DNA of 64,000 nt, taken from Nannochloropsis oceanica. Taxonomy: Eukaryota; Sar; Eustigmatophyceae; Eustigmatales; Monodopsidaceae. Under the pieces are notes generated by a model. The model saw only the letters and a list, made by a program, of their open reading frames with translations, made no database searches and had not been told where the DNA came from. The translations under genes and the position numbers were made by a program. The DNA lies in assembly GCA_004519485.1 (NCBI GenBank), contig CP038129.1:248001-312000 (forward strand), read 5' to 3'. Positions 1 through 64,000 of this stretch are shown piece by piece. Positions within the stretch are counted from its first letter, which is position 1. Each line of letters begins with the position of its first letter.

Positions 1-375
1 CCCTTCCCCCTTCATGTGGGTGGGTGGTTGGAGAGAGAGGGCGCGAAACCCGTCCCTGACTACCCGGAGGACAGTCGCGTGGAAGGAGGGACCCCAAGCC
101 TTCTCCTCTACAGTCCGACGGGGCACCCTGAGCGAGGGAGGGAGGGAGGGAGGGAGAGAGGGGGGAAGGAAGGAAGGAAGGAAGGGAGGAAGGAAGGAAG
201 GGAGGGAGGGAGGGAGGGAGGGAGGAAGGAAGGGAGGAAGGAAGGGAGGGAGGGATGAGCCCAGGACAATGCGAAGGGACGGAAGAGAGGGAGGAAGGGA
301 GGGAGGTCCTTGTCTATCCGTCCCCTGCCATTCTTTCTCCCTCCCTCCCTCCCTCGCAAGAATAGCAGCCCATTC

Positions 376-475
376 NNNNNNNNNNNNNNNNNNNNNNNNN
401 NNNNNNNNNNNNNNNNNNNNNNNNNNNNNNNNNNNNNNNNNNNNNNNNNNNNNNNNNNNNNNNNNNNNNNNNNNN
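376..475. other. Assembly gap (100 N)
   Basis: A run of exactly 100 N, flanked by CCCT microsatellite, so it is a scaffold gap of nominal size. It falls inside the first gene, so exons may be missing here. Confidence 0.99.
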
Positions 476-929
476 ATCCCTCCCTCCCTCCCTCCCTCCT
501 TCCCTCCCTCCTTTCCTCGAGCTCTCTCACCCATCCCCCTCCCTTCTCTCCCTTCCCTTCCTCCCTTCCTCCCTCTCCATCAGGTATTGGTCTATTTTGC
601 AGTCTGTCAGAGACGAGCCTCCGCCGACACTTCCCGAGGGTGAGCAAAAGGGAGGAAGGGAGGGAGGGAGGGAGAGAGGGAGGGAGAGAGGGAAGAATTG
701 AGAGGAGAAATAGATTAGAAGAGTGTAAATTTCCTCCTCTTTTGTTCGCCCTGGCCACGCTTTCGATGCCCTCCTTCCCTCCCTCCCTCCCTCCCTCCCT
801 CCCTCCCTCCCTCCCCATCAGGCCACTGGTCCCCGCTCTTCCGCGACTTCCTCTCTCGCTTCCTCCGAAAGGATCCGGCTTCCCGCCCTTCCTGCTCCTC
901 CCTCCTCCTCCACCCCTGGCTCGAGCAAG

Positions 930-2408
930 CGCGAAGCCAACACCACAGCGGCGGCTGCGTGACTGCCGGTACGTCCTCCCTCCCTCCCTCCCTCCTTCCC
1001 TCCCTCTGCTCGACGATGTCCGCACTGTCCCAAAGTGAGAGGCTTAGAGAGACCTCACCCTCCCTCCCTCGCTCCTGCAGTCCCTCTGCACGGTGACAAC
1101 CAAACGTCCCGGGAGACAGAGGCAAAGGAAGAATTGAGAGCCATCGTTTCAGCTGTCAAAGAACACGTTGCAGGCGTCCTGAGGGAAGAGAGGTAGGGAA
1201 GGAGGGGGGGGGGAGGGAGGGCGCCGGCAGTCAAAGAAAAAAAGAGCGCGAAGGAGGGGAAAGATATAGGTAGGGGAGGAGGGAGGGTGGGAAGGGGTGG
1301 TAAGAAGGAGGAAGGGGGGGAAGGAGGGCTAGATAGAAGCATACAGAAGGGAGGGAGGGAAGGAGGGAGGAAAGGAAGCATAGGACGGAAGGAGGGAGGG
1401 AGGGAGGCAGGGAGGGAAGGAAGGAGGGAGGGCGACTCTCTTTGGCATCCACAACTCCTTTTGTCATCACTTCAGACTCTAACTTTCCCTCCCTCCCTCT
1501 CTCCCTCCCCCTTTCCCTCCTCAAGCGCCGTCATCACTTCATCGCTGTCCTCTTCCTCTTCTTCCTTCTCAGGAAGGGAGGGAGGGAGGGAGGGAGGGAG
1601 GGGTGGGCATGTCCCCCCTCCTTACCACCGTCAGTTCTCCTCCCTCGTCGTGCTCGCCAACGATGACCTCCTACAGCAACACCTCTACACCTCCACGCCC
1701 AGGGCCAGCGAGGGCCGCCGTCCCTCTCTCCCTCCCTCCCTCCCTCTCTCCCATCCTCCCTCCACCCTGAGCCCTCGTGGACATGAAGGAGAAGAAGGAG
1801 GAGGTGGAGGAGGCAAAGCTGTCCCTCCTCCTTCTCCCCCTCCCTCCGCTGTCACCACAGCCAACCCTCCTGGACTGATTTCCCAAGAAGGGGAAGACGG
1901 GAGGGAGGGAGGGGGGGAGGGAGGGCAGACGTTCTCGTTCTGTAGCCCTCCACTGTCTCCTTCTCCCTCTGTGCAGCTGTCGGCCGATAACGTGGGGGTG
2001 GATGACATGCTGAGGAAAATTCTCTTGGAGAGGTATAGAGGGAGGGAGGGAGGGAGAGAGGGAGGAAGGGAGGGAGGGAGGGAAGAAGGGAGGGAAGAAG
2101 GGAGGGAGGGAGGGGGGGGGCGGAGGGAGGAAGGAGAGGTGTACATTTTCAATTGATTCTTCTACACGACTTGATCCCTCCCTCCCTCCCTCCCTCTCTC
2201 CCTCTCTCTCTCCCTCCCTCTGTCCTTCCCTCCCAGGGGCGAGGGTCGCCTGTATGAGTTCGCGGCACAGCTTCGGATGGAACCTCGTCTCGTAGTGAAG
2301 GAAATTGAAGGAATCCTCCTCGCTGCTGCTGCCGGTACTGGTGGGGGTGGGAGCCTTTCCTCTGCCCCTCCCTTGTCATCTTCCTCTTCGTTGCCTCCTC
2401 CGTTGTAG
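930..2408 (+). CDS. 3' part of an unrecognised gene
   Basis: The start is not resolved and could lie upstream of the gap or outside the window. Phase-compatible exons on the plus strand are: one ending at 968 before GTACGT; 1081-1192 (after CTGCAG, before GTAGGG), which reads as a charged helical segment containing EAKEELRAIVSAVKEHV; a Ser/Pro-rich piece from 1635; 1977-2032 (after GTGCAG, reading LSADNVGVDDMLRKILLER across the next junction); and a last exon 2237-2408, reading GEGRLYEFAAQLRMEPRLV and then a Gly/Ser/Pro tail to TAG at 2406-2408. The last two junctions keep frame exactly (phase 2). Introns are GGGA/CCCT rich. I do not recognise the family. The pattern of short amphipathic helices with a low-complexity tail suggests a helical adaptor or regulatory protein, but nothing more. 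The tail, 1977-2408, is the most secure part. Confidence 0.5.
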
Positions 2409-3514
2409 GGGATGGGTGGTGCCGGAGGGAAATGAGGGGGGGTAAGAGGATACAAAGGTAATGATAGTGGTGGTGGAGGAGGAGGAGGTGGCGGAGGAGG
2501 AAGAGGAGGAGGATCGCTGTAGCCTTATGTGAGAATGAAGGAGTAAATTAGAGGAGAAGGAGGATTAAAAGAACGACAGGGAGGGGGAAATGGATAGAAA
2601 GGAAGAGGAGGGAAAGTGAGCGAGAAAGAGAGGAGGGAAACGTGGCGGGAAGAGAGCGAAGTGACAATAATGTGTACAGCTGTAAGATAGAGAGATATTA
2701 GGGCAATTTCAAAAAGAAGAAGTAACTCGTGTTTTGTGTCTGCTTTTATCCTTCGTGGGGGTAGTCCTCGCTCATGTACTCGTGATGAGTGCCTGGGTAG
2801 ATGAGAGAAGAGAAGGAAGGGTCCTCTGAATTCCTTATTCTTCCACTCGCTTGCCTTATGTCCTTGATTCTCTATATCCCTTATTCAGCTTAACTGTTTG
2901 TGCCCTCGTTGAGCCTGCAGGGAGGAATGCATGGGAGAGTGGGCAAGGAAGGTTTATTTCGGAGAGTTTCGGAAGCTTTTTATTTTGTCCCCCTACTTTA
3001 AGGGGTCTCTTGCTTTGTGCTATTTTTACAGTATATGACTGCGGACGTGTGTAGATAGGAGGGAATGTCTCACATTTGCGGGCTTAGTGGTGGGCTGGAG
3101 AAGCGATAAGGAGAGGAGCTCAGTCCAGAGGAGCTGCGCGCTGGAGTGAGGGACAAATTTCATTGATGGAGCACCGGAATATACCGACAGAATAGAATGT
3201 ATATAAATCATCGGTAACTGCGGTTGCATGTCCTTTTCCTCGTCTTGCAGGTCGCCTACGTGTGGTGCATAAAAGTGGAATGGCCCTACGTTCCTTCCTC
3301 GTGCTTCAAATGACCTCCTGCCTTTCCTTCCTCCCTCCCTCCCTTCCATTTCCTGTCCGCATGCATACCGACACAACGTTCCCTTCGATCACACACACAT
3401 ACGTAGAGGCACGACACAAGCATCGACGGAAACAGAGAGAGAGGACTACCAAAGGATACGCAGCCTTCAAATACGCGAGGAGGAACCATTCATTAGTATC
3501 TTCACCATCAAGGC
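2409..3514. other. Intergenic / 5' region of the Cgr1-like gene
   Basis: No exon that I can defend. It holds GGA-rich sequence near 2460-2640 and mixed sequence after that. It separates two genes on the same strand, so it should contain the terminator of the first and the promoter of the second. No TATA or other element stands out. Confidence 0.5.
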
Positions 3515-5059
3515 ATGGTAGCGGCTCCCAAGCCTGCAGCAGCAGCAGCAGCAGCAGCAGCACCAGTAACGGTAACACCATCAACAGCTTCAGCAGTAGT
3601 GGCAGGGAATGGCGAGATTAAGGGTCGGTCGGTCAGTGGCCGGTTTTGGAGGAGTGGGAACAACAAACGGTGCGTCTCGAGAGTTACCGGGAAGGAGTGG
3701 GAAGGATGCGTGCGGTGGGAGAGAGATATATTTTTGTTAATTGGAATCGAGTTGAGTGAAAAGGAGTGGGGAACAGAGAGCAAGAAAGGGGAGGAGAGAG
3801 GAAAGGAGACTAAGTCTCAATGAAAAGGGAATGCAGGACTAATGATTGTGATGGCCTCACTCATCCCCTCCCTCCCTTCTCCCCTCCCTTCTCCCCTCCT
3901 TCCCTCCCTCCCTTTCTTCCTTCAGAGCCTCCACCCTCATCACCAAGACCAACCCCAAAACTCTCTCGACCTCCTGGGAACAAAAACTGGCCATCCGAGA
4001 ACGAGCCAAGTTCGTACCCTCCCTCCCTCCCTCCCTCCCTCAGTCCCTCCTTCCCTCCCTCTCTTCTCTTTCCACCTCACCAATAGCTGATCCTCATGCT
4101 TAAACCTCTCCTTTCTTTCCTTTCCCCCTCCCTCCAAGGGCCGTAAAGGAGCGCCAGCAAGAGATGCGTGATGAACGAAGGGCAGATATCGATGTATGTA
4201 CCCCTTCCCTCCCTCCCTCCCTCCCTCCCTCCCTCCCTCCTCCCTGTCCCTTCCTTCACTTTCTCCCTCCCTAAAACCCACTCACACTTCTCCCTCCATC
4301 TCTCCCTCCCTCCCTCCCTCCCTTTCTTCCTCCCCTTCCTAAAGAAAAAGAAGCTCGAGCGCGAGGAGCGGCTGAAGAGGAGGATGGAAAATGAGTTCAA
4401 GACTAGCACGTACCAGATGGTGAGGGAGGAAGGGAGGAAGGGAGGGAGGAGGGAAGGGATGAATCGGGTCATCGTACTTTTTCTGTCGTTTGAGCGTAGA
4501 TGAACAGGGAGGGAGGGGAGAGAGGGAGGGAGGGAGGGAGGGAGGGAGGGAGGGAGGGAGGGAGGGAGGGAGGGAGGGAGGGACCAATGAGCGGGAGGAT
4601 GGAAAGCGTCTTACCAACACAAAGAAACACTCAATTTTAATCTTTTTCCCTCCCTCTCTCCCTTCCTTAGATCACCAAGACCGAGAAGATTAAGGCCATG
4701 AGCAAGAAGCAGCTTCGACAGATCAAGAAGACTCAGGTGAAGAAGGGAGGGAGGGAAGAGGAGAGGGAAGAAAAGAGGGAGGGAGGGAGGGAGGGAGGGA
4801 GGGGCCGCTCAGGATAAAGAGGGGCCAAGAAATCAAGAAACAAGAGACGGAAAAAGAGGGGGGGGAAATCGACTCACCTGCTTTCCCTTCCCTTCTTCTG
4901 TCCCTCCCTCCCTTCCTCCCTCCCTCCCTCCCTCTGTAGATGAACCGCATGGGCCAAGTGGAGCTCGTTTCGCCGTGGCAAGATCCGCGGAAGGTCGGGA
5001 GGGACGGGAAGCCCGTGCCCAAGGAGTGGGTAAAACGAGGAGGAAAGAAGAAGCTCTAA
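3515..5059 (+). CDS. CGR1: Cgr1/CCDC86-family rRNA-processing protein
   Basis: Six exons join in frame: 3515-3669, 3926-4009, 4139-4193, 4345-4419, 4671-4736 and 4940-5059 (stop TAA), giving 184 residues. Exon 1 begins with an Ala-rich stretch (a CAG/GCA run) and then reads SVSGRFWRSGNNKR, matching the SGRxWK...KKR entry of the Cgr1 domain. Exon 2 has TSWEQKLAIRERAK, the conserved TSWxxKM core. Exons 3-5 are Lys/Arg/Glu-rich coiled coil, including EERLKRRMENEF and MSKKQLRQIKKTQ, equivalent to the LKRRLENE and KKKQLRSI segments of human CCDC86. The family is nucleolar and acts in pre-60S rRNA processing (established for yeast Cgr1). A C-terminal extension ending in GGKKKL is lineage specific. 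Splice sites are GT..AG; the second donor (GTTCGT) is weak but needed for frame. Three introns start with sense GGGA tracts or end in CCCT tracts. Confidence 0.92.
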
Positions 5060-6467
5060 GCTACCTCGCACCCGCCCTTGCTCCCTGCTCGGGTGACGTG
5101 TGTGCCCTTTCGTTCTTCCCTCCCTCCCTCCCTCCCTCGCCTGCCGAAAAAAGGGGGGGAAGTCGAACTCCTACGTAAGAGAATGAGACGGCGGGAAGCA
5201 CATGTGAGAGCTAGAAGAAAGAAACGGAAAGCAAAGCAAAGAAAATTAAATTTAAACGACTTGTACTGCTTCTTCTGATTCGATTTTCTTCTTTCGGTGA
5301 CCTCCAGATCATTCTTGTGGGTGTTGTGTCGCTCATGACTTCTCTTCAATTCTCTATTCTCCTGTCCCGCCATTTTTCACCGACTGGTCAGAGCTTTCGA
5401 ATGAGATGAGATGAGATGGGATGGGATGTTTTGAGTGAATCTGTAGAATGTTCTGGGGAGAGTCGATCCCCCCGAGTGATAATGGATGGTCTTGCCTCTC
5501 TTGGATATGCTGCTGCTGCTGATGCTCCGCTCCTGTTGTTGCTTACCCATTCATTCTTTTTCGTCTTCAAGCAGCTTCGGACTTCTTCTTCTTCTTCTTA
5601 ATGTTCTTCTCTTTCTTCTTCTACTTCTTCTGGTTCTTCTTCTTCTCTTTCTTATTTTTCAAATCCCTTACAACGCATGAACATGTGGCATCGTCCATTT
5701 TCAGAAAGGAGAAAGAAAAAGGATACCATCCATCTCTCCCTCCTTCCCCCTCCCCTGCCTTTCTCGAAGAAAAAGGGCAGGCGGAGGTAGCAGAATGGAC
5801 GGAAGGAGGAAAAGAGGAGGAATGAAAGACAAGGTGCGTCACAATCGCGAACCACCCTCTTTTCTTCTAGTCCTCCCTCTCTTCTTCTCTCTTTCCCTCT
5901 CGACGATTCTTGTTTGTAATATAGACACACGTATGAACAAGCGGAGGGCCTCGCCCTCCTTCCCTCCCTCCTTCCGTCCCTCTCTCCCCACACCCATCAT
6001 ATTTGTTTTGAAAATAGAGGGGCAGGAAGCGAGGGAGGGAAGGGGGACGGGGAGGATGGGGGCTCCTCTACCTAAATTTTTGTGCGGGCGAAAATGACGC
6101 ATTGAGAGGACAACATGCAAGAGGAGAGGAGGGCGGGAGGGGAGGGAGGGAGGGGAGAAGACGGGGGGAACGGATAAAGATCACAGCTCTTTCTCCTTTT
6201 TCCTCTCCCTTTTTCTCTTCACTTCTTCCCTCCCTCCCTCTCCTCCTTCCTCGGTGAAATGGAGGCGTGACGTGGATAAACTAAATAAAGAGATGACTGC
6301 GGTAGCAGCTGCTGCTGCTGGAGATCCTCCCTCCCTCCCTCCCTCCCCCTGCCCCCAGCCTCCTTCTCCTCATCCTCTCTCACAGTGTGTGTAAAAGAGG
6401 AAGGGGAGAGAGGGAGGGAAGGTGAAAAGGAAAGAGGGGGGAAAGATGACTCCTTATCTGTCTTTCT
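5060..6467. other. Convergent intergenic region
   Basis: Lies between the 3' ends of the plus-strand Cgr1-like gene and the minus-strand repeat-exon gene. It contains simple repeats (TTC runs near 5585-5650, CCCT and GGGA tracts, GCTGCTGCT near 6305-6320). No conserved coding segment is seen in any frame. Long uninterrupted frames here are Ser/Pro/Gly/Arg products of the microsatellite. Confidence 0.5.
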
Positions 6468-8854
6468 CTACGGTTCTCCCGCATTCCCTTCCTCTTTCCC
6501 TCCCTTCTTGTCGTCAATCTCGCGCACGGCCTCCTTTTGGACGTTGGCCTTTTCCATCACAGGGGCCTGATGGACGGAGGGAGGGAGGGAGGGAGGGAGG
6601 GAGGGGGGGGAGGGAGGGCGCACGGGTAAAAAGATGAGGAGATTGGGAGCGAGATGGGGAGGGAGGGAGGGAGGGAGGGAGGGAGGGAGGGAGGGAGGGA
6701 GGGGGGAATAGAGAGAGGGCAGGTACGTACCTGCTTGCCTCCGGGGAGACGGAGAGGATCCTTGGCGCCTTCAACAGGGCCCTGGGAGGGAGGGAGGGAG
6801 GGACGGAGGAGGGGGGGGTGAGGAGGTTAGGATAAGATTTAGACAAGTGATACAGAAGAGGGAGGGAGGGAGGGACGGAGGGAGGGATAGAGGGCAAGCA
6901 CGTACCTGCTTGCCTCCGGGGAGACGGAGAGGATCCTTGGCGCCTTCAACAGGGCCCTGGGAGGGAGGGAGGGAGGGACGAAGGAGGCGGGGGGAGGAGG
7001 TTAGGATAAGATTCAGACAAGTGATACAGAAGAGGGAGGGAGGGAGGGACGGAGGGAGGGATAGAGGGCAAGCACGTACCTGCTTGCCTCCGGGGAGACG
7101 GAGAGGATCCTTGGCGCCTTCGACAGGGCCCTGGGGGAGGAGGGAGGGAGGGACGGAGGAGGGGGGGGTGAGGAGGGTAGGATAAGATTTAGACAAGTGA
7201 TACAGTTGAGAGAGGGAGGGAGGGACGGAGGGAGGGATAGAGGGAAAGCACGTACCTGCTTGCCTCCGGGGAGACGGAGAGGATCCTTGGCGCCTTCGAC
7301 AGGGCCCTGCGAGGGAGGGAGGGAGGGACGGAGGAGGGGGGGGTGAGGAGGTTAGGATAAGATTAAGACAAGTGATACAGAAGAGGGAGGGAGGGAAGGA
7401 GGGAGGGAGGGATAGAGGGCAAGCACGTACCTGCTTGCCTCCGGGGAGACGGAGAGGATCCTTGGCGCCTTCGACAGGGCCCTGGGAGGGAGGGAGGGAC
7501 GGACGGAGGGAGGGAGGGACAGAGAGAGGGAGGGTGAGATAAAGACAGATGACACGGAAGAGAGAGGGAGAGGAAGAGGGCAGGTACGTACCTGCTTGCC
7601 TCCGGGGAGACGGAGAGGATCCTTGGCGGCCTCTTCCGGGGCCTTAACCACTATAGGAGAAGTCTTTGCCTGCCGGGGAGAGAGGGAGAGATGGAGGGCG
7701 GGAGGGAGGGCGGGGGGGGGGATGTGAGCAAGTAGAACAGAGTGCAGGATGATAGGAACGGAGGGAGGGAAGGAAGGAGGATTCACACTTACTTCGACGT
7801 AGCCTTGGTTCTCCTCCTTCACGAGCTCGGGGGAGATGGGGGCGAGTGCGCGGTTGGACAGACCTGGGAGGGAGGGAGGGAGGGAAGGAGGGAGGGAAGG
7901 AGGGAGAAAGGAGGGAGGGTGAGCTGGAGCACGGACATGTGGAAGTAGGAGAAGAAAAAAGATGTAGACGCATCCATGACGAGAACAGGGGGGGGGATAA
8001 GAAGGGTAGAAGACGGGAAGGGAGGGAGACAGGCAAGCAAGTAGGGGAACAGGGGAAGGAGGGAGGGAAAGAGGGAGCAAAAAAAGGGAGAGACGTACCT
8101 CGCACTCGCCGCCCGCTATTCTCTCGGTCATCCCCATGATGGGGGAAGTACGCTAAAGGAGGCTCTTTTAATGCACCCGCGTCACCGTCGTCAAGAAGGA
8201 GGGACTGCACGGGGAGGGAGGGAGGGAGGGAGGGAGGGAGGGAGGGAGGATGAGTGTGGATTGCTTGTATGGTAGAAGATATTGAAGGTTGTTCACTGGA
8301 CAAGAGGGGCGACGAGTGGAAGAGGGGAAAGAAGGGAGGGAAAAGTGATGGAGGGATGGAGGGCCGGGAGTCGTGGTAAAACAGAGAGAGAATGAAGGGG
8401 GCGGCACTTGCGCTGAAAAGGGGGAGACCTTTCTCTTTACCTTCCTCCTAGTTTTCCCCTCTATTCTTTCCTCCTCACACATACGCAGAGGCACACACGA
8501 GCACTCATAGACATTTGCACACACAATTTTCATGCCTGTGCTATAGCTTTTCCTCCTCTCTTTTTGTCTTACGAGATTTTCTCCGTATCAGGCAATCCCC
8601 GACTCCCTCGCTTCGAGGGAGTGTACCCTTGTCATGCTGGTGCAAGCCACGCACCACAGTCCTCCTCCGTCTCTCTCTCCCTCCCGTGCACATACACATA
8701 CACCCACATGTAGTATTACTGACAAAATTAGACGTACCTCACTAGAACCACGGAGAGCACTGCCATCGACGAGGACGGAAGAAGACGAGAACAGGAAGAC
8801 GCACACGAAGACAAAGGAGGCACCGGCAGCGCCACGCGGCGAAGGTTTTTTCAT
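6468..8854 (-). CDS. Secreted protein with six 17-residue repeats, one exon each
   Basis: Ten exons (minus strand) join without a single frame conflict: 8854-8738, 8204-8099, 7863-7793, 7669-7592, 7481-7431, 7306-7256, 7130-7080, 6956-6906, 6781-6731 and 6566-6468 (stop TAG), 241 residues. Exon 1 is a textbook signal peptide: MKKPSPRGAAG, then the hydrophobic core SFVFVCVFLFSSSSVLV, with likely cleavage near VDGSA. The mature part is acidic/charged, then exon 4 ends in APEEAAKDPLRLPGGKQ, followed by five exons of exactly 51 bases. Each of these encodes GPVEGAKDPLRLPGGKQ and has phase 0 at both ends. The last exon is charged and ends GNAGEP. No known domain is recognised. Low hydrophobicity and repeated Pro/Gly/Lys suggest an extended secreted or wall-associated protein, which is inference. 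Donors are mostly GTACGT. Confidence 0.87.
6710..7632 (-). repeat. Tandem exon-intron repeat array, period about 175 bases
   Basis: Five nearly identical units of a 51-base exon plus about 125 bases of intron, with a sixth more diverged unit at 7592-7650. Introns share the GTACGT donor, the GGGA tract and the same AT-containing core (the minus complement of GATAAGATTTAGACAAGTG). Exon copies differ only at synonymous positions (for example GTT/GTC before GAA), so expansion looks recent and under protein constraint. Confidence 0.93.
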
Positions 8855-10640
8855 CCAGGGGGGGAAGAGACGCAGGCTTGTGGCTTGGCGGTAAGCAAGC
8901 AGGTGATAGTCTTGTCTGTGCGTGTAAGTGTGGGCCACGCGGGGATTAGAAGAAGTGTGTGAGCTGTTGCCGTGTTGGAAGGGGGAGCGAGGCGTCGGCA
9001 GAGAGATATAACATCACGGATGAGTTGGATTGGGTGTTGGACGGGTGACACTTAGATGGGAGCACCGCACACGTCAATATGTATGCCGGCATCATTCATT
9101 AGGCTGAAGCCCGTGTGGATGAGGAGCATGCTTGCTGAGTGTTGGGGGCTTGGAGCGTGAACGAGAATGAACGCGTGTGCAAAAGCGAAGACGATGACCG
9201 AGTTTTTATTATTTTCAAGACACAACATGTAGCGACAGTTTTCGACCCTGCATGGCAACTTAACCTCTGAAACCATAAGTGAAACAAATGGCGAGGTACT
9301 TTTCACAGTTGGGAAGTCCAACCCCATGACGATAAGGTCAGATCCGCGCGGTCCCGCGGGACAGGAAGAAAAAAAGTTGAGAAAGCGACTCCTGAGGAGG
9401 GAGTGTGCCAACTGCACGCCAATGCAAGAAAGTCGGGCAAAGTGGTGGTTGATCCCGCTCAGCACCAGCTGCGAGGGGAAACAAAGCGCGAAGTCGGGAC
9501 ACACGGGAAGGAGGCGTGACCCTGACATACTCCCAGTTGTTTAGGTGTGTCGGTGGTGTGGGGGCGTGGTATGGCCACGGGATATGAGGACATTCGAGGG
9601 AGGCGGGGGGGGCGAATCAAAGATTCATCGCGTTATTTCAGACCCCTCGCTTTGGATGCAACAGATGGCCCACAAGATAGCGAGGCTTGGCTTGGGCATA
9701 TGGAAGGAAAGGCAAGTTTAATATACAAGCAGCATAGGTAGTGACTATATAAGGTAATCGAAGACAAGGACAGGAAGGATGGACAGTAGGCTAAGGGCCC
9801 TTTCAGGCAAGGCGTACGTGGTTGCATGAGGAGGGGGCGTGGCGGCCTTCCCTTCCCTTTTCTGTGCATTTCCCCCCCATAAGCTGTAGATTGACTACTT
9901 TACGGTTCACAAGAGGAAGGTTTGAGCTGACAATCTCCGTAGCAATGATCATACTGCGACCTTTTTTTTTTTGGCGGAGTCTTTTTTCCTTCAATGTTAC
10001 ACAATGTGGAGCCTACCCCTCGCGATGAAACGCTTGCTTTTTATTATTATTTTTTTTCTAACCTCCAAGACCTTATGCTGCTTATGGGGGCTCACCACTG
10101 AATGGAATTCAATAAATGAACCAACAAAAATAAAAAGAGAGGATAAAGACGACAACCTCGATTTCTTTGCTTCTCTTGCATCCACCGTGCGTGCTTTCGC
10201 TTCTCATCTTCATTTTCTCTTCCACTGGCTCGTCGCGTTATTAAAAGTTGTGTTTTCTTCGTTTAGTGCGTGCCACGGCTGTGCTGTTGCTTGTGGTATT
10301 TTTCTTTCGTTTCCTGAGTTTTCCTGGCTGTGTTGTTGCTGTTGTTGTGAGTTACTCTCTCGTCTTTTCGTGGGTCGACGTTTCTCTCTCCTTGTCGCTA
10401 TTGCCTCCACCTCCTGTTGGGTTCTGTTCATACACTATATGAATATCGTTTACATTTAATATACACACGTGCAGACATCCATGACAATTTCCTCTTGTTC
10501 AAAGGCCTGCACGATACCACTCCATTCCTTGATCAATTTCAATGATCTCCTGGGAGTACGAACACTTGTGCCACATTCGTCTCCTTTCCCTTCTTCCGTC
10601 CCTTCCTCCCCTCCCTCCCTCCCTCCCTCCCTCCCTCCCT
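8855..10640. other. Intergenic region
   Basis: Upstream of the repeat-exon gene and downstream of the signal peptide peptidase, both on the minus strand. It is free of the GGGA microsatellite between about 8900 and 10580, unlike the flanking introns, and has poly-T tracts at 9963-9972 and 10047-10057. An open minus-strand frame at 9052-9528 lacks any recognisable motif and I do not call it. Confidence 0.45.
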
Positions 10641-10975
10641 CCGTTCTCACACAAGCGATGCCAACGGAAGCATCCCCCTCTCACACTCCGTCTCGGGCAC
10701 CAGCACCATTGACCCCTCCTTCTCTCCCTCCCTCCCGCCCGCCATCCCTCCCTCCTTCTTCCCCTTCCTCCCTTCCCCCTCCTCCTGCCCTCCTTCCACC
10801 CCCATCACCGTCCCAACACCCCAAGACAATATCCTCTTCCTCCCTCCCCCCCGCCCTCCCTCCCTCCCTCCCTCCCTCCCTTTCTCTTCCTGCCCGTCGC
10901 TTCCATTTTCTTGAGGGCCGGAATCGAGGGCAGGAGGGAGGAAGGGAAGGAGGGCAGAGCTGGCGTCGAACTCAC

Positions 10976-11553
10976 CCGACCAGAGCTGGGAGAGATGAGG
11001 GGAGTCACGCCAGGCCTAGGGAGGGAGGGAGGAGGGAGGGAGGAGGGAGGCAGGGAGGGAGGAGGGAGGGAGGGGAGGAGGGGTGGGAGGGAGGGACGGG
11101 AGGATGGCAGGGAGGGAGGGAGGGAGGGAGGGAGGGAGGCAGGGAGGGAGGGAGGGTAGGGAGGGGAGGGAGGCAGGGAGGGAGGAGGGAGGGAGGGAGG
11201 GAGGCAGGGAGGGAGGGAGGGAGGGAGGGAGGCAGGGAGGGAGGGAGGGAGGGAGGGAGGGAGGCAGGGAGGAGGGAGGGAGGGAGGGAGGGAGGAAGGG
11301 AGGGAGGGAGGGAGGGAGGGAAGGGGAGAGGGAGGGATGGAGGGAGGGAGGGGAGGAGGTAGGAGGGAGGGAGGAGGGAGGGAGGGAGGGAGGGAGGGAG
11401 GGAGGGAGGGAGGGAGGAGGGAGAGGCAGGGAGGGAGGGAGGGAGGGAGGGAGGGAGGGAGGGAGGGAGGGAGGGAGGGAGGGAGGGAGGGAGGGAGGGA
11501 GGGAGGGGTTAGTCACGTGTGTGAGAGAGAGAGACACAGAGAGAGAGACACAC

Positions 11554-11584
<31 letters not shown>

Positions 11585-14472
11585 GCACACACAGAGAGAG
11601 AGAAACAGAGGACAGAGAGAGAGAGACAGAGGTGGGGAGGAAGAGAGGGAGAAAGGGAGAGAGAAAGGGAAAGGAAGGAAGAGATGGAGGAAGAGGAAGA
11701 AAGCGGGAAGGAAAGATGGAGGCAGGCATGGAGGGAGGGAGGGAGGGAGGGAGGGAGGGAGGAAGGGCTTGCCTTCATTCCCACGGGGCCCATCATGCAA
11801 GGCACGAGGTAGAGGAGGACGGGTTGGGCTATGTTGAAGAAGCTGGGGGAGAGAGGGAGGGAGGGAGGGAGGGACGGAGGGACGGAGGGACGGAGGGACG
11901 GAGGGAGGGACGGAGGGGTAAGAGGGAGATGACGGGGCAGACAAACGTCATGGGGGAGGAGGGAGGGAGGGAGGGAGGGAGGGAGGGAGGGGTAGGAGGG
12001 GACGTGGGAGACAAACAGATTTGGGAGGGAGGGAGGGAGGGAGGGAGGGAGGGAGGACGCACCGTGTACAGAAGAGGGCCATGCACATGCCAATGACATA
12101 GCCGACCAGGCCCGTGGAGAAGTAGGAGTAGGAGGAGGGCTGGAGGGAGGGAGGGGTGGAAGGCTGGAGGGAGGGAGGGCAGGGTGAGAGGGTGAGGTGG
12201 TGGTAGGTTGATGCAAGGAGAGGGAGGGAGGGAGGGAGGGAGGCAGGGAGGGAGGGCCGAGGGAGCGATCAGAGCATTGTGAACAGTGTATGTACGAGGG
12301 AGGAGGGAGGGCGGGAGGGAGGGAGGGAGGGAGGGAGGGAGGGAGGGAGGGCTTACCTTGCTGATGGTGGCTTTGAGGAAATCGTCGAAGGATAAAAGGA
12401 AGGAGAGGAAGAGGCCCGGAATGGCCATGTCGCCTGAGGGAGGGAGGGAGGAAGGGAGGGAGGGAGGGAGGGGGGTGACACTGAATGAAGAGTAGACGTA
12501 GAGGGGGGAGAGCAGCAATGGGGAAGAGGGCGAAAGGGAGGGAGGGAGGGAGGGAGGAAAAGAGGACAGAGCCCAAATGATAATCAAGATCGACATAAGA
12601 CAGAACAGAGAAGAGGGAGGATGGGAGGGAGGAGGGGAGGGAGGGAGGGAGGGAGGGGCTTACGTACGCACCTAGGCCCAACATGCTATAGGCGAGTCGG
12701 TCGTGGTGGGGACCGGAGGGGTAGTAAGGAAAGAGCAGCTTCAATGGGAGCTAGAGAGGGAGGGAGGGAGTGAGGGAACGGTCAGAGAGGGTCCATGTTA
12801 GAGAGGAAGGAAGAGAGGGAGGGAAGGAAGGAAGATCAGTGAGGCTGATCTGCGGGAGAAAGGAAGGGAGGGAGGGAGGGAGGGCCTACCTGCAGAGAAG
12901 CAGGGGCGTTCTTGAGGAGGGGGAGGTGGAGGGCTTCTCCCATTGAAGCCGCTGGATTGAGGGCGGCTTTCGTGGCCACCTGAGGGAGGGAGGAAGGGAG
13001 GGAGGGAGGGAGGGATGAGCCAAACGTGGAGAGAGAGGCATGCCTCGGTGGGTCGTCTCCTTCCTTCCCTCCCTCGTCACCTCCACCATGACGTTGGACC
13101 CGAAGACAGAGGCGGAGAAGAACACCCTGGGAGGAGGGAGGGAGGGAGGGAGGGAGGGAGGGAGTCATTACGACAATTCTTCGGATAAGGAAAGGAGCGA
13201 AGGAGGGAAGGAGGGAAAGAGGGAGTGGGGGAGGGAGGAAGAGAGGGAGGGAGGGAGGGAGAGCTTACCAGAAGATATCGTAGATGAAGAGAGAGCCCAG
13301 GCAGAGGGCGGCGATCTTGGGAGGGAGGGAGGGAGGGAGGGAGGGAGGGAGGGAGGGAGGGAGATGGTATCAGCAAACAATGGATGGAATGTACTGCACG
13401 ACATTGACCGTTTCTCCCTCCCTCCCTCCCTCTCTCCCTCTCTCCTTCCCTCCCTCCCTCTCTCCCTCGCTTCTTACCCTCAGGTTAGGCAGATGCAGGA
13501 AGGAGATCATGGACACGCACAGACAGGCCCCCAGGGCGTTGTTGAGGACGTAGTGGCCTGGAGGGAGGGAGGGAGGAGAGGAAGGGAGGGAGGGAGGGAG
13601 GGTCGATTTGATGATGAAAAAAATCTGGAAACAAAAAGAAACCTGCCTGCACCCCTCTCTCCTTCCCGCCCTCCTTCCCGCCCTCCTTCCCGCCCTCCCT
13701 CGGCACCTGTCATGAGCCAAGCCAGGAGCAGGCCCCCGGCCACTGCCCCCACCACGCCTTGCTGCTGCCTTCGACGTGGACATAGCGGGTGAAGCATTCG
13801 GCCACAGGGGGCGGCGAGGACGAAGAAGAGGGAAGCGAAGGAGGCGGCGAGCATGTAGAGGAGAACCAGCAGTTGCAGGTGGCTGCAGAGGGAGGGAGGG
13901 AGGGAGGGAAGGAGGGAGGGAGGGAGGGAGGGAGGGAGGGAGGGAGGGAGGGAGGGAGGGAGGGAGGGAGGGAGGGAGAGAAGGAGAGTGAGTCAGACGA
14001 AGATACTGAAGCCCCCTCTTTCTCCACCTGTGAAAAGGAAGTACACTTTATGAATCGATGTATTTATACAATCAATTATGTACACCCACACGTTACAATC
14101 ACATACAAATATTACTTACGCACAGAATGAGACTGCTGGGCAAGAGCGTAAGCACACCCCGCTCCCTGCTTCCGTCCCGAGAGGAAAGTCTCAGGGAGGG
14201 TGACAGAGAGGGAGGGAGGAGGGAGGGTCGTACCTGAAGAGAAAGTAAAATGTGCACAACAGCAGACTGCCCGCAACAGGCATCAGCAAGGCGCTCCGTG
14301 CGCTCAGGACCACGTTCTGTGCCTGTGTCTCCTCTGCAGCTGCCCCTCCCCTCCTCTTGTTGGCTGCCATCACCTTCTTCACATCTCGATGACGCATTGC
14401 ACCCACATAACACACGAAAGTTGAAGATAGAATGGTAGGCAGACCCGCCCAAATGAACCAGGGCCAGTCCAT
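10976..14472 (-). CDS. SPP: Signal peptide peptidase (presenilin-type aspartyl protease)
   Basis: Intramembrane protease of the ER. Eleven exons on the minus strand are in phase: 14472-14234, 13882-13707, 13557-13478, 13315-13269, 13126-13081, 12979-12890, 12750-12672, 12433-12357, 12139-12063, 11842-11773 and 11015-10976, about 340 residues; the C-terminal exon after GTGAGT (10975) is not resolved. The start MDWPWFIWAG lies in the first membrane segment. Catalytic motifs are visible: FIYDIFW (first Asp), LGLGDMAIPGLF (second Asp, split by an intron inside the Gly codon) and the substrate-docking motif QPVLLYLVP, where the family normally has Pro-Ala-Leu. FWVFFSASVFGSNVMVEVATKA matches the segment after the YD helix in shorter pieces. 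The intron after 11773 appears to use a GC donor (GCAAGC). Length and order match eukaryotic SPP (HM13) rather than presenilin. Confidence 0.92.
11020..11512. repeat. Dense GGGA microsatellite block
   Basis: About 490 bases of almost pure GGGA with occasional GGCA and GGGG interruptions, followed to about 11640 by GAGA/CACA-type sequence. It lies in the last large intron of the signal peptide peptidase gene. The G-rich strand has the form needed for many stacked quadruplexes. Confidence 0.95.
13891..13978. repeat. GGGA microsatellite in intron 1 of the SPP gene
   Basis: About 22 units of GGGA directly next to the exon 2 acceptor. On the coding (minus) strand it is CCCT and supplies the polypyrimidine tract. 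Confidence 0.9.
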
Positions 14473-14664
14473 TCTGTGTGGGATGGGAGGGAGGAGGAGG
14501 GAATTAAGTTGGGGAGGCGCCCCATTGGGCAGGCTTGGCGAGGTGAAGCCAGAGCCAGCGGTCTTGTCTGGTGATGACAGGTGAAAAGAGATTTACTAGG
14601 GCGGTGGACGAAGAGCCAAGCTGCTTGACCTACAGGGGGGACATGCAAAAGCAAGGTTGAATTT

Positions 14665-14695
<31 letters not shown>

Positions 14696-15389
14696 ACTGT
14701 CACGATCTGGTCATGATGATAAAGGAGAGAGGCAGCTGCGAGCATGATGTCTGCGCCGCCCTGCTGCTGCCTCCTCCTCTTTATTTCCCCCCCAAAAAAA
14801 TGCACAGTGCGGTAATATACGGCATCGACCGAGCCAAGTGCCTTCTATATGTCCTTGTGCCCTGGATAACTTCGATTCCGTGTTCCGCCTCGCCAACCGC
14901 GATGTTCCCCACCCGGGACCAGGGTGGCTTGGAATGCCTGAAGATCGATCCTTAGTTGTTTGGGTTCCACACCCTTTCAGAGCGTTGGCCGTCATCGACA
15001 TAAGTTAAATGAAAACAACGAAACAAGAGGGGGGTATACACGAGGCATCAAAAAAATGATATTTCCTTCCCTCCGTCTCATGTTCCTTTCATTTTCACAG
15101 CCCTGGCAGCCGCTACTCTCTCACACTCTTTGGAGCCTTCGATACGAGGCCGCGCATCAGGCGGTCACACAATGAAAAGGCTTCACATAAGGAAAGAGAC
15201 ACAAGCGATCGCAAAAACACGGTGCGAGAACATGATGAGGAAAAGAGAGGGGTTGTTTGTTTGGTGTACGTGTACACTAGTCCTTTTTTTCTGCCGTGTA
15301 CACTAGGTACCGGCAGCCAAAGGAGCGGCTTGTTCAGAGCGGGATGGCGTCATCATCCAGCGGAAACGCCAGTGGCCTGATGCCGGCAG
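14473..15389. other. Intergenic region with a CTG repeat
   Basis: Upstream of the SPP start. A perfect CTG run (eight to nine units) lies near 14668-14693. No coding segment is supported. CATCGACATAAG-type sequence near 14990 and a T-rich/AC-rich stretch at 15240-15310 carry nothing I recognise. Confidence 0.5.
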
Positions 15390-15705
15390 CTACCCCGTCA
15401 CGTGGGGCGGGCTTGTTTTGGTGCTCACATTAAGACAGAAGTAGATGCCATCATGCCGGTGGCAAAGCATGTGCTATCCACAGCAATTCGTTGCACCGCA
15501 TCGTCACCGACCATGTCAGCCACAATGCCTCGCATATCATACGTGACGGACTATACAGAAAGTCATGTAAGTTTTTTGCTCTTTTTATTTTGTTGGGGTT
15601 TTAATCACCATTACGAGCCTTGCCACCGGCATGATGGCATCTGTTTCTATCATAATGTGAGCACCAAAATAAGCCCGGCCCGCATGACGGGGTAGCTGTC
15701 GTCCA
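15390..15705. repeat. Inverted repeat, about 80-base arms
   Basis: 15390-15466 and 15618-15705 are inverted copies of each other with several mismatches, separated by about 150 bases. Shared words include CAGCTACCCCGTCA, TTTTGGTGCTCACATTA and GATGCCATCATGCCGGTGG. One arm belongs to the reverse-transcriptase relic that follows. Confidence 0.8.
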
Positions 15706-16116
15706 CCATGACCGCCCCCGAAACGCCCTTCGCCTCGAGGATCTCCACCATTGCGGCCATGACCGTGGAGATGTAGTGCGGGAAGAGGCTGCCACCGAAG
15801 AGGGCGCGCAGCGCAATGTAGCGCCGCCCGTCGATCTCGACTTCCATGTAGGGGGCATCGTCGGGGTGGACGGGAATTAGTTGAAAGCCTTGTACAGGTC
15901 AAGCTGAGGCATCTCGTCGTTGGGTTGGACGAGGGTGGCGGCATCTTCGAAGGGGCAGTAGGAGACGCGCAGCTCGGGCAGGTGGTCGTTGAGCGCCGTC
16001 ATGTCGACGCGCCAAGAGATCATCGCTCGGCTCTGTCCGTCAAAACTCGTTTGAAGGCCTGCAGCCTTAAATGACGATAACGAGAACATAGTGCGACTCG
16101 GCCGACGTGTGATCAA
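15618..16116 (-). mobile_element. Reverse-transcriptase relic (retroelement fossil)
   Basis: Minus-strand segments at about 15877-16116 and 15650-15847 resemble parts of the palm of a retroelement reverse transcriptase. One carries a DLYKAF-like catalytic-Asp region, the other a VDD box after a helical region. The family cannot be fixed; the spacing suggests a DIRS-like or LTR-kin polymerase. It is clearly broken, with several breaks and no integrase, gag or terminal repeats in sight. The first segment is carried along in the tandem duplication; the second is present only here. Confidence 0.5.
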
Positions 16117-16995
16117 GAAATTCTAGTGAGGATCGGGAAAGAGCATTCGGAAATCCGTACACAACATAACATTGGAGAAACTTTCTTCTTTTCTTCAATT
16201 CCTTCGGTCGTGCCTCACCCTCATCTCAGGGTCCCTTCCTAACAACAGGGCACAGGGCGGGCCCAAAAAATCAGTCTCGCCTCTGATAACATATCACACT
16301 AACCATACCAACATTTGTACATTTTCAGTATGTAAAGAAGACCATTCTCATTGATCTCACCAGCACCAGCATGTATGAAATTATTTCCCTGGCACGTCGA
16401 GCCCTCTTTTTTTCCTCTCTCTTTTTCTCTCTATCATTCTATCGCTATCTCTCTATCTATCTCTCAGACTCACTCTCTCTCTCTCTCTCTCCCCACGTCT
16501 TCTCCTTCCTATCTCCGTAATTCAACAAAATTCATCTCATATCAAACATTTTCCCTTCTTTTTTATAGACCATATTTGCACTTGTGACCTTTTTCATCAT
16601 CCAATTTATAGCTACTTGTATGAATGCGGCCACTTAAAGTAACGGTATATTCAAAATGTTTCATCACTTGTCACGTGAAAAGGACCTCCTGGCTCCCCTT
16701 CCCCGGTTTACATAATCGTCAACGTCGCGCGAAAGACGCAGCAGACGGTCTACAAGGGAAAGAAGAATCTTTTGAAAGCTTTCTGCTAATTTGATTCTAC
16801 TGCATAAAGCGGAAATGTATCGTTTTCATTGCCTCTCCACTCGTTCCGGTCGGATGCCCTTGTCCCCGAGAGTAGCGGATCAGGCCACATCATGTCGCCT
16901 TAGAAGTCAAGGGACACCCTCTGCCGTGTCCACCGCGATAGTATGTACTCCACAAGCCATCGTCAGATAATCATGGTACCCAAAAATAGAGCGTC
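16117..16995. other. 3' flank of PAS gene copy A
   Basis: Conserved in all three copies of the unit (here, 24324-25194 and 38086-38776). It contains a CT-rich block (TCTCTCTATC repeats near 16410-16500). A possible plus-strand exon at about 16330-16390 follows TTTTCAG and reads YVKKTILIDLTSTSMYEII. It is open in all copies but has no partner exon that I can find. Confidence 0.45.
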
Positions 16996-18768
16996 CTACA
17001 TAAGACACGCTCGTCCATCAGGCGACACGCGCGAAATGGTAGACAGAGGGTCTTCGTGGCACATTACGCAGACAATGCCCTGCATCCCGTTTGCGAGCGT
17101 CATCCGGACAGATACATATATACCGGGGTTGTCGGTGACAACACGACAGCGTAGCCGTTCCACTTTCCCGACCGACTTGAAGGCGGAGACCGCAGTGAGT
17201 GCCCTGAACAGCGCCATCTTATCTTCCGGGTGGACAATATTCCAGAAGCTGGACCCCACCAGCTGCGCGGGCTCAGCGTGAAGGATGCATCGAGCGGTCT
17301 TGTTGATGTACAGCACCTGGCTCTGAATGTCGGGGGAGATGACACATATCATGTCCGGCGCATCTTCAACAATGTTCTTGTACATTTCCATGCGACTCAC
17401 GTCCTTGTGCAGGTCACCATGCAGCCGGCTGCACCGGTAGCGAGACAAGCGATTGTACATGAGTGCGCGAACCTTGCGTCGCTCCACCTTCTCCTCTGCC
17501 GTTAATCCCGACAGGTCCTCTTTCCTTGCTCGTCGCTGCTTCTCTGTGCTCTGATGTAGATAAAGAACGAGTGAATGGAGACAAACAAAGAGTGAGTTCC
17601 CAACAAAGGTTGACAAAAGACGCATACACCATGCTCATATTTCTCTTTTCTCTTACCGGAAGATACTTTCCCATGATCTTGGAGTATCTGCCCGATAGTC
17701 GTCCCACCGAAACACCCATCACACCAGCTCGAATCTCCTGCAGCAGCAGAGGGGTCTCGCTCAGCGGTGCAATCGGTGGATAGATCTTGGCTTCCACGTG
17801 CTCGGTGGTGAGCGGTAAGTCGTTCATAGAAAAGCACTTGGTCGACGCCATCATATGCTGCTTTTTAGTTGGCTGCATTTGGCATTGTAGGAAGTAATGA
17901 AGCTGCAGTGGTAGGTGACTTTGGTTGAAATACTGCTGGAGCTGGTGGTGCTGCTGTGCTAGAAAAGACGGCGAGGCCTGGGAGAGTACCTTGGTCATCT
18001 TATCATCCAGGATAGCATGCTGATGAATGGCCGACGGGTGAAACTGTTGCTGGTACTGGGTCAGAAAGGATTGCAATGATTTGTCGACCATCTGCTTCTG
18101 AAGTTCTAAGGTTGTGTGTGAGGGGGGGGGGTATGTATGTATGTTGAAGTGAGCGTGCGCGCCTACGAATAGATGCCTTGTATGTAGCTGGTGCGCATGT
18201 AGATGCTTTTGTGTGACTCGGGGCGGGATATACCTGTGTATATATTCTTTTTGCTTACAATGTCGTAGAAGCATTTGTCAGAATGCTGGTGGCCAAACAC
18301 ATAATGGCGACGGGAAGATGAAAAATGAAAAGATGAAAAAGAAACATCATGCGGAGTGTGTCGTACACGTACGCTTCCATGTACAAGGCCACGTACAAGT
18401 CGGGGGATGGTGTATGTAGCAGACAGATCAGGAGAATGTGTACATACGAGGCATAGAGGAGGCAAGTTGGGGAATAATGGGCACCAATCGCCTTCCAAAA
18501 ACGTACCATGGTTCGCTGCTACGAGAGAAGAGGCCCAAGACGAGGGGTAACACGGCGTGGAGACGGGAAGCGGGTCAGCAGCGGCAGAGAGTGTTGCTAG
18601 GCTGAACAGGGCTGCCGCGCCGCCATGTGCCTTTTTCTCGTCCAAGTCGACAGAATCCTTCATTCCGTGGAGGCAGTCGCGCTGGCTTTGGTCCCGCCGC
18701 TGCTCAGCAGTGGGACCAAAAGCCCCGATATCCTCTCGAGAATACGAACACGTATAAGCGAATGTCAT
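16996..18768 (-). CDS. Gln/His-rich basic-region PAS protein, copy A
   Basis: Three minus-strand exons, all in phase: 18768-18507, 18105-17657 and 17550-16996 (stop), 421 residues from the ATG at 18768. Exon 1 is a variable acidic/Ser-Ala region with KKAHGGAAALFSLATLS. Exon 2 is Gln/His-rich (LTQYQQQFHPSAIHQH, AQQHHQLQQYF) and ends GVSVGRLSGRYSKIMGKYLP. Exon 3 starts STEKQRRARKEDLSGLTAEE, followed by a basic stretch ERRKVRALMYNRLSRYR that resembles a bZIP basic region without an obvious leucine zipper, then a PAS domain (VEDAPDMICVISPDIQS to GMQGIVCVMCHED). The LOV flavin-cysteine motif is absent, so it is not an aureochrome photoreceptor. A nuclear regulator is likely by inference. In-frame ATGs at 18813 and 18909 exist; the latter is inside satellite DNA, so I chose the ATG shared by all copies. 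Confidence 0.85.
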
Positions 18769-18839
18769 TGGGCCAACAGAAGCTCGGATAGACTGTGATT
18801 TGTGACACTGCATGTATGGGCAGTTGGATTTGAGATGGG

Positions 18840-19310
18840 AGCTGGGAGATGGTTCTAAGAGGGCTAATGACAGAAAGCGGGCGGCGGCGGCGGAGTGCAG
18901 GCACGACATATGGACACACGTGGTGCTCCTGTCTGTCTGTGGCCAGCCTGCCAGCTATGCGTAGGCAGCGAAAACAAGCAAGAACATGTGGCAGCAAGGA
19001 AATCAATCTGCTGCGTCGGATTATACACCGAGAGGGCCTGCTGCTTGCTCGGCAAATATCTAGAGGGCAGGGAGAGTGGGCAAATTTTTCTAGAGGGCAT
19101 GGAGAGTGGGCAAATTTTTCGTTGTGATCACTCCGACGTAGGCAGCGAAAGCAGCAAGAACATGTAGCAGCAAGGAAATCAATCTGCTGCGCCGGATTGT
19201 ACACCGTGATGGCCTGCTGCTAGCTCGGTAAATATCTGGACGTAATGGAGAGAGTGCTCCGATTTATCTTTTGTCGATGGATGACGTAATCTATTATTGA
19301 AATAGACGCG
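18840..19310. repeat. About 315-base satellite, roughly 1.5 units
   Basis: Shared words with the other satellite blocks are: CGGCGGAGTGCAGGCACGAC, GTCTGTCTGTGGCCAGCC, GTAGGCAGCGAAA, GGCAGCAAGGAAATCAATC, TGCGTCGGATTATACACCG and CGGCAAATATCT. It abuts the 5' end of the PAS gene, and its right edge cuts into the gene fragment at 19426. Confidence 0.88.
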
Positions 19311-19425
19311 TGAAACCCTTACGAGGACTCAAAGACAGAGAGGGAGGGAGTAAGGGAGGGAGTAACAGGGAGGGATAAAGAGAAGGAGGGAAGGAGGGGG
19401 GCGGCACAGCAGGCACACCTCTTAC

Positions 19426-20084
19426 GTCCGAGAGGAGCATGACTTGGTGGTAGGGCGTGTCCACCATCCGGGGCTTGCCGGAAATGACGCCGATGGAGAG
19501 CGAGGTCTGGCCGTTCCCGGCCACCTGGGGAAGGAGGGAAGGAGGAAGGGAGGGAGAGAGGGAGGAAGGGTGGGAAAAAGGGTGAGACATGGCGGCCAGG
19601 AAGCGGGCCTTATCCATCTCTCTCGCTCAATATGACTGCGAGGGAAAATTGATTGAGGAAGGGAGGGAGGGAGGGCAGGAGGGCGGGAAGGGCGGGAAGC
19701 TACCTGGATTTCCACGTATTCTACCAGAGGGCTCACGGACCAGATCATCTCTATGCCTTAATCGCGATCGAAGCGGACGGTCTGAGATAGCCAAGGCATG
19801 TCCAGGCCCAAGGTGAAGCCTGTGAGGACCTAGGGAGGAGAGGGAGGGGAGGAAGGAAGGGATGGAGGAGAGGTAGGGTGTGAGTCTTACAGGAAGGAAG
19901 GCTAAAATTCATAGGCAATGAAAGAGGGGGAGGGGAAAGAGAGTAAGGTGTGTCAACGATGAGGGAGGGAGGGAGAGAGGGAGGAAGGGAGGGAGGGAGG
20001 GAGGGAGGGAATGAAGGCTGACCTCTTCTTCGTCTTCATCGGCGTCGGCTTTGGGTGGTGCCTCCTTGTGCACAGTGCCTGGTG
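19426..20084 (-). pseudogene. Fragment of an unrecognised gene, copy A
   Basis: Three minus-strand exons with splice borders: 20084-20023 (PPKADADEDEEE acidic end), 19829-19704 (VLTGFTLGLDMPWLSQTVRF, then after a stop EMIWSVSPLVEYVEIQ) and 19524-19426 (VAGNGQTSLSIGVISGKPRM ... LLSD). The phases of the last two fit (126 and 99 bases, frame 0). The middle exon contains an in-frame TAA (RFDRD-stop-GIEM) while both sides look like constrained protein, and the 3' end is cut off by satellite DNA. The same stop is in copy B, so it predates the duplication. Alternating beta-like hydrophobics are seen; the family is unknown. Confidence 0.6.
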
Positions 20085-20302
20085 CTGTGAGGACAAGTGA
20101 AAGAGCCAGAAAAGAATAGGGTGTGTGTGTGAGAGAGACAGGTGAAAGAGCCAGAAAAGAGTAGAAGAGAAATAAGGAAGAAAGAATGACAAGATGAGGG
20201 AGGAGGAGTGAGCGATAGAGTTCGAGGCACGCGTTCCATTTTAAGAACCAGCGCAGAATCATCCCCCAATTCTCCCTCCCTCCCTCTCTCCCTCCCTATA
20301 GG

Positions 20303-20668
20303 ACATGTACGGAGGCAGGAACGAACGCCATGCCCTTCATATGCGACGTCAGCCCGGGGGAAATACTGGTGAGGGAGCGAGGGAGGGAGGGAGGGAGGAT
20401 GTACGCATGTGTTTCATCAAACGATGCATCAAAGCAAAGCTGTCGATATGTTCAGAGGCTAGGCCATGGTCGGTATCAATCTCCAAAACGTCACATCAAA
20501 TACGGCGTGGAATATATATATCGAATCATTTCCCTCTTACCCTCACCCATCTTCTCCTCCCTGCCCCCCTCTCTCCCCTCAGTATTTCCCCTCCATGTGG
20601 TGGCACGCGGTTCTAAACCTGGAGGACTACAACGTCTTCGTCTCCACCTTCACCCAGGAGTACAACAC
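20303..20668 (+). pseudogene. Inverted copy of the last two JMJD8 exons, unit A
   Basis: Plus-strand exons at about 20303-20368 (EAGTNAMPFICDVSPGEIL, then GTGAGG) and from 20581 (after CCCTCAG: YFPSMWWHAVLNLEDYNVF). They match the minus-strand JMJD8 exons at 22567-22499 and 22326-22246. Upstream exons of the gene are absent on this strand, so it is an orphan 3' end. Here the stop of the minus copy is replaced by a Tyr codon and the frame runs into GGGA repeat. Tyr precedes FPSMWW, as in animal JMJD8, whereas the minus copies have His. Confidence 0.75.
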
Positions 20669-21059
20669 GGGAGGGAGGAAGGGAGGGAGCGATAAAGAAG
20701 AGGGGCATCACACCAACGAAGCAATGAAGCGAGGGAGGGGGAAAGGTCGGAAGGAGGGAGCATGAGGAGGTTGTTTGTCCATTTTCAAATGTATTTAAGG
20801 CTCGAAGAAAACGCGGGTATAATAATGAGAAAGACCTTGAGCAGATCGATGGTTGCGATGGAGAAACTCACACACACTAGTGAGTGTCTGTCTCGCATGT
20901 GCTCCATATTTTTGCTTTCTATCCCTTCTCTTTTGCTCATGATGTATTCGCTCAGCGTTTCGTCTATCGCGTGTGTTTCTTTCCCTTTGTGAAGTCTTTC
21001 GTTTTGTGAATACTTGATGCGCGTCCTCGTATCCAAGCGATGTCTACTATCGCACAATG

Positions 21060-21870
21060 TCGGTCCTTGATTTCGACAAGAAAGAGATAAAGCGGGGCAC
21101 CCTCCTTGCCCTCCAGATATTTGCAAGTCGCAAGCCCTCTCGGTGTAAATCCGACGCACCCAGAAAGGGGAAGCCTTGGTTGATTCCCTTGCTACCATAT
21201 GTCAAGGCTTGCTTTCGCTGCCCACGTATGGCTGGCTGGCTGGCAACAGACAAATGGTTGCACCATGTGTGTCCACATGTCGTGCCTGTGCTCCGCCGCC
21301 GCCGCCCACTCTCTGCAAAGGCCGGTATTTCGGGGAGGGGGAGATGGATGATGCAATCTATTAGCCATTGAAGCAAGGTTTTCATTGTGTGGCAGCAAGG
21401 TTTCCTGATTTTCAATCTGGTGTGTCGGATATACACCGTGAGGGCTTGCTGCTTGCTCGGTAAATATCTGGACGTAATGGAGAGTGCTCCGCTAATCCTT
21501 TTTGGTCGGAATCAAAGGCCGACATGGTGCGATGGACGATGCAATCTCTCATTAAAATGGACGCATGAAGCCCTTACGAGGACCCAAAGACAGAGAGCGG
21601 GCGGCGGCGGCGGAGTACAGGCACGACATGTGGACACACATGGTGCTACCGTCTGTCTGTGGCCAGCCAGCCAGCCATACGTGGGCAGCGAAAGCAAGCC
21701 TTGACATATGGTAGCAAGGGAATCAACCAAGGCTTCCCCTTTCTGAGTGCGTCGGATTATACACCGAGAAGGCTTGCGGCTTGCTCGGCAAATGTCTGGA
21801 GGGCATGGAGGGTGCCCCGCTAAGCTCCTCCTTGTCGAAATCAAGGACCGACATTGTGCGATAGCAGACA
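21060..21870. repeat. About 315-base satellite inside the palindrome, unit A
   Basis: Inverted satellite pieces facing each other around the palindrome centre (21060-21330 in one orientation, 21380-21860 in the other), with the same words as at 18840-19310. Confidence 0.85.
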
Positions 21871-22245
21871 TCGCTTCGATACGAGGACGCGCATCAAGTA
21901 TTCACAAAAGGCTTCTCAAAGGGAAAGAAACACACGCGATAGTGGAAACGCTGTGCGAATACATCATGAGCAAAAGAGAAGGGATAGAAAGCAAAAATGT
22001 GGAATACATGTTTGAGATAGATTCACCAGCCAAATGAGCATGTTTCTCCATCGCAACCATCGATCTGCTCAAGGTCTTTCTCATTATTATACCCGCGTTT
22101 TCTTCGAGCCTTGTATACATTTGAAAATGGACAAACAACCTCCTCATGCTCCCTCCCTCCCACCTTTCCCCCTCCCTCGCTTCATTGCTTCGTTGGTGTG
22201 ATGCCCCTCTTTTTTATCGCTCCCTCCCTTCCTCCCTCCCTTGTC

Positions 22246-23931
22246 CTACTCCTGGGTGAAGGTGGAGACGAAGACGTTGTAGTCCTCCAGGTTGAGAACC
22301 GCGTGCCACCACATGGACGGAAAGTGCTGAGGAAGGGGAAAGAGGCAGGGAGGAGAAGATGGGTGGGGGTAAGAGGGGAATGATTCGATTTGTGTATTCC
22401 ACGCCGTATTTGATGTGACTCTTTGGTGAGATTGATTACCACCATGGCCTAGCCTCTGATCATATTGACAGCTTTGCTTTGATACATCGCTCCCTCACCA
22501 GTATTTCCCCCGGGCCGATGTCGCAGATGAAGGGCATGGCGTTCGTTCCTGCCTCTAGGCATATCTCCTACGGAGGGAGGGAGGGAGGAAGGGAGGGAGG
22601 GAGGGAAGGAGTGAGGGAAGGGGAATGATTCTGCGCTGCTTCGTAAGATGAGACTACTTCCAAAGCAGGAGGGAGGGAGAGAGGAGGGAAGAAAGGGAGG
22701 GGGAGAGTGAAGGAGGGAGGGAAGGAAGTGGAGGCCGCTTCCATCTACCCATGCTTCTGACAACAGCCTTTCGCCCTCCCTCCCCCCCTCCCTCTCTCCC
22801 TCTCCTTCTTTCCCTTCCTTCCCTCCCTTCCTCCCTCCTTCCCTCTCTCCCTACTCTCCTGCCTTCCTCTCCCGTACCTCGCCGTCTTCAACGACCATGC
22901 CAGATCCTTCTTCCTCCCTCCCTTTCTCTCTCCTTCCTCCTCCTCCTTCTCCTCCCAGCGTGGGCAGTACATGCTCTTGCCATTGGAGGCTGCTCATGTT
23001 AGGATGGAAGGAGGGAGGAGGGGAGGACGAAGGGGGGTAGAGAAACCACCTCTTCCGTCCGTGCAGCACCTAAGGAGGGAGGGAGGGAGGGAGGGAGGGA
23101 TGGGAGGGATGGGAGGGATGGGAGGGATGGGATGGAGGGGTGTGGTGTGAGTCCTGTCTTTTTCGTCGCTGTCCTCTCCATCTTCCCTCCCTCCCTCCGT
23201 CCGTACCTCGCTGTAGCCCGGGCCGTGGATGTGCCAGGAAACGCCGGAATGACGAGGACCGAGGCCGAAGCTAGTGAAAGAGGAAGGGAGGGAGGGAGGG
23301 AGGGAGGGAGGAAAAGAAGGAGGGGGGGAGGGGAAGCGGGGAGGAAGTGAGAGAGAGAGGAAATAGGGAGGGAGGGAGGAAAGAGTGAGAGGGGGAGAGG
23401 GAGGGAAGGAGGAAGGGAGGCAGGGAGAGAGGGAGGGAGAGAGGGAGAGAGGAAGGAAAGAGAGAGAGGGAGGGAGGAAAGAGAGAGAAGGAGGGAGGGA
23501 GGGAGGAAAGAGAGAGAGGGAAGGAGGGAGGGAGGGAGGGTTTAACCACCTCAAGGCCCCGTCGGGGTCGGAGCAAGTCCGGCAAGGAGGGCGTTGGTAG
23601 TGCGACAAAAAGGAGGCCCACTTAGGAGGGAGGGAGGGAGGGAAGGAGGGAGGGAGGCAGGGAGGCCATCAGATGTAACGTTAGACGGTGACATCAAGCC
23701 TCCTCCCTCCCTCCCTGCCTCCCTCCCCCTCTCCCTCCCTCTCTTTGTCCGTTTTTCCCACCCTACCTCCTCCCCAAATGTATTTCCGAACAAATACATC
23801 GTGTCGTTCGCTCCCCTCCCTCCCTCCCTCCCTCCCCTCCTCCCTCCCTCCCTCCATTCTTCCTGCAGGTACTCCCGCAGCGTTTTGTGTGACTCGCCTT
23901 GGCTGTAGGCGTTGCTGCTTGTCAGCTTGGC
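22246..23931 (-). pseudogene. JMJD8: JMJD8-like JmjC gene, copy A, 5' truncated
   Basis: Minus-strand exons: 23931 to about 23870 (AKLTSSNAYSQGESHKTLRE), a NDTMYLFGNTFGEE exon near 23830-23780, 23620-23550 (WASFLSHYQRPP), 23270-23207 (HSGVSWHIHGPGYSE), 23069-22878 (VLHGRKRWFLYPP, FHPNMSSLQW), 22567-22499 (EAGTNAMPFICDIGPGEIL) and 22326-22246 (HFPSMWWHAVLNLEDYNVF, ending VSTFTQE and TAG). The order and motifs match animal JMJD8 (HWHGPGYSEV, GRKRWFLYPP, LYFPDRWWHATLNL, VFISTFLG). All listed phases fit except the donor of the AKLTSS exon. The upstream exons present in copy B are replaced by the duplication junction at about 24022, so this copy has lost its N terminus unless a new start is used. 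Confidence 0.8.
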
Positions 23932-24027
23932 CTAAGGAGAGAGGGAGGAAGGGCGGGAGGGAGGCAGGGAAGAGGGGAAGGCAGGACAGGAAGGAAGGGA
24001 GGGAAGGAAGGGTCAATATTCAAACTT

Positions 24028-24323
24028 CGCCGCCCGTCGATCTCGACTACCATGTAGGGGGCATCGTCGGGGTGGACGGGAAATTAGTTGAAAGCCTTGT
24101 ACAGCTCAAGCTGAGGCATCTCGTCGTTGGGTTGGACGAGGGTGGCGGCATCTTCGAAGGGGCAGTAGGAGACGCGCAGCTCGGGCAGGTGGTCGTTGAG
24201 CGCCGTCATGTCGACGCGCCAAGAGATCATCGCTCGGCTCTGTCCGTCAAAACTCGTTTGAAGGCCTGCAGCCTTAGACGACGATAACGAGAACGAAGTG
24301 CTACTCGTCCAACGTGTGATCAA
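24028..24323 (-). mobile_element. Reverse-transcriptase relic, copy in unit B
   Basis: Duplicate of the first segment of the relic at 15825-16116, nearly identical. It is a small fossil fragment, broken, and marks the start of the duplicated unit. Confidence 0.5.
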
Positions 24324-25194
24324 GAAATTCTAGTGAGGATCGGGAAAGAGCATTCGGAAATCCGTACACAACATAACATTGGAGAAACTTTCTTCTTTTC
24401 TTCAATTCCTTCGGTCGTGCCTCGCCCTCATCTCAAGGTCCCTTCCTAACAACAGGGCGGGCCCAAAAAATCAGTCTCGCCTCTGATAATATATCACACT
24501 AACCATACCAACATTTGTACATTTTCAGTATGTAAAGAAGACCATTCTCATTGATCTCACCAGCACCAGCATGTATGAAATTATTTCCCTGGCAAGTTGA
24601 GCCCTCTTTTTTTCCTCTCTCTTTTTCTCTCTATCTTTCTATCGCTATCTCTCTATCTATCTCTCAGACTCACACTCTCTCTCTCCCCACGTCTTCTTCT
24701 TCCTATCTCCGTAATTCAACAAAATTCATCTCATATCAAACATTTTCCCTTCTTTTTTATCGACCATATTTGCACTTGTGACCTTTTTCCTCATCCAATG
24801 TATAGCTACTTGTATGAATGCGGCCACTTAAAGTAACGGTATTTTCAAAATGTTTCATCACTTGTCACGTGAAAAGGACATCCTGGCTCCCCTTCCCCGG
24901 TTTACATAATCGTCAACGTCGCGCGAAAGACACAGCAGACGGTCTACAAGGGAAAGAAGAATCTTCTGAAAGCTTTCTGCTAATTTGATTCTACTGCATA
25001 AAGCGGAAATGTATCGTTTTCATTGCCTCTCCACTCGTTCCGGTCGGATGCCCTTGTCCCCGAGAGTAACGGATCAGGCCACATCATGTCGCCTTAGAAG
25101 TCAAGGGACACCCTCTGCCGTGTCCACCGCGATAGTAATTTATGTACTCCACAAGCCATCGTCAGATAATCATGGTACCCAAAAATAGAGCGTC

Positions 25195-26945
25195 CTACAT
25201 AAGACACACTCGTCCATCAGGCGACACGCGCGAAACGGTAGACAGAGGGTCTTCGTGGCACATTACGCAGACAATGCCCTGCATCCCGTTTGCGAGCGTC
25301 ATCCGGACAGATACATAGATACCGAGGTTGTCGGTGACAACACGACAGCGTAGCCGTTCCACTTTCCCGACCGACTTGAAGGCGGAGACGGCAGTGAGTG
25401 CCCTGAACAGCGCCATCTTATCTTCCGGGTGGACAATATTCCAGAAGCTGGACCCCACCAGCTGCGCGGGCTCAGCGTGAAGGATGCATCGAGCGGTCTT
25501 GTTGATGTACAGCACCTGGCTCTGAATGTCGGGGGAGATGACACATATCATGTCCGGCGCATCTTCAACAATGTTCTTGTACATTTCCATGCGACTCACG
25601 TCCTTGTGCAGGTCACCATGCAGCCGGCTGCACCGGTAGCGAGACAAGCGATTGTACATGCGTGCGCGAATCTTGCGTCGCTCCACCTTCTCCTCTGCCG
25701 TTAATCCCGACAGGTCCTCTTTCCTTGCTCGTCGCTGCTTCTCTGTGCTCTGATGTAGATAAAGAACGAGTGAATGGAGACAAACAAAGAGTGAGTTCCC
25801 AACAAAGGCTGAGAAAAGACGCAAGCACCATGCTCATATCTCTCTGTTCTCTTACCGGAAGGTACTTTCCCATGATCTTGGAGTATCTGCCAGGCAGCCG
25901 TCCCACCGAAACACCCATCACACCAGCTCGAATCTCCTGCAGCAGCAGAGGGGTCTCGCTCAGCGGTGCAATCGGTGGATAGATCTTGGCTTCCACGTGC
26001 TCGGTGGTGAGCGGTAAGTCGTTCATAGAAAAGCACTTGGTCGACGCCATCATATGCTGCTTTTTAGTTGGCTGCATTTGGCATTGTAGGAAGTAATGAA
26101 GCTGCAGTGGTAGGTGACTTCGGTTGAAATACTGCTGGAGCTGGTGGTGCTGCTGTGCTAGAAAAGACGGCGAGGCCTGGGAGAGTACCTTGGTCATCTT
26201 ATCATCCAGGATAGCATGCTGATGAATGGCCGACGGGTGAAACTGTTGCTGGTACTGGGTCAGAAAGGATTGCAATGATTTGTCGACCATCTGCTTCTGA
26301 AGTTCTAAGGTTGTGTGTGAGGGGGGGGGGTATGTATGTATGTTGAAGTGAGCGTGCGCGCCTACGAATAGATGCCTGGTGCGCATGTAGATGCTTGTGT
26401 GTGACGCGGGGCGGGATATACCTGTGTATATATTCTTTTTGCTTACAATGTCGTAGAAGCATTTGTCAGCATGCTGGTGGCCAAACACATAATGGCGACG
26501 GGAAAATGAAAAATGAAAAGATGAAAAAGAAACATTATGCGGAGTGTGTCGTACACGTACGCTTCCATGTACAAGGCCACGTACAAGTCGGGGGATGATG
26601 TATGTAGTTGATCAGGAAAATGTATACATAGAGGCATAGAGGAGGCAACTTGGGGAATAATGGGCACCAATCGCCTTCCAAAAACGTACCGTGGTTCGCT
26701 GCTACGAGAGAAGAGGCCCAAGACGAGGGGTAACACGGCGTGGAGACGAGAAGCGGGTCAGCAGCGGCGGAGAGTGTTGCTAGGCTGCACAGGGCTGCCG
26801 CGCCGCCGTGTGCCTTTTTCTCGTCCAAGTCAACAGAATCCTTCATTCCGTGGAGGCAGTCGCGCTGGCTTTGGTCCCGCCGCTGCTCAGCAGTGGGACC
26901 AAAAGCCCCGATTGGAGAATGAGAACACGTATAAGCGAATGTCAT
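25195..26945 (-). CDS. Gln/His-rich basic-region PAS protein, copy B
   Basis: Three in-phase exons on the minus strand: 26945-26690, 26304-25856 and 25749-25195 (stop), 419 residues. Compared with copy A it lacks two codons in exon 1 (SHSPIGAFG instead of SYSREDIGAFG) and differs at scattered residues (RKIRARMYN for RKVRALMYN; VGRLPGRYS for VGRLSGRYS; last residues RVCLM). Same basic region followed by a PAS domain; no LOV cysteine motif. The reading frame is complete and most differences are conservative, which argues that both copies are or were recently functional. An alternative upstream ATG lies at 26990. Confidence 0.85.
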
Positions 26946-26989
26946 TGGGCCAACAGAAGCTCGGATAGACTGTGATTTGTGACACTGCA

Positions 26990-27360
26990 TGTATGGGCAG
27001 ATGGGAGCTGGGAGATGGTTCTAAGAGGGCTAATGACAGAAAGCGGGCGGCGGCGGCGGAGTGCAGGCACGACATATGGACACACGTGGTGCTCCTGTCT
27101 GTCTGTGGTCAGCCAGCCAGCCATACGTGCACAGCGAAAGCAAGCAAAAACATGTGGCAGCAAGGGAATCAATCCGGTGCGTCGGATTGTACACCGAGAG
27201 GGCCTGCTGCTAGCTGAGGGCCTGCTGTTTGCTCGGTAAATAGCTCGAGGGAATGGAGAGTGCTCCGATTTATCTCTTTTTTGTCGGAATCAAAGGCCGA
27301 CATTGTGCGATGGATGACGTAATCTATTATTGAAATAGACGCGTGAAGCCCTTACGAGGA
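26990..27360. repeat. About 315-base satellite, unit B
   Basis: One unit plus a partial, with the same words as at 18840-19310 but about 190 bases shorter, which explains the change of offset between units A and B. Confidence 0.85.
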
Positions 27361-27432
27361 CTCAAAGACAGAGAGGGAGAGATGGAGGGATAAAGAGAAG
27401 GAGGGGGGCGGCACAGCAGGCACACCTCTTAC

Positions 27433-28091
27433 GTCCGAGAGGAGCATGACTTGGTGGTAGGGCGTGTCCACCATCCGGGGCTTGCCGGAAATGACGCCGA
27501 TGGAGAGCGAGGTCTGGCCGTTCCCGGCCACCTGGGGAAGGAGGGAAGGAGGAAGGGAGGGAGAGAGGGAGGAAGGGTGGGAAAAAGGGTGAGACATGGC
27601 GGCCAGGAAGCGGGCCTTATCCATCTCTCTCGCTCAATATGACTGCGAGGGAAAATTGATTGAGGAAGGGAGGGAGGGAGGGCAGGAGGGCGGGAAGGGC
27701 GGGAAGCTACCTGGATTTCCACGTATTCTACCAGAGGGCTCACGGACCAGATCATCTCTATGCCTTAATCGCGATCGAAGCGGACGGTCTGAGATAGCCA
27801 AGGCATGTCCAGGCCCAAGGTGAAGCCTGTGAGGACCTAGGGAGGAGAGGGAGGGGAGGAAGGAAGGGATGGAGGAGAGGTAGGGTGTGAGTCTTACAGG
27901 AAGGAAGGCTAAAATTCATAGGCAATGAAAGAGGGGGAGGGGAAAGAGAGTAAGGTGTGTCGACGATGAGGGAGGGAGGGAGAGAGGGAGGAAGGGAGGG
28001 AGGGAGGGAGGGAGGGAATGAAGGCTGACCTCTTCTTCGTCTTCATCGGCGTCGGCTTTGGGTGGTGCCTCCTTGTGCACAGTGCCTGGTG
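27433..28091 (-). pseudogene. Fragment of an unrecognised gene, copy B
   Basis: Exons 28091-28030, 27836-27711 and 27531-27433 are essentially identical to copy A (offset 8007), including the in-frame TAA in the middle exon and the truncation by satellite at the 3' side. Confidence 0.6.
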
Positions 28092-28309
28092 CTGTGAGGA
28101 CAAGTGAAAGAGCCAGAAAAGAATAGGGTGTGTGTGTGAGAGAGACAGGTGAAAGAGCCAGAAAAGAGTAGAAGAGAAATAAGGAAGAAAGAATGACAAG
28201 ATGAGGGAGGAGGAGTGAGCGATAGAGTTCGAGGCACGCGTTCCATTTTAAGAACCAGCGCAGAATCATCCCCCAATTCTCCCTCCCTCCCTCTCTCCCT
28301 CCCTATAGG

Positions 28310-28675
28310 ACATGTACGGAGGCAGGAACGAACGCCATGCCCTTCATATGCGACGTCAGCCCGGGGGAAATACTGGTGAGGGAGCGAGGGAGGGAGGGAG
28401 GGAGGATGTACGCATGTGTTTCATCAAACGATGCATCAAAGCAAAGCTGTCGATATGTTCAGAGGCTAGGCCATGGTCGGTATCAATCTCCAAAACGTCA
28501 CATCAAATACGGCGTGGAATATATATATCGAATCATTTCCCTCTTACCCTCACCCATCTTCTCCTCCCTGCCCCCCTCTCTCCCCTCAGTATTTCCCCTC
28601 CATGTGGTGGCACGCGGTTCTAAACCTGGAGGACTACAACGTCTTCGTCTCCACCTTCACCCAGGAGTACAACAC
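28310..28675 (+). pseudogene. Inverted copy of the last two JMJD8 exons, unit B
   Basis: Identical in structure to 20303-20668: plus-strand exons reading EAGTNAMPFICDVSPGEIL and YFPSMWWHAVLNLEDYNVF, with no upstream exons. Confidence 0.75.
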
Positions 28676-29059
28676 GGGAGGGAGGAAGGGAGGGAGCGAT
28701 AAAGAAGAGGGGCATCACACCAACGAAGCAATGAAGCGAGGGAGGGGGAAAGGTCGGAAGGAGGGAGCATGAGGAGGTTGTTTGTCCATTTTCAAATGTA
28801 TTTAAGGCTCGAAGAAAACGCGGGTATAATAATGAGAAAGACCTTGAGCAGATCGATGGTTGCGATGGAGAAACTCACACACACTAGTGAGTGTCTGTCT
28901 CGCATGTGCTCCATATTTTTGCTTTCTATCCCTTCTCTTTTGCTCATGATGTATTCGCTCAGCGTTTCGTCTATCGCGTGTGTTTCTTTCCCTTTGTGAA
29001 GTCTTTCGTTTTGTGAATACTTGATGCGCGTCCTCGTATCCAAGCGATGTCTACTATCG

Positions 29060-30000
29060 CACAATGTCGGTCCTTGATTTCGACAAGAAAGAGATAAAGC
29101 GGGGCACCCTCCTTGCCCTCCAGATATTTGCAAGTCGCAAGCCCTCTCGGTGTAAATCCGACGCACCCAGAAAGGGGAAGCCTTGGTTGATTCCCTTGCT
29201 ACCATATGTCAAGGCTTGCTTTCGCTGCCCACGTATGGCTGGCTGGCTGGCAACAGACAAATGGTTGCACCATGTGTGTCCACATGTCGTGCCTGTGCTC
29301 CGCCGCCGCCGCCCACTCTCTGTCTTTGGGTCACCCTCCATGCCCTCCAGATCTGGAGCCAGATATTTGCCGAGCAAGCATGCCATCTGGCAAGACATCT
29401 GGAGGGCATGGAGAGTGCCCCGTTAATCTCCTTTTTGATCGGAATCAAAGGCCGGTATTTCGGGGAGGGGGTGATGGATGATGCAATCTATTAGCCATTG
29501 AAGCAAGGTTTTCATTGTGTGGCAGCAAGGTTTCCTGATTTTCAATCTGGTGTGTCGGATATACACCGTGAGGGCTTGCTGCTTGCTCGGTAAATATCTG
29601 GACGTAATGGAGAGTGCTCCGCTAATCCTTTTTGGTCGGAATCAAAGGCCGACATGGTGCGATGGACGATGCAATCTCTCATTAAAATGGACGCATGAAG
29701 CCCTTACGAGGACCCAAAGACAGAGAGCGGGCGGCGGCGGCGGAGTACAGGCACGACATGTGGACACACATGGTGCTACCGTCTGTCTGTGGCCAGCCAG
29801 CCAGCCATACGTGGGCAGCGAAAGCAAGCCTTGACATATGGTAGCAAGGGAATCAACCAAGGCTTCCCCTTTCTGAGTGCGTCGGATTATACACCGAGAA
29901 GGCTTGCGGCTTGCTCGGCAAATGTCTGGAGGGCATGGAGGGTGCCCCGCTAAGCTCCTCCTTGTCGAAATCAAGGACCGACATTGTGCGATAGCAGACA
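29060..30000. repeat. About 315-base satellite inside the palindrome, unit B
   Basis: Facing satellite pieces around the palindrome centre, plus the extra 123-base piece. Confidence 0.85.
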
Positions 30001-30375
30001 TCGCTTCGATACGAGGACGCGCATCAAGTATTCACAAAAGGCTTCTCAAAGGGAAAGAAACACACGCGATAGTGGAAACGCTGTGCGAATACATCATGAG
30101 CAAAAGAGAAGGGATAGAAAGCAAAAATGTGGAACACATGTTTGAGATAGATTCACCAGCCAAATGAGCATGTTTCTCCATCGCAACCATCGATCTGCTC
30201 AAGGTCTTTCTCATTATTATACCCGCGTTTTCTTCGAGCCTTGTATACATTTGAAAATGGACAAACAACCTCCTCATGCTCCCTCCCTCCCACCTTTCCC
30301 CCTCCCTCGCTTCATTGCTTCGTTGGTGTGATGCCCCTCTTTTTTATCGCTCCCTCCCTTCCTCCCTCCCTTGTC

Positions 30376-33361
30376 CTACTCCTGGGTGAAGGTGGAGACG
30401 AAGACGTTGTAGTCCTCCAGGTTGAGAACCGCGTGCCACCACATGGAGGGAAAGTGCTGAGGAAGGGGAAAGAGGCAGGGAGGAAAAGGTGGGTGGGGGG
30501 TAAGAGGGAAATGATTCGATATATATATTCCACGCCGTATTTGATGTGACTCTTTGGTGAGATTGATTACCACCACGGCCTAGCCTCTGATCATATTGAC
30601 AGCTTTGCTTTGATACATCGCTCCCTCACCAGTATTTCCCCGGGGCCGATGTCGCAGATGAAGGGCATGGCGTTCGTTCCTGCCTCCAGGCATATCTCCT
30701 ACGGAGGGAGGGAGGGAGGAAGGAAGGGAGGGAGGGAAGGAGTGAGGGAAGGGGGATGATTCTGCGCTGCTTCGTAAGATGAGACTACTTCCAAAGCAGG
30801 AGGGAGGGAGAGAGGAGGGAAGAAAGGGAGGGGGAGAGTGAAGGAGGGAGGGAAGGAAGTGGAGGCCGCTTCCATCTACCCATGCTTCTGACAACAGCCT
30901 TTCGCCCTCCCTCCCTCCCTTCCTCTCTCCCTCTCCTTCTTTCCCTTCCTTCCCTCCCTTCCTCCCTCCTTCCCTCTCTCCCTACTCTCCTGCCTTCCTC
31001 TACCGTACCTCGCCGTCTTCAACGACCATGCCAGATCCTTCTTCCTCCCTCCCTTTCTCTCTCCTTCCTCCTCCTCCTTCTCCTCCCAGCGTGGGCAGTA
31101 CATGCTCTTGCCATTGGAGGCTGCTCATGTTAGGATGGAAGGAGGGAGGAGGGGAGGACGAAGGGGGGTAGAGAAACCACCTCTTCCGTCCGTGCAGCAC
31201 CTATGGAGGGAGGGAGGGAGGGAGGGAGGGATGGGAGGGATGGGAGGGATTTGAGGGAGGGGTGTGGTGTGAGTCCTGTCTTTTTCGTCGCTGTCCTCTC
31301 CATCTTCCTTCCCTCGCTCCCTCCCTCCCTCCCTCCCTCCCTCCGTACCTCGCTGTAGCCCGGGCCGTGGATGTGCCAGGAAACGCCGGAATGACGAGGA
31401 CCGAGGCCGAAGCTAGTGAAAGAGGGAGGGAGGGAGGAAGGGAGGAAAGGACGAAAAGAAGGAGGGGGGGAGGGGAAGCGGGGAGGAAGTGAGAGAGAGA
31501 GAAGAAACGGGGAGGGAGGGAGGAAAGAGAGAGAGGGAAAGAGGGAGGGAAGGAGGAAAGAGAGAGAGGGAGAGAGGGAGGGAGGGGAGGAAGGGAGGGG
31601 AGGGAGGAAGGGAAGGAGGGAGGGAGGAAAGAGAGAGAGGGAGGGAGGGAGGGAGAGAGGGAGGGAGGGAGGGTTTAGCCACCTCAAGGCCCCGTCGGGG
31701 TCGGAGCAAGTCCGACAAGGAGGTCGTTGGTAGTGCGACAAAAAGGAGGCCCACTTAGGAGGGAGGGAGGGAGGGAAGGAGGGAGGGAGGCAGGGAGGCC
31801 ATCAGATGTAACGTTAGACGGTGACATCAAGCCTCCTCCCTCCCTCCCTGCCTCCCTCCCTCTCTCCCTCCCTCTCTTTGTCCGTTTTTCCCACCCTACC
31901 TCCTCCCCAAATGTATTTCCGAACAAATACATCGTGTCGTTCGCTCCCCTCCCTCCCTCCCTCCCTCCCCTCCTCCCTCCCTCCCTCCATTCTTCCTGCA
32001 GGTACTCCCGCAGCGTTTTGTGTGACTCGCCTTGGCTGTAGGCGTTGCTGCTTGTCAGCTTGGCCTAAGGAGAGAGGGAGGGAGGGAGGGAGGGAGGGAG
32101 GGAGGGAGGGAGGGAGGGAGGGAGGACAGGAAGGAAGGGAGGGAAGGAAGGGAGGGAAGGAAGCGTCAATCTTCAATTTTCGACGTTCTTCCACCCACCG
32201 CCTTCCCTCCCTCCTCCCTCCCTCCCTCCCTCCCTCCCTCCCTCCTCACCTCCAAGTGCCCGTACTTGTGTAGTAAGTTCTCCCTTTCCGTCATCATCCG
32301 GAACGCCGCGTTATACGAGTGCGCTTCCTCCCTCCCGCCCTCCCGCCCTCCCACCTCTGACTTCTCCCCTCCATACTTTCTATGCCCTCCCTCCTTCCCT
32401 CTCTCCCCCCCTCCCTCCTCCTGATCGGGGAGGAGTATGACGACGGGAGACGGGAAGGAGCGGAGGGGAAGAGGGAGGGAAGCGAGAGGGATCCGAGGTA
32501 GCATGCAGGAGGAGGAGGAGGCTTCTTGATGATGTGGATGTTGTTGTGGCTGTGCAAGGGAGGGAGGGAGGGAGGGAGGGAGTGATGCAAGGACGTAAAT
32601 GATAAGGAGAGGGTAGATCGGTTGACTGGTCGTTTGCTGGTAACACAAACCCCTCCTTCCCTCCCCCCCTCCCTCCCTCCCTCCCTGACAGGCCATATAC
32701 TGGTATGGTGACACCCCTCCCTCCCTCCCTCCCTCCTTCCTTCCTTCCCTCCCTCCCCCTTCACCTGCACATGCTCCAGGGATGCGAGTCGGTCGCTCTG
32801 CATGACCAAGAAGTACGAGGAAATGAAGCCCCAAAAGGTCGACCCTGCCAACAGTAGCAGCCCCCCCGGCCCTCCCCACAGCGAGGCTTTCTCGCCCTTC
32901 CTCCGTTTGCTGCTGCTGCTGCTGCTGCTGATGTTACCGATACAGGTGCTGGTCGTACTGCTGGTAATGACGCTGCTGCTGGTGCTGTTGTTTTTGCTGG
33001 TGCTGGTGCTGGTGCTGGTGGTTGAAGTGTTTGTCGTACTACTGACGACGCTGGTGGGATGGACCCCTTGGGAGGGACGGGAGGAAGGCGCGGACAAGGA
33101 GGCTGGTGTGCCGGAAAGGGGATAGGAGGGAGGGAGGGAGGGAGGGGAGGAGGAGGAAAAAGGGAGGTGGAAGGAAGAAGAGGCCGAAGGCAAGGAGGAG
33201 GAGGAAGGAAAGGAGGAGGAGGAGGAAGGAAAGGAGGAGGAGGAGAAAGGGAAGGAGGAGGAGGAGGAGGAAGGAAAGGAGGAGGGTGAAGGGAAGGAGG
33301 AGGAGGAGGAGGAAGGAAAGGAGGAGGGTGAAGGGAAGGAGGAGGAGGAGGAAATAATCAT
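30376..33361 (-). CDS. JMJD8: JMJD8-like JmjC-domain protein (fullest copy)
   Basis: Minus-strand exons: a 5' exon ending before GTGAAG at about 32769 with a membrane segment (GGLLLLAGSTFWGFISSYFL) and SDRLASLEHVQ; an exon from about 32552 to 32250 with SFPSPVVILLPDQ and AHSYNAAFRMMTERENLL; 32064 to about 31998 (AKLTSSNAYSQG); 31943-31900 (NDTMYLFGNTFGEE); 31753-31683; 31412-31349 (WHIHGPGYSEV); 31200-31009 (GRKRWFLYPP); 30698-30630; 30456-30376 (WWHAVLNLEDYNVF, TAG). Animal JMJD8 is an ER-lumenal, N-terminally anchored protein and, like this one, has His-x-His where active JmjC oxygenases have His-x-Asp. The most upstream ATG, at 33361, opens a Ser-rich TCC-repeat stretch that may not be translated. 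One splice junction (3' end of the AKLTSS exon) stays unresolved. Confidence 0.82.
32080..32124. repeat. GGGA tract replacing mixed sequence in unit B
   Basis: Eleven uninterrupted GGGA units, where unit A at about 23940-23985 has interrupted GGGA/GGCA sequence. This shows rapid turnover of the microsatellite since the duplication. Confidence 0.8.
33120..33355. repeat. GGA/AAGG purine-rich repeat
   Basis: Imperfect GGAGGAGGAAGGAAA repeats. On the minus strand they would encode a Ser/Phe/Pro run at the front of the JMJD8-like frame. Confidence 0.85.
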
Positions 33362-34329
33362 AGTGTTGTCTTGGTGTTTGTCTTGGGGCCCTAAGTTTGT
33401 GTCTATGTTGTGTTTGTGATGGTGAGGGGAGAGGGAGGGAGGGAAAGAAGGTGTATTTATTGTGTTTGTGACGGAGAAGAGGAAGAAATTTGACCAAAAA
33501 GCCTGCTGTGCCTCTCTCTCCCTCCCTCCCTCCCTCCCTCCCTCCCTCTTACCTGCTCCTCTCTTTTTCGACAGGCGGCGACGAAAGAGATTCTTGAGAG
33601 GCGAGTGCTTGAAAGGCGATGAGGAGGCTGTGGTAGAGGAAGAGAGGGAGGGAGGGAAGGAAGGAGGGAGGGAGAGAGAGAGAAGAGGGAGTTGAACGGC
33701 GAGGTCTTGAAAGGCGATGAGTAGGAGGCTGTGATGGAGGCAGGATGGGAAGAGGGTGGAAGAGACGGGAGGGCGAGAGGGATACGATGATGGTTTTAGC
33801 GATTGGAGAGTCGATGGAGGAAGAGGAGAGGGCTTGGTAGCGTGGCAACGTCCAATACGTCGGTCTCAGTGGTGGAGGAGTTCGGGAGGGCCAAATGGGG
33901 GAGGGAACGCGGTCGGATTGGATAGGGGAATGAAAAAGGTGGGCACGTGCTGAGATATAAGAACCAGCTGAAGGCGTAGGTAGGGAAGGTGGGTGGGTGG
34001 AGGGGTGGAAGAGAACGGGTCAAGCCAAGGCCAGAGGTAGATGTGTAAGCACGATACGATAGTGGAATAGATCAGACGAAAGTGGGATAAAGGACGCGGT
34101 GGGTGTATACGTATGCTCTCGGACCGGGAGGCAAAGAGGTGGAGTGGCAAGGATGGAACGACGAGGAGGATGACGATGGCTGTTTGTGGAGCTGGCACAT
34201 AGAGTTGTTAAGCTGCACACTGCGCACGCATCCTTCGCCTCCTTTTTCGTAAGTGCTAATGTTTGCATGCGGCCCCGTCAATTGACAGACTCGTCTGGGT
34301 GTGCGGTGGTTGTTGCGATGGGATTTGAA

Positions 34330-34444
34330 CATGCCGACACGACTTACATTTCTTGCTTCCCATTGACTCCTTTCTCTTAGCACCCGCAGCCCGGGATTTC
34401 TCGATTAGGGACTGGAGATCCTCGGAATCGGTGTTGGCTTCCAT
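34330..34444 (-). CDS. Possible first exon of a small unknown gene
   Basis: The minus strand reads MEANTDSEDLQSLIEKSRAA, then GAKRKESMGSKK, and meets a consensus donor GTAAGT. A following exon could start after CATTAG at about 34250 and read LTKKEAKDACAVCSL. The first segment has the composition of a real acidic-then-basic N terminus and the donor is good, but no family is recognised and the 3' end is not found. Confidence 0.35.
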
Positions 34445-35935
34445 GGCTGTGTCCCTATTTGCATAAATGCGTGAGTATGTGGTCTATCTTCGCTCCTTAG
34501 CAAGAAATCATCACATTTGAGAAGGAAGGTCGAAGAAGGAGGCATCGCCGTCTCCTCGCTCGAGAAACTTCATATTGAAGATTATCAAAATGAGAAACTG
34601 CTTTTAATAGTCGATTGTCTGCTTAATACAGTGTTTGCATTCTTCCCTCTCCTCTAGAATTCATTTCCTTTCTGTACAATGTAGTTGTCATGCGGTTGAC
34701 CCGTTGCCAAGGGTCTGCATGCAACGCTTTGTTGTCTGGTTGCCTCTCTCCAATTACCAGTTTCGTCCCTCTAAACTCACCGCATTTGGCGCGTGCACAG
34801 TAATGACCTGAGGGTCAGAGGGAAATCCTTGCTGCCTCTTTGACTTTCGGGTACCTGCAGGCAGATGCGACGGCGTCTAGCATTTGCGCCTATCTCCGCC
34901 CAAATTCTTATCTCGGCACACTGTTTCACCATGCGTTTATCATCTAAGCAAATACCAGATTATATATCATACATCGCACAGCATCTTCCTTCAATTGACC
35001 AACCTTCTTTACTGCTGGAAATGCATTCGATGCGTGAGCGCTCGTTTCCCTTCTTTGGCGAACTTGACTAATCTAGGGCCCTGCGCGCTGTGTCCAAGGC
35101 CTCTATGCGAAAGAACAACCAGCAGGCTCAGGTGACATCGAGGGAGCTTTCGGAAAGCTAGCTGATCTGCATCGCACTAGCACCCTGAAATGGACACATC
35201 TTCATCACTTATACCTAGACATGGGCCCGATCTTCCCTCATCCCCGATGACTTTCCATGAAAGAAAAGAGGGCAAGGAACGCAAAGGAAGACAAGGAGAA
35301 ACGCGGCCGAAAGGTAACAGAAGAAAAGGAACAAAGGGAGGAATAAGAAGGGCCAAGTCAAGAAAGGTTCAGAGTCCATTCACCTCCTCCCCTTTTCCTC
35401 CTCCCCTTCCCCCCATACTCACTCCTCTCTATCACTACCCCGTCTCCTTCTCCCTTCTCCTCTTCCCCTTATGGCCCCCTCCTTTCCCTCATTCTCCCTT
35501 CCTCCTCCCCCACTCCCTTTTTCTCTTTACATGGCTATTCCGATTTCCCTTCATGGCCAGCACCTATATCCAAATTGCTGTATGAATATTAAGGCTAATT
35601 GCTGGGCGGTTGGAGTCTTCCGAAGAGCTTCAAATCGCCCAGATCCGTGCCTTTCTATAAAGTTGTAGAGGCAGATCTTGTCTCACTCTTTTTTCAAATC
35701 TCGCCATGCGTGTGTACTTCTCCTTTCTATCCTTACCTTCCCTCAAGCTGCTTATGGGCTATGTGTGGTATGTACAGGACGGTGGACGACATCACATGTC
35801 GTGCCACCGGCATGCTCCTCCGCGTCTTTGCACATCGCCAAGCGGATTCAGCAATAGAGTGGATAACACAAGTCAGGGTGCATGAGGACTCTGATCTGTA
35901 TTCTATACTAATTTCCCTCAACCCCATTGCCTCCT

Positions 35936-36012
35936 CCTTTTCTGCCTCCTCCTTTCCTGCCTCCTCCTTTCCTGCCTCCTCCTTTCCTGCCTCCTCCTTT
36001 CCTGCCTCCTCC
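35936..36012. repeat. 15-base minisatellite
   Basis: Five direct copies of the 15-base unit TCCTTTCCTGCCTCC in a CT-rich region. Confidence 0.9.
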
Positions 36013-36797
36013 CTTCTCCATTCTCCGTCCTCTCCCCCTTTCCCTCTTCCTTTCATCCTTCTCACTGCTCCCTTTTCTCCCGTTGTCCTTCTCTCCTGCC
36101 TCTTCCCTCATCCACCCTCCCCACCTTTTCTTCTCCTTGTCTCTTCCATCTTCCTTTCTTCTCATCCCTCTCCTCCTCCTTTCCCCCCTTATCTCTTTTT
36201 CTCTTCCCCCTCCCTTCCTTCCGTCTCCTCGTTTCCTCCCCTTTCCTCCACTCCTCCTTCCTTCCTCTTCCCCTTACGTAGCATCTCCCTTAACAGCGCC
36301 GTACTGGCCCCCCTGCATGACCAACACATATACGTCCCGCGCTACCAGACAAATACTCGGGCTAGTTCTTATACAATTCACCGGTGTGTACATGTCCCTC
36401 TCTTATTCTTTTGACACCTTCTTTCTTCTGGGCATCAACTACAGCCGTGCACGGACTTGGTAGACCTGACAGGAGTGCGCCTCCTTGTAATTGATCTTTT
36501 TCTACCGCAGCATGTCACTGGTGGGGTCACCAGCGCTTTCTCACGCACACTGACCTTGTCGTGGTAGGACGTGAGGCCGATTTTGGGAAGTGCGTCCTTG
36601 ACGCCTCTATTCCTCATCATCGTACCCCCAAAGTGCCCAAATCCCGGCCCATTTTGTGGCGCCAAGGCTTCTTTCACTTTTTTCAACTCCTACATCCTCT
36701 CACATCACGCGCCCGTTCTGGGTTGGGGCTTTTCTCATATAAAATTGTACGTATTCCTTATACAGGAAAAGGACTCAAGCATGCTGCCGTAAAGGGG

Positions 36798-37871
36798 ATG
36801 ATGGCTATCAATGCGAGACGTTTTACGTCTCTGATGTTTCCGTTGTTGCTTCTGCTTCTAATAACATGGTTGGATAATGGACCAGCATTGTGGGACGGTG
36901 AATTGCAGGCTGTTCGCGATGACAGCATAAGTCAAAGTACCCTGAGATCACAGGAACCTTTAGAACCATTCGACGACCTCGTTAGGATCTTGCAGCAGCG
37001 CGAATTAGTGGATGGAAAACAAAATCTACTCGACGTCCTGATCAACCCCTTTTCTCCCATTCTTTTGTGCAACCATCATTTTGGAGTCACCGATTTGCCG
37101 CGTTACGCTCCAGTCACTTTGCATCCTGTCGATATGGACAATGCCCGAGATATTGCACACATGGATATCGTATGCTGCCAGACCGACCAGCTGCAAAATT
37201 TCATCCAGACCATCATCCCACTCTTGGAAAATAGGATCATTTTGATTACTCACAAATGGTACAAACCCGCGGTAGCCAGGTCTAACTGGACTGACAGTGT
37301 CCGACAGAATCACATTGTGGCACACTGGTTCTCACAGAACCCAATCTATGAGAGCGACGATACCTATTCGGCTTTTCCCTATGGAATCAAAGAAATCAAT
37401 TTGGAGACTTTTGCAGAAGCCCTGTTGAAATATTCCGGAATCAAAGATACCCTCGTACAGCATCTGTACCTTTCTCAGACTAATGTTGAGCGAGAGATTT
37501 TGCCCAAAAGACCGAAGGTCGATCCTGATGTATATTATACGGAGGTTTCAAGGGCCAAATTTCTTCTTTCCCCACCAGGTGATCGACCTGACTGCTACCG
37601 TCACTGGGAAGCCATCGGACTGGGAACCATGCCTATTTCCAGTCTCAACAAGACGCTCTATCAGCCCCTTTTCGGGCCTAGCATGAAATTCGTTCCCTCT
37701 GTTGCAGATATGCTCCCGCTACTGTGTAATTCCTCCGACACCGAATTGATTTACAGAGAGACCAGTCGCCATTTTGTCTCCTTCGCCTACTGGAGGTCAC
37801 GGGTTCGTCAAATGCAATTGTGGTTAATGGCGGCCGATGAGTATTACTGGCATATCATCTTTCATTCCTGA
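36798..37871 (+). CDS. Exostosin-like glycosyltransferase, type II membrane protein
   Basis: Single-exon frame of 357 residues from the paired ATGs at 36798/36801. The open frame extends upstream to 36561, but this start places a signal anchor (FTSLMFPLLLLLLITWL) at the N terminus, as expected for a Golgi glycosyltransferase. The C-terminal half has VSRAKFLLSPPGDRPDCYRH and WEAIGLGTMPISSLN. This is the pattern of the exostosin/GT47-type nucleotide-sugar site (SPxGxGxDxYRxWEALxxGxxPI). One likely N-glycosylation site is NWT; NKT and NSS follow. It would transfer a sugar in the Golgi lumen; donor and acceptor cannot be read from the sequence. It is intronless, unlike the intron-rich genes in the first 15 kb, and lies between the duplicated blocks. 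Confidence 0.75.
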   Translation: MMAINARRFTSLMFPLLLLLLITWLDNGPALWDGELQAVRDDSISQSTLRSQEPLEPFDDLVRILQQRELVDGKQNLLDVLINPFSPILLCNHHFGVTDLPRYAPVTLHPVDMDNARDIAHMDIVCCQTDQLQNFIQTIIPLLENRIILITHKWYKPAVARSNWTDSVRQNHIVAHWFSQNPIYESDDTYSAFPYGIKEINLETFAEALLKYSGIKDTLVQHLYLSQTNVEREILPKRPKVDPDVYYTEVSRAKFLLSPPGDRPDCYRHWEAIGLGTMPISSLNKTLYQPLFGPSMKFVPSVADMLPLLCNSSDTELIYRETSRHFVSFAYWRSRVRQMQLWLMAADEYYWHIIFHS

Positions 37872-38776
37872 AGGGCTTGAAAACAGGTATATTGAAAGTC
37901 ATTCAAGCACAAAGTGGAGAGACTTCTTTTCTCTGCTTGCCAATGTGAGGGATGGGGGGAAATTGGGCCGCCAACTCTTGCGCATAATATACAAGAAACT
38001 TTCCCTTGCCGCGTCTCGCCCTTGACGACGAGTCTAATCACAGGCTACCCTCCAGCAGCTGAGCGTTTTGTGCAAGTCGAAATTAGACATACCAACATTT
38101 GTACATTTTCAGTATGCAAAGAAGACCATTCTCATTGATCTCACCAGCACCAGCATGTATGAAATTATTTCCCTGGCAAGTCGAGCCCTCTTTTTTTCCT
38201 CTCTCTTTTTCTCTCTATCGTTCTATCGCTATCTCTCTATCTATCTCTCAGACTCACTCTCTCTCTCCCCACGTCTTCTTCTTCCTATCTACGTAATTCA
38301 ACAAAATTCATCTCATATCAAACATTTTCCCTTCTTTTTTATCAATCATATTTGAACTTGTGACCTTTTTCCTCATCCAATGTATAGCTACTTTTAGGAA
38401 TGTCGCCGCTTTTAGTAACGGTATTTCCAAAATGTTTCATCACTTGTCACGTGAAAAGGACCTCCTGACTCCCCTTCCCTGGTTTACATAATCGTCAACG
38501 TCGCGCGAAAGACGCAGCAGACGGTCTACAAGGGAAAGAAGAATCCTCTGAAAGCTTTCTGCTAATTTGATTCTACTGCATAAAGCGGAAATGTATCGTT
38601 TTCATTGCCTCTCCACTCGTTCCGGTCGGATGCCCTTGTCCCCGAGAGTAGCGGATCAGGCCACATCATGTCGCCGTAGAAGTCAAGGGACACCCTCTGC
38701 CGTGTCCACCGCGATAGTAATTTATGTACTCCACAAGCCATCGTCAGATAATCATGGTACCCAAAAATAGAGCGTC

Positions 38777-40547
38777 CTACATAAGACACACTCGTCCATC
38801 AGGCGACACGCGCGAAACGGTAGACAGAGGGTCTTCGTGGCACATTACGCAGACAATGCCCTGCATCCCGTTTGCGAGCGTCATCCGGACAGATACATAT
38901 ATACCGGGGTTGTCGGTGACAACACGACAGCGTAGCCGTTCCACTTTCCCGACCGACTTGAAGGCGGAGACGGCAGTGAGTGCCCTGAACAGCGCCATCT
39001 TATCTTCCGGGTGGACAATATTCCAGAAGCTGGACCCCACCAGCTGCGCGGGCTCAGCGTGAAGGATGCATCGAGCGGTCTTGTTGATGTACAGCACCTG
39101 GCTCTGAATGTCGGGGGAGATGACACATATCATGTCCGGCGCATCTTCAACAATATTCTTGTACATTTCCATGCGACTCACGTCCTTGTGCAGGTCACCA
39201 TGCAACCGGTTGCACCGGTAGCGAGACAAGCGATTGTACATGCGTGCGCGAATCTTGCGTCGCTCCACCTTCTCCTCTGCCGTTAATCCCGACAAGTCCT
39301 CTTTCGTTGCTCGTCGCTGCTTCTCTGTGCTCTGATGTAGATAAAGAACGAGTGAATGGAGACAAACAAAGAGTGAGTTCCCAACAAAGGCTGAGAAAAG
39401 ACGCAAGCACCATGCTCATATCTCTCTGTTCTCTTACCGGAAGGTACTTTCCCATGATCTTGGAGTATCTGCCAGGCAGCCGTCCCACCGAAACACCCAT
39501 CACACCAGCTCGAATCTCCTGCAGCAGCAGAGGGGTCTCGCTCAGCGGTGCAATCGGTGGGTAGATCTTGGCTTCCACGTGCTCGGTGGTGAGCGGTAAC
39601 TCGTTCATAGAAAAGCACTTGGTCGACGCCATCATATGCTGCTTTTCAATTGGCTGCATTTGGTATTGTAGGAAGTAATGAAGCTGCAGTGGTAGGTGAC
39701 TTTGGTTGAAATACTGCTGGAGCTGGTGGTGCTGCTGTGCTAGAAAAGACGGCGAGGCCTGGGAGAGTACCTTGGTCATCTTATCATCCAGGATAGCATG
39801 CTGATGAATGGCCGACGGGTGAAACTGTTGCTGGTACTGGGTCAGAAAGGATTGCAATGATTTGTCCACCACCTGCTTCTGAAGTTCTAAGACTGTGTGT
39901 GTGGGGGGGGGGGGTATGTATGTATGTTGAAGTGAGCGTGCGCATCTACGAATAGATGCGCTGCATGTAGCTGGTGCGCATGTAGACGCTTGTGTGTGAC
40001 TCGGGGCGGGATATACCTGTGTATATATTCTTTTTGCTTACAATGTCGTAGAAGCATTTGTCAGCATGCTGGTGGCCAAACACATAATGGCGACGGGAAA
40101 ATGAAAAATGAAAAGATGAAAAAGAAACATTATGCGGAGTGTGTCGTGCACGTACGCTTCCATGTACAAGGCCACGTACAAGTCGGGGGATGGTGTACGT
40201 AGTTAATCAGGAGAAGGTGTACATAGAGGCATAGAGGAGGCAAGTTGGGGGATAATGGGCACCAATCGCCTTCCAAAAACGTACCGTGGTTCGCTGCTAC
40301 GAGAGAAGAGGCCCAAGACGAGGGATAACACGGCGTGGAGACGGGAGGCGGGTCAGTAGCGGCAGAGAGTGTTGCTAGGCTGCACAGGGCTGCCGCGCCG
40401 CCGTGTGCCTTATTCTCGTCTAAGTCAAGAGACAACGAATCCTTCATTCCGTGGAGGCAGTTCGCGCTGACTCTGGTCCCGCCGCTGCTCAGCAGTGGGG
40501 CCAAAAACCCCGATTGGAGAATGAGAACACGTATTAGAGAATGTCAT
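38777..40547 (-). pseudogene. Basic-region PAS gene, copy C, exon 1 frameshifted
   Basis: Exons 2 (39886-39438) and 3 (39331-38777) are intact and in phase, and encode the same Gln/His-rich, basic and PAS parts (RKIRARMYNRLSRYRCNRLH). Exon 1 between the shared ATG (40547) and its donor (exon end 40285) is 263 bases, one more than a multiple that keeps phase. An extra T in the GTTCGCGCTGACT stretch near 40460 shifts the frame. The upstream ATG equivalent to 18813 also meets a stop after nine codons. Either translation starts downstream (for example ATG at 40504, which restores the frame) or the copy is dying. Host gene, so called a probable pseudogene. Confidence 0.65.
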
Positions 40548-40589
40548 TGGGCAAGCAGAAGCTCAGATAGATTGAGATTTGTGACACTG

Positions 40590-41560
40590 CATGCATGGGC
40601 AGTTGGATTGGAGATGGGAGCTGGGAGATGGCTCTAAGACGGCATAGGCGGAGCGCAGGCACGACATGAAGACACACGTGGTGCTACTGTCTGTCTGTGG
40701 CCAGCCAGCCAGTCTGTCTGCGGCCAGCCAGCCAGTCTGTCTGTGGCCAGCCTGCCAGCTATGCGTAGGCAGCGAAAGCAAGCAAGAACATGTGGCAGCA
40801 AGGAAATCAATCTGCTGCGTCGGATTATACACCGAGAGGGCTTGCAGCTAGCTCGGCAAATATCTCCAGGAAATGGAGGGTGCCCCGCTAATCCTTTGGG
40901 GTCGGAATCAAAGGCCGACATTGTGTGGCGGACGACGCACTCTATTATTGAAATGGACGCGTGAAGCGATTACGAGGACTCAAAGACAGAGAGCGGTCGG
41001 CAGCGGCGCGCAGGCACGACATGTGAACACACGTACCACGCACCGCTACTGTCTGTCTATGGCGAGCCTGCCAGCTATGCGTAGGCAGCGAAAGCAAGCA
41101 AGAACATGTGGCAGCAAGGAAATCAATCTGCTGCGTCGGACTATACACCTAGAGGGCCTGCTGCTTGCTCGGTGAATATCTGGACGTAAAGGAAAGAGTG
41201 CTCCGCTAATCCTTTTTGGTCGGAATTAAAGGCCGACATTGCGCGATGGACGACGCAATCTATTATTGAAATGGACGATGAAGCGCTTAAGAGGACTCAA
41301 AGACAGAGAGCGCGGCGGCGGAGCGCAGGCACGACATGTTGACACACGTGGTGCTACTGTCTGTCTGTGGCCAGCCAGCCAGCCATACGTAGGCAGCGAT
41401 CTGCAAGCCTTGACATGTGGCAGCAAGGGAATCAATCTGCTGCGTCGGATTTACCCCGAGAGGACTTGCTGCTTGCTCGGCAAATGTCTGGAGGGCAGGG
41501 AGGGCGCCCCGCTAAGCTCCTCCTTGTCGGATTCCAGGACCGACATTGTGCGATAGTAGA
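40590..41560. repeat. About 315-base satellite, three tandem units
   Basis: The clearest array of this family: the CGGAATCAAAGGCCGACATT-type word recurs at about 40903 and 41220 (period about 317), with a third variant at about 41527. Within the first unit a short piece, GCCAGCCAGTCTGTCTG, is itself repeated three times. Confidence 0.92.
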
Positions 41561-41944
41561 CATCGCTTCGATACGAGGACGCGCATCAGGTATTCACAAA
41601 ACGAAAGACTTCTCAAAGGGAAAGAAACACATGCGATACTGGAAACGCTGTGCGAATACATCATAAGCAAAAGAGAAGGGTTAGAAAGCAAAAAATCGAG
41701 TACATGTTTGAGACAGACATTCACCAGCCAAATGAGCATGTCTCTCCATCGCAACCATCAATCTGCTCAAGGTCTTTCTCATTACTGTACCCGCGTTTTC
41801 TTCGAGCCTTAAATACATTTGAAAATGGACAAACAACCTCCCCTGCTCCCTCCTTCCCACCTTTCCCCCTCCCTCGCTTCATTGCTTCGTTGGTGTGATG
41901 CCCCTCTTCTTTATCGCTCCCTCCCTTCCTCCCTCTCTTGTCCT

Positions 41945-42012
41945 ACTCCTGGGTGAAGGTGGAGACGAAGACGTTGTAGTCCTCCAGGTTTAGAACCGCG
42001 TGCCACCACATG
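41945..42012 (-). pseudogene. JMJD8 last-exon fragment in unit C
   Basis: The minus strand matches the last JMJD8 exon (WWHAVLNLEDYNVF) and is cut at ATGGAGG, where PAS-gene sequence in the opposite orientation begins. Satellite lies on the other side. Confidence 0.8.
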
Positions 42013-42714
42013 GAGGTAGAGCGACGCAAGATACGTGCTCGCATGTACAATCGCTTGTCTCGCCACCGCCGCAATCAGTTGCATGGTGAGCTGCGCAGCG
42101 ATGTGAGTCGCATGCTGATCTACAAGAATATTATTGAAGATGCACCGGACATGATATGTGTCATCTCCCCCGACATTCAGAGCCAGGTGCTGTACATCAA
42201 TAAGGCCGCTCGAGGCGTCCTTGTCACTGGGCCCGCGCAGCTGGTGGGGTCAAGCTTCTGGGACATCGTCCACACAGAAGATAAGATGGCGCTGTTCAGG
42301 GCTCTCACTACCGTCACTTTCTTCAAGTCGGCCGGAAAAGTAGAAAGGCTATGCTGTCTTGTCGTCACGAACAACCCCGGTGTATATATGTCTGTCCGGA
42401 TGACGCTAGCAAATGGGATGCAGGGTATTGTCTGCGTAATGTGCAATGAAGATCATCTGTCTACCATTTCGCGCGTGTTGCCTGATAGAAGGCCCTCTGT
42501 TATGTAGGGCGGTCTCTTTTTGGTGGCACGATGATCAGATAATGGTGGGGAAAACGGGCTAAAGTAGATATGAGACTAGACTCTGAGTATAGAATGTAAT
42601 CAAAGAAAGGATGCTTACATGTTCGCGACTGTGCCCTATTAAAAGGTATATTAATTAGTAACGTACTTTGATTCCCTTTCTCTTTATATTCTTGTAAGGA
42701 TACTGCTGAAAACC
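42013..42714 (+). pseudogene. Basic-region PAS gene, 3' fragment (copy D1)
   Basis: Starts inside exon 3 at the GTAGAGCGACGCAAGATACG word and runs through the stop at 42507 and about 200 bases of 3' flank. It is essentially identical to 45780-46481 (offset 3765). An open frame of 165 codons can start at the ATG created at the junction (42010), covering the basic region and whole PAS domain, so it could still make a truncated PAS protein if expressed. Confidence 0.75.
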
Positions 42715-42715
42715 C

Positions 42716-42770
42716 ATTCAGAGCCAGGTGCTGTACACCAATAAGGCCGCTCGAGGCGTCCTTGTCACTT
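42716..42770 (+). repeat. About 50-base duplicate scrap of the PAS exon
   Basis: CAGAGCCAGGTGCTGTACAC ... GTCCTTGTCACT repeats 42177-42229 directly after the end of the D1 duplication, with no sequence of the exon on either side. Confidence 0.88.
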
Positions 42771-43179
42771 GTTCCCTTTATATTGGAAAGAGAAAGGAAA
42801 CCATGAATATGCAGACCGTGTGATAAAGAAACCCAGAATCACAGCCAGTTCATCATGTTTCTCGAATTATGATGATCACTCTTGCATTAGTTGTTTATTT
42901 CTTCCATGTGCGCCAATAGGAATAGTTATATGTTGGTGGGTTGTGTGGGAATAAGGACGTGGAGCATGCTGAAAGAATCGTGTGTATTTGTTGTGGGAGT
43001 CATAGGAAAAGAGAAGGAGGGGGAAAGGAGAAAGTAAACGGGGACCATGTAGGCCAGGTGCCCACCTGAGGAATTACTTGTGTAATGGTGTGTGGTGTGT
43101 GAAGAAGCAGGGGAAGACCAAGAGAAGAAGAGTCCGTTTCGGGGGATTTTTTTTGTTTCTTTTTTGAGAAGTCAACAGA

Positions 43180-43361
43180 ACCCAGGGGCAAACCTTCCAA
43201 AATGTTGCTACTTGCCGTCCCCGGTATTTGCCCACGGTCAACACTACATCGCGCTCTCGAGAGCGAGAGTAGGAAACCCCACCAACATCACCATGTTGAT
43301 CACTCACCCTCCTCTGCATGGCCAGCCACCTCCCGCACTCGCCACATCCAATGTGGTCTAG
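43180..43361 (+). pseudogene. C-terminal fragment of a Pif1/Helitron-type helicase
   Basis: The plus-strand frame reads NPGANLPKCCYLPSPVFAHG then QHYIALSRARVGNPTNITML and ends TSNVV-stop. HGQxYxALSRAR is helicase motif VI of the Pif1 superfamily and the TxNVV end is typical of eukaryotic Pif1 and Helitron helicases. Upstream helicase motifs are absent, so it is a stub, probably from a Helitron DNA transposon. Confidence 0.7.
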
Positions 43362-44568
43362 AGTCCGGTTCTTTTTCTTTCTTTTGGGGGGATCTTTTAA
43401 TAAATAATTATTATCATTAATACTTTAGATAATAATGATAATGGTTTAATGATGATTTATAAATAAAATTGCGAACAAATTTTTTTGAGTTCGTGGATTT
43501 GAGTCCAGCCATTTTGAATCTGTTACCATAAGTACATTGTATTTGTGTAAGAATATGGCGACAAACGATGTACTTGAGACAAATTCGTAGGAAAGCTTAT
43601 CCTGAGCGCCTCGATCCTTCGTTGTTTAAGGCGGACATCCCCTTACCGGGGTTTGGGGCGACGCCCCGTAAATTTGCGCAAAACTTGGCTCACTTGTAGC
43701 AGATTTTACTCAGAAAGCTGATACCATACAATGTAATGTGGTACTGCGTAGAAAAGAGAGCGTATGTAGGAGAAGAGAAGCAAAGAAGGTATGCAAAGAG
43801 TCTTACCGCCGGGAAAAACTCGCAATCAAGAGCTCTGAGTCGCGTGTGACTTTTTCCCCCCTCTTGTCCCTGTTATATTAAATATACAATTTGTGTAATG
43901 TATATGTATTAAGTCCTTCCTTTTCCATTCCTTAAGTTTCCACATTTACTACTCCAATTACCCAGGTCATTTGAATGCCCATTCAGAAATCAGTTCTCGG
44001 CAAGGTTTTTTGATTTTCTATCGGGTTTTGTAGGGTACCCGGGAAATCAATACTCGATGCTTGTCTTAAGTGGGGATGAAGAATGTCAGTATATGTTATC
44101 GAGGGGCTGAAATGCCCAGGATGAGACTTCCTAAGGGACTTTGTCTTTATACTTTACTATCTCAGTAGCAGTTGACTGAAATGATTTAGGCATGTACCTG
44201 TATGTCGGGGTGGGATAGGTGCAGCTATCCGGGTGACCGAGCCTCTTTACAAAAGTTTCATGACAGGTTTTGCAAGGGTCGACGCCTATTGATTACTGCA
44301 ATTCTTTAAGTAAAAGTCTGTCAGTGTGTAACACGTCATTCTTTGAATAAGGAGCGTGAATGACCAGATTTCCCGGAGCGGCGCACGCAAGAACCAATAA
44401 TATAGCATTGCCTAGCTTAAGGATTTTCATGCTTCCAGCATCTCTCCAGATAAGCCTAGACATATTGCATACATACCACTTTTAAGTGATGGGGTAGTGG
44501 GACCCAACTTGCTAATGTCTGGCTGAAAGCTGTCACCCGGGCTTATGATCTGAGCTTTAGGGGTCAAA
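43362..44568. other. AT-rich non-coding region
   Basis: Noticeably AT-richer than the rest (TAATAATTATTATC near 43400-43445). It contains a short GC-rich inverted motif, CCGGGGTTTGGGGCGACGCCCCG, at about 43648 (each half under 12 bases). No coding segment is supported. Confidence 0.5.
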
Positions 44569-44664
44569 GTGGTGATCGACCTGTTAGAATCATCCCTTAC
44601 CCCTATTTCACATTCGCCCGCCTGTATACACAAAACAGAGTTCACCCGATCTTCTACCGGTCCA

Positions 44665-46272
44665 ATGGCTTTCACTACACGCCACACTCCTCTCATGGAC
44701 TTTGGTCCCACGACAGATCAAGGGCAGAATCAGAATCAACGCGGCTGTCTGAATAAAATGAAACAGCAGCACAACAGTTTGTTGTCAATTCTCTTAGACG
44801 ATAAAGAGGCACACGGTGGCGCTGTGGCCCTGTGCTGCCTGACAACACGCTTCGCCGGTGCTGACAAACTTCCCGACTCCCCGCCGACAAACTCCTCGTC
44901 TTGGGCCTCTTCTCTCTTAGCGGCGAGTCGCGGTACGTTGCTTGAAGTGAATCGGTGCCCAGGACTCCGTACCTACACTTCTATGCCTCTATGTACACAT
45001 TTCCCCGATTTGCTTCAACTATTATCCCACGCCTCATACGCTCCCATGTAATATAGGCATACATGCACACAAAGCGCACAGAATCGTCTACATGCGCACC
45101 ACTTACGTGTAGCAAATCTATTCACAAACACGTGCACTCACTCACATTTATACCTTTTTCCCCCTACATGCAGCCTTAGATCTTCAAAAGCAGGCGGTCC
45201 ACAAATCATTGGAATCCTTTCTGACCCAGTACCAGCAACAGCTCCTCCCGTTCCCCATCCACCAGCACCCTATCCTCAAGTATAAGATAAGAAATTTACT
45301 CTCCGAGGCCTCGCCTTCCTTTCAAGCACAGCAGCAGCAGAACCAGCACCAGCAGCATCTCAAAAGAAGCCATCCACCACTGCAGCTTCACTATCCTCCG
45401 AAATGCCAAATACAACCGCCACTTAAGAAGCAGCATGTGATGACGTCAACCAAGTGCTTTTTAGTAAACGAGCTCGTGGAGGCTAAGCGCTACCCACCGA
45501 TTGCACCGCTGAGTGAGGCCTCTTTGTCTCTGCAAGAGATTCGAACTGGTGTCATGGGTGTTTCGGTGGGATTGCTGCCTGGCAGATGCTCCGAGATCAT
45601 GAGAAAGTACATTCCGGTAAGAGACATGAGAGAGATACGCTTTGCGTTTGCATGTCTGATAAAACCTCATGTGGCAACTCATTCTTTCTTTTCGTTCTCG
45701 TTCTTCCCGTTTAATAGAGCGCTGAAAAGCAGCGAAGAGCGTCGAAAGAGGACTTGTCGGGTCTAACTGCGGAGGAGAAGGTAGAGCGACGCAAGATACG
45801 TGCTCGCATGTACAATCGCTTGTCTCGCCACCGCCGCAATCAGTTGCATGGTGAGCTGCGCAGCGATGTGAGTCGCATGCTGATCTACAAGAATATTATT
45901 GAAGATGCACCGGACATGATATGTGTCATCTCCCCCGACATTCAGAGCCAGGTGCTGTACATCAATAAGGCCGCTCGAGGCGTCCTTGTCACTGGGCCCG
46001 CGCAGCTGGTGGGGTCAAGCTTCTGGGACATCGTCCACACAGAAGATAAGATGGCGCTGTTCAGGGCTCTCACTACCGTCACTTTCTTCAAGTCGGCCGG
46101 AAAAGTAGAAAGGCTATGCTGTCTTGTCGTCACGAACAACCCCGGTGTATATATGTCTGTCCGGATGACGCTAGCAAATGGGATGCAGGGTATTGTCTGC
46201 GTAATGTGCAATGAAGATCATCTGTCTACCATTTCGCGCGTGTTGCCTGATAGAAGGCCCTCTGTTATGTAG
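44665..46272 (+). CDS. Gln/His-rich basic-region PAS protein, divergent copy D2
   Basis: Three in-phase plus-strand exons: 44665-44932, 45180-45616 and 45718-46272 (stop), 419 residues. The intron positions and phases are identical to copies A and B, and exon 3 has exactly the same length (555 bases). The protein is clearly diverged: AHGGAVALCCLTTRF in exon 1, LTQYQQQLLPFPIHQH and KQHVMTSTKCFLVNE in exon 2, then ERRKIRARMYNRLSRHR and a PAS domain (EDAPDMICVISPDIQSQVLY). It is the oldest paralog of the set and lies in the opposite orientation, so it fixes which parts are conserved: the 3' half of exon 2, the basic region and PAS. An upstream in-frame ATG is at 44569. Confidence 0.85.
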
Positions 46273-48354
46273 GGCGGTCTCTTTTTGGTGGCACGATGAT
46301 CTCATAATGGTGGGGAAAACGGGCTAAAGTAGATATGAGACTAGACTCTGAGTATAGAATGTAATCAAAGAAAGGATGCTTACATGTTCGCGACTGTGCC
46401 CTATTAAAAGGTATATTAATTAGTAACGTACTTTGATTCCCTTTCCCTTGATATTCTTGTAAGGATACTGCTGAAAACCCTGCCATCGTGGCGGACATGT
46501 GGTCCGATCCGCAACTCTCCGGGGCAAGGCCCTCTGGCCACAGGAGGCTCTTCGACCATCAGAACAGTGCAATTCCGCTATACACAGACAATCAGCACGA
46601 AAACTGTCCAGGACCATCGCATTTAATTGGACCAACAATCATTGAAAACGGTCATATCATAAAAACAAACTGGCCAAGTATCGTCGATAGTCGTTGTGTA
46701 AGTCAATGGGTAGACCTTGGTGGTTTATTGTGATATTGTGACGCTTGCTACAGCGGTATTGGTCTATGCAAGCCCTTACGTAATTTCTGGCCACATCTCT
46801 TCGACTTTTCCCAATTGAGGGATGAGATAGCGTGGCACAGGCCTGGCACGGAAGACGGTCGGGTTAAAATCAGCAGGAAATGGATTGACCTGTGCTCGCG
46901 TCAACTCATTCACGCGTGCATTCATTATCAGATACAGATTGCTTTTCGGCATTGACCCTTACATTTCCATAGTGGAGGAGGACCGCCGTCTTGAGGAGAC
47001 AACAAAGCATGAACCTATTGCCGCTGCATTAGGCAATACTTGCTCTTCCCGCCTTGGTGGCCGCGAGGTCATCTACAGATCTACACCCGGAGGTGTTCAT
47101 GTAGCAACATCTGTCCCCGAAATCTCCTTTGTCTTGTAGTCAACATTTACCACGGTTGTAGAGCTTGGTGCTGTAGCACTTGTTTGACTTCAATGGCAAT
47201 GAGCCAGGGCTCTGGAAGTTTATGGCCAGATGGTAGGCTGAATATCTGAGATTTAGCAATCCATCTTATAGTAATTCCTCGCTTCTATGCGGGGATGAAG
47301 AAATGGCTTGGTTGAATAGGGCCATGATGGGAGTTGGGCTTTAGGCGCACCTCTAAGTTACGGAAGGAAATAGCGTGGGGGGACTGTCCAAGTGAGGATA
47401 ACGTCATAGAACGGGAAGACCCCGAAATAGCTTGTGAGACATGTACGACATTTCTAGAAGACTTTTACATGGGACTGCTCTTCCAATTTATTTCTTTTAT
47501 TTTAGATCCTAAAAATTGCCCAACCCTCATCGTCAAAGGCCTTCTTTAGAAATCAGTCTCCTCTTTGAAACCTGGCCAGGTCTGACTTGACATTCGCCAC
47601 CGAGACCCAAAATTTTTGGTGCAGCCATGCCTCTGCAGGGAATGTTTGATTCTGGTTCTTTAAATCAGAGCGGTCGTCGTAAAAGACATTTCCCTCAGAA
47701 AACAAAGATTCCTCTTCACTCCAGCCTCCCATAACCTCTGCACAAACACCGAGGGGGTTCATCATCAAGCGTACGAGCCCACCATCTTCCTCTTTCCAGC
47801 AATCAAAACACCGCTGCGCAGAGTAGCTCGTGGACCTAGCGGCTAAAAATGTATTTGTGATGTGTTGATGTGTTTGGCCCATTTGATGGTCAAAAATAAA
47901 CCCTATTCAAAGAGCCATGAGGGCCTAAGAGAGTCCCAGGGATCAAGACGACGCCTAAAACATACATCGCCGCCATTCCCTACAAATACACAACAATGAT
48001 CGCCGGCATCCTTTGACGGTATGCGACTGACAAAGCACATGCCCCCACTTCGACCGCCAGTCCACAAATGCAGCTCGGCGCAACATACTACAAAGGCCTG
48101 TAACTCATAAGGGCACCCTGTCAATACCATGCCTTCGCTCACTGACTGTATCAATCTCACCTTTCCAGCCACAAGCGGTGGTAGAAATGGAAAGATACCC
48201 TATAATATGTTTTCCCCCTCATTGCTTTTTTTCCTCAAGAACATCCCAAAATAATCACAGAAAGGGGGGAACACTCGGTATGTATATACAAGGCAACCCT
48301 TGGCCTCGATTGGGAAAAACATGTGGATATGTGCTTCGATCAAAAAAGCTAAAC
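46273..48354. other. Region without a recognised gene
   Basis: Open frames occur at 46885-47139 (+), 47553-47882 (-) and 47903-48172 (-). The two minus frames have mixed, non-repetitive composition and could be remnants of one gene, but I see no family motif or convincing splice structure. Confidence 0.4.
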
Positions 48355-50109
48355 CTAACTCTCTAGATATATCTCATGAGATGTCACCATCAGTGCCTCA
48401 AGCTTCCAGATGGGGATTCGACGCAAAACTGCGGATCCATCGAATACACTGTAAGCAATTGTCACATTTCCTAGACGATCAATATCGAGTCCAAGCGAAA
48501 ATTCAATGGGGGCCTCCGTAGATTCCAATTTGAAAGGGTACGTGCAGCGCTTCACCTCAAACGTTTCCGAATCCAATACCACTATGCGGTGGTAATACGT
48601 AGGGCCTGGTCCTCTATACCACGAGGTCCCGTGCGTGAGCAGCCAAATGTCATTTTTGTAGACAACCCCATTAGAAGACCCTCGTAGGTGACGAAAGCTT
48701 CGAGGCGTAGAAATCACCATGTTGAAGTTAATGGTGCCACTAAGCTTGTCCAGAGCTCCTATTCTCAAGGGGTGCCACTCGTAGATAAAGTAAAGCTCAT
48801 TACAGCCTGGCCGTTGGAAGGCCACCCAATTTTTCTCATTGAAATGGTCAAAAGGGCTGGGAAACACGTGATCTAAGTGAATCGTCAGAGAATCTATATC
48901 CAAAATGCCCATTGCCAGTCGGGATCCTTCCCCTGCAGCCTTGGCATATTCCCAACTTGTCCAAATTATGCGAATCGTGCCATCGATCATCGCCAGCAAC
49001 TTCGGATCCTCTGTTCCCAAGAAACGTGTTGGAGATTTTTCGTAACAGCCATCATGTACCCGAAGGATAGTACCTTCATCTGTGGCGTTCAAAAACAAGG
49101 CTGATGCACTCCGTAATATGCCCGAATCCTGGGCCTTAGGCAGAAAGTCCTTATACCATCTACCCTCGTGGTCGATGCGGTAGTTGAGGAGCCTGACCAA
49201 GATAAGGTACTCCATATTAGTATCCTGCTTGGGATACAGCCTGTTGCTGCTATCGGCACTATCGTATTTTTCTCGGCGACGGATCAGAGATGGAGTTGCG
49301 TAGTAAAAGGTACCGTTGTTATGGAATATACCTTCCCTGCGAAATAGCTCTTGAGAACAACCCAGAATTGCTCGTGTATTTGAAGTCATCTCCCAATGCA
49401 CCTGCTCATGGGTCTCCGTAGACACTTCGTCATCGTCCATGATGGCCTGAAGCGATGCAAGCTTGGCCAGATATTCATCAGGGAATTGCCGCGGCCACAG
49501 CTTTGATTCATCTATCACGCGTAATTTGTCGAGAATCTTATGTTCTGAAACGCTAAATGGGTGTCTAGAAGCTGCGCAACAGGCAGCGTAGTAGAAGGTT
49601 TGACTTGATAGTCCTTCTTGATCTAGACCATCGAGAAACTCGGCCACGTGGAACATAGGCTCTGCTCGGGGATGGACCTCAAAGGCCTTTTGGGCATAGT
49701 GTATGGCTGCCTTTGTATTATTGAGTGCCATATGGCATTGTGATAATTTATGAAGGCTGCGATACAAATATTTCTGGTAATTAAGTTTTATGGCTGCCTT
49801 TTGAGCTTCGTGGTATAGAAGCACTGCCTTTTGATAATCGCGGCTTGCGTAGGACGTGTCTGCCGAGTCCAGCAATTTATCGACGCGCCTTAGTGTCAAG
49901 CTTTCGCGGTGATATCCCAAGAATGTCCCTCTGGAAAACGAATTTTGCTTTTTTAGCTGCAAAGTTAAAGTGTGCAATATCCTGTGCACAACGGCGACGT
50001 AAATGCCGCTTGAAGCCAAGAACAAAATGGCGAGATATGCACTCGCTCTGCGATGCTGCAATTTGGTCCTCAAAGAAGAGTGCACCCGTTTATAAATTCC
50101 ATGCGACAT
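48355..50109 (-). CDS. Membrane-anchored helical-repeat plus beta-propeller (GH130/GH43-like) protein
   Basis: Single-exon frame of 584 residues. Residues 1-25 are basic, then a signal anchor (SAYLAILFLASSGIYVAVVH), so type II topology in the Golgi/ER is likely. Residues about 75-150 form TPR-like helix pairs (SADTSYASRDYQKAVLLYHE, ALNNTKAAIHYAQKAFEVHP). From about residue 290 repeated beta-blade motifs appear: FLGTEDPKLLAMIDGTIRI, NEKNWVAFQ followed by LYFIYEWHPLRI, RGSSNGVVYKNDIWLLTHG, YYHRIVVLDSETFEVKR and IEFSLGLDIDRLGNVTIAYS. This order (an EDP box, an xKNW box, an EWxP strand, an H-x(n)-R-x(V) strand) resembles the five-bladed propellers of GH130/GH43-type enzymes and related mannosyl-transfer proteins. 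The exact reaction cannot be inferred. Several N-x-S/T sites fit a lumenal domain. Confidence 0.72.
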   Translation of the reverse strand: MSHGIYKRVHSSLRTKLQHRRASAYLAILFLASSGIYVAVVHRILHTLTLQLKKQNSFSRGTFLGYHRESLTLRRVDKLLDSADTSYASRDYQKAVLLYHEAQKAAIKLNYQKYLYRSLHKLSQCHMALNNTKAAIHYAQKAFEVHPRAEPMFHVAEFLDGLDQEGLSSQTFYYAACCAASRHPFSVSEHKILDKLRVIDESKLWPRQFPDEYLAKLASLQAIMDDDEVSTETHEQVHWEMTSNTRAILGCSQELFRREGIFHNNGTFYYATPSLIRRREKYDSADSSNRLYPKQDTNMEYLILVRLLNYRIDHEGRWYKDFLPKAQDSGILRSASALFLNATDEGTILRVHDGCYEKSPTRFLGTEDPKLLAMIDGTIRIIWTSWEYAKAAGEGSRLAMGILDIDSLTIHLDHVFPSPFDHFNEKNWVAFQRPGCNELYFIYEWHPLRIGALDKLSGTINFNMVISTPRSFRHLRGSSNGVVYKNDIWLLTHGTSWYRGPGPTYYHRIVVLDSETFEVKRCTYPFKLESTEAPIEFSLGLDIDRLGNVTIAYSVFDGSAVLRRIPIWKLEALMVTSHEIYLES

Positions 50110-52139
50110 TTATCTCCGTGCTCCTGGCGCGGGGGTTGAAGGCTATGAGATGGGAGGGAAATGGATGGCTGTAATTGCTTTTGTCAGAAGTCATAAATCA
50201 CGCCTGCACCATGCATAGCTGAAAAGGCAGACCACATTTCTTAGTCGGGCTCCTCTTTTATTGGCAGTCTATCTCTCTAGGTGTAGCGTGCTCAACACTT
50301 TTCTAACTTTGAAATTAATATTCACCTTGTCATTTTTGTTTATTTGGAATTGGACGCCTGGTGATGAAGGGCAACCAGCGTCTATCCAGGCATAAGCGTG
50401 TATCCTTTTGGTTGCCCATTGGTTTGGGTTAAGCAGACTAAAGCCTAAGCATAGACCATGCTATTTCGACAAAAATGAAAAGAGATGCATGTTGGCTAAC
50501 GACTTTTCCGCAAAATTGATGGCCGAATAAATCAGGGAAGGAGTATTACGACGCCCCTCTTCCATGACGGTGACGAAATATGTCAAAAACATCATGTCCG
50601 CCTTACAATTAAATGTACACTGGGTGAGGAAGAAGGTCACAAGTACATAGATGGAGATGAAAAATGAGGGATATGTAGAGATTATGAAATATAATTTGTT
50701 GGATTACGGCGATAGGAGAAAGATGGGGTGACGAGGGAGAGAGTGAAGAGAGCACGTCTAGCCACACACATAATTTCATACATGTAGGGTAGAGAGAGTG
50801 AATAGACAGCTGTCGTGGTATTCATTCTTGAGGCTGGCAAACATGACCAGCGTCTTACGAGCCGTGGGACGGGTACTACCTTCTCAGTGATGGTGAGTTA
50901 GGTATTCAAGCGTCTCAGATCGGGCTGGTTAAGGGAGACTACTGGCTGGGGGGTCCTGCAGGAGGTGCCGATCATGGGCCTCGGGTGCCACAGAATCTAT
51001 CGGTGCTGTATGAGCATCAGGTATCACGGGCGCCACGGGTGTGGCAGGTGCAACAGGTGCCAAGGCTGGTACAAGGGCCATTGAAGCAATAGGTGCCATA
51101 GGCGCTAAGGGTGGAGCCACTGAAATAGGTGCAAGAGGTGTCACGAGGGCCGCGAATGGGCGCTACGAGATCAAAAGGTGCCACGGGTGTAAGGGCCTCT
51201 ACCGGTGCTATGGGTACCACTGATGCCACGGATGCTACGAGGGCACTTATGCAGCAGGTGTTACAGGTTATTACAGGCGATATCGGGGTTATGGGTGCCA
51301 AGGTGGCTACCGGTTTGACAGATGCCACAAGCGCCACAGAAGCTACCGATGATACGAGAGCAACTAGAGCCATCGATGCTACGGGGACCATCGGGGCAAT
51401 AGGTACCACGGGTACCGCGGGGTCTAAGGAGGGTCACGGACTCCAGGGACTGGAAACGTGAAAATATTGTGTATGTGCATCAGATCTAAACCTGAACTTG
51501 CTCTTTGCTTTTGGGAGGACTTTCGATTGATGCTCTTTGCTTTGAGAGGACTTTGGGATCGATTTCCACACACACACATTTTTGTCTGTCTGTCTATTGC
51601 GCGCTCAAATCGATGGTTTTCCGCATTCTTCTCTCCCCACAAACGACCGACGCACTTGCATGTTTAGCAACATACATGAAGAAAAATACAATGTTCAAGA
51701 CTCCATAGTAGTCTTTGTGACGTCATCCAGTGTTTGGTGTGGTTTTGAGCTTCCAGTCCCTCAATTTAGAGTGCTCCGCGGCCCGCGGGTCCACAAATAA
51801 TCACTTCCCCTCCAGCTCCCTTCGAGTCAATCTCCTCTTCCCTCAACCCCTCACAAATGAACTAAGCATTATAAGAGCGCACACCCATTTGCTGACCATG
51901 CACTGAGTAGTGTAGCTGCATTCTTTGCCCTTATCTATGTTTATTGAGGGATGGAGAGGAGGGAGGAGGGTGATATTGATGATGACGCATTCAAATTATG
52001 CGCATTGGCTATGGGCCTTCACAAGACACAACACACGCCTTGCATCTTTCCCCTCGCGTAATCCAGACGTGGTGGCGTGGGGATCGTGGATGGAGGTTCC
52101 GTAAGGATCGTGGACGGTTGTTTCATGGGGATCGGTGTT
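50110..52139. other. Intergenic region with a GC-rich minisatellite
   Basis: Apart from the minisatellite at 50940-51430, no coding segment is supported. A homology-free stretch with TGTGTGT/CACACACA near 51570 follows. Confidence 0.5.
50940..51430. repeat. Imperfect 9- and 15-base minisatellite (GGTGCCACG-type)
   Basis: Roughly 50 imperfect units of the 9-base form (A/G)G(T/C)GCCA(C/T)(G/A)G. All six frames stay open for long stretches. One strand would read Ala-Pro-Val repeats, the other Gly-Ala-Thr collagen-like repeats. No start, splice sites or conserved flanks support translation. Confidence 0.8.
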
Positions 52140-52140
52140 C

Positions 52141-52263
52141 ATGTGTCGCGCCCTTTTTCTGCTTGCCTTTGGCATCACACTCGCCCTCGCGGCAGCTCAG
52201 CCAACGTTGACCCTAACCTCCATCAAGGCTGTCGACGTGGTCAGGGCGAGCAAAGACCAATGA
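52141..52263 (+). CDS. Small secreted peptide, hairpin left arm
   Basis: A 40-residue frame from ATG to TGA: MCRALFLLAFGITLALAAA is a strong signal peptide (cleavage likely at AAA-QP). It is followed by a 21-residue tail ending VVRASKDQ. No family is known. It is the mirror copy of 52467-52345. Confidence 0.5.
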   Translation: MCRALFLLAFGITLALAAAQPTLTLTSIKAVDVVRASKDQ

Positions 52264-52344
52264 AGTATTAAGGGCTACCTCAACGAGCCCGACAAGAATT
52301 ATGTCCTGGCCATTGGTGGGCTCGTTGAGGTAGCCCTTAATACT

Positions 52345-52467
52345 TCATTGGTCTTTGCTCGCCCTGACCACGTCGACAGCCTTGATGGAGGTTAGGGTCA
52401 ACGTTGGCTGAGCTGCCGCGAGGGCGAGTGTGATGCCAAAGGCAAGCAGAAAAAGGGCGCGACACAT
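52345..52467 (-). CDS. Small secreted peptide, hairpin right arm
   Basis: Same 40-residue frame as the left arm, on the minus strand, and repeated at 56570-56448 in the next unit with a single Asp-to-Asn change (SKNQ). Conservation of the frame across copies is not independent evidence because the copies are young. A strong signal peptide is the main argument. It could also be the first exon of a longer gene. Confidence 0.5.
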   Translation of the reverse strand: MCRALFLLAFGITLALAAAQPTLTLTSIKAVDVVRASKDQ

Positions 52468-53863
52468 GATGTTCCCGGGGAAAGCGCGTTTGCTGTAATA
52501 GTGTGAGGTGTAGATGAGAAGTAGACGAAGGGTTTGTATGCCTATCTATCGGCAGTTTCCCAGAAAATTAGACATTAATCAGAAATATGTGCAGCGATCA
52601 GAGTTTACTGAGGAAGTACAATGAAGAACAAGGTGCGAAAGTAGTATCAAGGCGCTCTTCTCCTCGACCCATGCACCATACATCTTAGTGGTGTAGTATG
52701 GTGTCGCAGGCTCAAGGCAACCTTTAGCAGCGGACTGTAGGAAACACACGGGGGCGTGATAGACAGAAGGAGGCAAACAGGTACACAATCGTCTCATGGG
52801 CTTCGGATCTCACACATCAACGCCGGCAAGCGCCACGTAAGCAAGCACCCTTTGGCGCCATACACAAGTATTCATGGTCGCAGGGCCTCAACTAGAGGAA
52901 AAGCATCGTAATACAAGAAAGAAGAAAGGTTGTTTCCACAAAACAAACTCCTCACAATGGAATGGAAGAACGCGGAAGACCCCGACGCGTCGCCGCTGAC
53001 CATAGAAATGTGGGTCGCATCATTTGTACAGGCCGGCTACTATTGGATGTCCGCCAGTAATAACTCTGACATAACCCTGACTGTTGTAATAATGATAATA
53101 TATTGCATCGTAAATTTGTATGGGCGGCGTTGCCAAGCTTCATTGCTGCATCCGCCATGGTAACTGACCGCAATGGCGACTGCTGAAAACTGGGTGAGTG
53201 AAAGAGATAATTTGATTGAGGAAGATGAAGGGGAGGAGAAGAGAAATGGAGGGAGGGAAGGAGAAGGGGCAGGAGGAGGGCGAAGGGGCAGAAGGGGGGG
53301 AGGGAGGGATGAATGGACATAGTCGACTGGTATAGAATCGGTGGGAAAGGAAGGAAGGGAGGGAGGGAGGGAGAGAGGGAGAGAGGGAGGGAGAAAGGGA
53401 GGGAGGGCCAACTGCTGGCTCGCAGGGTGATGATGAATATGTGAAACCAATGTAGGGATAGAGCGACATGACTGGTGTCAATCTCGAATTGGGATGAATT
53501 TACATGGGGGTGGGTAAGCTAAGAGTCTGCAGTCAACGCATTCTTAAAGCGAAATCATCGACCGAATACCGTTAAAAGAGATCAAGGCTTGTGACCCCCC
53601 ACCGAGGTGATTTTACATCCGCCCAACAACATGGTAATTTGTGATTTAATGACACTCAGGTGTATTTGCTTCTTTTCTTTCTTATCGTCTCGTTTCTTTG
53701 AAAGAGGAGGCAGCTATTCCTACACACACACGGAGGAGAAACAGACACAGACACAGACACAGACACAGGGAAAATCACACCCCATCTGGAGTGGAGTAGA
53801 GGCCAGGCCGCACACGGCTCATTGTAGTTGTATACGTTCACATCAGCACAGATGAATACAACG

Positions 53864-53865
<2 letters not shown>

Positions 53866-53927
<62 letters not shown>

Positions 53928-53950
53928 ACACAGACACACACACAAACAGA
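53866..53950. repeat. CA dinucleotide repeat, U1
   Basis: About 35 CA units with CAGA interruptions. U2 (57962-58040) is uninterrupted and U3 (61490-61551) is shorter. Confidence 0.95.
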
Positions 53951-54062
53951 TTGCATACACCAGATGGCCCATCACTCCTTCTCAATCATGACCGCGACAT
54001 GATGCATCTCAAACCCGTTTCTTCCCACAAGGGAGCGGGACCAGGCCAAGGTATGTGGTTAC

Positions 54063-55146
54063 CTGACAAGCACCTCCAAGATATCTGGGAAACCCATGTC
54101 GGGGCCGTTGAAGTTAAACGGAAGCTCGAGGACGGTACCAGAGGGGATGCCCCTCCCAACGCGCACCTTGTAGGTGATCTTGTACTCCCTGTTCAATGTC
54201 AGGCCGTCCTGTGGGAGCTCGAAGATGGCGACGTCGCCTTCGTCGGTCGAGGTAATGTTCGCAGACTCCCTGTTAGGGATGAGTCAAATAGAGGAGAGAA
54301 AGAGAGGGGAGGAGGCATTAAGATTCGATGTAGGGCTGAACAAGGAGAGATTACAATTAATATACCTCCCTTCCACCCCCCCTTCTTCCCTCTCGTCCCT
54401 CCTGTCTCACTCACTTAGGCCTCCACGTATTGGGGAAGATCTTGGCCGACTTGATGGTGACCCCGAGGTCATTCGCGTGCTTGTCCGCCTTGCTCGTCTT
54501 GTTGTGTTTTGTTTTGTTAGCATTGGACTGGGGTGTAAAGTTGCTTTCAAAATTCCAATCAGAAAAATTCCCGGCAGTCGAGAGCTGTGGGGAGGTCGGT
54601 GGATGGAGACAGGGAGTGTTGGGAGGGAAAGGAAGGGAAGGAAAGAAACGAAGGAGTAAGATTCACCTATACGTCCTCAGACGATGAGAAAGAAAAACGC
54701 GTCGAGTCGTCTGTGAGCATGCCAAGCGGCCCGGCACCGAATCTGCTCGGGCAAGCCCTCTCTCCCTTCCTCTCCTTCCTCTACCTTCTTCTTTCAACGT
54801 ACCCCAGCCTGGATAGGAGGGTCCTGAGTAGCAAGACGGCGGCCGTTAAAGTTCTCGACCACAAAGCTCTGGGTGACCGTCACGATCCTACCCTTCTTCA
54901 CCACCAGGGGCTTGGCGTAGGTTTGGACAATGCCGTCGGCGCTGACAGCGGACTGTAAGATAAGGGAGGAAGGATAGAGCAAGAAAGAGAGGAGGGGGGG
55001 AGGTATTGTATAGCATGAACGCGACGTCGATTTATGGGGCAGGGACTGGAATTGGAATTGGATGCTTGTGTAGATGTGTCAAAACTTACCATGGTGGAGA
55101 AGAGGGCGACGCCGGCCAGGAGGGCGGAGGAGACAGTCAACTTCAT
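54063..55146 (-). CDS. Secreted beta-rich glycoprotein, copy 1
   Basis: Four minus-strand exons in phase: 55146-55090 (MKLTVSSALLAGVALFSTM, signal peptide, donor GTAAGT), 54952-54803 (SAVSADGIVQTYAKPLVVKK ... ATQDPPIQAG), 54584-54415 (LSTAGNFSDWNF ... VTIKSAKIFPNTWRP) and 54269-54063 (KESANITSTDEGDVAIFELP ... GPDMGFPDILEVLV), about 195 residues to the last donor. A short final exon after GTAACC is not resolved. The mature protein alternates hydrophobic and polar residues like a beta-sandwich, with several N-x-S/T sites (NFS, NKT, NIT). No known family is recognised. If the donor at 54414 is not used, the frame stops one codon later (RPK-stop). Confidence 0.8.
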
Positions 55147-56394
55147 GTTTCTTTGAAGAGAGGGTGGGGGCTGTGTATGTGAGGTGTCGTGGAGTGTGAA
55201 AGGATGATGAGTGACTGTGTATTTGTATGCTTGTGATTGCTTGTGTATGCCTCTTGTCTGGTAAAAGGTGGGAGGGAGGAGGGCGGAAATCGTAGAATGG
55301 ATCACCGCCTGTGCTTGTGGTAGGATGTGTGTGGCTAGTGTCGAGGGGCACTTCTCCTCAGCCTCTGCGCGATGTGACCAACAGTTGGTGTAAGATGATC
55401 GCTGCAGGCACAACTCAATCGATCGTTGAGTGTGGGTTATAAGAGACAGAAGGGACTGGCAGAGACAGCAGGGGGTGAACAGGTGCAATCGCCACATGGG
55501 CCTCGAACGCCACGCATCACCGTCGCCACACGCTTGTTGACACTTGTTGGCGCCATGTATGGTGTGTACACACTGTGTGATACGGCCGCAGGGCCTCAAC
55601 TAGAGCAAGAGCATCGTGATACAAGGGAGAAGAAAGATCGTTCTGGTTTCACAAACACTATGGAAGGTGACAAGGGAGGAAGCCCGGAAGCGCCGCAGGT
55701 GGCGAGAGGAAGGTGTCGCATCCCTCGCGTGGGCGCCAGCCTTCGGATGTCCCTCTAACCTTGGACACCACAAACACAATAGACAAAGAGGAAGGATATA
55801 CACAAGAAGAAGGTGGAGAAGAAAACAAACAAACAAACACAATATACAAACAAACGAGTGGGACATGAACTGTGGTTTTTGTTTCCTTCGTCGGTGTTTT
55901 TTTTTGGGGCAGCAATGAAAATCGTGGTTTGTGGTTTCCGGTTGGTGGTGTTTTTGGTTTTTTTTTTTTTTTTCAAAAAACCGAGGGCGGAGGCCAAAAG
56001 TTTCAAAACAATAAGTCAAGACTCTTGATCGGGTCGAAACCTGACAGGGAACGCCAATAGACACAAATCGTGACGATGCCACCCTGACTTTTCTTGTTTC
56101 CCTAGAATGCACTTCAGAGAGGTATAGGTGTCGGGAAATCGGGAGGGGAGAGAGGAAGGAAAGGCGAGGATTGACACTGGATCCGAAATTGCTATATTAC
56201 CACCCGGTCGGTCCGGGGTGGTAGAGCGCCTGAGTGCTCCTTCACTCTTTTCTCTTCTTCTCTGTCTTCTCCTTTCCCCTTCCTGTCTCGTCTAGAGCAT
56301 GTCTTGTACCTGATATCCCCTGAGTCCCTGGTGGACCCGGTTACCAGACTGGACGCGGGATGACGTCCTTCAAGATGGGTCTGCTAGGTGCCCA
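55147..56394. other. Upstream region of copy 1
   Basis: Conserved in U2. It contains purine/pyrimidine simple repeats, a T11-T15 tract near 55958 and an AAACAAACAAAC stretch near 55826. No exon is supported. It presumably includes the promoter of the secreted glycoprotein gene. Confidence 0.45.
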
Positions 56395-56447
56395 CCAATG
56401 GCCAGGACATAATTCTTGTCGGGCTCGTTGAGGTAGCCCTTAATACT

Positions 56448-56570
56448 TCATTGGTTTTTGCTCGCCCTGACCACGTCGACAGCCTTGATGGAGGTTAGGG
56501 TCAACGTTGGCTGAGCTGCCGCGAGGGCGAGTGTGATGCCAAAGGCAAGCAGAAAAAGGGCGCGACACAT
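56448..56570 (-). CDS. Small secreted peptide, U2 copy
   Basis: MCRALFLLAFGITLALAAA signal peptide and a short tail ending RASKNQ. Single copy here: the mirrored partner seen at 52141 is absent. Confidence 0.5.
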   Translation of the reverse strand: MCRALFLLAFGITLALAAAQPTLTLTSIKAVDVVRASKNQ

Positions 56571-57959
56571 GATGTTCCCGGGGAAAGCGCGTTTGCTGTA
56601 ATAGTGTGAGGTGTAGATGAGAAGTAGACGAAGGGTTTGTATGCCTATCTATCGGCAGTTTCCCAGAAAATTAGACATTAATCAGAAATATGTGCAGCGA
56701 TCAGAGTTTACTGAGGAAGTACAATGAAGAACAAGGTGCGAAAGTAGTATCAAGGCGCTCTTCTCCTCGACCCATGCACCATACATCTTAGTGGTGTAGT
56801 ATGGTGTCGCAGGCTCAAGGCAACCTTTAGCAGCGGACTGTAGGAAACACACGGGGGCGTGATAGACAGAAGGAGGCAAACAGGTACACAATCGTCTCAT
56901 GGGCTTCGGATCTCACACATCAACGCCGGCAAGCGCCACGTAAGCAAGCACCCTTTGGCGCCATACACAAGTATTCATGGTCGCAGGGCCTCAACTAGAG
57001 GAAAAGCATCGTAATACAAGAAAGAAGAAAGGTTGTTTCCACAAAACAAACTCCTCACAATGGAATGGAAGAACGCGGAAGACCCCGACGCGTCGCCGCT
57101 GACCATAGAAATGTGGGTCGCATCATTTGTACAGGCCGGCTACTATTGGATGTCTGCCAGTAATAACTCTAACATAACCCTGACTGTTGTAATAATGATA
57201 ATATATTGCATCGTAAATTTGTATGGGCGGCGTTGCCAAGCTTCATTGCTGCATCCGCCATGACCGCAATGGCGACAGCTGAAAACTGGGTGAGTGAAAG
57301 AGATAATTTGATTGAGGAAGATGAAGGGGAGGAGAAGAGGAATGGAGGGAGGGAAGGAGAAGGGGCAGGAGGAGGGCGAAGGGGCAGAAGGGGGGGAGGG
57401 AGGGATGAATGGACATAGTCGACTGGTATAGAATCGGTGGGAAAGGAAGGAAGGGAGGGAGGGAGGGAGAGAGGGAGAGAGGGAGGGAGAAAGGGAGGGA
57501 GGGCCAACTGCTGGCTCGCAGGGTGATGATGAATATGTGAAACCAATGTAGGGATAGAGCGACATGACTGGTGTCAATCTCGAATTGGGATGAATTTACA
57601 TGGGGGTGGGTAAGCTAAGAGTCTGCAGTCAACGCATTCTTAAAGCGAAATCATCGACCGAATACCGTTGAAAGAGATCAAGGCTTGTGACCCCCCACCG
57701 AGGTGATTTTACATCCGCCCAACAACATGGTAATTTGTGATTTAATGACACTCAGGTGTATTTGCTTCTTTTCTTTCTTATCGTCTCGTTTCTTTGAAAG
57801 AGGAGGCAGCTATTCCTACACACACACGGAGGAGAAACAGACACAGACACAGACACAGACACAGGGAAAATCACACCCCATCTGGAGTGGAGTAGAGGCC
57901 AGGCCGCACACGGCTCATTGTAGTTGTATACGTTCACATCAGCACAGATGAATACAACG

Positions 57960-57961
<2 letters not shown>

Positions 57962-58040
<79 letters not shown>
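57962..58040. repeat. CA dinucleotide repeat, U2
   Basis: About 39 uninterrupted CA units. Confidence 0.95.
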
Positions 58041-58045
<5 letters not shown>

Positions 58046-58154
58046 ATTGCATACACCAGGTGGCCCATCACTCCTTCTTATGACCACGACATGATGCATC
58101 TCAAACCCGTTTCTTCCCACAAGGGAGCGGGACCAGGCCAAGGTATGTGGTTAC

Positions 58155-59237
58155 CTGACAAGCACCTCCAAGATATCTGGGAAACCCATGTCGGGGCCGT
58201 TGAAGTTAAACGGAAGCTCGAGGACGGTACCAGAGGGGATGCCCCTCCCAACGCGCACCTTGTAGGTGATCTTGTACTCCCTGTTCAATGTCAGGCCGTC
58301 CTGTGGGAGCTCGAAGATGGCGACGTCGCCTTCGTCGGTCGAGGTAATGTTCGCAGACTCCCTGTTAGGGACGAGTCAAATAGAGGAGAGAAAGAGAGGG
58401 GAGGAGGCATTAAGATTCGATGTAGGGCTGAACAAGGAGAGATTACAATTAATATACCTCCCTTCCCCCCCTCCTTCTTCCCTCTCCTCCCGCCTGTCTT
58501 ACTCACTTAGGCCTCCACGTATTGGGGAAGATCTTGGCCGACTTGATGGTGACCCCGAGGTCATTCGCGTGCTTGTCCGCCTTGCTCGTCTTGTTGTGTT
58601 TTATTTTGTCAGCATTGGAGAGGGGTGTAAAGTCGCTGTCGAAGTTCCAATCAGAAAAATTCCCGGCAGTCGAGAGCTTTGGAGAGGTTGGTGGATGGAG
58701 ACAGGGAGTGTTGGGAGGGAAAGGAAGGGAAGGAAAGAAAGAAGGAGTGAGATTCACCTATATTTGTAAGGGCGACGAGAAAGAAAAACGCGTCGAGTCG
58801 TTTGTGAGCATGCCAAGCGGCCCGGCACCGAATCTGCTCGGGCAAGCCCTCTCTCCCTTCCTCTCCTTCCTCTACCTTCTTCTTTCAACGTACCCCAGCC
58901 TGGATAGGAGGGTCCTGAGTAGCAAGACGGCGGCCGTTAAAGTTCTCGACCACAAAGCTCTGGGTGACCGTCACGATCCTACCCTTCTTCACCACCAGGG
59001 GCTTGGCGTAGGTTTGGACAATGCCGTCGGCGCTGACAGCGGACTGTAAGATAAGGGAGGAAGGATAGAGCAAGAAAGAGAGGAGGGGGGGAGGTATTGT
59101 ATAGCATGAACGCGACGTCGATTTATGGGGCAGGGACTGGAATTAGAATTGGATGCTTGTGTAGATGTGTCAAAACTTACCATGGTGGAGAAGAGGGCGA
59201 CGCCGGCCAGGAGGGCGGAGGAGACAGTCAACTTCAT
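58155..59237 (-). CDS. Secreted beta-rich glycoprotein, copy 2
   Basis: Exons 59237-59181, 59043-58894, 58676-58507 and 58361-58155, in the same phases as copy 1. Exon 3 differs at several residues (FDSDFTPLSNADKIKHN for FESNFTPQSNANKTKHN), removing an N-glycosylation site, and its acceptor is AAAG instead of ACAG. Exons 1, 2 and 4 are unchanged at the protein level as far as I can read. Confidence 0.8.
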
Positions 59238-60789
59238 GTTTCTTTGAAGAGAGGGTGGGGGCTGTGTATGTGAGGTGTCGTGGAGTGTGAAAGGATGATG
59301 AGTGAATGTGTATTTGTATGCTTGTGATTGCTTGTGTATGCCTCTTGTCTGGTAAAAGGTGGGAGGGAGGAGGGCGGAAATCGTAGAATGGATCACCGCC
59401 TGTGCTTGTGGTAGGATGTGTGTGGCTAGTGTCGAGGGGCACTTCTCCTCAGCCTCTGCGCGATGTGACCAACAGTTGGTGTAAGATGATCGCTGCAGGC
59501 ACAACTCAATCGATCGTTGAGTGTTGGTTGTAAGAGACAGAAGGGACTGGCAGAGACAGCAGGGGGTGAACAGGTGCAATCGCCACATGGGCCTCGAACG
59601 CCACGCATCACCGTCGCCACACGCTTGTTAACACTTGTTGGCGCCATGTACGGTGTGTACACACTGTGTGATACGGCCGCAGGGCCTCAACTAGAGCAAG
59701 AGCATCGTGATACAAGGGAGAAGAAAGATCGTTCTGGTTTCACAAACACTATGGAAGGTGACAAGGGAGGAAGCCCGGAAGCGCCGCAGGTGGCGAGAGG
59801 AAGGTGTCGCATCCCTCGCGTGGGCGCCAGCCTTCGGATGTCCCTCTAACCTTGGACACCACAAACACAATGGACAAAGAGAAAGGATATACACAAGAAG
59901 AAGGTGGAGAAAACAAACAAACAAACACAATATACAAACAAACGAGTGAGACATGAACTGTGGTTTTTGTTTCCTTCGTCGGTGTTTTTTTTTGGGGCAG
60001 CAATGAAAATCGTGGTTTGTGGTTTCCGGTTGGTGGTGTTTTTGGTTTTTGTTTTTTTTCCAAAAAACCGAGGGCGGAGGCCAAAAGTTTCAAAACAATA
60101 AGTCAAGACTCTTGATTGGGTCGAAAACTGGCAGGGAACGCCATTAGACACAAATCGTGACGATGCCACCCTGACTTTTCTTGTTTCCCTAGAATGCACT
60201 TCAGAGAGGCATAGGTGTCGGGAAATCGGGAGGGGAGAGAGGAAGGAAAGGCGAGGATTGACACTGGATCCGAAATTGCTATATTACCACCCGGTCGGTC
60301 CGGGGTGGTAGAGCGCCTGAGTGCTCCTTCACTCTTTTCTCTTCTTCTCTGTCTTCTCCTTTCCCCTTCCTGTCTCGTCTAGAGCATGTCTTGTACCTGA
60401 TATCCCCTGAGTCCCTGGTGGACCCGTTTATCAGACTGGACGCGGGATGACGTCCTTCAAGATGGGTCTAGCTTAGCTCCCAGGTCTGCTAGGTGCCCAC
60501 CCCCGGGAGGAAGGGAGGGAGGGAGGAGAGAAGGGAGGGGGATAGTTGGGGTTTGAGGAGAGAGGAGGAGGAGTTCAAAGAGAGGATGGGGTTGGAGAAA
60601 ACGATCATTTGAATGCTCACGGAGTACCATGGTTTCAATTAATGAAAGCAAATTAAACAAATGAAGATGCAGCTCGCTGGTACGATTGCTTTCATGTCTA
60701 CCTACTTTTCTTTTTGGTTCGTTTGTGATCCTTCTCCACACGTACAAGTCTTTGTCCTCCGATCGTTCCCTTCCCCCGCCTCGATTTTT

Positions 60790-60972
60790 CTAGCCCACTT
60801 TCCCCCCTCTTGAAGCTGCAGCTGCAGCCGGAACAGAGGGCTCAAGGAAGGAGAAATTGTTGGTGACTTTGCCGCGCAAGTGATCGGCAAACAGGATAGG
60901 CGAGTAAACCTGCCCTTGGGCTAAGGACAGGAGGGAGGACAGGGCGAGGGGGAAGAGGAAATGGATAAGCAT
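60790..60972 (-). CDS. Small secreted protein, 60 residues
   Basis: Lies in the spacer between U2 and U3. From the ATG at 60972: MLIHFLFPLALSSLLSLAQG is a signal peptide, the tail reads QVYSPILFADHLRGKVTNNF and ends in an Ala run and SRGGKVG-stop. The frame is also open upstream. No family is known. It may be the last exon of a longer gene. Confidence 0.4.
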   Translation of the reverse strand: MLIHFLFPLALSSLLSLAQGQVYSPILFADHLRGKVTNNFSFLEPSVPAAAAASRGGKVG

Positions 60973-61485
60973 AGATAGGGTGGACGACGTTTCCCCCTCT
61001 TTTTTCTTTTCCCTTCTCTTATCATTTGTCCTTCTGTTTCCTGTGAGCCAAGAAAGACACGTGGCTCGAGAAAGGAAAGGAGGAGGAAGCAGGATGGAGA
61101 GTGAAAGAAAAGGGCACGGATGGAGGATAGAGAACGAAAGAGAAGTGTCTGCAGTCAACGCATTCTTAAAGCGAAATCATCGACCGAATACCGTTGAAAG
61201 AGATCAAGGCTTGTGACCCCCCACCGAGGTGATTTTACATCCGCCCAACAACATGGTAATTTGTGATTTAATGACACTCAGGTGTATTTGCTTCTTTTCT
61301 TTCTTATCGTCTCGTTTCTTTGAAAGAGGAGGCAGCTATTCCTACACACACACGGAGGAGAAACAGACACAGACACAGGCACAGACACAGGGAAAATCAC
61401 ACCCCATCTGGAGTGGAGTAGAGGCCAGGCCGCACACGGCTCATTGTAGTTGTATACGTTCACATCAGCACAGATGAATACAACG

Positions 61486-61489
<4 letters not shown>

Positions 61490-61551
<62 letters not shown>
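61490..61551. repeat. CA dinucleotide repeat, U3
   Basis: About 30 uninterrupted CA units. Confidence 0.95.
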
Positions 61552-61555
<4 letters not shown>

Positions 61556-61664
61556 ATTGCATACACCAGGTGGCCCATCACTCCTTCTTATGACCACGAC
61601 ATGATGCATCTCAAACCCGTTTCTTCCCACAAGGGAGCGGGACCAGGCCAAGGCATGTGGTTAC

Positions 61665-62747
61665 CTGACAAGCACCTCCAAGATATCTGGGAAACCCATG
61701 TCGGGGCCGTTGAAGTTAAACGGAAGCTCGAGGACGGTACCAGAGGGGATGCCCCTCCCAACGCGCACCTTGTAGGTGATCTTGTACTCCCTGTTCAATG
61801 TCAGGCCGTCCTGTGGGAGCTCGAAGATGGCGACGTCGCCTTCGTCGGTCGAGGTAATGTTCGCAGACTCCCTGTTAGGGACGAGTCAAATAGAGGAGAG
61901 AAAGAGAGGGGAGGAGGCATTAAGATTCGATGTAGGGCTGAACAAGGAGAGATTCCAATTAATATACCTCCCTTCCCCCCCTCCTTCTTCCCTCTCCTCC
62001 CGCCTGTCTTACTCACTTAGGCCTCCACGTATTGGGGAAGATCTTGGCCGACTTGATGGTGACCCCGAGGTCATTCGCGTGCTTGTCCGCCTTGCTCGTC
62101 TTGTTGTGTTTTATTTTGTCAGCATTGGAGAGGGGTGTAAAGTCGCTGTCGAAGTTCCAATCAGAAAAATTCCCGGCAGTCGAGAGCTTTGGAGAGGTTG
62201 GTGGATGGAGACAGGGAGTGTTGGGAGGGAAAGGAAGGGAAGGAAAGAAAGAAGGAGTGAGATTCACCTATATTTGTAAGGGCGACGAGAAAGAAAAACG
62301 CGTCGAGTCGTTTGTGAGCATGCCAAGCGGCCCGGCACCGAATCTGCTCGGGCAAGCCCTCTCTCCCTTCCTCTCCTTCCTCTACCTTCTTCTTTCAACG
62401 TACCCCAGCCTGGATAGGAGGGTCCTGAGTAGCAAGACGGCGGCCGTTAAAGTTCTCGACCACAAAGCTCTGGGTGACCGTCACGATCCTACCCTTCTTC
62501 ACCACCAGGGGCTTGGCGTAGGTTTGGACAATGCCGTCGGCGCTGACAGCGGACTGTAAGATAAGGGAGGAAGGATAGAGCAAGAAAGAGAGGAGGGGGG
62601 GAGGTATTGTATAGCATGAACGCGACGTCGATTTATGGGGCAGGGACTGGAATTGGAATTGGATGCTTGTGTAGATGTGTCAAAACTTACCATGGTGGAG
62701 AAGAGGGCGACGCCGGCCAGGAGGGCGGAGGAGACAGTCAACTTCAT
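61665..62747 (-). CDS. Secreted beta-rich glycoprotein, copy 3
   Basis: Exons 62747-62691, then 62553-62404, 62186-62017 and 61871-61665 by homology with copy 2. All phases are kept and the protein is the same as copy 2 in exon 3. Only about 110 bases of the shared upstream region remain before the sequence changes at 62860, so this copy probably has a different promoter. Confidence 0.8.
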
Positions 62748-62860
62748 GTTTCTTTGAAGAGAGGGTGGGGGCTGTGTATGTGAGGTGTCGTGGAGTGTGA
62801 AAGGATGATGAGTGAATGTGTATTTGTATGCTTGTGATTGCTTGTGTATGCCTCTTGTCC

Positions 62861-63068
62861 GCTCGTTCGTGTGGCCCCTCGCTTATACATCAGAATTATC
62901 GTTCCATAAACGCGGGCAATAAATAGGAAAAGGTGAAGAAACATCCGAAAGTGCTAGATATTTGCGGATTTTTCGTCATCAAGCTCATGTTTTGGTTCGA
63001 TTTTGTGCAAGAAGGCCCATGATATAGAAACGCCTCCTGAGCGTTTGGACCCCTCAATTCGAAGTCCA

Positions 63069-63100
<32 letters not shown>

Positions 63101-64000
63101 AATCATTTCGAACAAAGGCTCCTCGGTGACGTTTGTATAATTGGGTGTCCGTCCCACAAAGTCCACTACAAAAAAAATGGCAAGAAATAAATGGCACACA
63201 CGCACACACAGAGAGAGAGCTACACCTCGAGGAAGAAACAAACAAATACGTAAAACTAACGAGCCATCTGTCAGAGGAGGGAGCATTGGAAAAGGCAAAA
63301 CGGAGTATTAAACTATAGTATGACTTTCTTTCATTCTTTAATGAGCGTTGTAGATAAATGCTGACTTTCGGCTTAGCGGGTGGTTGCTTCATAGAAACTT
63401 GAAGCATTCGATTTCGCGCAATCTCTCAACCCGCAAATTTCGATTTAGCGGGACCTCTCCTAGTTTTCGATTTGTGATTTTTTAACCAAAAACCATAAAC
63501 CGAAATTACATTTTTTCCACAAAAACAAAAACAAAACAAGAACAAAAACAAAAAAAGAACACTTCTCGAAATTTCATTATTTGTTTTGTGTGTTTGTTTG
63601 TTTCCTCCACTGTCTCTTTGCGTGTGTCATTTTTTCCTGTCTATTGTATTTATGGTAGCTTTTGTCGGGTGGACCCCTAAAGATAAAAGGCCATGGCGAA
63701 TAGTGCGACGCATCTTTTTCTTGCCAGCAGCGGCGCCCTACTTGGTTTCCTAGGACCCGCTCCCAAAGACTACGCGTACCTGCGGCGACCATACTGCACC
63801 AACAAAATGAATGATATAGGGTCCAAGAAGAAGCCGGCCTTGACATGGTGCGCCTACCCTTGTGAATTTTAACACTACAGGCAGAGGCGGTGACCTTGTC
63901 TGCGATATCCGCCCCCCTCCCTTCCACCTTTTGCCTTGACACCAGACAAGCCGCATACACAAGCATATTTAAATGCGTGCACATAATCATTCGCTCATTA
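62861..64000. other. AT-rich non-coding tail
   Basis: Contains an AT/GT dinucleotide run at 63068-63100 and A-rich repeats (AAAACAAAAACAAAA) at 63510-63560. Open frames on the minus strand (63577-63990) show no recognisable motif. Confidence 0.45.

Follow-up and report, generated by a model that had tools for sequence, protein, structure and literature searches.

Five 51-nt phase-0 exons encoding one identical 17-residue peptide form a tandem array in a predicted gene of the alga Nannochloropsis oceanica

In the eustigmatophyte Nannochloropsis oceanica, a minus-strand gene is predicted to carry five consecutive exons (exons 5-9) of 51 nt each, all of them in phase 0-0 and all encoding the identical peptide GPVEGAKDPLRLPGGKQ. 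The window, by which we mean the whole stretch of 64,000 nt that was analysed, corresponds to C30:248001-312000 of a 386,095-base contig, and the gene lies in it approximately 130 kb from the nearer contig end. The best reading of this arrangement, and one that we consider probable though by no means certain, is that of a young tandem duplication array of exon plus intron in a single-copy nuclear gene, whose founding exon may have been chimeric, which subsequently grew by unequal exchange and which is spliced in full. The features of the gene model, in window coordinates, are as follows.

8738..8854, minus strand: exon 1, 117 nt, with the start codon and a signal-peptide-like N-terminus (approximately residues 1-33); ends in phase 0; same residues in VYU27_010133 (see below)
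8099..8204, minus strand: exon 2, 106 nt, phase 0-1, contains RRVR (residues 71-74)
7793..7863, minus strand: exon 3, 71 nt, phase 1-0
7592..7669, minus strand: exon 4, 78 nt, phase 0-0, 27 nt of its own followed by a diverged 51-nt unit (7642-7592)
7431..7481, minus strand: exon 5, repeat unit 1, 51 nt, phase 0-0
7307..7430, minus strand: intron 5, 124 nt, near-identical to introns 6-8
7256..7306, minus strand: exon 6, repeat unit 2, 51 nt, phase 0-0
7131..7255, minus strand: intron 6, 125 nt, near-identical to introns 5, 7 and 8, without their CTAAC
7080..7130, minus strand: exon 7, repeat unit 3, 51 nt, phase 0-0
6957..7079, minus strand: intron 7, 123 nt, near-identical to introns 5, 6 and 8, length divisible by three, in-frame stops absent
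6906..6956, minus strand: exon 8, repeat unit 4, 51 nt, phase 0-0, GTT variant
6782..6905, minus strand: intron 8, 124 nt, near-identical to introns 5-7
6731..6781, minus strand: exon 9, repeat unit 5, 51 nt, phase 0-0, GTT variant
6468..6566, minus strand: exon 10, 99 nt including the stop, its first 9 nt (6566-6558) matching the unit start at 7/9
6683..7570, minus strand: tandem array of the 175-base exon-plus-intron unit, extent according to TRF, 5.1 copies with 92% matches

Spliced together from 8854 to 6468, the ten exons yield a single frame of 726 nt, which comprises 241 codons and a stop, and all nine introns begin with GT and end with AG. The preliminary description of this DNA, which had placed a gene at 6468..8854 and had staked its interpretation on a frame that joins the repeat exons, is thus upheld on both points, exons 5-9 being joined in frame by the ten-exon model. 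The predicted N. oceanica protein VYU27_010133 from NCBI (P0001 in our searches) equals exons 1-5 residue for residue and stops at the last codon of exon 5. Its record is marked partial and is located on a contig of 3,687 bases, and it therefore comes from another assembly; as it is itself a gene prediction, its agreement lends the splice sites of exons 1-5 no more than predicted support, and short reads would be expected to break off at the array. In the non-repeat exons, the GC content by codon position is 0.69, 0.45 and 0.63. A scan of 8700-9300 for bacterial-type promoters was set aside because the host is a eukaryote.

The array is well beyond chance (TRF score 1467 for the 175-base unit), and its exonic part is almost invariant: exons 5-9 differ at a single site, position 9, which reads C, C, C, T and T in the five successive units and represents a synonymous change of Val between GTC and GTT, the GTT variant being common to exons 8 and 9. 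The last 51 nt of exon 4 match the unit at 45 positions; the final 33 are identical and the preceding 18 match at 12. Introns 5-8 share 92-98% pairwise identity and start with GTACGTGCTT(G/T)CCCTCT, whereas introns 4 and 9 have their first 17 nt, GTACGTACCTGCCCTCT, in common. Intron 4 (110 nt) is 80-82% identical to introns 5-8 with 18-21 gap columns; intron 9 (164 nt) scores against introns 4-8 with z values of 5.8-7.9 over shuffles, to be compared with the 3.6-4.8 that the unrelated-looking intron 3 attains from CCCT repeats alone. When only non-repeat cores are considered, introns 4 and 8 prove to be related (their score is reached by 3 of 2000 shuffles), whereas the core of intron 9 shows no likeness beyond chance to that of either intron 4 (1708/2000 shuffles reach the score) or intron 8 (225/2000). 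The preliminary description, as far as it concerned five 51-base exons with an identical peptide, the equivalence of one repeat with one symmetric phase-0 exon, and an amplification of “five to six times” in which exon 4 would hold a diverged founder repeat, agrees with these results. Its further statement that each exon has its own near-identical intron holds for introns 5-8 and fails for the diverged introns 4 and 9.

All units have the same donor, AAGCAG/GTACGT (the slash marks the splice junction), and their acceptors are either CCAG or GCAG. A CTAAC, which we take to be a branch-point-like motif, is found at -48/-49 in introns 5, 7 and 8, and intron 6 is the only one of introns 5-8 to lack it. 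When units 5-8 are aligned, each counted as exon plus intron, variation is seen in 1 of the 51 exon columns and in 13 of the 123 intron columns without gaps (Fisher p = 0.07), and between exons 4 and 5 none of the 33 positions differs, as opposed to 19 of the 108 aligned positions in the introns that follow them (p = 0.007). These figures point, though not strongly, to constrained exons or to gene conversion acting locally. As a separate observation, nearly the whole array including its introns (6771-7643, minus strand) is open for 290 codons in one frame, with the units falling in different frames; this is because the CCCT introns hold few stops, and prokaryote-style gene finders would therefore call false ORFs there.

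How could such an array have come about? We propose that the 17-residue motif was multiplied by tandem duplication of a 175-base unit composed of the 51-nt phase-0 exon and an intron. The founding event may have been a tandem duplication that spanned one phase-0 intron, with one breakpoint in each of the flanking exons. The new exon would then be a chimera that begins as exon 10 does (GPV) and finishes as exon 4 does (EGAKDPLRLPGGKQ). Such an exon is symmetric because both of its sides are copies of the same intron, and a chimeric origin would hence account not only for the symmetry of the unit but also for the 27 nt by which exon 4 exceeds it. In a fixed register, the 7/9 match between the beginning of exon 10 and the unit start is equalled by 18 of 11,720 9-mers that follow YAG and reached by 9 of 1,308 control 9-mers situated behind a pyrimidine tract; as a whole, the chimera accounts for 47 of the 51 nt, a value attained at 25 of 11,709 control sites, whereas exon 4 by itself accounts for 45. 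Four free local alignments involving exon 4, exon 10 and the unit start did not rise above shuffles (313, 1532, 771 and 345 of 2000), so that the case for a chimera is that of the fixed-register test, which was chosen after them. The core of intron 9, which has no detectable kinship to the cores of introns 4 and 8, speaks against it, and it is also conceivable that exon 10 begins with the remnant of an old unit that has decayed. Judged by these matches, a chimeric founding exon appears moderately supported.

A plainer history, tenable though in our opinion rather improbable, would have the 51-nt end of exon 4 copied with the surrounding intron, an acceptor gained at its first codon and no part contributed by exon 10. 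It draws on the same agreement between the end of exon 4 and the unit and, in addition, on the first 15 nt, 9 of which match exon 4 in the fixed register, a value that 1 of 194 control 15-mers preceding GCCAAG reaches; however, since exon 4 is longer by 27 nt, a new acceptor would be required exactly at the unit start, and the first 9 nt of the unit fit exon 10 (7/9) better than they fit exon 4 (5/9). In our model, further copies would have come from unequal exchange between units, a process that the long intronic CCCT tracts would have favored, with the end introns 4 and 9 keeping older sequence while the inner introns 5-8 were homogenised. Old ends enclosing a homogenised middle are the pattern expected from unequal exchange. 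Of the two sources of length variation named in the preliminary description, splicing and unequal crossing-over, the latter thus looks the better supported, judging by the pattern of the units. N. oceanica is described as asexual in its genome paper (PMC6610115), and if that is so, the exchange would take place between sister chromatids. That the copy number is an artefact of noisy long reads we consider barely credible. The genome was indeed assembled with Canu from PacBio reads and some of the differences between units sit in C-runs, but private substitutions separate the units, and passages of PMC6610115 give a mean raw read of 4.3 kb, well above the array of about 0.9 kb, a coverage of about 113-fold and polishing with Illumina data.

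With the favored model of exon-plus-intron duplication, the array would normally be spliced in full, and its copy number would vary between strains rather than between transcripts. It is quite unlikely, in our judgement, that the array is instead a minisatellite inside one long intron reaching from exon 4 to exon 10, with exons 5-9 never used, or that the transcript is non-coding altogether. In its favor, a comparison of codon usage failed to separate the three frames (mean log RSCU -0.015, -0.064 and -0.014 for frames 0, 1 and 2, with two ORFs only as the reference), and a protein search based on 5-residue words found no homologue outside N. oceanica. Five units nevertheless keep their GT, their AG, their frame and an identical peptide while their introns vary, the predicted protein VYU27_010133 includes exon 5, and pyrimidines make up 48-64% of exons 1-9 and 27% of exon 10 versus 80-88% of introns 2-9 (intron 1 has 53%).

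The opposite possibility is that the array is used as a splicing dial, in which near-identical sites allow any donor to pair with any acceptor, such that one allele would give rise to an exported ladder of proteins with 0-5 repeats. All 32 subsets of exons 5-9 indeed stay in frame and yield six lengths from 156 to 241 aa in steps of 17, which bears out the earlier statement that copies can be “gained, lost or skipped without frame damage”; the donors of all units are identical and their acceptors nearly so, and the missing CTAAC of intron 6 is a possible weak spot. The polyubiquitin gene UBC is an example of a gene with such a ladder (PMC10809524). On the other hand, frame safety is a by-product of the duplication itself: it follows from the fact that a phase-0 exon was duplicated and needs no selection. 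UBC, moreover, uses AGGT as donor and acceptor, whereas the acceptors here read AG/GGCC. A survey of 65 species (PMC6142364) reports significantly increased exon skipping in bilaterians only, and intron retention is believed there to prevail in non-animal eukaryotes; the term “stramenopile” is absent from its main text, and the survey may therefore not bear directly on the group to which the host belongs. Taken together, we regard the dial as very unlikely, and slightly less credible again is its extended form, in which stochastic pairing of identical splice sites would create a ladder of 0-5 repeats in every cell and the CCCT-tract introns would reset the dial between strains. Intron 6 (7255-7131, minus strand) is a candidate weak spot, should skipping of a unit occur at all. 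Introns 2-9 are free of in-frame stops, and since introns 3 and 7 (123 nt) are also multiples of three, retention of either would add to the protein rather than truncate it. Alternative splicing in N. oceanica under changing CO2 is covered in a review (PMC12702839), the relevant parts of which contain nothing on the array gene.

The predicted protein of 241 aa has a mass of 25.0 kDa and a pI of 8.8. Its hydropathy peaks at 2.83 for residues 12-22 and does not exceed 0.77 in any window starting after residue 40; an AlphaFold2 model of VYU27_010133, calculated from the single sequence and therefore weak, has a mean pLDDT of 56 and contains residues 7-23 as its sole helix of at least 4 residues. 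Both are in keeping with the signal peptide that had been noted at the N-terminus beforehand. There is one cysteine, located in the leader, and no N-glycosylation sequon. Dibasic or RxxR sequences occur only at residues 2, 71 and 229 and nowhere in the array, the only RxxR being the RRVR encoded at 8111-8100, a possible furin/Kex2-like site. The product is thus probably a small, basic, exported and disordered protein with a length-tolerant basic repeat region, and our guess would be that the repeats serve as a length-tolerant linker or as a surface-binding region.

Being “secreted”, as was originally suggested, is only one of the fates that such a leader allows: in algae with secondary plastids, plastid-targeting presequences can open with a signal peptide. 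A plastid or endomembrane destination, with the leader as the first half of a bipartite presequence, is nonetheless unlikely in our estimation. The likely cleavage site, GSA/LRGSS by eye, would place a Leu at +1, a residue that is tolerated at this position for plastid import in related algae, but the stretch after the leader (ESLLLDDGDAGALKE) is, again by eye, acidic and unlike a transit peptide.

The protein is an orphan. It has no match at E <= 1 in Pfam, and hence no LRR domain was found in it, none at E <= 1 in NCBIfam, and none at E <= 10 among PDB sequences. In protein searches, for which shared 5-residue words were needed and only the best candidates were scored, such that a diverged relative could slip by, the full-length protein retrieved VYU27_010133 as the one match among 7,996 scored candidates, and a version with a single repeat retrieved two among 135, namely the same protein and P0002, which consists only of exon 1 read into intron 1 and is located on two contigs. 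A stop-free read-through frame of the array gave no match at E <= 1e-5 among 7,990 scored candidates. These results are in line with the earlier suggestion that the repeat belongs to no described family, and the search for its relatives, which the preliminary description had called for, returned none from outside N. oceanica at this level of sensitivity. In the genome itself (29,264,788 bases in 32 contigs), no second locus was detected for either the repeat or the rest of the protein; a DNA search produced 145 matches from the 40 scored of 443 candidates, and those off the locus seem, by eye, to involve chiefly the CCCT-rich intronic portions of the query sequence. In the 29.26-Mb genome, the donor pattern AAGCAGGTACGTN{2,8}CCCTCT occurs six times, each time within the array gene, and the units therefore did not come from another surviving locus. 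Among the matches listed from the open-licence literature, including those on exon arrays or on splicing in Nannochloropsis, the gene is undescribed, and within the same matches we found no earlier tandem exon duplication array from a eustigmatophyte, a finding that speaks for that literature and not for everything in print.

The surroundings of the gene are rich in tracts. Positions 1-14000 of the window contain 60 tracts of at least four CCCT/GGGA units (42.9 per 10 kb), whereas 20 sampled loci of the same genome contain 24 such tracts in 200 kb (1.2 per 10 kb), which makes this region a GGGA/CCCT tract island approximately 36 times denser than the sampled loci; the role of the tracts in exchange is, as it stands, a correlation in one island. 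TRF was run on the window plus these 20 loci of 10 kb, which were taken from four contigs (264 kb in total, about 1% of the genome), and revealed five arrays with a period of at least 60, three of them in the window. Outside it, a 135-base repeat with 19.2 copies at 98% is contained in an intronless open frame of 2,885 codons (L041 2410-5018, i.e. C7:102410-105018), and locus L026 has a 690-base repeat with low-complexity frames. In this small sample of about 1%, exon-plus-intron arrays look uncommon in the genome. Large direct duplications are likewise frequent in the remainder of the window. Three gene copies (16996-17625, 25195-25824 and 38777-39406, minus strand) are about 95-96% identical over 2.6-3.2 kb and encode a PAS domain (Pfam PF00989, E 3e-8 to 7e-9) preceded, by eye, by a bZIP-like basic stretch; near 45077-46288 there is a diverged inverted copy with about 80% identity. 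Direct duplications of about 4.1 kb with 98% identity occupy 52318-56385 and 56421-60473, and part of a third copy lies at 61143-62859.

What makes the locus valuable is that it offers a clean, recent-looking snapshot of the birth of an exon array, in which 50 of 51 exonic bases agree across five units, the end introns have diverged, and a possible trace of the chimeric junction behind the first exon may have been preserved. N. oceanica has few introns, with 2.87 exons per gene according to PMC6610115, and in an intron-poor alga that is described as asexual, the locus is suited to measuring both the copy number between strains and the skipping of identical exons in a protist.

Several known systems invite comparison. 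In Kex2-type repeat precursors (PMC6339444), repeat peptides are cut apart, and we rejected a reading of our protein as a peptide precursor because none of its three dibasic or RxxR positions falls within the array. Collagen genes have exons of 54, 45 and 36 nt, and the parts of PMC4838654 that describe them also report a peak of 17-residue exons with its largest cluster in PF06758 proteins; short symmetric exons of whole codons and an extended or disordered product are common to these systems and ours, but membership in the collagens is ruled out by a unit that is without Gly-X-Y, by identical exons of 51 nt and by the lack of any Pfam match. UBC, for which PMC10809524 describes dual-specific splice sites and shows the transcript ladder, demonstrates that a protein repeat can equal an exon in in-frame copies, and its AGGT recalls the AG/GT of the donors here. 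In UBC, however, the repeat itself serves as intron or exon and AGGT as both donor and acceptor, whereas here pyrimidine-rich introns of 110-164 nt separate the units. Dual sites of the UBC type were thus rejected, given the AG/GGCC acceptors of the units and given that none of introns 4-9 has a length that is a multiple of 51 or 175.

Similar in the predicted nature of the product are the nematode epicuticlins such as Asu-EPIC-1 (PMC9612446), disordered exported proteins in which a signal peptide (here a signal-peptide-like start) is followed by tandem repeats and for whose repeat number unequal crossing-over has likewise been suggested; their repeats, however, have 49 or 51 residues with tyrosine motifs (GYR, PF02756) that do not occur here, and the analogy is functional only. 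Similar to the proposed founding step is intron gain by tandem duplication in potato, where duplication across an intron-exon boundary builds splice structure from existing signals, except that a new intron results there, whereas here a new chimeric exon would have arisen between two copies of one intron.

Parallels in probable origin are the LRR genes of Tetrahymena and the caerulein and magainin genes of frogs. The former, as PMC6564038 relates, carry exact 90-bp phase-2 exons, tens of thousands of them in thousands of genes; like our array, they come from a protist and combine one exact exon length, a uniform phase and young, homogeneous units, and unequal crossing-over has been proposed for them, but what we see here is one gene with five exons of 51 nt in phase 0 and no known domain. 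The latter, in the account of PMC3899252, contain several tandem-duplicated exons for nearly identical peptides, much as our gene does for identical ones, yet they are precursors of separate peptides, and no dibasic cutting sites stand between the repeats here. The likely origin of the array would therefore resemble that of both, while the gene is a member of neither family. In general terms, consecutive homologous exons of equal length and phase with one variable site (exons 5-9), separated by introns that are themselves homologous (introns 5-8) and flanked by the diverged introns 4 and 9, make this a member of the general kind known as tandem exon duplication arrays, and what it illustrates is an established route of gene growth rather than a new system.
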